NCBI GenBank assembly: GCA_009760855.2 | Contig: WPIO01000010.1 | Location: 9,211,501 to 9,275,500, forward strand | Direction: 5' to 3' | Length of the DNA: 64,000 nt | Source of the DNA: Cristatella mucedo | Taxonomy: Eukaryota; Bryozoa; Phylactolaemata; Cristatellidae | Shown here: positions 1 through 64,000 of the stretch, one piece after another | How positions within the stretch are numbered: position 1 is the first letter of the stretch | Layout of the letters: each line of letters begins with the position of its first letter | The notes under the pieces: generated by a model | The model's input: the letters and a program-made list of their open reading frames with translations, nothing else | Databases searched by the model: none | What the model was told of the DNA's origin: nothing | Translations under genes and position numbers: made by a program

Positions 1-307
1 TTCAGCCAAAGCCAGCCGGGCGCTACAAAAATAATAAACTGAACTTCCTTCTCCTACTCAGAGTGATTTGTTGTGTTTATTGCATTTCGAAAGTCTGCCA
101 GTTAATGTATGCTCAGCTCGCGATCTGCTCGATGTTACCTATCATCCTTTACAAACTGTCAAGATGAATGTGCGAAGCGAAATACGAGTTTCGGGAGCCG
201 ATGCCAGGAATAAATATTTTTAAGTCCCAGTCACAATGGCCTGTCGAACGGTGCCTGGAGGTGTGCTCCAGCAGTTCGATTACATGCAGACCAGTACAGC
301 TCCTCTG

Positions 308-535
308 CTAAACCGCTGATGAACAGCAGTTGGGAGCATCATCAAGAGGGGCCGGTGCAGAGCTGTGGTCCTCCTCGGATGAATCATCGGGGGTCAGGGC
401 CAATGCAAATGCCGTGCTAGAGGAGAGGTCAGTCGAGTGAGCGAACGGGGCGAAGGCAGTCGTGCATCCCTCTGCTTCTCGCGTCATAAATGAACTGGTG
501 GTGTTGGTCATGGGCTGGCTCTCTGCGTGCGTGAA
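308..535 (-). CDS. Candidate C-terminal coding exon, gene unknown
   Basis: A minus-strand open stretch follows a good acceptor (pyrimidine-rich, ending TTGTTCAG) and runs about 75 codons to TAG at 308-310. The peptide is Ser/Thr/Pro/Ala-rich and ends in an acidic segment (DDSSEEDHSSAPAPLDD) then NCCSSAV. Such a tail resembles the acidic tails of the two Frizzled-domain genes on the same strand at 7.5 and 15.3 kb, but there is no sequence match. In the phase used by those genes' last exons (phase 1) the frame is shorter, so membership in that family is not supported. No upstream exon was identified. It could be a chance ORF. Confidence 0.3.
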   Translation of the reverse strand, partial: FTHAESQPMTNTTSSFMTREAEGCTTAFAPFAHSTDLSSSTAFALALTPDDSSEEDHSSAPAPLDDAPNCCSSAV

Positions 536-1391
536 CTGAACAAAAGCTCCTTCTTTCGATGTGTGCACTAATCACATTGTTGTTTAGAGATCGTTTCATA
601 GACTTTATGAGGTGTGGCTTAACACAGGCGTTTTCTGGTCTCCAGCCAAATGGAGTGCTGCTGATCGTCGAGTATATCAGCGGCTCATTTCTTACAATAA
701 TGAATCTGAAGGACAAATGGCTTAAACTACCTGCTTTTGTTTGCTCCGTTAGCTTCTTTTATTATCTGTGTTGAGGATGGCGTTAACTTTAAGGAGGGGG
801 GCAGTGCAACGATGAAATGTTATATCGGCCAAAGTATAGCAGCACCAGCGACTATCAGCAGTTCCTCAAGTACATCATATATGAACCGAACATTTCATGT
901 CTACTAACTACACAGTCAGTTATTATCTGGGTTTCCGGTGGCCGTGGCTGATGCGTACACCGTACGTTTTCCTGTGGCTCTAGAATAGACATTGATACGC
1001 TAAATGCGAGGACTTGCTATTCTTTTTTGGCGATTGTGGGACTTTTTATTGCCGCCCGCGTGAGTCGAGACAACGACTGCGACTCGCTTGGCACCGGCGG
1101 AGGCCCCGGCTTTGACGGTCGAGCGTCTCGCATCAGTAAAGGGCTAGCCCGCTGGGCGCGCGGCGTTGGTGGTACGCGCGGCTGAAGGAGTCACCGAAGC
1201 GCCTTCACAGTGCGGGCAGGGGGCCCAGGGCAATTGAGCGAGACACCTGTGTGACGCTGTCAGTCGCCGCCTACGGTTATCGCTGAGGAAGAGTTCGTCC
1301 GAGGTGACATTCAGCCTACAGCCCTGACCAAAACCGGCATCAGCTTTCGGACAACGGCCCTAAGCTGCGCATGAGATCCAAGAATGCAAGG
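536..1391. other. No recognisable feature
   Basis: This is unique-looking sequence with a CpG-rich patch at about 1050-1300. No ORF with motifs, repeat match or RNA gene was seen. Positions 559-774 hold a short plus-strand ORF without features. Confidence 0.5.
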
Positions 1392-1512
1392 TAATGCAAT
1401 TTTTCTACGTCTGTAACTCCTCTGCAAAGCCGCCAAGACCAAGTGGGCACAAAGTAGGAGAGTTTTCAGTCGCGCACTCAATGACTAAGCTGCTTTCATT
1501 CGGTACGAATGC
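1392..1512 (-). mobile_element. LINE-B 3'-end fragment
   Basis: This matches, in the minus orientation, the 3' end seen at 43.5, 46.0, 47.5 and 52.5 kb. The shared core is a CTGTAACTCC block followed by the 'gtgggtgttgc / gagagttttgt / gcgcaatcac' segments. Only about 120 bp remain, cut off near the 'ttcggtacg' block. Confidence 0.6.
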
Positions 1513-1629
1513 GGAACGTGGCAGCTGCTTCCCGTGGGCGATACTATCCACCGCTCTTCCTAGGACGGAAACTCCTTCACCGGAGCTGTCTGTCGAAGCA
1601 CTGCCGCTCCTGTCGAGCCCCGCCACCAC

Positions 1630-1798
1630 CGTGAGCCGTGATGGCACACTAGGTGAGGCGGTTCTTCTAACAATTCAAGGTCTTGGTTTCGAATACTGCT
1701 GTAGACGATCCTTTACGGTCGCTGGAAGCGATGGTAATAGCCGTAAAGGATCTTCCGTCGCTATTTAAAAGAGGCTGTTAAATCAGCTGATATTTTTT
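1630..1798 (+). mobile_element. SINE-B (tRNA-derived SINE)
   Basis: The tRNA-like head starts at GCCGTGATGGC, with box A-like CTAGGTGAGGCGG and box B-like GGTCTTGGTTTCGAATAC. The body carries GATGGTAATAGCCGTAAAGG, and the conserved end is AGAGGCTGTTAAATCAGCTGATATT. The same order is found at 16.3, 25.25, 47.1 and 48.1 kb. Confidence 0.75.
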
Positions 1799-1879
1799 GT
1801 CACTCAATTTTAGGTCCCTTGATTCTCTGCTACAGCATGCCTATCAAAAATTAATCACCAACCAGATTCGGTATCGAAC

Positions 1880-2012
1880 CACCCGCTTGTCTGACTCAAA
1901 TCGTTAAGCTCTGCCTATAAAAAAACCTGAAAACCCTTGGAGACAGTGGCTTTCATTCTTTTGATCCCGAAGCCTGAAAATCAATCCCTATTGACAGCTA
2001 TTTGACTGCATT
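1880..2012 (+). mobile_element. LINE-A fragment (end of ORF and 3' region)
   Basis: A degraded copy of the segment between the RT ORF end and the 3' UTR. Recognisable blocks are CTGACTCAAATCGTTAAGC, CCTTGGAGACAGTGGC and CCGAAGCCTG, in the same order as in the copies at 31.9, 33.9 and 40.5 kb. Confidence 0.55.
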
Positions 2013-3023
2013 AAATCCCTGGGAGTGGCTACGGCTAGCAAGCCACCAACGTTTCGGTATCGCCAGCCGGCCCTAATTGCTCGTCTGTGCACAGCGTGTG
2101 CGGCAATGGTTTCCAATGACCAACGAGCTGCGAGCTCGATCGACGATACGGGCGTTCATGGGGCCATGACACTCTTGGATAGCTCTCGAGTAGCGGCACA
2201 AGACACGACGGTCATGTGCCGAGGTGATCTAGCGCTGCCGCTATACTACGCTCCACTGGGAGTGGAGCGTAGTTGGCGGGAAGTGATCTCGTCCACTCAG
2301 GCCGACGTACTGGCGGAAAGTCAAAACAAGGACGCGTTCGGCCGGCGGTCGCGAAGACGGCTCCACCGTCGGCAGAGCCCACTGGCTGCCAGCCAAAGCT
2401 GGCCTTCTCACCTCCGCTGCAGCCGCCAACGAATAGCCGGCGAGGCGGACTGTGGCAGTGGCCCGGCGCGAGAAAGGAGCGTCGTCTGCCGGTAGGTCGC
2501 CACCTACTTGCGCCACGCCCGCCTTACGTAGGATCACGCCCTCCTGATCTGGCACTTGACTAGTTTGCATGGGGCAGCCGACCCCACCTCCATCCGTCCC
2601 ACTATGCTCTCCGCAATGGTTGTTGCCGTGGGCTAGTCGAGGATATACAACGCAGCAGCTGAACAAGATTGCTTGCTAAATCGCAACACATTATAAAGCG
2701 TGAGAAGAATTTTGTGGGTCCTGAACGACATTCATTCGATGAGACTATATCAAAATAGACGGTTTTAACTGTATGAAAACCCGTCTCGAGTAATATTCTG
2801 TTGGATATACTTAGGCTCCAACTTAGCAGCTGTACGCTGTGACTGGTGCTGTTCATAGACGTAGACCTTCATAGGCAACCTTTCGGCGCCCGAGGAGAAA
2901 GCTACAAATGACGCCCCTCCCCTCGTCAAAAATTGCTGCAAGATAGCTCCGCCACAGAAGAAATGCAAAAATCCATGCTAGCAGGCATATTGTGTCATAA
3001 GTTTAGCAGGTACAAGGTGGCTA
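2013..3023. other. GC-rich segment, coding status unclear
   Basis: Positions 2025-2560 are GC-rich and open in several frames on both strands (up to 156 codons). A potential donor (CCG then GTAGGT) lies at about 2490. None of the translations shows a domain, and opposite-strand frames are equally open, as expected from base composition. It may be an exon or a small CpG island. Confidence 0.3.
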
Positions 3024-3240
3024 TCACAGCTTTAACTTAGAGGATTTTTTTCTGGCCTTGAACGTGGCAAACTGGTCTATGACAGTTCGAATGTCAATAT
3101 TTGTCAGTGTTTCGTCCTCTATGCTTAACAAGGGCAAATTAGAGAGTCGATCGTGCCCCATTGATGCTCTCAGGTACAACAAGAATATCTTGAGCTTGCC
3201 CTACGAACGTTCACAATTGGCAACTGATACAGCTGTGGTC
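3024..3240 (-). pseudogene. hAT-type transposase C-terminal remnant
   Basis: The minus-strand translation contains SVANCERS, then an in-frame stop, then GKLKIFLLYLRASMGHDRLS and NLPLLSIEDE, then VIDQFATFKARKK. This is the hAT dimerisation region ('SVANCERSFSKLK...YLRSSM...RLSNLALLSIE'), of the type found in DUF4371/ZMYM-like hAT transposases. Only about 70 residues remain and the stop breaks the frame, so it is a dead fragment. Terminal repeats were not found. Confidence 0.75.
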
Positions 3241-3254
3241 AAAGAAACTTGCAA

Positions 3255-3384
3255 GGCTATGGTCCAGCTGTCAAGGTGCTCACCCCGACCGAGGTCTGGC
3301 TGAAGTCGTGAGCTGGAGCCCCGAGGCATATGTAAAGCGCCTGAAGAAAGATTAAGTTCTCTTGGGGCGCTATACAAAATAAAT
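3255..3384 (+). mobile_element. SINE-A (tRNA-derived SINE with LINE-A tail)
   Basis: Head GGTCCAGCTGTCAAGGTGCTC (degraded box A) and TGAAGTCGTGAGCTGGAGCC (box B region), then the shared tail GCGCCTGAAGAAAGATTAAG TTCTCTTGGGGCGCTATAC. The tail forms a stem (GCGCC...GGCGC). It ends in the following (TA)n tract. Confidence 0.75.
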
Positions 3385-3453
3385 ATATATATATATATAT
3401 ATATATAATTATATTATATATATATTAATTATTATTACATATATATATATATA
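3382..3453. repeat. (TA)n-rich microsatellite
   Basis: An imperfect TA dinucleotide tract with AATTATTA interruptions directly follows the SINE-A tail, as expected when a microsatellite expands from a retroposon 3' end. Confidence 0.9.
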
Positions 3454-5550
3454 CTCACATTAGGAAACACGTCTTCTCCATAACTAACAATGAAAGACAT
3501 AAGTTCGAGTGGTGTCTTTAGTGTCAAATCGTGACATATACGCCAACGATAAAATACAGCCCTTGATATTATGCGCTCAAAATCAGCAAATAAACCGTAT
3601 TATTAAAAGCACCACAGTGGCCTTCATTTTACGGCTGAAACTTGGAGATGAATTTCAGCTGAATCGCTAGCAGGCTTACAGCAGCTCACGCTCGGTGCTA
3701 AACTCACCGACCGGCGGACAGTTGCACGAGAAGAGCGACTGTGGTAAGGCACAAGCCTCCTATATTAGCCAGGTCACAAGTCGCACGGTAATCGTTGTCG
3801 TACATAACTATACAAAACTAGCTCGACCAGAAAGTCCATTGTGTTGGATTTTCTCGAGCAGTCGTGCACAGAAAAAAATGGCTCAGACAGACGCCGTTAA
3901 TTAGAGATCGAGGAAATGGGCCCGAGCGGCCATTACGCTAGCTGAACAGCTATCTCGTTACCCAAAAGTGGGTTCGCTGTTCTCGGCCGGAATTGGCCCG
4001 TAGCAGGTGGGCCTAGTACACTGAAAAAAGGGCTTGCTTTAAATCAAGATTGGTATTCCAACATGTAAGCAATTTAGAAAAAATATTCGTAATCCATTTT
4101 GCCTTTGGCGCCCCCATGGCCTTGGCGCCTGCAGACATCTGTCTCCCGTCAGCTCGCTGCGCCACTGATGCTGTTCGCCATTGCCTCTAATGACTTCATA
4201 TGTTTTATGTAGGCTTCCGTTGAGCTTAATCTTTTTCCGATTTGCTTAGCAAACCTGCACGCGACTGCATTTGCTGAAAGGGGTCCTGCTAATGGGTGAC
4301 CGTGGATTTGTTCTCGTGTGCACCTGCTTGCTTGTCTCGGCGTGATACTTGTGTGCTTATGCATGCCTACCATGCATTATGCCTTGCTTATCACTGACGA
4401 CTTCGTGGCTTGACTTTATTTGAGTCGTGAAGCACCTCACTAGAGATTTCGCTCTCATAGGGCACTATAAATATGACTTATTAGTATCGTTATTATTAAT
4501 GTGGAGCTTTCAGCTCTTAATTAACGACCTATACTTGCTATTAAGGTCTAACTGCTATCACTGGTACACCTGTGTGCTTAGGCTCCAGCGGCTTGTTATT
4601 CTTAGTGCCATGTGTAGCTGACTTAATCAATTTCTTTCATCTTTCTTTTATTCTTTATTTATTCTTTATTCTTTATTTATTATTATTATTATTTTTTTAT
4701 TCTTTATTCATTATTTATTCTTTCATATCCCTCCAAGGATTTGCTCTCGTTAAATTCGCAGTGTTTATTGCAAAGGTTTTATTGCTTAAGTAGCCACAGT
4801 ACCAGTGCTGAAATAATAATATTAATAGTAATCATTATAGCTATGATAAAATATTGGTATAGCTCTCTGAAGCTGCGTTTAGACTGTTGACTTTCCCGCA
4901 AATGGGGAATAGCGAAAAAACGGTAAGAATGTGGAATTTTCTGGATTTGGCCTTGTGAACAACGGATCTCTACTAATTAAAGCGGAAAAGCCCACCCTTT
5001 CCTCCATCACATGGCAAGATGGCGCATTTCCGTGAAGCTGCAAGATGGCGCAGCGTTGGCTACCGTGACGACACGACTATGACTCAGCAAAGCGACTCCA
5101 CAGGCAATGAGCTGCTTGTAAGTTATAAATACAATCTCTAGTTTTTATTATTGACAGATGACCAGAATATGGTAAACAAAACAATTTTGTAAGACATTTT
5201 CAAACCAGAATTAGCACATTGCTATCAGGCATATGAGTTTCTGTGAATAATCTTCCAACCGAGGGACGTCTTATCGGGGAGCTTTTAGAAAAAGTGGTTC
5301 AGTCCTAAATGGATGCCAGAGCATCACTTGAAAACATGAAACACACGTGTACATTTCAAAATAATGACGCGCCCCAGTGAAGTCAGCTCTGCGACGGTAG
5401 TTAAAGCAATCAAAAAGCGTAACCACAAAGCCGGCCCGAGGTATCCAAGGAGTCCATTATCATCACACCAATTGAATCCTGGGACCACTCATTCGGTTCC
5501 TGCGGCGGCAACTCATCGCGACATAGTTACAATGCGTACGCCTCGCTGAT
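3454..5550. other. No gene recognised; AT-rich low-complexity tract at 4628-4722
   Basis: I see no coding signal here. A (TTTATTC)/(ATT)-type low-complexity tract lies at 4628-4722. Positions 5013-5055 contain a short duplication in which CAAGATGGCGC occurs twice, 31 bp apart. Confidence 0.5.
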
Positions 5551-5552
5551 AT

Positions 5553-5695
5553 GAACCTGTGGTTAAGGTGTTTGCCTCGACCAAGCTCAAGGTGAATATT
5601 TGATGACCAAGCTCGAGCCCGGAGGCATGTGTGAAAAGCCTGAATAGAGATTAAGTTCACTCAGGGCTCTATGCAAATAAGTTATATTATTGTAA
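5553..5695 (+). mobile_element. SINE-A
   Basis: CCTGTGGTTAAGGTGTTTGC head, CAAGCTCGAGCCCGGAGGC in the box B region, then the tail CCTGAATAGAGATTAAGTTC with AGGGCTCTATGC and an ATTATTG end. It is diverged from the consensus. Confidence 0.7.
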
Positions 5696-5699
5696 TATA

Positions 5700-7540
5700 C
5701 GCTTCCCATGTTCAGTAACTTGCCCCGAACGGCTCGACAAAACTTGAGAGTTCGAACGCCTGCCATTGTTGCTTTGGTCGCAAGAAGCTTATGTGACGAC
5801 GCCCTGCGTTTGTGGTCGGTTGGCTGGTATCGCTAGGAGGCATTAAGTAAAAGCAACTTCGACATCGTGACAACCGGCCGATTTGGCACGTCCCCAAGTT
5901 GTGGTCACGTAGAAGCCCAAATCCGAGGGAAATTGGCGAACAAATTGGTGCCAATTTGTTAGGAAAGTGGATAGTGTAAACACAGCATCTGAGTCTTTCT
6001 AGGTCCTGCGCATATACTGAGGAAGCGAGTCAGCAGATCAGTTATTACATGCACAGTTTCAGGAAGTGGAACCTCCTGCAGAGGGATTTGGAACCGCATT
6101 GCCATCCCGAGGATGTTTTCAGTAGAAGGGTATCTGCTTGGATCAACCACGGCTAGTTTACTAGATAGCCTTTAAAGATGCTTTGCAAAGATTATTTTTA
6201 AGACCCTAGAGAAACTTTCAGGGAGGAACCATAAATTGTATCTCTCTGTTGATTAAAACAGCTCCATCAGCTTCAAAATTGGTACCAATTTCATATTTAA
6301 ATGCATCACTGTAGCAGTCGATGACACGTTAGATTGTTCACATTGATTACAGCTAGGCAATGGGTCTTCTGCAGCAAGCCCTGATCCGCGAGTCACTGTC
6401 GCGCTATATAAGTTACTCCTCTTGATTTCACACCGTAATACTGTGATTTATACACTCTTTCGCTAAGAAATTCGTTAGTATGGCTGCGGCCTGACTAAAA
6501 TCCTTGGTATTATCTAGATTTATGACTTCTAGAAGATGTATTCCTAACTAATAGCTTATAGATATTGTTTACCACTACCTCTAGTGCAATTGAAACCAAC
6601 TCATGAGCATAGGCTGGCTCACGCTGGCTTTATCTCAGATGTGCAGGCTGCAGGTAAGTACTTCCATCCTAACCTAGTAAATACAATTTTACAGAAAAGA
6701 GGATTTAGGCAAGCTTGCAACTTTTTTATCATTAACAGTTGTCGGTTTCTAATTCACATCGACTAAATTAAAGTCTTTTCTTTTCAGAAACGTCAGCTCT
6801 AATGATGCTAGCTTACATCACATTCTACCCATGCTCAGTAAATCGCTATACTAGGACTGTCCCTCACGAAGTGAATAACCTGATCAGATACACACTATGC
6901 TGCACCCAAGATGCCTTCACATTGACCTGCCATTCGCTGAATTAAACGAGTTTTATGTATCGGTAATCACCTATTGAGCAGCTTTTAATCAACCAAGACC
7001 TTTTACTTGAATTAAGCGTTGCCCATTAGCGCCAGCCATATATTCGCTCCACATTTCGAATTCATTAGATGAGACCAAAATTCCAATTCATAGTTTTCTT
7101 GGTGAATGAATCACTGCCCGACGATGTTCTCACATTGCCTACACCATGCCTATACTGATATACGTATCTCATGCTTTAATACTGACAATTGTTCGGAACC
7201 TTGTCATTTACTCTCACCAGCCACGAGTGCACAGGAAATTATCTAAGTTGATATCGCTATCTGCATGTGAATGCACGAGCATTCCTTGCCTAATCAATTT
7301 TAGCTGGCTGCCCGGCGCATGGAAGAATAGCTTAGCTTGCAGGACGAATCCCACGTTTATTGCCTTTGCAAATCACACAATGCACTTGACCGTTGCAGCT
7401 CTCTGATCGAGTAATTGCTACATCGAACAGGCCGCAGGCGTGCACACGAGAGCGCTACATTTGAGCAAACAAGAGAAAACCTATAGGAGTTGCTCATTTG
7501 CGCATGCGGAAGCAATCTAAGACGTTACGCTTCCTCGAGA
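5700..7540. other. No recognisable feature
   Basis: Short ORFs (for example minus-strand 5712-5954 and 5959-6150) show no motif and no consistent splice context. No repeat family seen elsewhere in the window was recognised. Confidence 0.4.
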
Positions 7541-7544
7541 AGGG

Positions 7545-7735
7545 CTAGTTGAATCCAGCTTCAATTTCGTCAGACGCCTGACCAAGGGCTGGACGTACGG
7601 AAGACTGGTAAGCCACCGGCGCTTTGATTTCCAGCGCCTCTGCGCATGCCTGGGCGCAGGTGTCGTGCAAGCCAATATATCTTGGCAGCGCTGACGAAGC
7701 ATCCGAGTCATTCATCAAGCAGTGGAAAGCGTACA
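7545..7735 (-). CDS. Frizzled-CRD type II membrane protein, gene 2, last exon
   Basis: This is the last coding exon of gene 2. It follows an acceptor (GTTGTAG) at phase 1 and completes a Met codon with the A left by the previous exon. It supplies the last conserved CRD cysteine of the C-x3-C-x6-C block (C-H-L-F-C-D-M-Y-A-F-H-C across the splice), then DTCAQAC and a polar tail ending SDEIEAGFN before TAG at 7545-7547. The x6 spacing restored across the junction independently supports the splice. The tail matches in position the acidic tail of gene 1. No GPI or second membrane segment is visible. Confidence 0.75.
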
Positions 7736-7914
7736 CTACAACGGTTCCAGGCTCCAGCTGTCAAGCGGTACGTGCTTTCATAGCATAAGAGTGCTAGGCG
7801 CATCATGGCAAATAAGTTATAAAGTCAAACTGTAGAACCTATCACTGCACAAACTCGGAATTGCTGTCAGAGTAGAACGACCTATTCAGGAACTCCAACT
7901 TGAATACAGATTAT

Positions 7915-8055
7915 ATGCTTGTTCTGACGGATCTCTCCTCAGCGTCAGGTACTGATCATCTGACAGCCCTCCTTAAGCGCCTGTCATCTCATTTAGGCGT
8001 CACTGGCGCTGTACAGCAATGTTTGAGGTTGAATCACAGAGAAAATTAGAGCATT
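7915..8055 (+). mobile_element. LINE-A reverse-transcriptase fragment in gene 2 intron 3
   Basis: The plus-strand translation gives LTDLSSASGTDHLTALLKRL then SSHLGVTGA. This aligns with the RT block LLDLSAAFDTIDHKVLLERL SSRLG of the better copies at 37.4 and 63.2 kb. It is antisense to gene 2 and decayed. Confidence 0.65.
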
Positions 8056-8579
8056 TTTTAACAAAGGGCATCAGCCATGAGAGGGGCCCCTTAAGTCCAG
8101 GGTATCAAACGCGTAAGCTGCCAGAGGTCCACCTATTTTCACGCTACGTACACTCTTGCTTGATTGACGGAGCAGCTTAAATCTCTTGCAATATGGAATG
8201 CTGTCATTAAATTTGGATGGCAGCTATGTTTTGCAAAGTGGAAACTATAAAAACAACTCACTAGCAATGGAAAAATCTAGTGTTCCTCAGAAATCGGCAG
8301 ACCTATCCTTCAAGATGGGTGTCTCGTGTAGTACCCGCACAAAGTCCGGATGCCCTGTACAGGAAGTGACCTTGCATTTGATAAATTCATTAGTTTGACG
8401 AGATGACCCCTAACTTTCAGATAGGCATTATTCAAAAAATTATGTCATGATACCACAAAAGAGCCGATACTTACATTCGGAATAAAGTCACGTGCACAAG
8501 CATATAAGCTGGGAGGCCTGCGTGTTACCAGGAAGCCGCTGCTATCGTGCAGAGAGACCAGTACGAAAAGAATACTCAC

Positions 8580-8827
8580 TGTCACAGAACAGGTGGCATT
8601 TCTCAGCTTCGATTTGAATTCCGGACTCGCAGGGAGGAGCGATAAAGCTGCACACTCTATCGAGGCCGCCGGTCGTGCAATGCGGAAGCAGCGATGTTAT
8701 AACTCTAGCTGCGTCGTAGAATTGCTGCTGCACATTCTGACTAATCGATGTGTTGGCATAAGGCAGGTTCTTGCAGCTGTCAATGACCATCTCACACATA
8801 GGGCTATCGGCTTTTCTAATCCAGCGT
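8580..8827 (-). CDS. Frizzled-CRD type II membrane protein, gene 2, CRD exon
   Basis: This is the main exon of the extracellular Frizzled-type cysteine-rich domain, which binds Wnt-type lipidated ligands in the known Frizzled, SFRP, corin and MFRP families. It has acceptor TTAATTGCAG, donor GTGAGT, start phase 2 and end phase 1. Seen directly: C-x6-C then LPYANTS (the conserved 'C..LxYxxT' element with an N-glycosylation sequon), SQN and a helix ending LLPH; then C-x8-C-x6-C, then C-x3-C. The C-x6 partner lies in the next exon. These spacings are those of the Frizzled fold. In the assembled 233-residue chain (plus a possible short first exon) the CRD begins at about Cys99. The gene has a close tandem paralogue at 15.3-19.1 kb with identical intron phases. 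Ligand and function are unknown. Confidence 0.85.
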
Positions 8828-8978
8828 CTGCAATTAACAAAAAAGGCAATTTTCAATAGGGGTACTGCACTGCCAGGAACATTAAAGTTCGCCCCTTACG
8901 GCCTGCGAGCACCCTACGGTCGAGATCCTTGATTTGGAGACATGGTTGACGGAAATGAGGTGACTAGGCCAGGCTCAC

Positions 8979-9030
8979 GTCCAAACATTTGGTTGGTATG
9001 CTCGATCTCCTGGTGCAACTCGTGCTGCTG
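8979..9030 (-). CDS. Frizzled-CRD type II membrane protein, gene 2, stalk exon
   Basis: A 52-nt exon between acceptor ACTTCTGCAG and donor GTGAGC. Read in the only frame that links its neighbours, it gives AARVAPGDRAYQPNVW. Start phase 1 and end phase 2 equal those of the stalk exon of gene 1 (17059-17233), although this stalk is far shorter (about 17 versus 58 residues). The two other frames of this small exon are also open, so the call rests on splice sites and phase rather than on content. Confidence 0.6.
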
Positions 9031-9184
9031 CTGCAGAAGTTCAACGGTCCTTGGATGTTCTAGATCTAAGCAGAAGTGAGAAGAGTCAAATTAGCCTTCG
9101 CTTAAGGATTTCATTCGGCTGCTCATTGCTTTCTAGAATGAGCGCGGCATACTCGGTCAGCCTGTGTCATGTAATGCCTGCTTT

Positions 9185-9378
9185 AAATCTGGGTCTCCAT
9201 GCTTTCCAAATTGAAATTCCCCTAGATGACCAAATCAGCTTGACAGCCGCGTCTGCCTACTTCCAGTTGCATGCACTTCCAAAAAATAAAGCCTTCCTAA
9301 ATAAGAATACCACAGCCAAGCCGGTCCACATATTCGCGACATTCCATCTAGACGCCAGTAAGTCAATACGCAGATTTC
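9185..9378 (+). mobile_element. LINE-A fragment in gene 2 intron 1
   Basis: The translation FQIEIPLDDQISLTAASAYF then QLHALPKNKAFLNKNTTAK aligns with FQSDLSLDDHISSTVKSADF QLHNIAKIWACLDKDTTSK of the copy at 63.7 kb. It is in plus orientation, antisense to the host gene. Confidence 0.7.
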
Positions 9379-9506
9379 CCTGCTTCTAGATCAAAAAGCT
9401 TACACTTGATACAAGACTCGGCAGTTAGGCTTGTCTGTCATTATTTCCAACAATAAACTTAATTCAATGCAGGTTCAGTCGCATCTCATGCTTCTGGCGA
9501 TCTTAC

Positions 9507-9717
9507 CGTACTCGTACTTCAAGGCGATTCCGACAACAGCTCCACCAACCACTGTCAGTGCGAGCGCGATGCCCAGCGTTACCCAAACCGGTCGTCTGGC
9601 GTCGCATAGCAGACGTGGCAGGTATTTAATTCGTCGGCCTACCCTGGAGGTCCAGCTCTCGTCCAGTAGGGCCGTTTGAGCCGATGTCGCCTCGAAGGCC
9701 CCCTCAAAGGTCGTATT
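9507..9717 (-). CDS. Frizzled-CRD type II membrane protein, gene 2, transmembrane exon
   Basis: The exon begins after acceptor GCGCCTTAG at phase 0 and ends at donor GTAAGA with phase 1. Its 70 residues include TALLDESW, a basic stretch (GRRIKYL), and one hydrophobic segment VWVTLGIALALTVVGGAVVG at about residues 44-66, then KYEY. Basic residues before the helix and the cysteine-rich domain after it predict a type II (N-in) single-pass membrane protein. It is paralogous to the exon at 18932-19130 (TALLNGSW, VW-T---AL, KY-Y; identical distance from helix to donor). Confidence 0.8.
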
Positions 9718-9900
9718 CTAAGGCGCAAAAAGCATGGCTGACCGCGTGAATGAACTGCCAGCAAACGAACGGCTGCACTGCAGCCGCCACTGCAGACGCC
9801 GAGCAGCACAATTTCCGTGTTCCACTGACACAGCTAGACAATAGCTAGCGATTGCTCTGTTCGCGAGAGCACGTGAGCTAAGATGAACTGCTGCATGCAC

Positions 9901-9912
9901 TTGCATGGCCAT
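9901..9912 (-). CDS. Possible first coding exon of gene 2
   Basis: ATG in a good context (GAAATGG) opens four codons (MAMQ) and stops at a GTGCAT donor, phase 0, which fits the phase-0 start of the transmembrane exon. The donor is weak. The same frame is open upstream for many codons (LEDPAFPNAYAFSAPKYFKK and on), so a longer N-terminus is possible. A very short first coding exon is also seen in the SEA gene at 56.87 kb. Confidence 0.3.
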
Positions 9913-10778
9913 TTCTGCCTCCGCTGTCGAATCTGGCGCCGACGAGGTCGCCGCCCTGTTGTTGTTTCGCGCCTCTACCCACTGAGCCTGAGATGGAGAT
10001 TTTGCGTATTTCTTAAAATATTTTGGTGCAGAGAAAGCGTAAGCATTCGGGAAAGCAGGATCTTCCAAAGGCCACCCACCCACCTCTCCCCGAGAGCGCC
10101 CTCAACAACAGGGTGGTGGATGAATCGGACTCTTTATTTGGCTGTGGGCAGAGCTGGGTGTTGTATGGGTTTTGACCGAACATTGGCCCTGAGTGACGTG
10201 GCCAATCATAGAAATTCTGCACGCGCCTATTCAGATGTTAAAGATCCGACACGTCTTTCAACACGATCCGATGGCGCTCGAGTCCCTTCCCAACCCTCAC
10301 TCCATTGGCTGGGCTCTGACGCATCCTCACTTCGGTTTATATCCGTTGCCCCTGCCAGCTTTGGCAAGCTTTCCCGAGCAAGCAATAGCAGTAAATTACA
10401 TTCCAATCTTGGCACATTTAGACTAGGCTCCTCGGTTTTCGTCGTGAAAGTGGGGCATGTCGGCAGGCCAACTATTCAGCCCTGGTGAAAGTCAGGTTGT
10501 GATCAGCATTAAAAAATTCTTAATTAACCATGTTTGAGCAAGAGATTCATCCAAGCTTCGGGCTGAATGTTAAGTTTCAGTATACGTGCAAGGTATGGCA
10601 TGGTGAAGAGTGGAATACACTAGAAGACGATCGTTTCGAACAATCTTGTCAAACCTTGAAGAAACGTGGGCTCCATGGTGACAGTGTTAACGATGAATGT
10701 GAGTTCTAGGAGCTACGAAGGGTTTACGAAGAGCGTCGCTATATCAGCAGAGAGGCTACCCCAATTAGTACTACCACG
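9913..10778. other. Upstream flank of gene 2; no clear element
   Basis: Moderately GC-rich sequence with overlapping open frames on both strands at 9.9-10.5 kb. It may hold the promoter and 5' exon(s) of gene 2. No convincing core promoter motif was found. Confidence 0.3.
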
Positions 10779-11735
10779 CTGGCTGCATCTGCCCAGACTT
10801 CTATCAAATCAGCTTCATATCTAACACCGGTGCGAGCGCGAAGGATGCATTAAGCAGAGTTGCATACAATCGCTACGTTAGCAAGCACAACAAGTGGGAG
10901 CACCCGGCTGGTTAATGCAAAGCTCTATGAATTCAGCTTGAAAGCTAGTACAGCAGTTGTATTCGCCCAGGCTGCTTTGTGCAGAGCTCTTCGCAATCGG
11001 AAGAGAAGCTAGCGCAACAAGTGGGTGATCGAAGGCTGCATTAAGCAGAGTTGCACACAATCGCTACGTTAGCTAGCACAACAAGTGGGAGCGCCCGGCT
11101 AGTTAATGCTGAGCTCTATGAATTCAGCTTGAAGACTAGTACACAAGCTGTGCGCGCGAAGGCTGCATTAAGCAGAGCTCTGTGAAATCGGAAGAGAAGC
11201 TAGCGCAACTAGTGGGTGAGCGAAGGCTGCATTAAGCAGAGTTGCACATAATCGCTACGTTAGCTAGCACAACAAGTGGGAGCGCCCGGCTAGTTAATGC
11301 TGAGCTCTATGAATTCAGCTTGAAGACTAGTACAACAGCTGTGCGCGCGAAGGCTGCATTAAGCAGAGCTCTGTGAAATCGGAAGAGAAGCTAGCTCAAC
11401 AAGTGGATGAGCGAAGGCTGCATTAAGCAGAGTTGCATGCAATCACTGCGTTAGATAGAGCAACACATTGGAGCTCCCGGCTGGTTTATGCAGATTATAT
11501 GAATTCAGCTGGAAGTCTCGTACAATAGCTGTTCTCGCGAAGGCTGCATTAAGCAGAGCTCCGTAAAATCGGAAGAGCCGCTAGCTCAGCAAGTGGGAGG
11601 GCGAATGCTGCATTATGCAGAGCTCCGTGAAATCGGCAGGGCAGCTGGCTCGCAGTAAGTGGAAGCTCGAAGGCTGCATTAAGCAGAGCTCTGTGAAATC
11701 ACTAGGGAGGCTAGTTAGACGAGCGGTAGCTTAGG
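10779..11735. repeat. Tandem satellite array with 64-bp monomers in a 191-bp higher-order unit
   Basis: AGGCTGCATTAAGCAGAG recurs at 10842 (one mismatch), 11033, 11224 and 11415, exactly 191 bp apart. Each 191-bp unit holds three related monomers of 63, 64 and 64 bp: type A with GTTGCACACAATCGCTACG, type B with GAGCTCTATGAATTCAGC, and type C with GAGCTCTGTGAAATCGG. A partial B monomer precedes the array. The 3' end carries single C-type monomers at 11541, 11605 and 11671 (spacing 64-66 bp) with more mismatches. Confidence 0.92.
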
Positions 11736-13924
11736 GCCGTCGAGCACTACAATGAGCGGGCGCTGTCGAGAGAGCCAGTGGCTCGTGGATCGCGTCGTAG
11801 CTAAGTGCGCCGCCGAGCGCTCGCAGAGAATAGGGCCTGGCTCAGCAACAACAATCCCTATAGCAGCCGACTGGCTCCAAAGTCGCGCCTGCTACTCCAC
11901 GAGTCCTCTTCATAACGCGCGACTGCGCGAAACCGGCTTTAGAGCGATGCGATTAGGGCCGCTTTGAATGGTGATCGGATACGGCCCTCCTCGCTGCTGA
12001 AAGCCTCGGCTGTACCTGCAGCAGCCGCAGCAGCCGATCTGACTAAATGGAGCCGTCCAGGCGTGAATATTCTGCTTCGAAGCCGCTTTGCGCCGGCGCC
12101 GTCAGCGACCACAGCGGCATCAAGCTAGCAACGTCAGCTGGAACAAACGTATCGATGGCCAGAGTTCGCAGAAGCTTTTGAAATCAATTCATGTATTCCG
12201 CAAGAACGATAATAACGTCTGCTTTTGCGTGCTTGTTTATTGGTTTCTCTGGTGAATGTAGACATTTAGACGTTTGTGAGCTCACTGTGCCGATTGCCTT
12301 GCCAAAAGCAATATCCTCACCAAATCTGGTGCCTACACCAGTGGTCTTTCTAAGTAAAATCTCAGGCAAGGACAGCTAAACATCTTTTTTCTGGGAGAGA
12401 ACCCTGCCATTACAGTACGACATAGGAGGGTCCACCATTACCAAGCCCAGGCTATGGCCATTTTCAACAATATATTTAGAACGGCAGTGCTTACGACCTG
12501 ATTGACGAAACGGCAAGGTAGCACAGTGAGAGTATTGACTTTAGCATAGCCGTTGACGATCTAAAGTAGATGCTACGCAGAATTATCAGTACAAAGTCGA
12601 CAAACAAAAGAATGGTTAGGAAACTTCTGATACCCTATTGCCATTTGACAGTGAGCAAGCTAGCACAATTTCCATCGAAATAACTCTTACCATATCGCTT
12701 GACATATCGTTGTTGTAGTGAGACATCATCTTCTGTCTGCAGCTCAGTCTTCAGCACAGCCACCGGTCCTCAGCACAGCTCAGGGAGCAGAAAGCAGCAG
12801 CTTCCTGAGCGAGGTCAGCAATTATATAGGCCAGAGGTCTTTTATTATGCAAATTAGACGCTCGGTTAAATTCTTTCAGGAAATCTCTCCTATCGACACC
12901 GCTCACCCGTTGCCCACATCCCAATTTAATTTAAATAATATATTACGCTAAGTTACTCAATTAGTCCAACGCTGTGTATCGGCTCTAAAGCGCCTGGGTC
13001 AGTTCGCCGGAAGTACTTTTCGCCGAGCAGCTTGCCTTTTAAGGAATGAAGCATCTGTTGCCTTGGAGAATGGCTGTGACGCCCAAACGCAGCAACCAGC
13101 CGTTCATAACATCGCTACCTTGCTTACGACCCACTAGTTGTGCGAATAGTGACTGCTAAAATAATGTTATACACGAAGCATGCCTACGGGCGCTAATATA
13201 GTAGCCTGTCCTATACAGTAGTCTCCGGCTAAGGCTTTAGGCTTTGACCAATGCTTCCGCTCCTCCAAATCTTCCTGCAAACTTTCCTCCGGCCACCCTT
13301 TCGATGGTCGGCCAGGTCCCGCCTGAATCGGCTTTTGGGTCCAACTTTCGCATAAATTTACAAGCGAGCTGCAAACAAACAAAATGCGTTTCAAAAATCG
13401 GCTTCAATATTCACACAAATAAGGATCATTAAGAAAAGCGATATGCCCCGTCGCGGTCCTGTATCCCTGCGGCCCTGGCGTCCTTTGTAGTGACCAGCTG
13501 CACATTCCCCCCCCCAGCGCGCAGCCCGGATCCTCTTGCCAGTGTGCTGGTGGTATTTTATCGACTGGAGGGATAACGTACTTCCAGCAAGTCTACTGGC
13601 TGTCTCTTCAAGTTTATCCTAACAGTCAAACGTTCGCAGCAGTTTTAGTCAGAATCGGCTACACATCAGTCTAGATATCATTCGCGTCTCCTGATTTTTA
13701 CTAGTAAGCAAACAGTTTCGTCATTATCAAGGTTAGGCAGCACGAAGCGCCCGAGTCGTGCGATATTCGGCTCAGTAGTGCACCACGGGCTTTGAGTGCG
13801 GCAGTTCAGCTCCGCCTCGATATTTCAATGAGAGCTGTACGCGCAATGGTTGCCACTGGCTACCCGTGCCTCTCTACGGCCGTCGAATAGACTGCACTAC
13901 GCCAAGGGAAATTACTGCACATAG
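11736..13924. other. No gene recognised
   Basis: Positions 11750-12130 are GC-rich with a 71-codon plus-strand ORF lacking motifs. Positions 12700-12950 hold a Ser/Gln/Ala-rich ORF of 77 codons. Neither has supporting splice context. A run of C lies at about 13508. Confidence 0.4.
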
Positions 13925-14157
13925 TCAGGTAGGGGCGTCTTCGTCGGCGTCGGCTGCGCGTATCGACGCAGCGTCTGCGACTTGCCGGCCGCGCTCCGAG
14001 GTTCGGCTTTGTCGGAAATTTCCATGCGTCGGGTCGTTCCGAGTGCTGAAAGTTTTGTCTGATGACTCCAGCTCATTAGCCGCCGGTGAGCACTCGTTGC
14101 GGCAATAAGTCCATTCTGTCAGGCACCCCACTGCCGTACGCCGTAAAAAAGTGGCAA
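13925..14157 (-). CDS. Third C-terminal exon of the Frizzled-CRD family (alternative or orphan)
   Basis: The minus-strand open frame runs from acceptor ACATGTGCAG (first base 14157), or an internal acceptor at 14130, to a stop at 13925. Both acceptors give phase 1, as in the last exons of genes 1 and 2. It contains VGCLTEWTYCRNECSPAANE; the W-x2-C-x3-C element resembles NWRRCKASC of gene 1 and DTCAQAC of gene 2. A polar tail follows, ending AADADEDAPT. It lies 1.1 kb downstream of the last exon of gene 1, so it could be an alternative last exon of gene 1, or the remains of a third paralogue. The residue equivalent to the C-x6-C partner is not matched. Confidence 0.45.
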
Positions 14158-15261
14158 CTGCACATGTTAAGTCTCCAATTGCAACTGAGGTGGAAACTTC
14201 TGTGAACCCACATTAATACAAAACCATCGTTAAAAAGCATTTCGACGGCGCACTTCGGATAATGCGCTATAAGGCAGCGAAGACATTTAGTCTAGGAGAC
14301 CGGAAGTCCTACTGCTTCCGTTTCAGTAACTCTCCAACTATTTTGCCGCACAGTTTAAAACTCTCATTAGTTGGAAGTGTACATAAGCCCTGATGCATAA
14401 TGCAATACGTAAATAAGTGTACGTATTGATATATAGTACGTTCTAACGTAGGCGGTTGCCACACCAAGGGTGTAGGGGAGAGGCAGTTTGGATGCAGCCC
14501 TACTTAAAAAAGAAAGGTACGTGCCTGAGAATGCTCTAGTCAAGAGCTGGGCTGGAAGCGTTAAATGTACAGCCTGATTCTCAGACTTGCAGTTTTAACT
14601 GCAATATACGTCGTCGTGTAGCGTAACCTAGCGTAACATACCTCCGTCAGTCACTCCATAAAGCCACATGGACGGAGTACTTATTACGCTGGAGAGTTTT
14701 CCAAAGCTCACTCAAAGCCTAAGCGCAGTGTTTCGGGGGCCTTTTCGTCACGTGCTCACGAAAACACCTGTTTGATTATGACTATTGTTCATTATTTGGT
14801 TTCGCATGCTGAAACTGTGCTTGCTATTGCCACTTATCAGCTCGTATAGTGTTTCCAGCTAAGGTGTACTGCCTAGTAAGCGGTTCAGTATCCTTCACCG
14901 CCATAAAATTGTGTGGTATCATTCTTCTTAAAACTGAGAAGCAGCCATGTGATTGAGTACTTACCAGTTTGTTGCCAATGCAGCTGAGTGGGTTAAAAGA
15001 AACACAGCCAACGTTTCATCGCCCAAAATTTATTCTACGATCAATTTCGCGTCGAAAAGACATAAGAAGTAGCCAAACTCAAAACAGCAGAAATGAAGCA
15101 CGACGGTTGCGGATGACGGAGCCATTCGCATAGCGAGTGCACTATCGGAGCTGGTGCTCTAGCTCACGTGCTGGCTCACTATTGAACCAAAAAACCGAAC
15201 ACCTAATACCTAAGAGCTACATTGGGCGGACAGGCAGGAGGCCAAGCGGCGAGCACTGCTG

Positions 15262-15455
15262 CTAGATCTTAGTGCTGCCATCGCCGGAGCCCGAGCCCGA
15301 TGCTCTAAGACCATCCTCCTCGTCGTCAATGCTGTAGTTGGCATTTTCCCAGTCGATGCTCTGGTGGAAGCAGCTCGCTTTGCACCGCCTCCAATTGCGA
15401 GCCGGAAGCACCCCTCCTTCCGGCAGCAAGGCGACCAGGCAGCCCAGACGGACGA
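15262..15455 (-). CDS. Frizzled-CRD type II membrane protein, gene 1, last exon
   Basis: Acceptor GCGTTTCAG, phase 1. It completes the CRD: with the preceding exon it restores C-L-S-E-C-E-L-V-R-L-G-C (C-x3-C-x6-C), then gives NWRRCKASCFHQ. The C-terminal tail is acidic and glycine/serine-rich (SIDDEEDGLRASGSGSGDGS) and ends TKI before TAG at 15262-15264. The tail has no hydrophobic anchor. Codons 214-276 of the assembled 276-residue partial chain. Confidence 0.82.
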
Positions 15456-15612
15456 CTGAAACGCAGCGCGAGCGCCCCGGATCTCAATCAGCGTTCAAAA
15501 GCCCACTATTTCGCTGCTCGCCGACCAGCGTCTAGCGGCAGCGCTGCCATGCTGCAGTGGCTCGAAGCCGGTAATGCGGTCGGCCTGTTATTTGCATGGC
15601 GCCACAACTCAC

Positions 15613-15875
15613 GCTCGCACTCGGATAGGCACTGCTCCTTCTTCATCCACAAGATATCTCTGGGTCCGCTGGCGCACACTGGAGCCTCAGTGAGGCATAT
15701 GAGTTTCAGCTTCTCGAGGTGGCATTCGAGGGACCGGCTGGGAATCGAGTGAAACTCACTGCGGGTGCAGCCGCGCAGCTGCGACTTGGCAGTGCTCGAG
15801 GTGTGCTGGTAGTGTACGAACCTTTTACACTGGGCTATAACATCGTGACACATTTCGACGCTTCGAATTTGGCGC
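15613..15875 (-). CDS. Frizzled-CRD type II membrane protein, gene 1, CRD exon
   Basis: Acceptor TTATTCTTTAG, donor GTGAGT, start phase 2 and end phase 1, exactly as in gene 2. The peptide begins RQIRSVEMC and shows C-x6-C (CHDVIAQC), a Tyr-x2-Thr element (YQHT), then C-x8-C-x6-C (CHLEKLKLIC, then LTEAPVC) and C-x3-C (CLSEC). The CRD spans about Cys134 to Cys241 of the partial chain. Odd points: an extra cysteine (LRGC) in the middle, and a less canonical 'C..LxYxxT' element than gene 2, so the fold may be modified. The domain is predicted to be extracellular. Known Frizzled CRDs bind Wnts or other lipids; whether this one does is unknown. Confidence 0.85.
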
Positions 15876-16154
15876 CTAAAGAATAATACAAAAACAGCAA
15901 TTAACTGTATTACCAGATGCGGTGGTGGAGGTGATCGCAAACCTTACAAATCAAGGTATGCAGTATGTATGACTTGAAACATCTCATCAACATCAACGCA
16001 GGAAAATTGAGCTTTGCCTCTAGAATTAGAGACTAACGAGCAACACCGTCGCCCTCAGAATAACTTCCGTTAGAAAAAATTGCATGCTAAGAGAGTCTGG
16101 GCTAGGGAAATTTCACGGCAGACTAATGCAGGGCCTATTGAGAAGGTGCTACTA

Positions 16155-16230
16155 CAACCACTATTACTACTAATAAATTGGTATAGCCCCCTCAGAGAAC
16201 TAAAGCTCTCCCTATAATATGTACAGATGC
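16155..16230 (-). mobile_element. LINE-A/SINE-A 3' tail fragment in gene 1 intron 2
   Basis: A minus-strand tail hairpin with ATT repeats: ATTACTACTAATAAATTGGT precedes ATAGCCCCCTCAGAGAACT and AAAGCTCTCCC. Confidence 0.65.
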
Positions 16231-16322
16231 TGTAGAGAAGGCATGGCCAAATAATTTGTGTTGCAATTCAAAATGTGATAGGGCATAACATCGTTGGTTG
16301 TGGCATAAACAGGGTTTGTTCA

Positions 16323-16498
16323 GCCGTGATGGTCCACTAAGTAAAGGGTCTGCTCTTCACGACCAAGGTCCTGAGGTTGTGGGTACGAATCATGCGTTGG
16401 GCGATCATTGGTTGCCACTGCCAGTGGTGGTGATTGCCTTTAAGGTTCTTCTGCCTCTATACAAAAGAGGCTGTTAAATCTGCTTGTATGTTTTAACA
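16323..16498 (+). mobile_element. SINE-B in gene 1 intron 2
   Basis: GCCGTGATGGTCCACTAAGT head, AGGTTGTGGGTACGAATC box B region, GTGGTGATTGCCTTTAAGG body and AGAGGCTGTTAAATCTGC end. Antisense to gene 1. Confidence 0.75.
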
Positions 16499-17058
16499 TG
16501 TAGATATAGTTAGAAGTGGCAGGCGCAGTGGCAGCACGAACAAGCACACAAAAGACCTAGCTAATGCAATAAGCCATGACATCTCCAACTGATAAGATAG
16601 GGTATCAACAAACTCACCCGTTTATGTCTAGCTATGACGCCACTACTCAAAGTTTAGCCTGATGGCAGCCTTATGACCTAGTTTAAAGACCCATTTAGCA
16701 AAGCTCGTGCAGTCGGCTGGTCTGGAAAAAAATGTCTCTAGCCTCCAAAGGCTGGCTGTGCTCTGGAGCTTAGCTGACAGGCAGTCATTATATTTGACTC
16801 TCTCCACGACCCCCGCTTTACAATCAGCATTGCCAGTCCTGTAGTCCCCCTTTGAGCGATGACAAGCTTTTTTTGCCCCCAAAGCCGGGTGGCTATCTTA
16901 GGAGTCGGTTAGCCTTCTCCTGCTTGGTAGCCTACTAGCTTTGTCACCGTGGGTTTTTCGGCTCGCCACATGCGTTATCTGGAAGATATTCTAATGCCAC
17001 TAAACCATCATCATGAAAAAGACAAGGCACGATTCGCGAACCGGTCGTGATAGCTCAC

Positions 17059-17233
17059 CTGGACGTCATGGTCCCATTGGCCATCAGCTCTTCGTTAAAA
17101 GTAGCCCGGAAGTCAGTCGGCACTTGCTCAGCAGAGGCAACCAATCCGTTATCCTCATATCCATTGAGCTGTCCAGGTCTCTTGAAGTCCATAGCGTTAT
17201 GTTCAATGATGTGTTCATCCATTTTATCCGAAT
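17059..17233 (-). CDS. Frizzled-CRD type II membrane protein, gene 1, stalk exon
   Basis: Acceptor CTTCGCGCGCAG, donor GTGAGC, start phase 1 and end phase 2. It encodes about 58 polar residues with no cysteines (SDKMDEHIIEHNAMDFKRPG and on to NEELMANGTMTSR), including an NGT sequon. It links the transmembrane helix to the CRD, so it is read as the extracellular stalk. Skipping it would shift the frame of the transmembrane exon relative to the CRD exon. Gene 2 has a 17-residue equivalent. Confidence 0.75.
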
Positions 17234-17898
17234 CTGCGCGCGAAGACGAGAGCTCAAACACGGCCAATCGACAGAGAGATCAAACTTCTTAACGGCGTCC
17301 AGCCGGCAGTGACTGCGGCTCAAAAAGCTTTACCAATCGATGCGCTCGCAGTTACAGCTGCTCTCCTCAATGCCTTGAAATTTTAAAGCTCGTTGTGATG
17401 AAGAAGGCACTAACAATGATCTCGTTATCAGAATAGGCACCGGTAAGAAATCCAACAATGCTCAACCTAATTGAAACTACACTAAAAGCGTACTAGAATA
17501 AGCAGCCAGTAATCAATGCCTGACCAAGACCACCGCTGGAGAGCTAAATAGCTTTGATTAATCGTGTCATGACGAAAGTTTGCGGTTTCTTACGATGGTT
17601 GTGACAAACTAAGTGAATAAATAAATGTTTGAGTCTCCGTCTCGCTAGCTCAAAATTATTAAATTGGTACTTCGGGATTGCTAAGCTGCAGTGACGCATA
17701 TCGAACACAATCACAGCTGATGTCATATTTCGCAATCACTGGATAACTTCATTAGCCTAGTGAAAACGAATTAACGAGAACAGTCTTACTAACAAAGCCT
17801 TGATTAATTCCATTGCAAAGAAGCAAAGGTGAAGGACAATGGAGAAGAGAATGGCAGAAATATTAGCACGAGAGTGAACATTATTGTCATGAAAGGCA

Positions 17899-18400
17899 GA
17901 ACTGTACCCAGGCTAGGTGCGGTTGGCTAGGACAGGATGGCTGTAATGTGGTACGGGTCACCGACTAGGCCGTGTTGTGGCTAGTGTATTTCGAGTTCCC
18001 TCTGTAGTGTGTTCGTGACCCCCTCCCCCGTGAGCAGGCGTCTTTCGGAGGAAGCTCTTCGGGAGGGCCACAAACACGTTACAGGATGAACTCGGAATAT
18101 ACAAGCAACCACAACGAGCGTTCTATCCAGCTCCGCTCGGGCCTTGGGTACTCGTCGCCTCCGCGTGCGTGGCTGCATCGCCGGAGCACGACTTCACCCA
18201 TCCAGGTGCATAACTCGGCGAGGCCGGGAGCCTCCAACACTGTGACTTACTCAGCCAACTTCCCTTACCCAAGAGCCCTGGTGACCTCTCATCACTGCAC
18301 ATCTGGCAATGCCCATAGGTCAGACTCGGCCTAGCCGGTGACCAGTACCACATTACAGCCATCCTGTCCTAGCCAACCGAACCTGGCCTGGGTACAGAAC
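17899..18400. mobile_element. Inverted-repeat (MITE-like) element with ~74-bp arms in gene 1 intron 1
   Basis: The left arm 17899-17972 (GAACTGTACCCAGGCTAGG to CCGACTAGGCCG) is the reverse complement of the right arm 18327-18400 (CGGCCTAGCCGGTGACCAG to CCTGGGTACAGAAC) with only a few mismatches. The 354-bp interior is GC-rich and has no transposase-like ORF. Termini resemble CTGTACCCAGGC. No clear target-site duplication was seen, so family assignment is open. Confidence 0.85.
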
Positions 18401-18931
18401 TATGAATTGTAGAACTGAGTTTCACAATTAAATACATACTCACAAGCATCTGCCACTAATAACCTTTAGATGATAGTAAGAAACGTGCGAATGATTTCGC
18501 TATGAGTACACTAGGGCACGATACGCAATGAGGCTAATAGTGCTGTAGCAGCTCAATTATGCATGAAAGATCTGTAATTCGGAGTACTTTGATTTAGTGT
18601 TGGTCAGAGCGCACTTCGGCTTTCACATGCATGCTTAACCAATAGCCTCATTACCCGAGCAACAGACAGAAGGAAAAGTGGGAATGATTGGTGAACTAGG
18701 AGTTTGGCTTGTCGTGTTTGCAATCCCACAAGTACATAGTATAACTCTAAAGAAAGCTGGGGATATAGTATGGCAGTTATTAAGCTATGTACATCATTAA
18801 TATATCAATTCTAGGGAGACGGGATAGAACGAATCAACTCTAACCCGTCGTATGGCGAGCAAATGCCATAAAGTAAGACAAATCAAGTATCAATGAGTCA
18901 TTTCAAAGCCAACAACAAACCAACACCTTAC

Positions 18932-19130
18932 CGTAGTGGTACTTCACCATGTACGTAGCAATGAATCCAGCAATAAGTGAGAAAAAGAGCGCTATCATAA
19001 AAGTCATCCAGACGGTTCGGCCGTAATTTTGGAACATGTACGCCAACCACGTCATCTTCCGCCGGATCGTCAATTTCCAGCTCCCATTCAGTAAAGCAGT
19101 TCTCGCCGAGGCGTTCACCAATACAGAGTT
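18932..19130 (-). CDS. Frizzled-CRD type II membrane protein, gene 1, transmembrane exon
   Basis: Acceptor CCGTTCTAG at phase 0, donor GTAAGG at phase 1. Residues 1-66 of the partial chain: NASARTALLNGSW, basic KLTIRRK, then the hydrophobic segment VWMTFMIALFFSLIAGFIAT (about 40-62) and VKYHY. A type II orientation is inferred. It is paralogous to 9507-9717. A second frame through this exon is also open, but only this frame links to the stalk exon and matches gene 2. The first coding exon lies further upstream (above 19.13 kb) and was not identified. Confidence 0.8.
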
Positions 19131-21735
19131 CTAGAACGGACAAAATATACAAAAGTATACAGTCTATTTGAAGGAGAGTCATTTACTTTACCTTTTCACT
19201 TACATTAAACTGCGTCATAGTAGAGGAGCAACATTATTTCGTGGATGCTGCTATTACTACAGCTAAGAGTAGTTTTATTTTGGTAGAACTTATCAAGCAG
19301 ATGCTGCAAAACAGTTCAAACGACAGCTTTCAAACAGATGCAACTTCATCAGAATCCAAGAGCAAATTTTTAAGTCCTAACCACAAGTAAGGCGTCATTC
19401 CTACCGCAGATTTGGTCGTTTGTTTGGTGACAGGATTTCGAGGGCGAAACAGGATCTCGTCTTTCGACAAGAACTGGATAGACAAACTCAATCGTCTTGG
19501 ATCTTAAGACAAAATCGTTTTGCCCAGCGGTAGTTTAGTTCTGCATATTTCTGAAGTGGCGAATTCATCCCTCTATACAGAGCCTCGCTAATTAAACCCC
19601 ATGCTGCACGATCGGTAGCTTACTGAAGAACGGTCTTATAACTGGGGCAGGAAGTCATTATAGTCACGCCCATGGTCACCGACTAAGCACTCGCCTTAGC
19701 AACACTGCCCTGTAACTACCAATACGTAAAGTGTTATGGCATGCTGTCTAATTACACAATAAATATAGATAAAAATAAATTATTATCCCACTATTTTTTC
19801 AATAAAAGCTTCCACGTACTCTTATTAAGCCGGAACCCCAGTATTCAGAAGCCACTTCCTCTCGCTATTCGCCTGGGCGTTAGCAACGGGCTGAGCCAAG
19901 GCAACGAAAGCCTGGCCGTTTGCGATCTAGCTAGCGAGGCTAAAATCATGCAAGAATTTATTTTATATTCTGTAATAGCATGCACAACGCATTGTTATGG
20001 GGTAGATGACATGACTGGTACTATCAAATGCAAGACCACTGTCAATGAAAACCGTCGCCCATAGATACCACAGCCCATAGATACCAACGACTACGGTCAC
20101 CAGGAAGCGCTTGTTAATCTGGTTTGCTGGCGCCAAATCTTAGGCGAGCTAAATTCAGAACGAGCCTTTTGTACAACAGTTGCATTAAAATATATTTAAA
20201 TCTTTAACAAAGTATTTGTATCAAGTTCACGCGATCAAACTGTATTATGTAGCAAGCGCCCTTAGCAACCATGGTGAGTCAATGATATCTGGGTCACGAT
20301 GGGTCTTCAGTCATACTAGCAGATTGCACGAACTAAAAGTGGTCTTGTAATAGCGAGGTGCAGTGCTGGTGTAATAATTTGAAAATTATACACCACTTAG
20401 GGTGGCCGCTTTCAAAAATGTATCACGACTAGACGAAACCTTGCTACAGAAATTGGCTAGGCACACTCTTAAAACTGAGTGGCTTTACTGGCGTTTTGCT
20501 ATGGTGATAAATTTGAAAAAACCCTGTGACTATTTAGTTGATCGTGTTAGAGCCACGGCCTACGGTTTATCGTGAAACTTTAGGCTATTGTGCAGTGTTC
20601 GACTGGAAGTCACACATCTTACGAGTAGTTTCGAAACGAGGCTACATATTTTCTGCCATCGAGAACAAGATCTTGTTGCCACCCCATGAATTAAATTCAG
20701 CAACGCGTACAGCATACTTTCAAATTCATTAAAGTCAGGATGATATCAGCATAGCCAAGCAATAACGACGAGCTTCATGGTTCTTGCTCAAAGATGTGCT
20801 AACGGATGGGATCTAGCCTCGATTTGATGACCGATACTGTAATCGGTCTAGTGACAAAATTAGTCAACAAATTTGAAATCAAGTAGAGTTAATCGTCGCT
20901 TAATGAACAAGCCATTTGTTATCGCCGCGCCCGTCGTTACCAAACAAGCAATCTCCGTAGCAATACTGCTCTTAACTACCAAAAGGTTAACTGTAGTTAA
21001 TTATTGGTAGATAAGCACTTATTCAGTAATTGTCACTAAAGACATTTTTGATCCTGCTATTTGTCCTGTTAAAACTCCCAAGAGTGCCGAAGAGCACTAG
21101 TTCACCAAGGATAAAACTCACCAGGAGCAGATCATAATCAGAGAAGTAGACATGATCCGTGATCTTGTGGTCTGACTGGTCGGTTTTCGTTGGCCCCTTT
21201 GCCTTGTGAGCACATGGTCAAGGTTAAGTGACTTAATTTTATGCATAGCTCTAATGCCACACTCAATCACCTGGCTCCACTACCAGACTGTCTCAAGTCT
21301 CGTGATTTTTTCTGTCTTTCCTGCCTGTTGGATCAAACATTAGTACACATGCACATGCATTTCACGAGGAAGGTGGCCAATGCGTTGCAAAACACATGTA
21401 TGCACACCATCCGGGTATCGCGCTATTTCGTATTCTCGTTGAGCTCTCTTCCAAGAAGTCCCACAGTGCTACCTAACTGCCTCATCCACAAGTTGGTATA
21501 CTGGGAAACCTAGGTAAACAGTGAGCACCGTTGAGCATTGACCCTTCGGTGTGTACAGCCGTAGAGGTAGGAAAAATCCTAACTTTATGCATGCACCACG
21601 CACTTGGCCAACGCCTGAGTCGCAGGGTAGCTGCCTCGGTCTGACAGCCAGCCGATGGTAGCGGTGGTGTCTGGTATCGGTACTTGCAGCTATGACTCAG
21701 CACTTAGCAGCCTTATTGTAGCCAGAGCTATCGAA
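19131..21735. other. Upstream flank of gene 1; nothing recognised
   Basis: AT-rich sequence without motif-bearing ORFs. A small tandem duplication (CCCATAGATACCA twice) lies at about 20058-20085. The 5' exon of gene 1 may lie here or in the CpG-rich segment that follows. Confidence 0.35.
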
Positions 21736-22440
21736 CAAGCTCAGTGCCTCACATTCCCAGCCCCTGGAGAATAGGTAAATGCGAAGCTCGCGTGCACTGT
21801 TCGCTTTCAGCTCCGCACAGGGCCCAGAACTGCGGCTGCAGCAGGACTGGCGTGCAGCGGGCTGGCGGGCAGACAGCCTCTCTTGCTGAATGGTGCGCCG
21901 TCCATAAGCTCCCAGAGCCTTTTGATCGTCTCCGATGGCCCCCGGTGAGCTTTGTCTTGCTCGCAGTCAAGCGCAGATGGCGCTATCGAGCAGCGAGCGA
22001 TTAGCAGCCCCATTGAATGTGAGCGTCGGAAGCTCGAATCGGCGATGAATGCGCGCGGCCTTAGCTTTTGTTTCGGTAAATCGAGCTGCTGCAAGAGGAG
22101 CCGCGATCTACGAATCCTCGGCCATGGAGCCGTTAAGTGCCGGCCGGTCGTCCGCGCCGTCGCCGCCGCCCGCCTCTAGCGCCGCCGACTCGGCGGCCAC
22201 GCGAAGCTCGGCCGTTGCCTCAGCGCCGACCGCCGCGCGAACCCCACTAGGCGCTGCCTGCGGCATTAGCAGTTGCTGTACATGGCAGCCGCGGGCAGTT
22301 ACGCAACGCCAAGTCTACGAAGGCATTAAAATCCATCGCGTCTCTCATTATCGGTCTGATTACTTGAGCAGCCCTAGCGTTCGAAGGCGGTGGCTGGAGC
22401 GACGGCGTCGTCGGCGCTCATTCACATGGGGGAAGGGGTG
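21736..22440 (+). promoter_or_regulatory. CpG-rich island with candidate ATG exon at 22124
   Basis: The base composition rises sharply to CpG-rich. At 22124 an ATG in strong context (GCCATGGAGCC) opens a Ser/Ala/Pro-rich frame (MEPLSAGRSSAPSPPPASSA and on). It could be the first exon of a plus-strand gene or a shared promoter region for gene 1 on the minus strand. No donor could be assigned with confidence. Confidence 0.3.
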
Positions 22441-22633
22441 GCATTGCAGACAAAGAGCGCATGGAATTGGACAGGCCGGTGGAGATATGGATGGACCAGC
22501 ACATTCACAAACAGCAGTGAACGTTCAAGCTTAACTGGAGCAGTGGCTAGATCACGAAAACACGCTGTCAAACTCAACATCCTTATTTCTGTAGCAGCAC
22601 ATTGGCCTTACCGGCTATTGCCACCTCTCAATG

Positions 22634-22732
22634 TGGGCAATACGGAATCGGCCCGCAGCAGGACTCAAACTACGCAAGCAGACATAATTCTCGGCTTTAA
22701 ATGTGCTGGCTGACTGCCTCAGCGCCAGTGAT
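22634..22732 (-). mobile_element. Possible tRNA-derived SINE of a third type
   Basis: On the minus strand, GGCGCTGAGGCAGTCAGCC (box A-like) and GTAGTTTGAGTCCTGC (box B-like) are about 50 bp apart. Similar 'TTGAGTCCTGC' heads occur at 38.6 and 58.3 kb. Confidence 0.3.
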
Positions 22733-22749
22733 GCTTTGCTGAAAGTAAT

Positions 22750-24034
22750 GCTTCAACTCAGCTTGAAAGCTATGCAAAACGTCGGTAGGAAGGGAATCGT
22801 CACATAAGAAAAAGTAAAGCGAGTAAACACTATCTGTAGCACAACAAAAATACACAAAGAAGGAATTAGAATCAGCACAAACATTATGTGTTTAGAGCAA
22901 AAGCAGTCTGCGATAAAAAGGCTTGGTGACAGCAGCAGCAGCAGCAGCAACATGACTCGCTTCTTAGCATGGACATTCGAATTCTTACCACCATATCAAT
23001 TGAACGGCCTGGAGCGTTCGCCATCTTGAGGTTACAACACTGGTTTGCCGCTCTCAGCAACTCGCAGGAGGAAGCAGCTATCCTGGTAAGCGACAGCTTT
23101 TATATGGGCTGCAGATTCTATTATTATGCTAATTAGTCGAGCAAGTCTAATGCATCTCAATTTTGCTCAAGATCTGGGCACGAACGCTCCTGTACACGTC
23201 TACGAATCCTTTCAAAATTACAATTTCACTTAATATTGCTAAGATTTTAAAGGTCCTAAACTGGATCACGTTAAAGTTACCAAGGAATAGGCTTCTGGGC
23301 AACGCCTTCGCTTTCCGGGTGGGGTCGTTGCCCCGGATGTTCTACCTGGTGCTGCCCGACCTTTAGCGGCGACTCCCGAGCTTCACCAGACAGGGTTGTT
23401 GTGGTTTAGCAACTTAACCGGATCGCTAATAGCCCACTCAATGGCCCGTTAGTCTTCGCGTGCTTCGAATTCGTTCCCCGAGCTTCGATGTGGCAGCCCT
23501 CGTGCCGTATGGTCTCCGACTCTGGGACGATGTTTCGATATGGTGAGGGTAGGAACTAACGAGAGGGGTAAAGAGTCTAGCCACTACTTCCTGCTACACT
23601 TTCCTGTACTGTCAAGAATTGCTGCTTTGCAAGAACTCGGTAGCCACAAGCCCAATATGAGCAAATTAAAATAGAAGAGCAGAGATAAGGGTATCGAAGG
23701 CTCTCGACCGCCAGGTCCCGCCAACTCGTTGGACGGCGGGTGGAAGGGAGTGGAGCCGCCATGCCAAGAGCCGCCGCGTTGCGTAGGCGACGGCATTTCG
23801 GCTTACAGCATTACGCAATGTTCCATGCCTAAGGAAAGACCGAAGATAGAATAAGAATAGAATAGAATAGAATGTTAATGTGAGCGTCTAATAGTATAAA
23901 GAACGAGCTGTAACGGCTTTTGCACCACGGTTTTCATTAGTCCGAAAACCCAGTAATAACAAAGTCACTTTGAAATGATGAGTCCGAATGAGTCTTCCTT
24001 CTGTCATGTTTCTGTTCTGCTTCAGTCTTTGGTT
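22750..24034. other. No gene recognised
   Basis: Contains a short (CAG)6-like tract at about 22932-22950 and a (AATAG)n-like run at about 23848-23872. No domain-bearing ORF. Confidence 0.4.
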
Positions 24035-24040
24035 TAAAAT

Positions 24041-24050
24041 ATACATACAC

Positions 24051-24137
<87 letters not shown>

Positions 24138-24138
24138 A
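24041..24138. repeat. Compound (AC)n(AT)n microsatellite
   Basis: ACAT-type units, then about 19 AC units, then about 15 AT units. On the minus strand this reads (AT)n then (GT)n, the same order as at 39.3 and 60.1 kb. Confidence 0.95.
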
Positions 24139-24247
24139 TGGATTTGCGTAGCATCTGAAGAGAGCCTAAGCTCTCTTCAGGCGCTTCGCATGAGCCGCGG
24201 CGCTCGAGCCCACGACCTCGTTCAGGCCTTGGTCTGGGCGAGAGCCC
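24139..24247 (-). mobile_element. SINE-A, minus orientation
   Basis: Tail blocks AAGCTCTCTTCAGGCGCTTC followed by GCTCGAGCCCACGACCTCG (box B complement) and AGGCCTTGGTCTGGGCGAG. The head is truncated at about 24247, where a plus-strand tail begins. Confidence 0.75.
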
Positions 24248-24249
24248 TG

Positions 24250-24335
24250 TAGCATATGCGAAGTGCCTGGATATAGATTCGGTTATCTTAGAGCACTATG
24301 GAAATAAATTATTATTATTGTTATTAATTTTTCGC
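24250..24335 (+). mobile_element. SINE-A/LINE-A tail, plus orientation
   Basis: CATATGCGAAGTGCCTGGAT, then ATAGATTCGGTTATCTTAGA with GCACTATGG and (ATT)n. It abuts the minus-strand SINE-A directly, forming a head-to-tail inverted pair. Confidence 0.7.
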
Positions 24336-25250
24336 CAAGACCGAGGCAAGACTGAGCCAACAAAAAATCAAAGGCACTCCGGGTAGGTTACGCCTTCTCG
24401 ATTGCATCGAAAAGCATAGCAGACGACTTGACCAGTGAAACGTGTGAGGCGTTCCTCGAGAGTCCCTGTTTAAAGGAAGCGACAAGCTTGACGTAAAAGA
24501 AACAGATAATGTGACCGCGGGCGATAAGGGCAGTCGTGGCAGGTTTCATTTGATCGGTAGGTGCATCGCGGAGCCATTTTCCAACTCCCTAACAAACGCA
24601 ATTTTGCCATGTCCACTCTGAAAGTGGACTGGCAAGAAGGATGCGAAGCTAAGGGGAAAAATGACCATGCGAATTTCCTTAAATACCAAAGATAGAAGCA
24701 GGACTCTAATAGGTCAGAAGCAGGACAGAATCAAGACAAGCCGCTTTACGGTGCTAGTACGGTCCTCTTCGACGAGAACAATTACCCTGACGCTCAGAAG
24801 ACGTAGATACTGCCTGGATATGGGCAGGCATTCCGTCGCAAAGCAGCTGAGCACCACTGGAATAAATAACACCATATCCTATTCAAGTAAAGTCTATTTC
24901 TAAACCCTAAATACTGAATCCGAAACCTCAGAGCAAAATCTAATCATCAGACCCTCATACGTAAATTCAAAAGCTCTTAACTCCTGAGCCATACACCGAA
25001 ATAAGCATATTTAAACCACAGAACATCCTAAATCCGAAGTATATCAAAATGTGTTGCTATAATGGAAATATAAACCACCTCTGATGACCACTTTTAGCAG
25101 CCTGCTTTGGGTACAGTACCCATAGCAGGAAGTGAGTTGGCTCTATGAGCAAACGAAGCCATATTTGCTGTAAATCCAGCCTCCCGCCACGCCGTCCGCC
25201 CGCCAGAACTGGCTCCGGTTCTAATCCACGACGGTCACCTGTCTCCGAAG

Positions 25251-25410
25251 GGCCGTGATAGCCTAGAAAGTAAGGTGCTTAGTCTTTACGACCGAGGTCG
25301 TGGTTTGGAAAACAGCAGTGTGAGATCCTTTTATGCCAACTGCAATCGGTTGTGACTGCCGTTAAGGCTGTTCACTGCTACTTAAATGAGGTTGTCAAAT
25401 AATTTCCTCT
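25251..25410 (+). mobile_element. SINE-B
   Basis: GGCCGTGATAGCCTAGAAAG head, GACCGAGGTCGTGGTTTGG box B region, TGACTGCCGTTAAGGC body, AATGAGGTTGTCAAAT end. Confidence 0.75.
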
Positions 25411-25679
25411 ATATCCTGCGCTGACAGGCTGTCCTTTTCTGTTATTGCAAAGAGCTAGTTTGCGAACACAAGTGCAGCCGGACCTCCACCAACGGCCAGC
25501 TTTCCTGCTAAATGCTAGCACTAGTATGTTCTATGTTCTGGTAAGGCTGTAGAGCCATTCACTCTACCAAGTCAGCACTACTATGAGTGTATGGCGATCA
25601 CCTAAGGAATGCAGACCTGCGTAGTGTCTCCCTGCTCGTTTCAAAGCGTTATATTTCTGAAGTATTAAAAATCATCAAA

Positions 25680-26882
25680 AGCTAAGTGAGCTCTCCCATC
25701 TCGCCAATTCGTCACTGGCAGTGCAGTGCACTGTTTTAGGTCCTATATCGGCGAACGACTTCTGGAAATTGATGTCATTCATCAACAACCATCCGGGCAG
25801 CCTTTTTCGCACCGGGCGACCTCAGGGACATTTTCTAGGTCCACTTTTTTCACATTTATCCTTTCCTTTTTACCGATGTAATCACCTAGCCCAATCTAGA
25901 CTTTCATTTTTATGCAGGCAACACACAGCTGTACTTTTACTTTGATCCCTTCTCCCTTCTAGCACGTCAGTATCTCTCAACTCGTTGGTTCATATAATGC
26001 TTCGAAATGTGCTCTGCTTGCATTTCTCCTGCTACGTGTGCATGAAATTTGGGAGTCCAGTTCCAAAGACAATGACCATTGACTAGACGAACACAAGCCA
26101 GCTCTGGAGTCAGCTGCCTACTTTCAACTATATTAATAATATTGCACTTGATAAAGCTCCCTTAGAGAATCAGCCTTTTTCTAGGCGCTTTAAATTTGCT
26201 ATGAAACATACAAAAGTTCACCCCAGCTTTCACATGGTACTACATTAAATTTTTTCTGTAAATTTGTACCTTCATGTTTCGACCACTGTAAATCACTTCT
26301 TGAACGCTTTTGGGCATGGGCCATAAAGCACCTACAGCTAGTGCAAAACTCGGCAGCTTGGCTTGCCTGGTGTGAACGTCGCAGCTCCGTTATCAACCAG
26401 CTTCTCAGCGTCCTCCCCCAAAAACAGTGTATTTCATTCTGTCACACACACTTAGGTCTATCTTTCAATAGCCGACCAACCTAGCTGAACAAAATCCAAA
26501 TAAGGCTACGCATCGTGCTGCCTGCTCTGCTGAACTGGTGGTCAAATAACTGTTCCTTTAACCAACATAAAAATCATTTGGAGGCATTTCTTTTATTTAA
26601 AATGCACCATCCACAAATGGCAACCTACAACTAAATATCGACTGAAGTCACTACATCTTTTGACTTGACGAAATTTAAAAAGAAGCCAAAAACGCACCAG
26701 TCCCTAAAAACATCAAATGCTGAGTGTCTGCACATTGCCCTTATGTGTGCTTTGTGAGTACTGACACGTTAAATGTGATAACTAACCAATTGACGTGCTT
26801 CCTTGACAGAAATTTAAAGTACATAGAAAGAGATTGACTTCGCTTAGGTTGCTCTACATATATCTTGTGATTATTATTATCA
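25680..26882 (+). mobile_element. LINE-A, degraded copy interrupted by a minus-strand tail
   Basis: Decayed RT region: RPQGHFLGP corresponds to 'GVPQGSVLGP', and FLCRQHTAVLLL corresponds to the YADD region. Next come the AACTCGGCAGCTTGGCTTG block and a 3' tail at about 26810-26882 with ATTATTATTATC. A minus-strand 3' tail (AGCTCCCTTAGAGAAT..TTCTAGGCGCTTT, 26133-26220) sits inside it. Non-functional. Confidence 0.7.
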
Positions 26883-27434
26883 TAACACTGAGCGTACACC
26901 ATCTCTCACCGGACCTAATGTTTCTGGTAGGCCAATCCTTCAGGGCCCATGCTGTCGTAGCTGACTGCAGGCAAGAGCACCGATCTTCATTTAGTAAACC
27001 CCACTAAATGACTGCCTTAAATTAACAATGCTCTGAAAATGCCGCCAGATTTGTGGTAGAAAGACGCTGCTGGCCCGATTAGGTGTTGGGTTTAGGTATT
27101 ACCAATCAAAACGACACTATTCATGAAGCAAACCGTGTCAGCATCTGGGGGGGCGCTCCAGGACGGTTTTTGCTGTTATATGCCTAAATAGGAAAGTGGC
27201 TCTGTCAAGAGCTCTGAGGCAGTGTTGCTCCTGTGCTGTAGTTGGCATTGTAATTCTGCTGAAAAAATATGCCAACTGTCCTGCCCAGAGAGTCCACTTT
27301 AGATTCATCACTTTTGCTGTTTTTTTCGGCACTTTCTATAAATACTTCTGGCACGGCATCATCTGGCGAGGCTACATTGGCAAGGCAATTTTGTAGTTTC
27401 AGTGGCTATTGCTACTGACATCATGGGAACCTCT

Positions 27435-27815
27435 TAAAGCAGCTCTTGGAGAAAAGCTCTTAAAGCGTAGAACTCACTCCCGACTTTCGTCACGACATCC
27501 CCTGACTTGACCACATTTGAAAAGAAATTAAAAACCGACCTAATTTTGACAGCATTTAGTGGGTCCCTGTGATTTTTCCTTCATGTGCTTATGCGAGCTG
27601 ACACTGTTGCATGCTGCCACTAACCACACTTGCATTCTGACCCTGTTCATGTCACCACTAACCATGTTATTCATACTGCTTATCAAGCATGATACCACTC
27701 ACCATTCGACCGTGTTTTCTTAGCAGCAAATGTAAAGCACCTATAAAGAGATTGAGTTCTCTGAGGGCGCTTTAATAAGTGCCTTATTTTTATTATTACT
27801 ATTATTATTATTAGA
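27435..27815 (+). mobile_element. LINE-A 3' end
   Basis: From CGTAGAACTCACTCCCGAC through the repeated 'cacactgaccctgtgcatgtcaccactaaccatg' type 3' UTR to CCTATAAAGAGATTGAGTTC TCTGAGGGCGCT and (ATT)n. It is similar to 42660-42995. Confidence 0.85.
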
Positions 27816-28126
27816 GAAAAGAGTTACATGCAAAGAGATCTGTAATTAAGATTATGTCCGCTTCTCTGTGCTGCGGCAATCGCAGTGTCTTTTTTGTATG
27901 CAATGCACGTGAATGCACTTAAGGACGTTATACCGCACGTGTCTACTTATGAGAGTGCATTCAGAGAATGACGATAGGAATTCAGCATGAATATGTTGCT
28001 GATTAAAATTCAAAAAAGACATCTTCGATAACAGCTTCTCTCTGTCAAATGTCAATCAAAGAATAAATATTGTGCGGTGAGACTCGTAAATGAAGATTAT
28101 GCATGCATAATCTCGCAAAGTCCACC

Positions 28127-28187
28127 CATCTTTCTGCTGCTGCTGCTGCGGCCACCACAGCCGCTGCTGCTGTTGCTGCTGCTACCT
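28127..28187. repeat. (CTG)n-rich trinucleotide tract
   Basis: Imperfect CTG repeats interrupted by GCGGCCACCACAGCC. Confidence 0.8.
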
Positions 28188-31100
28188 AATGCTACGGCTC
28201 ATTTTCTACTTTCCTGCTAACCCTCGCACCTCTATTGCTGGTGCTAAGCACTTGTGTGTTCATGCTCAGGAGATCACTGCTACCCTAGATAAGAATAATC
28301 TAATAATGCCGTCCCAAAACAGTAATGCGTCAGATCGGTCCGTACCACCATACACTACAGTGAAGAAGGGATTACTATGAAAAAACGGCTTACAGATAAC
28401 GTAAATTTTAGGGGTGGGTCCTGCTGAAGCCACTGCTTTATCATTCACCCCATTCGCCAGCGAATGTTGGTTTTTTGGGGTTTCCCACTTTTAGCTCATT
28501 AGCTGAATCGCAATAGGGTTACATTGGAATGAAGAAAGCAATAAAAGAGCAGACGCTTCACGTTTTCATTAAAGTTCGAGTACTTTTTATTTTTAACCAG
28601 TTATTGCCACAGAATAAAACTGACACGTCCACTTTTCGGAATTGGTGCATCACAGTTTACTTGTTGATCAAAAATTGCCTAATCCAAGCGACGCATTATG
28701 CTGGGTTGAAATAGTGACACGTGAAAAGAGCTTTAAAGAACTCAAAGTGTAAGTTCATTCATTACTCACTTCAGGCAGTTGAACTGAGTAATTGCTTCAA
28801 GTCCTCCTAAACTGAATGTCCTGCTAGACCGTCAGTTGGCGTTTAAAGTATAATTTATAGCGCCACTTCAACTGCTAGCTAATATTTTTGATCCACGTAA
28901 AGGATTAGAAGCTAAATGGCTAACTCGAGATCTTACTGGCTCTTTGGTCTTCTGAAAGGATTACTACAGCTTTTCAATATTAGCAAGCTGTGAAAATGAC
29001 AATTAGGTCTTTTCTCGGCTAAAAGATCCAAAGGCTTTTTATTTAAGTCGAAGAAATTCAGTCACTGACAATGGAGCTTCTTTGGCTAGCAATAGCATGC
29101 AGATAGCAATAGTATGGAGAGCAGATACAGACTATTCTTCTAATTTAGGAGGCCCCTAATGTCCTATCTTAGGTGCATCTAGCTGAACTTTGGCAGCTGT
29201 CTGCGCCTCCTCGAGCCTTCAGATTCTCTTAGAAAAATGAATTAACCATATTATGTGCCGTTCGCTCAAAGACTGAAGGTAGTACAAGTCTCGGTACTTT
29301 TTGGGTCCTTAGATTTTGGACTTCATTTATGCAATTCTTTTAAAACAATAATTGTTAAGTGATTAATGATGAATTAAAGGTTACAATGCATGTTCTCATG
29401 CCGAAGACTAGTGAAATATTTGTATCAGCTATTCAATTTTGCAACTTTAATTCGTCTTATTTCCTTGGCCTTGCCTCTGACTTTGCTATGATTTTCTCAG
29501 TTTCTTGGTCGCCTGCTATAGAGTTTGCGTAGCATCTAATTCAGAAGGCCCATCGCGCCTCCGCTCCTTCATACCAAGCTGTACTACTCCGACCAAGCCT
29601 CTTTGTGCTATCAGATTCACTGCACGGGGACCTGAAATCTATGTTTACACTTTAAAAAAGCTGCCGACAGAAGTCTGTTGAGATGATCAGAGGCCGTGTA
29701 AGTCACTTTCACAATTCTTCGGCTGCCAGCTCTTCTCTTTTGATATCTACACAAGCATATATCACACTTGACATATCTTGCTATTGTCATAGCTCCGAAA
29801 ATAGTGATCCGATTAGTTTGAATTTTTAAATGTATGATTTTCTTACGTGCCCATCATTTCAGCCGTCTCGCATCCTTGTTGAATCTTAGCAGATGGAAAA
29901 ATTTGGAATATAAGCTTGCTTTTTGTGTTCCAGCACTTTTTGTCGTCGTGCTATACATGTGTAATGCAAATGTCACAGGTATGCTGATAATGATTTCATC
30001 GAAGTTAAACTGGAGGTATATGCTCATTGGTGTGTTCTTCAAAGTTGTGTGACAGTAAGGCGGGTAACACTGGCTTTGTATTGATCGTGTTGATATTTCA
30101 AATCATTAGTTGTCTTCAATAGTGTTTTCCCAGCAAATCACTTTCAGAACTGGAAAAATCTACAGAATAACTCATTTGCAGCAGCTGTATGAAACTTGAA
30201 ATATAAGATGGCCTTGACTAGTTTCAAGTGACGCTAGTCTCAGCATGATTGTCGGTATTCTAAGTATGGCTGAACGTGTATCCAAAGTCTTTTAACATGA
30301 TTTTTGTATATGTATGTGAAGTTGTCCAGTCAAATTACTTTTTTATTTTATTTGTACGTACGGAGTCACTTAAGAGCAAGTGCCCTCATCTTTTGAGTGA
30401 ATTAGCATATTTCTGCAGTGCTTTTTGTTAAATCTGTTGATTTCCCCCAAGAAGTCATTTTTTAAACCAGGAAAAACGTGACCTTGGCTATTACAGGTTG
30501 TCAGGAGGCCAACGTGACAGCTTCGGTTAAATCACAAGATATAAAATGCTGCCCTTGTTGTGTGTGTCAATTTTCATACCGATCGTTCAGTTGGTATACG
30601 AGAAATATCAAGAAAGGTGCTATGAGGGAGATAAATCTTATAGGGGTGGGGCATAAATTCCAAACCTCGGCAATTTTCACTTCGTTCTCCTTTAATACTT
30701 CCGTCAAGCAGGCAAAGTTTGTAGTCGCGCATCTAAAATTAGAGGCGACGAAGGGATCACTTTGACCTAAATCTGCGGCTCGGGATTTGCCGCGATGAAG
30801 GTAGTGAGTTAGTCCGAATGACTCCACCGGACAGACATCTAGCCATGGCAGGGCTCCCTAACTGCCATCAATGATGGGCAGGTTAAATTTTAGAGATGCT
30901 GCCTACTAAAGCCTGGGATCCACTCGGCACGAGACTGACAGGTGGCGACTGAGATCTTCCTAGCACAGTATTCTCCACCCACTGCCAAATACTGCTCACG
31001 GATCATGTCCGAATATTTTCCTGTGGCCATTGCCCCTAAAACCCACTACTCCTGTTGAGCTTACTGTGCTCGCAGAGATATATGAGGAAGTGGCACACCA

Positions 31101-31585
31101 AAGTAAATTGGAATGAATAGGAATACTCCAGCATATCTCCTGCAGCGTCTAAACGAAATCTGGGTGTTCTTTTCCCAAGTGACTTTTCAGTAGCTTGGCA
31201 TAGTATTGATATTAAAAATCAAGGCATTTGTGCAGTACCATCGGAGAGCCAAATCCCTCTCTCTTTCTCTCTCTTCTCTCTCTCTAAGAACTTTACATGT
31301 GCTGTAAGGGTAAGCATGTCAATTTAGTTAGCAATAACATGCATAGTCTCAGCATTCGTATGCCTGCAAAAGGCAGTTTATGCAAACTCAGCAAATGCTC
31401 AGATTTGTAGGTGATTGTTTGCTTCTTTTAAAAAATCCTCAGGTTAAACTATTCCATGACTCCAGTCTCGAGTGCATTCCAAGTTTAGGCAGCACATGAA
31501 CCAAAGAGAGTCTCCACAGGATTTGAGGCCTAAAGGCTGAACAGGTAAACGACTTAAGTCAGCTCCACACTCAAGTTTCGCCTAA
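28188..31585. other. No gene recognised
   Basis: Several 60-95 codon ORFs (for example 30478-30765 plus and 30567-30827 minus) without a domain. A short TC-rich tract lies at 31257-31287. The 30.4-30.9 kb segment feels repeat-like, but I cannot place it in a family from the window alone. Confidence 0.35.
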
Positions 31586-31589
31586 CGCC

Positions 31590-32180
31590 AGCAGCATAAA
31601 ATTTCAAGAATTCGGGCTTGCACAGCCTAGGATACTACAGGCAAGCTGGTCCTTGCATGCATTCGCGATATTCCGTCATATTTCTGAAACTCAATACTCG
31701 TTGGTCGTCCGACCTGCTCAATAAAGCTTTAGCAGCTGGTGCAGCGTTCAGCTAATTGGCATGTTACACCGCTTCTCATCGACCATCGCTGGTTCCTCAT
31801 CAAGCAGCTCATTGACTTCAAGATTTAATCACTCACCATTACTCACCTTTGTTCTCCTGCTCGGATCAACTTATCTGAGCTGCTTCCTAATTAGGCCAGG
31901 CAGCATACCACCTGCTCTTCAGAGTTAAGCCGTTCAGCTGTTCCCCTAACAAACCTCAAGTTCTTTCGAGACTACACCTTTAGTTCTTATGCTTCCAAAG
32001 CCTGGAACTCACTACCCACCAGCAATAAGAGATCCCCTAATTGGACGAAACTTTGAAAGAAGATAATAATCCACACATTATTCTCACAGTATTTGCTCCA
32101 TCGCAGTGAATTGTCCATCAGCTGCTAATGCTAATGTGCGATGAAAATGTGCAGTTATCGCTAACCGTTTGTCATGCTTC
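31590..32180 (+). mobile_element. LINE-A, degraded 3' half
   Basis: Ordered blocks match intact copies: AAGCTGGTCCTTGCATGCA, CTTTAGCAGCTGGTGCAG, CATCAAGCAGCTCATTGACT and CCAAAGCCTGGAACTCAC. The tail hairpin is not recognisable. Confidence 0.65.
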
Positions 32181-32847
32181 TCTGCCATCATATACACAGT
32201 GGACTGGCAAGATGCGTACTTCACTTATGCTGCCATTCTAATGTATTATTTAAGACAATATTAGCAACCTATTAGCAGAATTGTGTATGCATGCAGTATT
32301 GTAACAGTGGACTTCAGTTCACCTGCTTGCTGCAAGGAGAGCCAACTTGCCCACAATAGTCTGCAATGTGGAGCATGATGCTATGAGATTTGGTTTGCTC
32401 GTGCTACACGCTACATGATTCTGCCATTGGTAGACAGCTGGACCCATCCATCATTCGTGACGATCCGCGTGTGGCAGGGTTAGCAATTCGTATTTTCTAA
32501 GGCTAAACCTACCAGGCTTTGGCTTTGTGACTGTGCCTATTTTGTTGTGGGAGCAGGAAGCCGGGAAATGGTTTACAGATCTGCCGGCATTGTCAAGGGT
32601 GACCATGTGCGCTTTCAAACCAATTCCAGGTTGAACAAGGAATTCGTGGCAGTGATGCAAACCATAGCAAACCTTATCCCTAATGTTGATGGTTGTGACC
32701 TTTGTTTGTTGTATTAGTACTGCTTGCTTTAAACACCATGTTAGCAGGTGATTGTTACATGTCGTGACAAGCAGGATATTAGGCTTTGCCCATTCCCAAT
32801 GTTTCGTCCACCATACTTTTTACGGATGCCAGCAAAGAGGAAAAATA

Positions 32848-33508
32848 CAGTCGTTCCTCGTTTATCACGGTTAATCAGTCCAAGACTCTGCCTCGATCAG
32901 TGAATTTCCGTGAAGTAAGATTATATTATTAAATCGAATATTTTTGTAGCTTGAACATTGGAAACCTGTTCACGACCCTCTAAATACGGCGTTTAGCACT
33001 ATTTGAGCCCTCTGGATATGAAATAACACCATAGCAGTCACCATTACACTTGTATTTACCAATATATCAGAATGAGAGAAAAGAAAACATATTAAGATAA
33101 AATACCGCATTATTATTATCGTGCATTTAATTACACTCACAAATAAAGTTCTTACACTGGGATAGTAAAGCAGTGAATAGCACGCTCTGGTGCGCTTAGT
33201 TTCACCACAACATATTTTTTGGGAAAATGTTCTAACCTACACACAAGAACTGGTCTAGCGGATGCACCCGGCATTAAAGGGTAAGGGCCGGGGAATTTCG
33301 AATACATTGACCTACAGACCATGTATATATTAATTTTACTTTATATTGTAAAACAGGTGTGCATAACAGACTCAGACAACCAAGAGCACGCGGTATCATT
33401 TTCACTGTCTCAATCAACTCTTTAATGAATATGCGTATATTTATAAAATAAAAATCGCGATAGAGTGAAGCCACTAAAGTTGAAGCACGAAGTGGCGAGG
33501 AACGACTG
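32848..33508. mobile_element. Non-autonomous pogo/Tigger-like (Tc1/mariner superfamily) element
   Basis: It begins TA|CAGTCGTTCCTCG (32848) and ends CGAGGAACGACTG|TA (33508), so 13-bp perfect terminal repeats are flanked by a TA duplication. The inner ends keep the typical 'TTATCACGGTTAAT...GTGAATTTCCGTGAAGTA' style of pogo/Tigger families. The 661-bp interior has no transposase ORF. Confidence 0.88.
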
Positions 33509-33591
33509 TACACGAAGCTAGACATGAACCAAAACTAGCATGCTATACATTTCAAAGAATGCGAAGTTTCAGCTTGCTGTAGAGAAGGCTG

Positions 33592-33735
33592 CAGTTGGTT
33601 TGGTCCAGTGGTTAAGGTGCTCGCCCCGACCAAGGTCTGGCCGTGGTCGTGAGCTCGAGCCCTGAGGCCCATGTGAAGCGCCTGAATAGAGATTAAGTTC
33701 TCTTATGACGCTATGTAAATGAATTATGATATTTC
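33592..33735 (+). mobile_element. SINE-A, near-complete copy
   Basis: This is the clearest SINE-A. GGTTTGGTCCAGTGGTTAAG G (box A), GTCGTGAGCTCGAGCCC (box B), then the tail GCGCCTGAATAGAGATTAAG TTCTCTTATGACGCTATG and an AT-rich end. Confidence 0.88.
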
Positions 33736-33849
33736 TTTTGCAGGTGACACCAATCATATCGTGCATAGAGAAGTATTTCTACTTCGCCCCAGTGCTTAGC
33801 ATGCTAGCATTTTAATGGAAAAGTTCTACTCGAGCATGCAACGTATTAT

Positions 33850-34240
33850 ACCTCCTGCTCTTCTGACTCAAATCGTTGAGCTATGCCTCAAACTAACCTC
33901 AATTTTTTCAAGATTGTGCCTTTAGTTCTAGCATCCTAAAGCATTACTCCCGACAAGCGTCATGACATCACTTGACTAGACGTTTAAAACGAAGCTGAAA
34001 CGCTTCTCTTTGATGTATTTTCTGGTTCCTTGTGGTTTATCTCTTGAGCACTTATGCATGCTAACACGTTGCGTGTTACCTCTAACCATATTATGCATGT
34101 TGACACTTTACACAAAAATGCTAACCATATGATTATGCCTCCTTCACTGCAAATGTATAGTGTCTAGCAAGAGATAAAGCTCTCAGAGGAAGCTATACCA
34201 ATTTATTATTATTACTATTACTACTACTATTATTAAATGT
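33850..34240 (+). mobile_element. LINE-A 3' end
   Basis: CTGACTCAAATCGTTGAGC to TCATGACATCACTTGACT, the 3' UTR, then the tail CTAGCAAGAGATAAAGCTCT CAGAGGAAGCTATACC and (ATT)n. Confidence 0.8.
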
Positions 34241-35050
34241 GAGGTTATGAGTTTACAGCTTCTACTTTTTTTAACCCAGTTATTCTAGATTAAAAGGGCC
34301 AATCTATTTACAAACAGTTAAAAAATACCTGCAGCAAGGAGTATTCTTCTCATTCACGGGCCGCGTTGCTCTGGGTTGAACCGATAATCTCACGGAGAAG
34401 CAGAGGCACAATAGCTTGCTGTGCCACACATGAAAAATTATCCTTGCTACTGTAATACAGTAATAAAACCTGCTAATAATGAAGTAGAGGCAGCAGACAT
34501 GGTTTTTCTTGATGGCACAGAACGCAAAGATTGGCACAATCTCCGAGCTTTACTTTTCTAAAGGAGCACATTGTTCGGTGGTATGTGCCTAGGGTTTGTT
34601 ATAACTTCCAGCAAAAAATAACCAACCTTTAAAGAAGCCATTCTCTCCTGTCGACATTGACGCCAAGTCTGAATTGGCACGTTCCACACAGCGTGTAGAG
34701 CTCTCTGTGAGTTTATAGAGACTTTCATTTGTACCAGTCCTTGCAACTAATAGCTAAGGCAGAAGAAGATTGAGGAGCCCGTACTCCTGACTACTGTTCT
34801 ATGACTGTTCCTGCAGAAAGGAACGCTCTAGCCTAAATCCGGCAGCAATCTGCGAATGTAATATTCTCCAAGGAGCCTGGCGATGGTTCGTGGGCAGCTA
34901 AAACAGCTTCGCTTCCGAGGACAGGTCAGTTCTTCTAAAATTGGTTAAAGGCGTCATGCAGGATGGCTTTGATGATAAAGTTTGTTCATATGAGAAGGGT
35001 TCAGACGGTAACTACTGCTTCAAAAATACCTTGCTTAATGACCGTCTAAT
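34241..35050. other. No recognisable feature
   Basis: Two short minus-strand ORFs (34304-34537 and 34558-34746) lack motifs. Confidence 0.4.
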
Positions 35051-35052
35051 AA

Positions 35053-35192
35053 ATATAATTCATTTGCATAGCCCCTGAGAGAACTTAATCTCTATTTAGG
35101 AACTTTGCGTATGCCATAGAGCTCGAACCCACGACCTCGTACAAACCTTGCCGGGGCGAGCGCCTTAACCGCTGGGCCAAACCAGCTTGGCA
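35053..35192 (-). mobile_element. SINE-A, minus orientation
   Basis: CCCCTGAGAGAACTTAATCT, GAGCTCGAACCCACGACCTC (box B complement), then CGCCTTAACCGCTGGGCCAA (box A complement). Confidence 0.85.
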
Positions 35193-36011
35193 ACAAAGAC
35201 CAGCTGGTTAGCGATTGAGAGTGGTGATCGCCTATCATTAAGATTTACCTACTCGAGGTAGCAACACGAATAACTATGCTGAAGAGCAATGGGGATCCTT
35301 CCGGTCGGTATTCTAGTTTATTTTGGCCTGAATATGCCAGCTTATTGCACATGCTTCATGCCATGTCATTGATTGGAAAGCTCTCACATGCTTAGGGACC
35401 CTATCCAATAGTCAGCATGTACACAACTTCAGCTGCAGAATAGCATACAACGTTTGCTGGAGAAATTTTTTTATCAATAGGACTAGAGCCTATAATGTGC
35501 TCTAGATAGTTCACTCTTTGTCTGCCTGCTTGGATGCATATTGCAAAATTCTGATCGAGGACGTGTTGCTCTCAAGGTGACATTAGTGCAGCAGCAAGAT
35601 TTGCTACTCCTGAGGCCCAAGACTAGATCCTAATGGAAACTACGAGTACACTCTGTTAGCCATGCCATGGGGCAGACAATATATTCTAGTGGTGCTCATG
35701 AGAGGCTGTGTATGTAATGGCCAAGCAGATTTTGTCAGAATAGATTGCTGCAAAGCATTTGCTATAAAGAGGTATGGCAACAAAGCAATCATGCAATAAA
35801 GTGATTGACGATATCTCTTCCGAACTTATGGACAACGACGGTATCTTTTTGGTGACCATGCTGCCAGACCAACACTCCTGTCATAGTGGCATAAAAGGCG
35901 GCTCGAGTAAGCACCTATTTAGAGGAGAGTATGGCCTATTAGCAGCGACCACGTGGATTCCCATGCAACAAAGGCCAGCTAAGAAAAGCACCGACCACAG
36001 GTTTTGGCATA

Positions 36012-37925
36012 TACTATTAATAATGATAATTCAGTTGATAAAGCACTCTTAGAGAACTCAATCTCTTTCTAGGCGCTTTAAATTTGCTGCGAAGGGAAAC
36101 GCAATTGAATGGTGAGTAATGTCATAGTGGATAAACAACATGAATAACATGGTTAGGGATGACATGCACAGGGTCAGCATTCAAATGTGGTTAGTAGCAG
36201 CATGCACGGTGTCAGCACGCATAAGCACATGAAAGGCGAATCACAGGGACCCACTAAATGCTGTCCTAAATAGGTGTGTTTAAGTTATTTTTAAATGTGG
36301 TCAAGACAGGGGATGTTTTGACGCAAATCGGAGTGAGTTCAAGGTTTGGGAGTATACGAACTAAATGCACGGTCTCCAAAGGAGTTGAGTTTTGTACGAG
36401 GCAAACAGTTAGTTTCCGAAAAGCAGGTGCTACTTTCCCTACCTGGTGAAGGAGTAGATCTGAGAGATAGGCTGAAGCCAAAGAATGAAGTGACCTGAAA
36501 GTGAGCAACAAAACCTTGAAGTGGATCCGTTGCTTGACTGAGAGCCAATGCAGGTAGGCGAGAAGAGGTGTGATGTGGCAAATGCGACACTCACGACAGA
36601 CAAGCCTAGATGCTGAGTTTTGCACCAGCTGTAATAGCCTGATTGCACATACCGGTAGGCCAGTAAGCAGTGAGTTGCAAAAGTCAAGTCGGGATGTCAA
36701 AAATGCATGGACCAACTTAGATGTGGTATCCTTATCTAAACAAGGCCAAATTTTAACAATGTTATGTAGCTGAAAGTAGGCTGACTTGATTGTGGAGCTG
36801 ATGTGGTCGTCAAACGAGAGGTCACTTTGGAACATGACACCTAGACTTCATCCTGATTCAACAGCAGATATGCTGGCAGAGCCAATTTCGTGACTCAGCC
36901 TTTCCAATTTCTTAATCACACTTAGTATGCCCATAACTAATAAGTTAGTTTTATCATCGCTTAGTTTTAGAAAATTTTCTGCCATCCATGTGTGGATTTC
37001 GTAAATACATTCAGCAAGTGAGCTTAGAGAGTTCGAGGTGCTCGAAGGCTGGGAGGGATCAAAGCAAAGGTACAACTCAGTGTCATCCGCATAGAAGTGA
37101 AAGCCTAGATTGTGCTTGGCAATCACATCAGCAAGAGGGAGAGTATAAACCGTGAAAAGAACCGGACCTAGCATGGAAAGCTGAGGTACCCCATATTTCA
37201 GAGGTACCTTGGATGATCTTTGTTCATTCACGTCAATACTCTGGAGTCTCCCACTGAGATAGGACATGAACCATTGCAGAGCAGTGCGAGTGATGCCCCA
37301 GGCGAGATGAGAGGCGCTCTAGAAGAACTTTGTGATCGATAGTATCAAAAGCTGCCGAAAGATCGAGCAAAACAAGCAGAGACACTCTACTCATGTCTGG
37401 CTTCCTAAGTAGGTCGTTGTACACCCGAAGCAATGCTGATTCTGTGGAACGATTGTCTCTAAAGCCAGACTGGAACTTACTAGCAAGGTTTGAGGTTTCA
37501 ACATATGAGTTCACCTGGTCTTTCACAACCCGTTCCAGTGTCTTTGATAAGAATCGTAGAAGGGAGACTGGGCGATAGTTGCTCAAGTTTTCTTCGTCTA
37601 GTTTCGCTTTCGTGAGAAGTGGCCTGACTACAGCTTTTTTGAAAGGTGCTGGGACATGACCTGAGGCTAGTGACATATTAATGATGTTAGTTATGCATGG
37701 CAGCAGCAGATCAATGCAATGTAGGAGCAGGGCAGTGGGAATAGGGTCCAAAGGACTTATTGTCTTCTTTGATTGGGATATGAACTTCAGGACGAGATCA
37801 CTAATGACCTGCTTAAATGTAGACATTAAGGTGCTGCCAGGAATCGGGGAACAGAATTCTAGGAGATTTTGTCATCGTAAGGATGGATTGCTTAACTTGT
37901 CTATCTTCTGAACAAAGAATATGGT
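36012..37925 (-). mobile_element. LINE-A, longest minus-strand copy, RT region with frame breaks
   Basis: This non-LTR retrotransposon RT region covers the RT domain to the 3' tail; it is 5'-truncated, with no endonuclease seen. Reading from 37.9 kb down, three adjacent open segments cover it. At 37826-37233 it has NYRPVSLLRFLSKTLERVV, FRDNRSTESALLRVYNDLL and LLDLSAAFDTIDHKVLLERL. At 37267-36848 it has the catalytic FYADDTELYL block and NFLKLSDDKTNLLVMG. At 36835-36266 it has LDFCNSLLTGLP and LLQLVQNSASRLVCR. A frameshift near 37.27-37.30 kb and stops near 36.84 kb inactivate it. The 3' end at 36012-36110 carries the hairpin tail. The motifs are of CR1/L2 type (Jockey superfamily). Confidence 0.92.
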
Positions 37926-38564
37926 CCGCATTATTTTGCACTAGGGGTTGTTGAATTGCAGAATGGCACACGCAAATGTACATCGCTTAAGAGTTTCTTA
38001 TTATGCTTTTGTTGCTAATACTAATGCTTTGCATTACATGCTTTCATGCTTCAACTGGCTCTATACGAGAGAGACCCGCACATGGCCTAATAAGCTGGTT
38101 TTCCAGGATCACCGAGGAACAGAATCGTGCAGACGCAGTTTGACGGCTATTATAGCAGACTATGATAGTCAGCAGTCTGCTTCTTTTCTCAGCAGCTTCG
38201 GCAATCTCCCATGAAGCGTCTGCAAGCGAATGCATTGTATTGCATGTATTGCAGACGAATCAAAAGACATAATAATGGCAATAGCACTTGCATGCCATGA
38301 AGAAGAATGCTAGGAAAGGGCTCCGGAGACTGTGCAGTGTTTCACAGGGTGACGATGTTGTTAGGGAAAGTCTCAGCAACTGCTTTGCATGGCACGGAAA
38401 GCAGTGAAAATATTAGAATACTCCAACTAACAGCAGCAGCAGCCCAAAGGAAGGTTCCCCGAGGCAAGGAAAAGAACTACCCAAGTAGCCAACTAGTGTA
38501 CAAGCCACAGCCGGACGTTTGCATCCACGCATGCCAGGGGCCCGAGAGAACGCTCGATGTGCAT
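37926..38564. other. No recognisable feature
   Basis: Plus-strand ORFs at 37948-38214 and 38307-38615 have no domain or splice support. Confidence 0.4.
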
Positions 38565-38799
38565 AACCTCACGAATCTAAGGCTTGGGGCAATGTGGTCG
38601 CAATTATCGAGCTAGGTCGGGGGTTTGAGTCCTGCGACAGGTAATTCTTCGGGTTCTGTATACTGTGATCTTTTCTGATCTGGGCATGCATAATTCAGTG
38701 CACACCTGTATTAATACACATCATTCAATACAATCGCTAAAATCCTTGAAAATTCAACGTGTGCATCCCGGTACAGCTATTTCTGTCGAGATGTGCCAT

Positions 38800-39213
38800 T
38801 CAATTATTCAAACTACATGTTCTGGCACCGTTGAAGCACTGGGGCGTCCAGCTCCTCCGGGAACCGGTCGCTGTCATGGACACCCAGGTTCCCCTTTGTC
38901 TTTGATCCGGTCGAGCTCGTATGTGTATGCTCGTATGTGCCTCATCTGGCCCGTCCTCTTCATCAACCTGCCCGTCATGGCGTCGTGGCGTCATCTGTTT
39001 GCTGAGGCTCGACAGCCACTTAGTGACGTGGTGTCGGCTCGTGGATTGATGCTCAGGCTCGAGGCTCGAGCTGCCCAAGCCGTTGAAGGCAACGGTTGTC
39101 CCAATCTTGATGTATTGGTCATGAAAGCGATGCCAGATTGCGTCCTTTTTCGGACCCGTGACGTACAGCACCAGCGAGTACAGCATGGTGAACCCGGCAG
39201 ATTGCAAACTCTA
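38800..39213 (-). CDS. Candidate C-terminal exon with hydrophobic start and polar tail
   Basis: The minus-strand frame is open from a possible acceptor (CACATCCATAG, first base about 39213) to a stop at 38800. It begins with a hydrophobic stretch (SAGFTMLYSLVLYVTG), then a basic juxtamembrane-like PKKDAIWHRFHDQY. A polar tail follows (GSSSLEPEHQSTSRHHVTKW; GQVDEEDGPDEAH) and ends CSLNN. This layout resembles the last helix plus cytoplasmic tail of a multipass receptor, but I cannot assign a family. The plus strand is also open here (38665-39273, 202 codons), which lowers certainty. No upstream exon was found. Confidence 0.4.
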
Positions 39214-39322
39214 TGGATGTGTGTGGGTAGCCAGGCACTGGTCAATCAGCCCACTCACGACTGGATCCAATAGCTTAGGAGTTTAATTTATTGGAAAAAA
39301 TGTATAATATATATTTATATTC

Positions 39323-39587
<265 letters not shown>

Positions 39588-39595
39588 GCATTTTT

Positions 39596-39666
39596 GCAGC
39601 GCAGAGGGAGACCTTAATCTCTATTTAGGGGCTTCAAATATGCCACGGAGCTCGAGACCACGACCA
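39596..39666 (-). mobile_element. SINE-A 3' half, minus orientation
   Basis: GGGAGACCTTAATCTCTATT TAGGGGCTTC, then GCCACGGAGCTCGAGACCAC GACC. It stops at the box B complement, where LINE-A plus-strand sequence begins. Confidence 0.75.
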
Positions 39667-40447
39667 AATATGGGGCACCACAGGGCTCCGTGCTAGTTCC
39701 GGTTCTTTGTATGGTTTATCCTCCTCCTCTTGCCGATGTTATCACCAAGCACACTCCAAGCTTTCAGTTCTAGGCATATGACACACAGTTGCACCTTTGC
39801 TTCGATGCCTCCCACACATCCAGCACGTATAGTTCTCTCAACCTCCTCGCTGCATGTATTGCTGACATTCACGTATAAATGGCTGCAGAATTTTTTGTAT
39901 TGAATGATGAGAAAAAACCAACTTACTTATAATGGGCCAACCAAGTGTGACTCAAAAATCAAGAAGCTTAAAGCTCAAAAGCGGCTCTAACAGCATGTCG
40001 GCTTTTGCATCTTCACGTCGTCTAGGCATCCTGTTTCGAAGTGACCGCAGTGACCTTCCATGAGACGACCACATCGGCTCCACAGTCAAGACTGCCTACT
40101 TTCAGCTGCTTAACATTACTAAAATTCGGGCTTGCTTAAACAGGGATACTGCATCCAAATTGGTCCATGCATTTGTGATCCCATCTCGAATATTGTAACT
40201 GACTGCTTGCTGGTCAACTGGCTTGCACAATCAGGTGCTTACAGTTTGTGCAAAATCGTCAGCTAGGCTTTCTGTCATGGGCGTCGCAGTTGCCACATTT
40301 CACCACTTTTTGCCGACCTGCACTGGCTTTCAATCAAGCAGGTTCCCACTTCAGTTTGGTCGCTCACTTTAAGATGAAGTTCCTAGAAATAAATTAAGTT
40401 CTCTGAGGGTGCTTCACAAATGTAGAACAATTATTATTGTTGTTTTT
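39667..40447 (+). mobile_element. LINE-A, RT fragment to tail with internal deletion
   Basis: It starts ATATGGGGCACCACAGGGCTCCGTGCTAG ('GAPQGSVL') and runs through the YADD-equivalent and 3' ORF blocks. It then jumps at about 40370 from GTTTGGTCGCTCACTTTAAG to the tail TTAAGTTCTCTGAGGGTGCT and ATTATTATTG. Many stops. Confidence 0.8.
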
Positions 40448-40945
40448 AGGCCCTCTAATTCTCGGGATACGTCCTACCTATCTCCCAGTACGCTACGCGT
40501 CTTAAGGCCTCTTTTTCTGACTCAAATAGTTCAGCTATACCTCGTACGAACCTTAAATTCTATTAAGACCGTGCCTTCAGTCTATACGCTCCAAACGCCA
40601 GAAACTCAATTCTAACTGACTTCGAAGCATCTCCGACATTCCCTAACTTGAAAACATTTAAAGGCAAAGCTAAAACCTACATGTATATTACAGCATTTTG
40701 CTGTTCCTTGTGACTCGTCCTTTGTGTGCTTGTGCATGCTGACACTGCACGTTACCATTAACTACATTTTACATGTTGACACTGTGCAATGTGCATATGT
40801 CTAACCGTGTTGTGCTTGATGAGATTTTCTGTTACCACTAAGCATTTGATCATATTCTTTACCTCCTGCGTAAATTGCCTAGAAAGAGATTAAATTCGCT
40901 AAGGGTGCTATACAAATGCATTGTTGTTTTTTTATTATTTTTAAG
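40448..40945 (+). mobile_element. LINE-A 3' end, second copy in the same orientation
   Basis: CTGACTCAAATAGTTCAGC to the CTTGTGACTCGTCCTTTGTG 3' UTR, then the tail GCCTAGAAAGAGATTAAATT CGCTAAGGGTGCTATAC. It lies tandem to the copy at 39667-40447. Confidence 0.8.
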
Positions 40946-40994
40946 TTCTTGTATTTGCATTAAGATAAGCCTTCGGTAGTTATCTTAGTGATAA

Positions 40995-41835
40995 TAGGAA
41001 TAATAATGCACTTGCTAAAGCGCCCTCAGAGGACTCAATCTCTTTCTAGGCGCTTTAAATTTGCTGCAAAATGAAATGCAATTGAATGGTAAGTAAAATC
41101 ATGCTTGAAAAACAAACAAAATTAATAATGTTGTTTGGGGTGACATGCACAGGGTCAGCATGCACAGTGTCAGCACGCATAAGCTCATGAAGGACGAATC
41201 ACAGGGACCCACTAAATGCTGTCCTAAATATGTGTCTTTATAAGTTCTTTTTAAATGTGGTGAAGTCGGGGGACGTACTGACGCAAGTCGGGAATGAGTT
41301 CCAGGCTTTGGGAGCATACGAACTAAATGCACAGTCTCGAAAGAATTTGAGGTTTGTACGAGGTATTAGTAAACTTTTGGATTCCGAAAAGCAGGTGGTA
41401 CGATGCTTGGCCTGGTGGGGGAGTAGATCGGAGAGATAGGCTGGAGCCAAAGAATGAAGTGACCTAAAAGTGAGCGACAAAACGTTGAAGTCGATCGGTC
41501 GCTTGACTGGTAGCTAGTGCAGGTCGGCGAGAAGTGGTGTGATGTGGCAACTGCGACGCTCACGACAGACAAGCCTAGCTGCAGAGTTTTGCACCAGCTG
41601 CAATCGCCTGATCGCACATGCCGGTAGGCCAGCAAGCAGTGAGTTACAGATGGCAATATGGGATGTCAAGAATGCATGGACCAACTTAGACGTGGTATCC
41701 TTATCTCAACAAGCCCGAATTTTCGCAATGTTATGAAGCTGAAAGTAGGCAGATTTGACTGTGGAGCTGATGTGGTCATCTAACGAGAGGTCACTTTGGA
41801 ACATGATACCTAGATTTCGAGCTGATTCAACATCT
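40995..41835 (-). mobile_element. LINE-A, minus orientation
   Basis: Tail TAAAGCGCCCTCAGAGGACT CAATCTCTTTCTAGGCGC, 3' UTR and the end of the RT ORF, whose translation contains RSLHSLAPAYLSDLLPHQA. It ends within the block that encodes the 'ESARNLG' region of fuller copies. Inactive. Confidence 0.88.
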
Positions 41836-41849
41836 TCATGAACATTATT

Positions 41850-42995
41850 CTGCACAGTTCGCTTTTGGTGAGAACCGTCTTCGTTCCAGTTCTTTTTACG
41901 GTTTATATTCTTCCTCTTGCCGATGTGATTGCCAAGTACAATCTAGGCTTTCAGTTCATGCCGACGACACTCACTTAAACCTTTCTATCAATATGTATTG
42001 GTGACATCCTCACAAGGATGGCAGACATTGTATAAAATTGAATTATAATAAAAACAACTTACTAGTTATGGGCATACCAATTAAGATTCAAAACTTGGAA
42101 AGGCTAAAGCTCAAATTGGCTCTGTCAGCCTAGTTTAGGTTGAATCTGCACATAATCTAGGCGTCATATTCTAAAGTGACCTGTCGCTAGACGACCGCAA
42201 AAGCTGCACAATCAAGTCAGCCTACTTTCAGCTGCATAACATTGCTAAAATTCGGGCGTCTTCAGACGGGGATGCCACATCTAAGTTGGTCCATAAAATT
42301 GTGATATAGCGTCTTGACTTCTGTAACTCACTGCTTGCTGGTCTACCAGCCTGTGCAGTCAAATGCTTGGAGCTGGTGCAAAACTCGGCAGCTAGGCTTG
42401 TCTGTCGTGAGCATCGTAGTTTCCACATCACACCACTTCTCGCCGACCTGCACTCGCTACCAGTCAAGCAGCGCATCGACTTCAAGGTTTCTGTGCTCAC
42501 TTTAAGGTCCGTTCATTCTTTGGCTCCAGCCTACCTATCAGATCTACTCCCCTACCAGGAAAGGAAAAATAACACATGCTTTTCGGAAAGTAACTGTTTA
42601 CCTCGTACAAACCTAAAATCCTTTGGAGACTGTACATTTAGTTCGTATGTTCCCAAAGCGTAGAACTCACTCCCGACTTGCGTCACGACATCCCTGACTT
42701 AACCACATTTATACAGAAATTAAAAACGCACCTATTCAGGACAGCATTTAGTGGGACCCGTGATTCGTCCTTTATGCGCTTATGTGTGCTGACATTGTGC
42801 ATGCTGCCGCTAACCACACTTGCACGCTGACCCTGTGCATGTCACCCCTAACCATGTTATTCATGTTGTTTATCAAGCATGATAGTACTCACCATTCAAT
42901 CGCGTTTTCCTTCGCAGCAAATGTAAAGCGCCTAGAAAGAGATCGAGTTATCTGAGGGCGCTTTATCGAGTGCATTACTATTATTATTATTATCA
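41850..42995 (+). mobile_element. LINE-A, plus orientation
   Basis: It starts in the 'VLFTVYTLPLADVI' region, with decayed YADD, and has an intact stretch at 42367-42663 (ELVQNSAARLVCREHRSFHI, SVHSLAPAYLSDLLPYQE). It then runs through the 3' UTR to GCGCCTAGAAAGAGATCGAG and (ATT)n. It lies back to back with the copy at 40995-41835. Confidence 0.88.
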
Positions 42996-43004
42996 ATCAG
43001 CTCT

Positions 43005-43418
43005 CTAGCGGTACCGCACACGCATAGTCAGTGATAAAAATGGTTGATACTGCCGAAATGCATCAGGCAGGACCTTGACGCTGCTCCTGTACATAACCAC
43101 CGCCAGCCAAGCTCGGCGGTAGCAACAGAGCTGCAAACCGGAAGGGTTGCGACGCAACTGAACAATGTTAACCGTTTTAAAGATGGAGCTTAGGCTAGAG
43201 CTAAAGACCAATGGGAAGTCGTGATAAAACCTGCAAGCAAATCCGGGGTGTGCTTTAGAAACGCGGTCTTGCCGAGATGAGGAGGGATGCAGTTTATACG
43301 GTGCATAATTAATCTGGCCAAAACTGGGCTTGTAGCATCGAATGCAGCTGAAGTATAGATGTCCAGGATTTACCTCGTGTTTTGGGCGGGTAATTTTACG
43401 GTAGGCTTTTTCTTTCAC
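43005..43418 (-). other. Open reading frame of 137 codons, no domain
   Basis: The minus-strand frame contains CRFYHDFPLVFSSSLSS and LQLCCYRRAWLAVVMYR. An acceptor-like GGATTTGCTTGCAG precedes part of it. No family is recognised, and it could be exon, repeat or chance. Confidence 0.2.
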
Positions 43419-43544
43419 GCCAGTTCTTATGATAAATATGCTCCGCAGGACGGTGTGGCTTGCGATGGGATATATTTATGGATGGACAAACGCACTCGGT
43501 TTACAAGAAATTGCTGCTACACTCTATGTCAATGTTGCAATGCA

Positions 43545-43922
43545 GACATCACAGCTGTTCCATTCCTCCGCTTAAAGACCGTTGGCGACAGGAGCTCTAG
43601 CTCTGAAGATCCCAGACTGTGGAACTCGCTTCCATAATTCTTACGCAACGACAGCTGCTCTTCTGCTGACGACTAGGGCTCATTCTTTTCAGCGGTCATG
43701 AGCTCCTACTTCCATGCTACTCACTACCTCAACTGCTCTCCTGACTCTGCTGTGCTTCCCACTTTCTCTTTGTTGCGTGAGACGAAGTCTGTTGGCTACC
43801 AAATGCGTACCGAAAGCCGCTTAGGCTGTGAGTGCGCTATAAACAACTCTCCTGTGTAACACCCACATAATCCACAACATCCACTGTCTCTATGAAATTG
43901 TGTAGTTACAGACGGAGATACA
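43545..43922 (+). mobile_element. LINE-B 3' end, interrupted by the LTR
   Basis: CTCAACTGCTCTCCTGACTC, CTCTTTGTTGCGTGAGACGA, TGCGTACCGAAAGCCGCTTA and GTAGTTACAGACGGAGATAC match the minus copies at 46.0 and 47.5 kb and the plus copy at 52.5 kb. The TTACA-rich tail is cut by the LTR that starts at 43923. Confidence 0.8.
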
Positions 43923-45262
43923 TGTAGCGCCCTGCTGGCTTTGGCTGAATTTTAGCGCGAACAAGAGCTGTTCGGCGGCGGGCTAGAGCCCCTTTGTCCT
44001 GGAGCAGTGAGCCAGAGAGGAGCGTCAGTGCGGTTAGAGAGGAAGCGCTTAGGAGCAGGCCAGGAAGCTCGGAGACGAGCAGCGGCGATTCGGCCTTTAG
44101 AATTGGTCCGATACTCGCGGAAGCTGCTGATAGATGTTGGCTGGCCTGTCAACCCCCGCCTTCCCTCTTCCCAAGAAAGAAGCGTCTGGAACCCATTCGC
44201 CATTCAAGCTGGACGGAGGTGCCCTGCCAGTGGCCTGGGAACGGTAGTCATTCCTTTCCGTAATGGGCCAAGGTGTCCGGGCCCAATACCACTAAGCTCT
44301 TGCCCCATTGTCTCAGCCAAGTATTTAAGAGTCGAGCGACGCTCGCTCTGGGTCTTTTGCCTCGTGTCTTTTTGTCTGTGGTCTTCTGTCTTTGGTCCGG
44401 CTCCGCCGTCGGACTCGTTTTCTCTGGAAGCGAGGGAGGAGGGCGGGCTGTTCGCCAGCGATTGACGGAACAGGACGAGACAGCTCTAGGAGGATTCGGT
44501 GGAACCCCACCGAACACGGTCGTATCGCGCCCGAGCTGGCATTTTTTGTTTGTTCTTTCGTGTTTTGTGTTTCTTTTTGTGTCGTGTGTGTGCGCGCTAG
44601 CACGTGCTCTCGGCATAGGGATTTGCCGGCGCGAGCTAGGCGTAGTTGGCGTGTGTGGAGCTCTAGTTCACCGGGTAGGGTTTAGGCTCCGGGTCGCGCT
44701 TTAGTGTGGAGAATTATTTCCTCCGCAGGAGTGCTTGAGTTGGCGTGTGTGGAGTATTCCGGCCGCACTGGTGGAAACCGAGTTCTAGTTCACCGGGTAG
44801 GGTTTAGACTCCGGTTCGCACCTCAGTGTGGAGAAGTACTCCCTCCGCTATAGTGTTTAAGTTGGCGTGTTTGGGGTATTCCCTCGGCACAGGTGGGAAC
44901 GGATTCCTAGTTCACCGGTTAGGGTTTAGGGTCCGGGTCGCGCTTAGTGTAGAGGAGTATTCCCTCCGCAAGAGTGTTGAACGTGCGAGGAGTGTGGAGA
45001 TAAAGCTGAACTAGACGCGCAGCGACTTTGTGCGCTTGCGAATAAAGTTCAGTAAAATCCCCAATTTATGTGTCTTGCTTCCAATTCACGCCGCGGACTC
45101 ACGACCCCTTTTAGTAACGGTAAGCAGGTCAGCGCCAGAAACGCTCGTTTCGTGGCGGCCAGCTTATTGCGCGTAGGCGCGCACCGAACGGCATTAGGCG
45201 ATAGGCTACGCCGCTAGGTAAGCGGCAGGTCAAGCTTACCCCGCCGAGCCTTCGGCGTTACA
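43923..45262 (+). mobile_element. Solo LTR (LTR retrotransposon), ~1.34 kb
   Basis: It begins TGTAGCGCC and ends GGCGTTACA, so TG..CA termini lie in a near-perfect inverted repeat. TACA on both sides is a likely 4-bp duplication. A TATA-like TATTTAAGA at 44322 and AATAAA at 45041 give a U3-R-U5 layout. No internal gag or pol sequence and no second LTR lie in the window. Strand is taken from the TATA/AATAAA order. Confidence 0.78.
44640..45000 (+). repeat. 122-bp tandem repeat inside the LTR (about 2.9 copies)
   Basis: TAGTTCACCGG(G/T)TAGGGTTTA occurs at 44664, 44786 and 44908, exactly 122 bp apart. Each is followed by 'CTCCGG(G/T)TCGC' and 'GTGTGGAG..TATTCCCTCCGC'-type blocks. Confidence 0.9.
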
Positions 45263-45283
45263 TACATACATACATACATACAT
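45259..45283. repeat. (TACA)n tract at the LTR 3' border
   Basis: Six TACA units directly after the LTR end. This makes the exact target-site duplication uncertain by whole repeat units. Confidence 0.85.
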
Positions 45284-45394
45284 TCCAGACTACTCTTACG
45301 GGCTATCTATATGCAGACTATCTTCATTTGCACGTACCTGCTTACACTATGCCGGCTCCGTGCGGATGTTACCACCAATCACTTCCTAGTGCTT

Positions 45395-45475
45395 TCTATA
45401 CAGCATCTGTCAAGTGCTTAGAAAGAGATTCAGTTCTCTGTGGCGCTATACAAATGTACTATTATTATTATCGCT
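45395..45475 (+). mobile_element. LINE-A 3' tail
   Basis: CAAGTGCTTAGAAAGAGATT CAGTTCTCTGTGGCGCTATA C and (ATT)n. Confidence 0.75.
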
Positions 45476-45706
45476 ATATTTGAACCGGCCAGGTTGGAGG
45501 TATACAAAATACGGCACAGCTCGTGCGCCTAGCTCTCGCAGAATTCTCCGTAAGTCCGCTATGCGTTAATTCCATGCGCCAAGAAAGCCATGAGTATGAG
45601 AACCAGACACTATTGCATACATTGTTGCTCGTCCTCTTCATACGTACTGCGACGAAATTAAAGGTGGAAGGACGTTGTCAAACCGCCTACGATTTATCTG
45701 CTGCAG

Positions 45707-45804
45707 TCAACGAAGCTTCTCTTCCTGCTCCTCGTCCAATCGAAAACTCTCACGTCTCCTATCGCTGAGCCTAGCAACAAGCTCAAAGGTCAGGTCAAAG
45801 GCTA
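45707..45804 (-). CDS. Weak candidate C-terminal exon, gene unknown
   Basis: After a plausible acceptor (CTCCTGCACGACAG) the minus-strand frame reads AFDLTFELVARLSDRRRESF RLDEEQEEKLR and stops. Charged composition and the acceptor suggest coding. No family, upstream exon or repeat match was recognised. Confidence 0.22.
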
Positions 45805-45971
45805 CTGTCGTGCAGGAGCTGATGAAGTATGATCGTGCAGGAGCTGGCTCCAGGTTGCATAGCTAAGGGGCGATGGTGGAAGGCTCCCAAGCCCTCCAGT
45901 TTGTTGCTCAGCAGTTCAAACGAGATCGCTGATCTGCATTATTTTGGCTAGTATCTGGGCGTAGCTGGGAA

Positions 45972-46262
45972 ATGTAATGTAAGGTACCTCCCTCTGCAAC
46001 TCCACGAAGTTAAAAAGACTAAGTAGGTGTTATGCAGAAGAGTTTTCTGTAGCGCTCTCAAAGGCGGCTTTCAGTGCGGATGCAGCTGAACAGACTTCAT
46101 CTCAATCAAAAGAAGAGAATTTAGAAACCATAGCTGTAGTCAAAAGTGAAGTTGAAGAAGTGAGTAGCATGGAAGTATCAGCTCACGGCGGCTGGAAATG
46201 GTATGCTGCAGTCGGCAGCATGAGAGCAGATGTCGTTGCGTAAGAAATGAGGAAATGAGTTA
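45972..46262 (-). mobile_element. LINE-B 3' end, diverged
   Basis: ATGTAATGTAAGGTACCTCC, CTCTGCAACTCCACGAAG and the downstream block order match 47.5 kb in the same orientation. TGTAATG repeats mark the 3' tail. Confidence 0.7.
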
Positions 46263-46582
46263 CGCAGTCTATGGCTTGTTGAGCTTAGAAATGCTTCTGT
46301 CGCCAATGGTCTCGCAGCGTGGGAATACATTAATTTGACGGAGCTTCTTAGGTCAAGGTCTGAACCTTCGCTTTGGCCCGACAGTCAATCGTAGCGGGCG
46401 TCATCGTAAGGCTGGCGATTGGCCACTACTTGGGGTTCTCGGCCTCAGCTTAAGGAACTCTTTCCTCCCTGCTCTGCAAGCTCCTTTTTCGCTGGTGGTA
46501 AGAATCGCATTTTTGAGGCTATCTTCGGAGGTAAAACAAAAAAAGACGCTTACTGATTCATTCACCACCAAGAAATAATACT

Positions 46583-46737
46583 TTTTAATAATAATAATCA
46601 TATTAATACAATTGATAAAGCGCCCTCAGAGAAATCAAGCTCTTTCTAAGCACTTTACAATTGCTGCAAAGAAAACGCAATCGAATAGTGAGTGGTATCA
46701 TGCTTGATAACCAGCGTTAATAACATGGTTTTTTATT
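46583..46737 (-). mobile_element. LINE-A 3' end, minus orientation
   Basis: TAATAATAATAATCATATT, TAAAGCGCCCTCAGAGAAAT, TTGCTGCAAAGAAAACGCAA and GTATCATGCTTGATAACCAG. Confidence 0.82.
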
Positions 46738-47090
46738 TATGGTATATTAATATTAATTTATTCATTTATTAGTACGAGGCCATAGCCCGGGTCTTTCCTG
46801 ACCGCTGGCTACTGTTTGGCAGTGATGAGGCCCTTCGTAGTCGGTTCTCTGGGTGGCTGGTAGCTTGATAATAAATCCTGCCAGGCGGACCTCGGCATTT
46901 CATTTCTTTGCGTATCGGACGCCATTTCCGGCTCGGAAGCCGTGTGATCCCTGTTCCTGAAACGGGAGAGGCTCGAGTAACCCCGCGGCCCCGGTAGGGC
47001 AGCGCTCCTCTGGCTACGGTGCAATGATTTGTGTAGATATTAAAAATATAAATGATATATATAAATATATATCTCACTTAGATATATCAG

Positions 47091-47262
47091 GGCCGCGATA
47101 GCCCAGGAGGCAAGGTGGTCGCCGTTCATGACCAAGGTCATAGGTTTTAATCCTGCAGTGGCCGATCCTTTATTGCAGACTGCAAGCGGCGGTGAGAGCC
47201 GCTAAGGCTAAGCTTCTGCCACTGTACAAATGAGGCTGTTAAATCAGCTAATATTTATTCAT
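47091..47262 (+). mobile_element. SINE-B
   Basis: GGCCGCGATAGCCCAGGAGG head with box A, AAGGTCATAGGTTTTAATCC box B region, GGTGAGAGCCGCTAAGGC body and GAGGCTGTTAAATCAGC end. Confidence 0.82.
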
Positions 47263-47519
47263 TTTAGTCGTCAAATCATGCTGCAGAAATCTCATACAGT
47301 CATACAACTGCACTTGCACACGCAATATTATATTGAATATCTAGATTTGGAGCGTATGTAAACCCCTAGATGGTGCACGCTTTTTTCATTCGCTGATGGA
47401 GCCCTAACGGGGCAGAGGACGAACTTACTAAGCTACATTAAGACTTCCAACTTGAGGTACAGCTTAAAGAATAATGGCTGCGAAAGAAAATTATGTATCA
47501 CAATCGTCAGCTTTAAAAA

Positions 47520-48430
47520 AAAATAGCTAATGTAATGTAATGTATCTTCGTCTGTAACTCCACAAAGTCATGGAGACCATGTGGGTGTTGCGCAGGAGAG
47601 TTTTGTATTGCGCAATCACAGCCTAAGTGGTTTTCGGTACGCATTCGGTAGCCAACAGACTTCGTCTCACGCAACAAAGAGAAAGTGGGAAGCATAGCAG
47701 AGTCAGGAGAGCAGTTGAGGTAGTGAGTAACATAGAAGTAGCAGCTCAAGACCGCTAAAAAGCATCCGCCATAGTCGGCATTAGGAGAGTAGTTGTCGTT
47801 GCGTATGAATTATGCGCTGCAGTGGCATAATAGCTTTCTTAGACAGCCCAGCCAAAAGGGAATTACAATAATCAAGCCGAGACAGAACTAAAGAGCTAGT
47901 TAAATTGTTTACAAGCCACTGTGGGAGACAGCTCCTAATCTTCAATAGGGATCAGATGTGATGGATAGCTGTAGAAGCAGTCTTCTGAATGAAGCTTTTG
48001 AAATTGAGGCAGCTGTCGGAAACGACACCTCGATTTCGAGCACGTGGTGATGGTCGCACAATAAAATAAAAATAAAAAAATAAAATGCTAGCTGATTTAA
48101 CAGCCTCTTTTTGTATAGCTACAGAAGAGCCTTTACGGCTATCACCACCGCTTGCAGTGGCGATAAAGGATCGCCCACTGCAGGATTCGAGCCCACGACC
48201 TAGGGGGGCCGAGGTCGTGAAAAGCAACCGCCTTACCTAGTGAGCCATTACGGCTCACCAGCATCACCTATTAGAAGAGCAAAGCCTTTTAATCCAGCCA
48301 CACGCTTAGGGTGCCCTATGAGCAGCAGTTTGGTTCTATCATCACTTAATTTCAGGAAGTTTTCCGACATCGAGGATCGAATGTCGGCAAGGCAAGCATT
48401 CAGTTTCTCAATAGCTAGTAGGACACAGGC
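47520..48430 (-). mobile_element. LINE-B copy, RT fragment to 3' end
   Basis: The minus strand carries an RT-derived frame (48430 down to about 48260) with LNACLADIRSSMSENFLKLS DDRTKLLLIGHPKRV, the block after YADD in CR1/L2-like elements. It continues at 47830-48070 with ORF-end blocks and at 47535-47760 with the LINE-B 3' UTR and a TGTAATG-type tail. A SINE-B copy in the same orientation interrupts it at 48086-48258. This copy ties the short '3' end' repeats elsewhere to a LINE distinct from LINE-A. Confidence 0.75.
48086..48258 (-). mobile_element. SINE-B inserted in LINE-B
   Basis: TAGCTGATTTAACAGCCTCT, CCTTTACGGCTATCACCACC, AGGATTCGAGCCCACGACCT (box B complement) and TTACCTAGTGAGCCATTACG (box A complement). 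Confidence 0.85.
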
Positions 48431-48568
48431 GGCTAGCGTTTTCCCGCCTCGATTTAGTGAAACAATTTGGCTGCTAACGTTTTTAGCAGCCATTCTGGTT
48501 GTCTAATATTTCTATGTAGGCTATACACCTCAAGAGCAGTACCGTTCTTTTTTCAAGGACAGTTTCCA
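48428..48568. mobile_element. MITE copy, right end lost
   Basis: GGCGGCTAGCGTTTTCCCGC CTCGATTTAGTGAAACAATT TGGC matches the left end of the full element at 52061, and the body (TTTTTAGCAGCC, CTATGTAGGCTATACACCTC) also matches. The right inverted repeat is absent. Confidence 0.75.
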
Positions 48569-49683
48569 TGGCCGATTCAATGTTCCGATGCTCTGACCAG
48601 GATGCAAGGCGACTGCCGATCGCGGCACGAATCTCTGATCGCCAAGTTGCACTCCGTCGGCGGGACGCGCTCGCTAGGAGCCGGAGCAAGCCTGCGAGCG
48701 TGCTCTCTGGCATCACTCTTGGGTCAGCTGACGAAGAGCAGAAGCTTCAGCTTCGGCTCTTGACCGAGTGGCCAGTATCTGCGCGGACGCTGCGAATCGT
48801 GCGTCCAGCCAACGCGCATTCGGGGAGAAAGAATTTCGAGCGCACGCAGCACGAGTCGGCAGCTCCGGGCAGCAGCAATGGCTACCCATGGCTAGCCCGA
48901 GAGTGTCCTCTGTCCTCTTCTGATTTCGTGGGCCGAGTTCCCTTCGCGATGGATAGCAAGTCCAGAGTATGCATTCACACCGACGCGCGGCGGTGGCTGC
49001 TGCTTCATTAGCAGTATTCGAGAGACGGTCGCATAACGGCCACCGTGTCGATAAGTTCGACACATAAATTTGAGTTGGTTTAGCCTTCCGCGTTGTTTGC
49101 ATGACGCAGCCTGCCGAACGACGTTTCCGAGCCTGTTTTACATGGCAATTTCGCGTCACTGTATCTCATTGCAGCGCTCATTCTCAGCTGTTACTTAGTG
49201 TTTAGGTTAGGTTAGGTTAGTCCATTTTAGTACAATTGCCAGGACGACCTTCTCTTTAGGAATTCGGTTCGTGAAGAGGGAACGACACGCCGCCTCTCCG
49301 GTCATTCTCAAGAATGCGCCCAAGTTAAGCCGCATGCCGCCACAGCGCCGCTGGATTGTCGATTTACTCTAGCCTAGCGCACATGCGCTCAGCCGTCAGG
49401 CACTTCAGCATTTTCGTCGCGGTCGAGGGCGCACAACCTGTTCAGCTCCCCAGCGTCGCGTATTAGTTATCCAGCTCCGTTATCACTTGAACATTAGTCT
49501 CAATGAACAGCATAATCGAATAGCCCGCTAGCTGAGGGGAGAGGCAGCAAAGCATCGTGGCCCAAAATCGCGCCCGTACGCGTCGGACCCCGGCGCCTCC
49601 TTCCTCGAATGCCTCCTGGTGCGGCGGCTTGGCGACCGTAGCTCTTGCTCGGCCGTCTGCGTGGCGTTCGGACACACTTGCAG
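48569..49683. other. CpG-rich segment with opposing ORFs; TTAGG triplet repeat
   Basis: A 147-codon plus ORF (48568-49011) and a 148-codon minus ORF (48713-49159) overlap. Neither has a domain, so coding is not supported. Positions 49199-49220 read GTTTAGGTTAGGTTAGGTTA G, three TTAGG units. Confidence 0.35.
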
Positions 49684-49902
49684 CTCCTCCGCCGGACTCC
49701 GTCGAACTTGGCCGACTTCATCCGGTCTCAGTCTTCCTCGGCGCCTGCACGGCGCCGTCAAGATGCACGACCCCCTGGAATGCCCGCTCCGCCCCCCCCC
49801 CCCCCCCCCCCCCCCCCCCGCTCTAGTTACCCGCGCGACGACGACGACGACGGCTACGACGGTCGCTGCTCTCTCGCCGCCGCCGAGCAATTGGGGCGCT
49901 AG
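49684..49902 (+). CDS. Candidate last exon with poly-proline tract
   Basis: After acceptor CACACTTGCAG the plus frame reads LLRRTPSNLADFIRSQSSSA, then a Pro10 run encoded by CCG plus 28 consecutive C, then RSSYPRDDDDDGYDGRCS and AAAEQLGR to TAG. The acidic and polar content looks natural, but the region is CpG-rich with other open frames. The 28-C homopolymer (49792-49819) would shift the frame with any length change, including sequencing error. No partner exon was identified. Confidence 0.35.
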   Translation, partial: LLRRTPSNLADFIRSQSSSAPARRRQDARPPGMPAPPPPPPPPPPRSSYPRDDDDDGYDGRCSLAAAEQLGR

Positions 49903-50954
49903 CTTGCGCCTCGACCGCTAGCCAACCACCGGCGCGGGTAGAGCCGGCGCTGCCTGACTGACAGAGCTAGCGGCGACATGTCCGGAGGATCGAAGTAAAG
50001 AGGTCAAGGCCGATTGAGCTGCCTCAGCGGCTGTCGCCGGCGATCTCGCAGCGAGCAGGAAAGGACTGGCCGCGCGAGCAGCGCTTGAACCACCCGCGAC
50101 CCGAGTCGTTAAATGCGAGCACTTTTCGTCTGAGATCAGATCCAAGTGCAAGTCAGGCATGACTCACTGCAGATGGCAACATCGGATCGGAGAGGCAACG
50201 GACGCGAAATGAAGCGCCTCCGTTGAAGATTTACGAAGCTCGCTAGTCTCAGGGGGCGGTGCATTCGCCGCCATTCGCCATTCGTCATCCTCTCTTTCGC
50301 GCCGCCGCCGCACGCGCGAGCCCCGCCCCGCCCCACCCAAAGCTTCCCCCCCCCAAAGTCAGGAACCTTGCCGCCAAGCTGTTTACGGCATGCGGTTTCA
50401 CCCCGGGTTGCGTCCTCGTAAGGCTCAGCGCCGATTCGGGCGGCGGCACGAGAAAAACCGCGCCGCCGCCTACGGACGGGCCCCTTCGAAACGTGCCGAA
50501 CGGCGCCGACAGCGGCTACCCGTAATTCCGCGCGCCAGCATCGCGACTAGCACCTGCAGTAGCGCCTGCCTGGCGCAAAGACTGCCGTTCGCGGCCGACG
50601 CTCGGCTCAGAGGTTCGTCGAGCAGCCGGACCGTCGCCAAAAAGTGGGCCGTAGCTCCGGGCGGGCGGGAGAGTCGGCCTCATTATCTGCTTAGATGCAG
50701 GCCATTGGTTCCGTCGTTTACGTCATACCCGGCTGCCCGGTAGACCGCCGTACTCGCGGCGATGAGTCAGATCGCGAGGACCGCTTAAGTGCCAGCGCGG
50801 ACACGCTTTCGTCAGCCGCCGCTGCGACGCCAACGCGCTAGAAGGTCGATGCCTGGTCAGCAGTCCTGCCGAGTGGGCCTCGACCGGTCAGCTCACCTGG
50901 CGTAGCCCGCGGGCGCCGCCTATCGATAGAAGAAATATCTATATACGCGAGTCG
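49903..50954. other. CpG island, no feature assigned
   Basis: Very GC- and CpG-rich. Open frames on both strands look compositional. A promoter is plausible but no core element is clear. Confidence 0.35.
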
Positions 50955-51082
50955 CTCATTCGTGAAGCGCCCTAGGAGAACTTAATCTCTATCCGGGCGC
51001 TTCGTATTTGCCGCAGGCCTCGAGCCCACGACCTCGGTCGTTAAAGGCGAGCGCCGTAACCCGGCAGTCGAGCCAGTGCGGT
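50955..51082 (-). mobile_element. SINE-A, minus orientation
   Basis: GAAGCGCCCTAGGAGAACTT AATCTCTATCCGGGCGCTTC, then GCCTCGAGCCCACGACCTCG (box B complement). CpG-rich variant. Confidence 0.82.
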
Positions 51083-51083
51083 G

Positions 51084-51137
51084 GCCCGCAGTTTAGCGGC
51101 CATTTCGCAGTTCAGCGGCCATTTCGCAATGCAGCGG
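51084..51137. repeat. Short ~19-bp tandem repeat
   Basis: GCAGTT(T/C)AGCGGCCATTTC occurs twice in a row, followed by a third partial GCAATGCAGCGGC. Confidence 0.75.
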
Positions 51138-52046
51138 CTCTTTCTCTTCGTCCGCTACAAGGCAGCGGCCGCAGCTCGCCGCCGGTCAGAGGTAGCGGCG
51201 CGCGAGTTGCAATGGGCGTAGGGCGGCCTTGGCAGGTACGCACCGCTGACCGTCCGTCCGTCGGGAGTCGCTCGCCACCCACGCCGAGTCTCGCGTCCGA
51301 GCTTACCCGCAGGAGGGCGAGGCGGGGGCGGCGCTTGCCGGCGGCTGCAGACGGTCGAGCGCGGCGCCGCGGCTCTGCGCGGGCGGGCGGGCGCCGAGCG
51401 GCGAGGCGGCGGTTGTGAAGGCTGCGGCGGATGTCGTCGTCGTCCTGAGCTTCGTCCCACTCAAACGACTCGCTCGACGAAGGAATGTCGTTAGCTAAAC
51501 GCGGGTGCAGAGGCGATCGAGCGAGCTTCTCCAGCCGTAAGGCCGCAAGGTACGAGCTTGCCACGAGTGTCGCCGGTCAAGCCGCGTCTGACGTTTGTGC
51601 GCCGGCGGCGTCGGCGCGGCCATCAGCCGGGCGCGGCCGCAGGAGCCATCGTCTGTAGGACTGTGCGCGATCGGACGCAGAGTGCCCTCTGCTTCGCGGA
51701 CAGGAGTCTGCCGACCGCTACGCACCCGTTACGCCTGGACACGCTTTGGCCGATTATTAATCGAGTATGCAGCCGCTAAAAGAACAGAATCTCTTTCCGT
51801 GCACTTCACTGTTAGGCTGGAGCGGAAGGATGTGGACTATGCAGCGACAATGCCGAGCACAGTGGCGGCAAGCGTACGAACACGATGGCAATTAATTTGG
51901 CCGAGTCCAGCGCCGCAAGAAGGGTATTTGGATTCCCTTTATATGCAGTCAAGGCGTTTCATGTCGAGATGTCAGTAAGTTGCGAGTTCCAATTTTTAGC
52001 GTCGTATGATCTGTAGACAGGGTCTTCGGAGGATTTGAAGTCGCTA
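51138..52046. other. CpG-rich then mixed sequence, nothing assigned
   Basis: Overlapping compositional ORFs on both strands up to about 51.98 kb. No domain seen. Confidence 0.35.
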
Positions 52047-52060
52047 AGCTGAGGTAAGCT

Positions 52061-52225
52061 AGACGGCTGCGTTTTCGTGCCTCGATTTAGTGAAATAATT
52101 TGGCCGCTAACATGTTTGGCAGCGACTCGAGCAAGTTAGGATTCCTACGTAGACTACAGACCTCAAAAGCAGAGACGTTTTTTAAGGAGAGTCACTAAAT
52201 CGAGGCAGAAAAACGCCAGCCATCT
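52061..52225. mobile_element. MITE with ~33-bp terminal inverted repeats
   Basis: The left end AGACGGCTGCGTTTTCGTGC CTCGATTTAGTGA (52061-52093) pairs with the right end 52192-52225 (TCACTAAATCGAGGCAG to CCAGCCATCT), with few mismatches. It is flanked by a 14-bp direct repeat, AGCTGAGGTAAGCT at 52047 and AGCCGAGGTAAGCT at 52226 (one mismatch). It is 165 bp with no ORF. A partial copy lies at 48428. Confidence 0.85.
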
Positions 52226-52406
52226 AGCCGAGGTAAGCTTGAGCAGTGAGACCGGACTTCTGATTTGCAATCTACTGCTGTAAAACGAAGGAGTCTGAAA
52301 GTGAGAGACATGATTTAGAGATCGACGCGCTGCTTGATAAGCCACTAGTGTAATTAGGTAGGTAGGGCGGAGCGACGTGCCGTGCGGCAGCAGCTGTCTC
52401 GCTCCA

Positions 52407-52451
52407 AGATGGCGTAGCCGCGGTAGCTTAGCTACCGCGGCTACGCCATCT
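52407..52451. repeat. Perfect 45-bp palindrome
   Basis: AGATGGCGTAGCCGCGGTAG CT, one central T, then its exact reverse complement. The arms are 22 bp and the loop one base. Confidence 0.97.
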
Positions 52452-52529
52452 AATAGCGTCCAATTATGAAGAATGGAGATTCTCACGCCACATCTAGTTT
52501 CCTGCTGCTGCCGAATGTGGCACATCCTT

Positions 52530-52755
52530 TCCGGCCGTCCTGAGCTGCTACTTCGACGCTACTCACAACCTCAACTGCTCTCCTGACTCTGCCGTGCTTC
52601 TCACTTTCTCTTTGCTGCGTTAGATGAAGTCTGTTGGCTACTGAATGTGTACCGAAAGCTGCTTAGACTTGGAGTGTGCTCCAGAAAGCTTTACTGCGTA
52701 ACACCCTATTAGTCTTAGTGGCTTTGTGGGGTTACAGGCGGACATGCATGCAAGA
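52530..52755 (+). mobile_element. LINE-B 3' end
   Basis: CTCAACTGCTCTCCTGACTC, CTTTCTCTTTGCTGCGTTAG, TGTGTACCGAAAGCTGCTTA and GGGTTACAGGCGGACATGC align with 43.5-43.9 kb. Confidence 0.8.
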
Positions 52756-53045
52756 CATGCAGGATGAGAGGGTCGCGCAACTCTTTTACACGGGTTTTCA
52801 CATATGTACGCACAAACTTGGCTGAGAAATCCTGTCTAGGCACGCCCGAATCTGTGCATTGTTTTGCATTTAAAAGCAGCGAGATTTGAATGTCTACATG
52901 TCTACATAGAATGCCCATGGATCACCGTTGAATAAACGAGGGCATACTTCGTATGAGTTTTGTTTTATTACTAGAGAATACAGTCGCTTCGCCACTTAAA
53001 TAGTTGTAAGCAAATCTGGCAGAATCATAAGGCCAGTTCCTTCAT

Positions 53046-53600
53046 TTGCTGTGGATAAGAGATTTTGAGCAACGATCAGCATCATTGGAGACCCGACGTC
53101 TATTGAATAACTTGCTTGCTGATTATACAGGGAAATCTTACATGCCAATTGTCACTTCTCCATTGGGCCATCTAGCTGCAAAGAGCTTGCCTCTGGATTG
53201 CAGAATGCGGGAACACAGCCATCACCTAATCGCCTGTACTAACTATTTAGGCATGAGCGACGTTGACTGCTGGCGCATTCTGCTATCGCGCTATCATATC
53301 AGCGAACGTTGGGAGGGCGGCTCCTTGCCTCGCTCGCTGTGCTTTGATCAGTCAGTGCCCGCAACAGTATTCGCTCACGCGTCTGCCAAGTCCGGCACCT
53401 TTGATCAGCGCCGCTCTTTTTCCGAAGGATTCTATAATTTCTGGAGCCACTCGTCGTCATTGTCACTTAGGCTTTTACGCTTCATAGTGACTCCTGCACT
53501 AAAGCTCATTGCCACAAGCGCACCGCACATAATGGATACTACTACGCCATGCATACGTGCAGCAAGCACCGGCGGGAGCTGGTGCCTCAAGGTCGGCTAG
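53046..53600 (+). other. Open stretch of 184 codons, no recognised domain
   Basis: Open from TTG to a stop, with content such as LLNNLLADYTGKSYMPIVTS and MSDVDCWRILLSRYHISERW. There is no ATG near the start and no family recognised. It could be part of a decayed element or an exon. Confidence 0.2.
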
Positions 53601-53932
53601 CGAGACGTAGTTTCGGCGCCGATGCGCGCGGCCTTGCTTAACGTAGCAGAGCGAGGCGGTAAAGCAAGGCAGCAATCAAGAACGCCCTAAAGTGCCCAAT
53701 ATACAGCGAGGCCGTTTCGCTAGCGCGGAGAAGTCTATTCGCTATCCTCAGAAGGCTGCGTTTCCACTAGACCCGCCGCACAGCGCATACTTCGTAAACT
53801 CTGTCCAAATAAAAACTGCCGACCTACGGTACGATCTAGCCTTTGTATACTTTCTACCTGCCCCACCGCAGCGACGCCTCGGCTCGAGCTGAGACGCGGT
53901 GAATCGCTCGCGAATCCCTCGCACACATCACC

Positions 53933-54412
53933 CTTCTCCTCCTGCTCCTCCTGCTTTTCATGCTTCTCCTTCGCCTACTCCTCATGCTCCTCCTCCTCCT
54001 CCTCCTCCTCCTCCTCCTCCTCCTCTTGCTCCTGCTCCTCGTGCTCCTCCTCCTGCTCCGCGTGCTCCTCTGCTCTTCTTCCTCCTGCTCTTCATCCTCC
54101 TCCTGCTCCTCCTGCTTTTCATGCTCCTCCTCCGCCTACTCCTCCTTCTCCCCCTCCTCCTCTTGCTCCTGCTCCTCGTGCTCCTCCTCCTGCTCCGCGT
54201 GCTCCTCTGCTCTTCTTCCTCCTGCTCTTCATCCTCCTCCTGCTCCTCCTGCTTTTCATGCTCCTCCTCCGCCTACTCCTCCTTCTCCCCCTCCTCCTCT
54301 TGCTCCTGCTCCTCGTGCTCCTCCTCCTCCTTCTCCCCCTCCTCCTCTTGCTCCTGCTCCTCATGCTCCTCCTCCTCCTTTTCCTTCTCTTTCTTCTCTT
54401 TCTCATCCTCGC
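53933..54412. repeat. Pyrimidine-rich minisatellite (CTC/CTG-rich, ~138-bp period)
   Basis: The plus strand is almost all C and T with scattered G. The block TGCTTTTCATGCTCCTCCTC repeats about 138 bp apart (about 54112 and 54250), with a diverged copy at about 53952. The 374-codon Leu-rich ORF through it is a by-product. Confidence 0.9.
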
Positions 54413-54944
54413 GGACCTGCGCACGCTACGCCCTCTTGCCTCGTGGCAAGAGTCGGCCTCCGTACAGACTTTCCCGTCGCCACAGCTGGACTGCCTCTGC
54501 CGGACGTGGCTATTTTAGAGCGTCGTCAGACCGTTCAGCCGACAAGACGCCGACCGACTTTCGCCGCAGTAGCGCTCGCGTCTAGCTTCCTTCCGGCGGC
54601 GCTCCCGAGCGCGGGTGGTACACGCTGGCTCGCCGCCGAAGGTCGCGTTTCTGTTCGGCTGGTACACGCACGCCACGCGAGACCCGCTTGCCGTGCAATC
54701 GCTCAGCGCCAACTCAAACACGCCGTCGCCTACCGGGGTTGCTTCGCGAGCCCAGCGGCTGTTCGCATCACGCGCCCCTGGCAGCAGCGCAGGGCCGGCA
54801 TCCGTGTGGTCACCAGCACCTGCGCGCTGCAGTCCCGTCGCCGACGCCCGTCTGCGGCAGGCGGCGCGCGCTCGGGCTTGGGCGCTGAAAAGACTTCTCA
54901 CTTTTCAGCCCTGGCCCTGTCTTCGTGCCCGCATAAATATAATG
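54413..54944. other. CpG-rich, open on both strands
   Basis: The minus frame includes TPVGDGVFELALSDCTASGS and VACVYQPNRNATFGGEP, while the plus frame includes SPPKVAFLFGWYTHATRDPL. Both look partly protein-like, but neither has a domain or a clear splice partner. Confidence 0.22.
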
Positions 54945-54997
54945 ACCTTAACCTTGGTCGTGGCGAGAACTTCAGCAATTGGGTCAAACAAATTGCT
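54945..54997 (-). mobile_element. SINE-A head fragment, minus orientation
   Basis: TTAACCTTGGTCGTGGCGAG AACTTCAGCAATTGGGTCAA ACAA aligns with the complement of the SINE-A head at 58.5 kb. The tail part is missing. Confidence 0.6.
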
Positions 54998-55639
54998 GTA
55001 TACCGGCCGAATGCCTTCATCTTTGTTATCGGCGGAATCTGCGTCGCCAGGCTTTTACTAAGATATAACGCGTCAAAGTGGTAGGCCTTCTGATTTTGAA
55101 TCGTGCTTCGACCATCTAGAGACTCAGTGCCAGGAATCACTATACGGCTTAGGCGCAGTAATTCGCACTTATTCAGAATTCAAGCTATTGCAAAGACGTG
55201 CTGCTACATTAAAAAGACAGAGAAAAATCATATCACTGGTCCAGGGCTGTGATTAAATTTATAATATTGCAGTCGATAATGACAATTCACGGAAGAGGCG
55301 CCTAGAACGCTTCACAACGACGAATTATGGTTCAGTAGCATCGCCACCGAAGGATCTTCGATTGATGCGAAATTCGGCTGCCAATATTCTGTCACAATTG
55401 TCGCCACTTCCACACAACACCTTACGGCACTGCTGCGCTATCTCTCCATCACGAGGTGCGCTGATTTTCAGGTTCTGTCAGTCACTCAGAGGTGACTCCT
55501 ATCTCTTCCTCCGGTCTACCAATCCAAGATATTCCCGCGATCGTAGCAAACCGCCCGCATTTTCTGACTCTCAAGAAGCGCGGTTGCACCTTCGTATCTT
55601 AAATGGCCGCCGGAGCTTTTACATTGCCAAGTTAGAGAC

Positions 55640-56866
55640 CGCTCGGACCTAAGCAGTCGTTAAGAGTGCGACGGCACTCGAATATCTGCAAGACTTCACT
55701 GACACTGAAGGCCCGCTTGCGCATGACTCGACCGCTAGTGGAGGTCGCCGGCTGACGTAGTCTAACTGAAAGGAATCGTGGCGCACGATCGAACGCCTCG
55801 ACCCACCGCCGCCGCGGCGAGTCAGCTGGCATCACTGCGAAAGTGCGCACTGGGGCGCATCGCCGCTTAAGAGCGCGCGGCGCTGACAAAGCAGCAGCAG
55901 CAGCAACAACTGGAACTGCATCTCTCTCCGCCGCCAAATGCGGAGTGCATTGCTGTCTAAGTGCCGCAGGCGGGAGAAGAAGCAGCAGCGGTCGTCGGTT
56001 ACTCGTCGCCTTCCCTTCGCGCGACGGCGGCGGCGGCAAGCCCGCCATAAAATAGCCTTTAAAACGCTCGATCGCTCGCTCTCTCGCCTCGCGCTCGCGT
56101 TTCGATGACGCTTTGACGACAATGACGGGTATATGAGCGGGATCGGACGCGGGCTTCGGGAGCTTTCGCGTACCAAGCAGGCAAAAAGCTGAGGATCACA
56201 CCGGTCCGAGTCTGCTGCACCACTGTCGACAGAAGCCGCGAGCAAGCCGCCCCGCCACCACAACCGCCTGCCTTCTGCAGAGAAAGGGGCCGTTACCACT
56301 AAGCCGTAAGTCTGTCCCCACCCTACCCCACCCCACCTCCCCAGAAGGCAACCGACTGCGGGCATTCAACTGCCGGATGGTGAGGCGGCACCACAAATAA
56401 TCTCTCGATCGATCTCTTCCAGCTCAGAAATTAAATATCGAAGCCCGAGTGTGCGCAAGTGGAAGCTTCACGCCAGTGTTGACGGGACGTCGCATCTCGG
56501 CCTGGCTTCGCGCGCTGGTGGGGGGTGGGAGGGGCCCGCGAAATGCGTGGCGGATGCTTCGACGTCCATCCATCCCTCTTCCCGACGAGTCGGCAGTCGC
56601 GCAACCACGGACGTCGCCTTTCGGCTGGGCGCAGAGCCGCCAGCGGTCAAATAAAGGAGCCAATTCTCAGCCCCCAATTCCTCGCACCTCGCGGCTGCAC
56701 CATAGCGGCCGGAAGACGCTAACGCGCGGTCAGCGACCCGGAACCGTTCGCAGGCTAGCGATGCTAATTTGCATGACAAAGCCGGAATCGCCAGCGCCCC
56801 TAGTGGACGCAGCGAGCACCCATCTCTTCGTTTCGTGCCGCGGGGTCGGGAGCTGCGAGCGAAGCG
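55640..56866 (+). promoter_or_regulatory. CpG island upstream of the SEA-domain gene
   Basis: A dense CpG-rich segment directly precedes the candidate start at 56867 and likely holds the promoter and 5' UTR. TATA-like strings occur at about 56046 (CCATAAAATAGC) and 56127 (GGTATATGAG), but no transcription start can be fixed. Long ORFs on both strands here look compositional. Confidence 0.4.
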
Positions 56867-56890
56867 ATGGCCACGTTCGCCGGCGAAGTG
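56867..56890 (+). CDS. SEA-domain type II membrane protein, first coding exon
   Basis: ATG in strong context (GCGATGGCC) opens MATFAGEV and is followed at once by a consensus donor GTAAGT, phase 0. The next exon (59051) starts at phase 0. It lies at the 3' edge of a CpG island, as expected for a first exon. The eight-residue exon is too short to prove by content. The donor and the phase match are the evidence. Confidence 0.55.
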
Positions 56891-57326
56891 GTAAGTAAAG
56901 CGCGCCGCGCGGCGCTCTGCGAAACTGCCGAGCCTGCCAGGCACGCTGGCCGTCCCGTGTGCGGCGGGACGCGTGCGCGTTTCGGAAGCCGGCCAGCCCG
57001 CCGGCCGACACGCTACTGTAGCCGCTCGCAACTGCCGCATTTCACCGCCCCGAATTTAATTCGAAATCGGTCTCGCGCGACGCGGAGACAGAGCTTCCGA
57101 ACGTCAATCTGCCTTCCGTCGGCTTTTCCTAGGCGCGTACTGCGGTCTCGTGACCGCCCGACGGCTTTATGGCGACGGATTGCCGCCGGCGTGGCACGGT
57201 CGCATGGGTGGGGGCGACGCACCAACCCCCCCCCACGCACTGCCGAGCAAAATTGAACTGACTTTGAATCGGCGAGCGCTTCGCCACCACTACCGTACCG
57301 GGGTTGCGAAGAACAGCCGCCTCCCG

Positions 57327-57340
57327 GGGGGGGGGGTGCT
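57327..57340. repeat. G homopolymer in intron 1
   Basis: A run of G after CTCCC. A similar run lies at about 58930. Both are potential length-variable sites. Confidence 0.7.
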
Positions 57341-57827
57341 TCGGCTTCACCCGTCCGCAGCGCCGCTTCCGAGCGAGCGGCGCGCAAGCGCGTGGGTGCG
57401 AGGCCCTTGCCACCCCGTCCTCCACTCGGGCAGCCCTTCGCCATTTCATTCCGCGAGGCGGCGCTGGCGCGGTCGGCCGGCGTTGGGTCGGACAGTTTGG
57501 TTAGCAGTGTGCGTTTTCCAAAGCTCAACGCTACCTCGCCGCACCGAGAAACGCTCGCCATCGGCTCATCTAGAGGACGAATCGTACGAGGGCGCAACCG
57601 GCGGCCGGTAGGATGTCGGCGCCGCGTAAAGCCGGCGCGGGCAGCCCGCCGAAGTCTGCGACGGACGACCGTCGACGCGACCGGCTCTCGGCAGCAACGA
57701 CGTCGCCCGTCGCAGGGCGCGCTCGCGAACTAGACGGAGAGTGGACGCTAATTAAAGCCTTACTATTTATTGCATGGATCGTAGGCGGCGGCGGGAGGGG
57801 GCAGGTAGCAACCCACCCGGCCTCGGT

Positions 57828-57947
<120 letters not shown>

Positions 57948-58408
57948 CAGTCCACCGGCCGGATTAATCTGCTTACGGCAGTTGCTTGTATACCCGAGCA
58001 TGACCGTAGCCGCGATATGCGCAGCACCGGAACCAGCGCCGGCCAGGCGAGGCCCGAGAGCGGCCGCGGCGGCGATTGCCGCGGACTCATCGGTGAGCGC
58101 GTCTCTTAGTCGTCCGGGGAGTTAGGCGGCAGAGCAGCGGCCGCCGCGACCAGTAACGTCGGCGTCGCGAAGCCGCCTGTCGAGGTTCGCGGCGCCGCAA
58201 TCGCGCGCGCCGGTCCCGGAAAGCGATTCGATTCTACTAGAGGGCGCGATACCGGCTGGCTCTTCTTAGCCCAGCGTGAAGGTGCTCGCACTGGACGACC
58301 GAGGCGGCACGCTTGAGTCCTGCAGCTGGCAATTTCTCGCTGCCTCGTGCGAGCGGGAGTGATAGCCGCCGCGGCTTGGTGCTTTTCGGGCGGCCGCATC
58401 AACTATAT

Positions 58409-58549
58409 AGTAATTCAGTTGTATAGCACCCTAAAAGAACTTGATCTTTATTCAGGCGCTTCACATACGCCACGGGGCTCGATCCCACGACCTCGGCCAG
58501 ACCTTGGCCAGGGCGAGAACATTAACCTCTGGGTGAAACAGGCTGATTA
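58409..58549 (-). mobile_element. SINE-A, minus orientation, in SEA gene intron 1
   Basis: TATAGCACCCTAAAAGAACT TGATCTTTATTCAGGCGCTT, then GGGGCTCGATCCCACGACCT (box B complement) and ACATTAACCTCTGGGTGAAA (box A complement). Confidence 0.85.
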
Positions 58550-59050
58550 CGCCCAAATTTACTGCACTACTATATTGTACTGCTATAGTATGCCAACGCT
58601 TTGTTTATCACCCTCAGTGTTACATTATTGTTGTTATTATTACTATTATTACGAACTGAGTCTCCGCCATCGACTGCGCCCGTTTCGTCTGAGGCCTTCA
58701 CCCTTACTCCACGGACAAGCTGCCGACCCCGATTGCAAGAGCGCGGCTCAGATACAGCGACCGTGGCTCTCGCGCCCTTGGCAATGCGTCAGAGCCTCTC
58801 GGAGCCCGGGATCGGCCAGGCGCCGCTCGCTCCGCGCGCGCACGTGCACCGCCCTACCTCCGCCCCTCGCTCTACCGTCGCTGGCACGCTGTATCCAGGT
58901 CGAGGCTGGCGGCGGCCGCAGCGGTGGGCGGGGGGGGGGCGGTGGCGTTTACGCCGGGAAAAAGCAAGCAGACTCTCGAACGCGTAGCTCGACTCGAGAG
59001 ACCGCCGCGCCGTAAGACTCGCATCCCGTCTCTTCGCGGCATTCGCCCAG

Positions 59051-59246
59051 GTGTACGCCAACTTTGACAATCCGAAATCGGAGGACGAAGCCGCCGCGTC
59101 CGTCGCCGCGGGCCTTCGGCCGAGTGCCAGATGCATCGCAGCCTACGCGGCCGCGCTGTGGCGACGGCTGCGCGACAATCCTCGCGCCCAGCTGGCAGTG
59201 CTTCTCTCGCTCATCGCCCTGGTGGCAGTCGCTGCGGCGCTTGCCG
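59051..59246 (+). CDS. SEA-domain type II membrane protein, transmembrane exon
   Basis: Acceptor CATTCGCCCAG, donor GTGAGT, start phase 0 and end phase 1. It encodes residues 9-73: an acidic start ([16 protein letters not shown]), a region with basic residues (WRRLRDNPR), and the helix [18 protein letters not shown] at about 56-74. Charge distribution and the downstream SEA domain predict N-in type II topology. The sequence upstream in frame has a stop at about 58986 and no ATG, so an upstream exon is required. Confidence 0.75.
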
Positions 59247-59468
59247 GTGAGTACCGCCGCAGCGACGACTGCCGCCGCCGCCGCCGCCACTGCGGCGAAT
59301 GCTTCCGCCGGAGGTCGTCGGGCGAGCTGACGCAATGCGATCCGGCCGGCTGCGCGACCGCCATCGCACGTTCGCACTGTCCGTCTCCTGGCGACAGCCA
59401 GCTAGGCTTGACTCTGCACTTCATCAACCCGGCGTGTCTTGTTGATTCGCTACTGTCTCGCTCGTCCA

Positions 59469-59612
59469 TGCACACGCGAACACACGCACACACACACACG
59501 CACACGCACGCACGCACACACACACACACACACATACACACACACACGCGCGCGCACACACACGCACACACACACACACACACACACTCACAAATACACA
59601 CACACACAGAGT
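59469..59612. repeat. (CA)n/(CG)n-interspersed microsatellite
   Basis: CA repeats with CGCA and CGCG interruptions, in intron 2 of the SEA gene. Confidence 0.95.
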
Positions 59613-60125
59613 CTCTTTGTCTCTGGTTTTTCTTACCATCGTGCCATCGTCCTCTTATATCCAACCACTTTCTAACTCAGTCCAGCTCGATAAGAAAAAT
59701 ATCCCGCGCAAAGTTTTGATTAACCTGCGTCCTACTTCCGACACTTTCTTCTAACTGTCATGGCGGCATGCAGTCCTCTTCACTGGCTCTCTTGTATCTG
59801 CTGACCGTCTTCTTTTTCTCAATCCTCTACATTTCCGATTCTATACCTCGACCTTCCTTGGACTGATTGACTGATGATTCCTGGACTGATTCTTATAGGG
59901 TTAGCTCTCTTGTCGCTACTTCCACCTTGCCTCACTTCCGCATCATTCGCATTTTCTTGAATTCTGCTCTAACTTGCGATTCAATCCTTCTACCTCCTGC
60001 ACTATTTATGCGAAGGCTTGCCTTTGTATTGGTCACGGTTCGGGTTCTTTTTTCAACTTTCATTACCCTATTATTGTCTATCGGGTTTCAGCATCTTTCA
60101 AATGAACCAACTGCAAAACTATAAG

Positions 60126-60126
<1 letters not shown>

Positions 60127-60199
<73 letters not shown>

Positions 60200-60200
60200 T
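60127..60200. repeat. Compound (AT)n(GT)n microsatellite
   Basis: About 14 AT units, then about 18 GT units, in intron 2. Same AT-then-GT order as at 39.3 kb. Confidence 0.95.
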
Positions 60201-60387
60201 GTCGTGTGTGTTTGTGTTGTGTATGTATATGTGTGGGTATTTGCGTTAACGCACGTAATTTTTTTCTTTCTTCACTATTCGTTCCTGTCACTGCTTCATT
60301 TCTTACCTTTTCTGTTCCAATTTCTCCACAGCATGCACTTTTCGTTGAGTTCTTGCTCAACTCACTGTTTTGCATCTTCATACTAGA

Positions 60388-60765
60388 GTCTGGCATAGCT
60401 GAGCTTGGTATTTCTGAGTATGCTATCTTTAGTCGAGCTTGGTATTGAAGAGTTTTTATAATATAATTTGGCATTGTAGAATATTGTATTGTTGAGTTAG
60501 GTATTTTAAAGTTTGAAATGAAAGAGTTTGAGATAGTTGAGCCTAGCATACTGGAGTCTGTCGTGGCTGGGTTTGGTATAGTACAGTTTGATTTTGCAGA
60601 GTTTTATAAAGTGGATTTTTTACTGCTCAGTTTGATATAACACAATTGGCGTAGTAGAGTTTGAAGTATTACAGTCTGCCATTGTCGAGTCTGGCGTGGT
60701 TGACTTTAGTATAGTACAGTTTTTTGTATTAGAGTTTGAGGTAGAGCGTGGCATAGTGCCTGACA
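60388..60765 (+). repeat. Diverged 15-bp minisatellite, about 25 units
   Basis: Successive units of mostly 15 bp (14-19) follow the pattern AGTYTGGYATAGTNG, for example AGTCTGGCATAGCTG, AGCTTGGTATTTCTG, AGTTTGAGATAGTTG, AGTCTGTCGTGGCTG and AGTCTGGCGTGGTTG. Units differ at several positions, so the array is old. It lies in intron 2 of the SEA gene. Confidence 0.88.
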
Positions 60766-61263
60766 AACTGTAGCATACTCCTCTTGATAATATATGAAAG
60801 TTACAAATGCCGATATCGATTGTTGAGAAAGCATCTAGTAGGTTCTTTCTCTTGTTATATCTGAACAGTGTCCTTTGCCCTACCTATCTGCACGGGGCAG
60901 AGCTTTTTTCTATCTATTTTTTCTTGAGCCCTCTCACTTAACAAAACCTACATCTATGACGTAAAAGATCTTTTATTAGTAATTCAAGCAAAAATCTATA
61001 AAAACATCTCCCTTTCCTATTTTGAGTGAGAGACCAATATTACATCAGGCTCCAAGCTTTTATGAAGGTTTTGAACTGCCAGTAACGCTGTGTGATGGTT
61101 ACTTAAGCAAAGATTTACTGAACAGAAATAGACTAAGTGAGGAGCCGATGCAATTTTTTTAGTTTATCACAGCATTATCGACAAATTGAATTGTTCAGCT
61201 AGCACCAATTTAATGCCTAAATGTGGCTACGCAAGACAATATGCTGGTATCTCTCTTTTTTAG

Positions 61264-61439
61264 TATACAGCGCGAATCGACACCCTGCTGCCAGCGCCGA
61301 TCAAATCGAGGATGAAACTCCTGGCGATGCAGTTAAAGTCGTCGTAAGCCTTACTTTTTCTAGTCTCGCTTACGACGCGGAGCTCGAGATAAAGTCGACC
61401 AAGACGTACTCAAAACTGAGAAACAGTTTGTACCAGCAG
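61264..61439 (+). CDS. SEA-domain type II membrane protein, SEA exon 1
   Basis: Acceptor TCTCTCTTTTTTAG, donor GTACTA, phase 1 to phase 0. Residues 74-132: a short acidic linker (SADQIEDETPGD), then the start of the SEA fold, VVVSLTFSSLAYDAELEIKS followed by TYSKLRNSLYQQ. The pattern (beta strand with hydrophobic V/L/F, 'Y..EL', then 'S..Y..L...L') is that of SEA domains. These sit in the ectodomains of mucins and type II transmembrane serine proteases and often mediate association or autoproteolysis. Confidence 0.8.
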
Positions 61440-61517
61440 GTACTAAGGCTTTAAGTGGTCTTTATGTCCAGGTAAATTAAATCCTGTCAGGTTTTTACTC
61501 AGTGCTATCTTTTCCAG

Positions 61518-61585
61518 ATGAGACGCACATTTAACTCGTCTGCGTATTCTCGGGAGCAATGGCTGATATCACTGGCAGACTTCCG
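61518..61585 (+). CDS. SEA-domain type II membrane protein, SEA exon 2
   Basis: Acceptor CTTTTCCAG, donor GTAAGA, phase 0 to phase 2. Residues 133-154: RRTFNSSAYSREQWLISLAD F, with an N-glycosylation sequon (NSS). It continues the SEA fold. Introns 3 (78 bp) and 4 (88 bp) are short, unlike introns 1 and 2 (about 2 kb). Confidence 0.8.
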
Positions 61586-61673
61586 GTAAGAGCTCACTCA
61601 GCAGTTATCTAGCGAGATTACGTCGTTTACTGTGTATCACTGTCATGCTTTCCTGAGACTTTCGCACTTGTAG

Positions 61674-61843
61674 CAACCGTAGTGGCAGAGTGGCTGCCTT
61701 GTTCGTGGTCTACGCTCCATCGACAGCCCGCGTCAAGAAACTCTCCCAAGACTTTATGAGCCTGCTTCGTCAGAGTATCATTGGTGGCGGCCGGAAGTTC
61801 GGCATTTACCCAGCAACCGAGGACGGTCTAGAGCAGATCAGCG
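61674..61843 (+). CDS. SEA-domain type II membrane protein, SEA exon 3
   Basis: Acceptor CACTTGTAG, donor GTAAGC, phase 2 to phase 1. Residues 155-211: RNRSGRVAALFVVYAPSTAR followed by VKKLSQDFMSLLRQSI, which completes the SEA core (strand 'V..LFVVY', then helix). At the usual autoproteolysis site G-S-V-V-V the sequence is G-R-V-A-A, so the cleaving serine is absent and the domain is predicted not to self-cleave. What follows (protease, LDLa, Frizzled or nothing) lies beyond the secure exons. Confidence 0.8.
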
Positions 61844-62205
61844 GTAAGCTCAGGCATGGGACAGGGCTTAGCATCCGCCCTTTGCCGGGAAATAATTCTA
61901 GCTGAAATTTTAATTGGTTCAAGGGCTCTTTCTTTAGCTTTTGTAACCAGCCTTCAATCGAAGACTTGCTTGTCGCTTGGCGATCGAGGCGGTCTGTGGC
62001 CTGCACCTGATTCCCTGCTTTGGCCGAGAGTGAGATGTTGATCTTACCCGACTTGGCTCGTGGGCTCGAGCTTTGAGGGATATGCAAAGCCCGCAGGACA
62101 GGGATCGTGCTCGGTTGGGGCGCACCCACAGATAAGTCGGATTCTAGCTCTTTTTTTTTTATTTGTTTTTCGATTCCGGAGCTTCTGTATTCTTGGCATT
62201 TGCAG

Positions 62206-62275
62206 CCAGAAGGATATTTCTTGCTGTGGACGGCGAGTTCGGGCGTGTGCAGAGCAGTGCGGTGCCGACGACAGG
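62206..62275 (+). CDS. Tentative sixth exon of the SEA gene
   Basis: Acceptor GGCATTTGCAG, donor GTGAGA, and the frame is open from phase 1 (ARRIFLAVDGEFGRVQSSAV then PTTG). A second acceptor four bases on (CCAG) gives EGYFLLWTASSGVCRAVRCR, which is also open and cysteine-bearing. The choice cannot be made by eye. Confidence 0.35.
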
Positions 62276-62529
62276 GTGAGAATGGCTGCTGCTTTGCTCG
62301 CTCATCCCTCACCTGCAGTGCCGTTCGGTAAAAGCCAGCGATGCATTAACCAGCAGCGCCGCTGCCGCCGCAGCCGCTGCCGCCTCCGAAGCTTCGTTTG
62401 CCAAAGCGAGGCATAGCGACGGCGAGAACCGCTCGCGGTCGCTCGCTGCTGCTCTCCCTGGAAGCATATTACGGGCCGGAAGCCAGAGTAGCGAGGGCCG
62501 TGAATTTTAGCAAAAAGCATTGTTGAATC

Positions 62530-64000
62530 ACAGATGCACAATCCAAAAATGATGATGTCGACAATAAACCATTTCCTCAACCGTTCCCAGATTAGCTCCT
62601 TACTTGATGATCCTTGTGATGATGTAGCCGATCACTTCTCTCGATTCTTTGTGCAGAAGATGGACAAGATCAGGGAGTCCATCCCTGCGATGCCAGTCTC
62701 CCTACTAGAATGCTGTTCCTCGGTTCCTGGCTGCACCTCATTGTCTGCATTTAAGCAGGTCACTAGTGATCTCGTCCTGAAGTTCATATCGCAATCAAAG
62801 AAGACAACAATTCTTTTTGACCCTACTTTCCACTGTCCTGCTCCTACGTTGCATTGATCTGCTGCTGCCATGCATAACTAACATCATTAATATGTCACTA
62901 GCCTCAGGTCATGTCCCAGCACCTTTCAAAAAAGCTGTAGTCAGGCCACTTCTCACGAAAGCGAAACTAGACCAAGAGAACTTGAGCAACTACCGCCCAG
63001 TCTCCCTTCTACGATTCTTATCAAAGACACTGGAACGGGTTGTGAAGGACCAGGTGAACTCATATGTTGAAACCTCAAACCTTGCTAGTAAGTTCCAGTC
63101 TGACTTTAGAGACAATCATTCCACATAATCAGCATTGCTTCGGGTGTACAACGATCTACTTAGGAAGCCAGACAAGAGTAGAGTGTCTCTGCTTGTTTTG
63201 CTCGATCTTTCGGCAGCTTTTGATACTATCGATCACAAAGTTCTTCTAGAGCGCCTCTCATCTCGCCTGGGCATCATTGGCACTGCTCTGCAGTGGTTCA
63301 TGTCCTATCTCAGTGGGAGACTCCAGAGTATTGACATGAATGGACAAAGATCATGTTAAGTACCTCTCAAATATGGAGTACCTCAGGGCTCCGTGCTAGG
63401 TACGGTTCTTTTCACGGTTTATACTCTCCCTCTTGCTGATGTGATTACCAAGCACAATCTAGGCTTTCACTTCTATGCGGATGACACTGAGTTGTACCTT
63501 TGCTTTGATCCCTCCCAGCCTTCGAGCACCTCAAATTCTCTCAACTCACTTGCCCCATGCATTGATGACATCCGCACATGGATGGCAGCAAATTTTCTAA
63601 AACTAAATGACGATAAAACTAACTTACTAGTCATGAGCAAACCCAGGGTGATTCATAAATTGGAAAGGCTGCAACTCAAAATTAGCTCTGCCAGCATATC
63701 TCCTGTTGAATCAGCTCGAAATCTAGGTGTCATATTCCAAAGCGACCTCTCGTTAGACGACCATATCAGCTCCACAGTAAAATCTGCCGACTTTCAGCTT
63801 CATAACATTGCTAAAATTTGGGCTTGTTTAGATAAGGATACCACATCTAAACTGGTCCATGCATTCGTGACATCCCGTCTTGACTTCTGCAACTCACTGC
63901 TTACTGGCCTACCAGCATGAGCGATCAGGCGATTGCAGCTGGTGCAAAACTCTGCAGCTAGGCTTGTCTGTCGTGAGCGTCGCAGTTGCCACATTGCTCT
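62530..64000 (+). mobile_element. LINE-A, plus orientation, runs off the window
   Basis: It starts before the RT core (FSRFFVQKMDKIRES), then has NYRPVSLLRFLSKTLERVV, LLDLSAAFDTIDHKVLLERL, YADDTELYLCFDP and NFLKLNDDKTNLLVMSKP. Breaks: a frame change at about 62.82 kb, a stop at about 63.13 kb (STOP in 'HST-SALLRVYND'), a frame break at about 63.36 kb and a stop at about 63.92 kb. It is close in sequence to the copy at 36-37.9 kb, so both are fairly young. It sits downstream of the SEA exons, presumably in an intron or 3' flank. Confidence 0.92.

What the first reader, a model, noticed from the sequence alone, without database searches (positions are those of the whole stretch)
7545..19130. 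Tandem pair of genes for small type II membrane proteins with one Frizzled-type CRD
Seen: two minus-strand genes with the same exon plan (transmembrane, stalk, CRD, last exon) and the same intron phases (0, 1, 2, 1). Both show C-x6-C, C-x8-C-x6-C and C-x3-C-x6-C; the last spacing is restored only after splicing, which independently confirms the exon model. Gene 2 also has LPYANTS at the conserved 'C..LxYxxT' place. Known: Frizzled CRDs occur in Frizzled receptors, SFRPs, ROR, MuSK, corin, MFRP and others, and type II proteins with a CRD (corin, MFRP) are large and multidomain. Inferred: a protein of about 235-280 residues consisting of helix, stalk and a single CRD with an acidic tail is an unusual minimal architecture. 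It could act as a membrane-tethered decoy or co-receptor for Wnt-like ligands.
Basis: partly seen in the sequence, partly recalled or inferred. Interest (0 to 1): 0.88.

Follow-up and report, generated by a model that had tools for sequence, protein, structure and literature searches.

The report
Paired small membrane Frizzled-like CRD genes
Two neighbouring animal genes each appear to encode a short, single-pass membrane protein carrying one degenerate Frizzled-type binding domain, and they sit beside a much larger membrane gene built from many such domains, which suggests they are pared-down relatives of it.

Summary
Two minus-strand genes (window 23024-15262 and 12729-7545) each splice from five exons, phases 0,1,2,1, into 288- and 278-residue proteins: one helix (type II by hydropathy and charge), a stalk and one Frizzled-type cysteine-rich domain (CRD). 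The genes are paralogues (BLASTP E=3e-16). The CRDs are very divergent: Pfam Fz matches gene 2 only, below its cut-off, and gene 1 not at all. The assignment rests on cysteine spacing, an intron inside the domain, and similarity to CRDs next door. The main addition is the setting: a plus-strand gene starts at 56867 and runs past the window's end, with a helix, a SEA domain, seven CRDs (the seventh on an overlapping contig) and nine LDLa repeats. All nine CRDs of the locus have a GT donor at the same codon position; three Frizzled/SFRP-like CRDs of this genome do not. The small genes are thus most likely reduced members of a corin/MFRP-like class, not cut-down Frizzleds. A membrane-tethered, possibly shed, ligand-binding role is the best guess; Wnt binding is untested.

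The parts
22989..23024 (-). gene 1 exon 1: start codon, MANAPGRSIDMV; ends phase 0.
   Evidence: GT donor, TATA-like CATATAAAAG upstream
18932..19130 (-). gene 1 exon 2: cytosolic segment and transmembrane helix; ends phase 1
   Evidence: hydropathy maximum residues 52-70; net charge +2 before, -2 after
17059..17233 (-). gene 1 exon 3: extracellular stalk; ends phase 2
15613..15875 (-). gene 1 exon 4: CRD, first seven framework cysteines plus one extra; ends phase 1
15262..15455 (-). gene 1 exon 5: last three CRD cysteines, acidic tail and stop codon
   Evidence: AATAAA at 15034
12691..12729 (-). gene 2 exon 1: start codon, MMSHYNNDMSSDM; ends phase 0.
   Evidence: TATA-like CTATATAA upstream
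9507..9717 (-). gene 2 exon 2: cytosolic segment and transmembrane helix; ends phase 1
   Evidence: hydropathy maximum residues 61-79; net charge +2 before, -2 after
8918..9065 (-). gene 2 exon 3: stalk; ends phase 2 (donor GTAGGG chosen because the better-looking GTGAGC donor upstream would break the frame of the CRD exon)
   Evidence: choice of donor is inference
8580..8827 (-). gene 2 exon 4: CRD, first seven cysteines, LPYANTS; ends phase 1
7545..7735 (-). gene 2 exon 5: last three CRD cysteines, tail, stop (acceptor has a weak pyrimidine tract; another acceptor just upstream would give a short tail without the last cysteines)
   Evidence: AATAAA at 7361
56867..56890 (+). gene 3 exon 1: MATFAGEV, ends phase 0; same short-start-exon plan as genes 1 and 2
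   Evidence: read by eye
59051..59246 (+). gene 3 transmembrane exon, ends phase 1; sequence not significantly similar to the exons of genes 1 and 2
   Evidence: (by eye)
61263..61845 (+). gene 3 stalk and SEA-domain exons; CRDs and LDLa repeats follow beyond the window end
   Evidence: Pfam SEA E=1.5e-7, 31.9 bits, cut-off 26.4, on hand-joined exons; placed by tblastn

Best explanation
Genes 1 and 2 are paralogous genes, intact by sequence, for short type II membrane proteins: a cytosolic segment with a shared SAxTALLxxSW motif, one helix, a variable stalk, one divergent Frizzled-type CRD and a short tail. They belong to a local family of type II CRD proteins that includes the large neighbouring SEA-CRD-LDLa gene, and most likely arose by duplication of the membrane-proximal part of such a gene (or share a short ancestor with it), followed by a second duplication of the small gene. 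Likely mechanism (inferred): the CRD is displayed at the cell surface as a one-domain ligand-binding head, and perhaps released by cleavage at the RxIR motif just before its first cysteine. It would act as a tethered or shed partner or competitor for the ligand of the larger protein. Shown: gene structure in the DNA, topology signals, cysteine framework, paralogy, shared donor position. Inferred: expression, surface display, cleavage, ligand.
For: Two complete five-exon frames with the same phases. Genes 1 and 2 are paralogues: BLASTP E=3e-16, 61 of 230 aligned columns identical. In 245 aligned codons, identity is 0.40, 0.52 and 0.36 at positions 1, 2 and 3, as for protein-coding sequence. The cysteine signature is absent from 20 of 20 simulations. 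In 9 of 9 CRDs of the locus (gene 1, gene 2, gene 3 A-G) a GT donor lies one base into the second codon after the seventh cysteine; for 6 of the 9 (not A, C, G) I also found the next exon that restores C-x6-C; in 3 of 3 Frizzled/SFRP-like CRDs examined from the same genome the frame runs on. A CRD-exon profile from genes 1 and 2 picks up gene 3 CRDs at E=7e-4 and 0.0042 among 4,947 ORFs. The reverse search with gene 3 CRD-A picks up the gene 2 CRD at E=0.004. In the tree of 12 CRDs, genes 1 and 2 join CRD-A, the most membrane-proximal CRD, with support 0.82. RQIR and RWIR lie at the same place before the CRD.
Against: Pfam Fz is below its cut-off for gene 2 and absent for gene 1; genes 1 and 2 are not among the 20 matches of the genome scan with PF01392. 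Spacing of the first pair (x6) and last pair (x3) differs from the genome's own Frizzleds (x7; x9 and x12). Profile-profile comparison with two clear gene 3 CRDs was weak (probability 2.8%, E=0.016). The PDB profile search gave Frizzled-10 first but only at E=0.41, with talin at 0.77. The transmembrane exon of gene 3 is not similar to those of genes 1 and 2 (150 and 181 of 500 shuffles reach the score), so descent from the gene 3 N-terminus is not shown. Gene 1's CRD is no better than chance against gene 3 CRD-B (143/200), CRD-G (30/200) and one Frizzled (41/200), and gene 2's CRD is similar to all three Frizzled/SFRP-like CRDs (0/200 each). RxxR is a weak motif. Tree branches are very long.
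Confidence: 0.6

Rival explanations
1. The small proteins are cut-down Frizzled receptors or SFRPs, tethered Wnt decoys by descent from a Wnt receptor gene.
For: Gene 2's CRD is similar to the genome's Frizzled/SFRP-like CRDs (0 of 200 shuffles reach the score for each of three) and has LPYANTS at the conserved place.
Against: The donor inside the CRD is shared by 9 of 9 CRDs of the locus and absent from the 3 Frizzled/SFRP-like CRDs examined; the tree places genes 1 and 2 with gene 3 CRD-A. Pfam shows no NTR or seven-helix domain in the models, which have one hydrophobic stretch each.
Confidence: 0.15
2. The genes are decaying fragments of a larger type II CRD gene, with no function of their own.
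For: A degenerate partial copy of gene 3 (SEA and CRD-B pieces, with a stop in the aligned part) lies on contig C177, so the family does leave broken copies; a tandem repeat array lies in intron 1 of gene 2.
Against: Both frames are open over five exons with GT..AG splice sites, TATA-like boxes and AATAAA signals, second codon positions are the most conserved, and ten framework cysteines are kept in both at 27% identity.
Confidence: 0.15
3. The exon models miss downstream domain exons, and the real proteins are larger.
For: Gene models were read by eye; the acceptor of gene 2 exon 5 and the donor of exon 3 are not strong.
Against: Both paralogues end in a stop soon after the CRD with AATAAA about 180 and 230 bases on; profiles of the CRD and helix exons gave no hit under E=0.2 in the 100 kb to the left.
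Confidence: 0.1

Closest known systems
Corin (type II transmembrane serine protease)
   Same: Type II anchor with Fz CRD outside. [quoted passage not shown]
   Different: No LDLa, SRCR or protease domain in genes 1 and 2. Gene 3 is closer (LDLa and several CRDs), but no protease motif was seen on the plus strand of the 20 kb fetched from C177 around and after CRD-G.
MFRP (membrane frizzled-related protein)
   Same: Type II protein with one CRD and no protease (domain facts recalled).
   Different: MFRP has CUB and LDLa domains (recalled); genes 1 and 2 have neither by Pfam.
SFRPs and Frizzled receptors
   Same: Cysteine spacing C-x8-C-x6-C and C-x3-C-x6-C.
   Different: First pair x6 instead of x7 and last pair x3; no NTR and no seven-helix domain; a donor cuts the CRD where three Frizzled/SFRP-like CRDs of this genome run on.
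Gene 3 of this locus (SEA-CRD-LDLa type II protein)
   Same: Short start exon, phase 0 then phase 1, hydrophobic helix with positive charge before it, CRDs with the same internal donor.
   Different: Seven CRDs, nine LDLa stretches and a SEA domain; its helix exon does not align to those of genes 1 and 2 beyond chance.

Membership tests
Frizzled CRD (Pfam PF01392) | Match above the curated score | tested here: not met
   Gene 2: 17.8 bits as whole protein, 21.9 as domain, cut-off 32.1; gene 1: no match. So not filed as PF01392, only as a divergent relative
Frizzled CRD (Pfam PF01392) | Ten cysteines with inner spacing x8, x6, x3, x6 | tested here: met
   Ten framework cysteines in both, one extra in gene 1; first and last pair spacing (x6, x3) differ from the genome's Frizzleds
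Frizzled CRD (Pfam PF01392) | CRD fold | tested here: inconclusive
   Only the contiguous CRD exon could be folded; pLDDT 53; 0 Foldseek matches at E<=0.001
Corin | Type II anchor | tested here: met
   Hydropathy and charge only
Corin | LDLa repeats, SRCR and trypsin-like domain | tested here: not met
   No such Pfam match in genes 1 or 2
MFRP | CUB and LDLa domains | tested here: not met
   No such Pfam match in genes 1 or 2
SFRP | Secreted CRD plus NTR domain | tested here: not met
   Internal helix with type II charge pattern, no NTR match
Frizzled receptor | Seven-helix domain after the CRD | tested here: not met
   One hydrophobic stretch per protein, N-terminal of the CRD
Wnt-binding proteins | Binds Wnt | not testable with these tools
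   Needs an assay

The most novel reading that the evidence does not exclude
A dedicated family of one-CRD, type II (possibly sheddable) surface proteins evolved from a large SEA-CRD-LDLa membrane protein and now acts as a tethered competitor or partner for that protein's ligand: a membrane-anchored counterpart of SFRPs that arose independently of Frizzleds.
Probability: 0.25. Interest if true: 0.65.

Novelty: new variant of a known kind. Interest (0 to 1): 0.45.

Why it matters
If expressed, these would be very small membrane-anchored Frizzled-type CRD proteins, sitting next to a much larger relative. That gives a natural pair for asking what a single CRD does on a type II anchor, and how SFRP-like modulators can arise outside the Frizzled lineage. 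The shared donor inside the CRD is a simple marker for tracing that lineage in other animals.

Tried and rejected
Frizzled descent was considered and set lower because of the intron and the tree. Pseudogene fragments were considered and set lower because of open frames and codon-position conservation. A fold test was tried on the contiguous CRD exon only, because the tool takes sequence read letter for letter from the window; result inconclusive, no Frizzled chain listed. Profile-profile comparison of genes 1 and 2 with two gene 3 CRDs was weak. PDB searches with the single full sequences found nothing relevant. Rfam: 0 matches at gathering score in the window. One stretch against the plasmid and one against the phage collection: no match, uninformative for an animal gene. 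Literature: eight searches, of which the top listings only were seen; PMC1761132 alone was opened, and only passages were read. No title or abstract start in those listings describes a type II protein made of a single CRD; that is not proof that none is in print.

Dropped or incomplete rows: three of 11 pattern hits are poly-Cys repeats and one is stray; gene 3 CRDs E and G do not show the x8 spacing and so are not among the 11. In one search gene 3 CRDs A, C and G lack their last exon, which I did not find; only 3 of the nine strong uninterrupted Fz genes were compared.
Full report
What was checked. The window is G000:C11:9211501-9275500, about 27 kb from the right end of a 9.3 Mb contig of a 572 Mb genome. 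The genome has several Frizzled-type genes, so it is an animal; I did not place it further.

Gene models. Reading the minus strand and joining exons by their splice sites gives two complete frames. Gene 1: 23024-22989, 19130-18932, 17233-17059, 15875-15613, 15455-15262, 288 residues. Gene 2: 12729-12691, 9717-9507, 9065-8918, 8827-8580, 7735-7545, 278 residues. Both have phases 0,1,2,1. 8 of 8 introns begin with GT and end with AG; TATA-like boxes lie before both first exons, and one AATAAA was found in the 350 or so bases after each stop. Two choices in gene 2 are weaker than the rest: the donor of exon 3 and the acceptor of exon 5. Each was chosen because it keeps the frame or the cysteine spacing and matches gene 1. 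There are no transcripts.

Protein anatomy. Each protein has one hydrophobic stretch (maximum at gene 1 residues 52-70, gene 2 61-79), with net charge +2 in the 15 residues before it and -2 in the 15 after, as expected for a type II anchor. The CRD has ten framework cysteines in both, with one extra in gene 1. An R-x-I-R sequence (RQIR, RWIR) lies at the same place a few residues before the first cysteine in both; a cleavage site there is a guess. The cytosolic segment is well conserved between the two (shuffle test 0 of 500).

Relationship of the two genes. BLASTP gives E=3e-16 with 61 of 230 columns identical. Over 245 aligned codons, second positions are the most alike (0.52), then first (0.40), then third (0.36). 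That is the pattern of coding sequence under constraint, though at this distance it is a rough measure.

Is it a Frizzled-type CRD? Pfam alone does not settle it: gene 2 matches Fz at E=0.0049 (17.8 bits) as a whole protein and 21.9 bits as a domain, under the cut-off of 32.1; gene 1 has no Fz match. The genome scan with PF01392 lists 20 matches (14 over the cut-off), and genes 1 and 2 are not among them. A two-sequence profile ranks Frizzled-10 first in the PDB but only at E=0.41. The fold prediction of the CRD exon is poor (pLDDT 53) and its fold searches are inconclusive. The first cysteine pair is spaced x6 and the last x3, unlike the two Frizzleds read here (x7; x9 and x12). In favour: the inner cysteine signature, found 11 times in 190,987 bp (7 real CRDs, 3 poly-Cys repeats, 1 stray) and 0 times in 20 simulations.

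The neighbour. A profile of the CRD exons of genes 1 and 2 hit ORFs just right of the window at E=7e-4 and 0.0042 among 4,947 ORFs. These belong to a plus-strand gene, gene 3, that starts in the window. By eye its start exon is 56867-56890 (MATFAGEV, phase 0) and its helix exon 59051-59246 (phase 1); a SEA domain follows (Pfam E=1.5e-7, 31.9 bits, cut-off 26.4). Beyond the window come CRDs A-F and nine LDLa stretches. Of seven CRDs A-G, four pass the Pfam cut-off (B, D, E, F; F was hand-joined across two frames) and three do not (A, C, G). Contig C177 matches this end of C11 at 98.5 and 99.8% identity over the 3.2 kb compared; it carries the CRD-E exons and, about 12 kb on, a seventh CRD, G. 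That G belongs to gene 3 is inferred; the stretch between was not fully fetched. No protease motif was seen on the plus strand of the 20 kb of C177 fetched there (54001-74000). In the second half lies a partial, broken second copy of gene 3 (SEA and CRD-B pieces).

The shared donor. In 9 of 9 CRDs of the locus (gene 1, gene 2, gene 3 A-G) a GT donor follows one base into the second codon after the seventh cysteine; for gene 1, gene 2, B, D, E and F the next exon was found too. In the 3 Frizzled/SFRP-like CRDs examined (L029, L030, L031) the frame continues there. A tree of 12 CRDs joins genes 1 and 2 (0.67), then CRD-A of gene 3 (0.82); branches are long. Pairwise shuffle tests agree only in part. 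Gene 1: CRDs A, C and D 0 of 200, E 1, F 9, G 30, B 143, and the three Frizzled/SFRP-like CRDs 41, 4 and 2. Gene 2: A, B and G 0, F 1, D 7, C 9, E 9, and the three Frizzled/SFRP-like CRDs 0, 0, 0. So gene 2 is also plainly similar to Frizzled CRDs, and the intron is the better guide to descent. Searching with CRD-A finds the gene 2 CRD at E=0.004. Against direct descent from the gene 3 N-terminus: the helix exons do not align beyond chance (150 and 181 of 500 shuffles).

How common. Whole-genome searches with the gene 1 and gene 2 proteins found only these two loci (5 matches each), with a tool that scores only the best candidates. The exon profiles gave no hit under E=0.2 in 100 kb to the left. 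The protein database for homologues was switched off, so whether other species have such genes is open.

How it most likely works. Shown: two open gene models, a type II anchor by composition, one divergent CRD, kinship with the multi-CRD gene next door. Inferred: the CRD is shown on the cell surface, perhaps released by cleavage before its first cysteine, and binds a lipid or protein ligand shared with the larger protein. A Wnt decoy is possible but untested, and known corin-type CRDs are not mainly Wnt receptors (recalled).

Verdict. A real pair of genes with an unusual short architecture, a new variant of a known kind.

Noticed in passing
window 56867-64000 and L021-L023, L036: A large plus-strand gene with type II helix, SEA domain, seven CRDs (the seventh by inference, on contig C177) and nine LDLa stretches; no protease motif seen in the 20 kb of C177 scanned.
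   Followed up: partly
L037 about 4500-6500 (G000:C177): A partial second copy of the large gene (SEA and CRD-B pieces) with a stop in the aligned part, so the locus has duplicated more than once.
   Followed up: partly
G000:C11 about 9294900-9295160 against C177:46008-46214: The sixth CRD of the large gene changes reading frame on C11, but an open frame of 116 residues holds the match on C177: an allele difference or an assembly error.
   Followed up: no
window 10838-11622: A satellite-like array of a 191-base unit, about four copies, inside intron 1 of gene 2.
   Followed up: no
window 36266-37871 and 62504-63920: Fragments that look like LINE reverse transcriptase (by eye, not scanned).
   Followed up: no
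G000:C88, C665 (two), C419, C653, C177, C409, C105, C111: Nine strong Fz matches in frames without stops elsewhere in the genome; three were read and look like two Frizzleds and one SFRP-like gene.
   Followed up: partly
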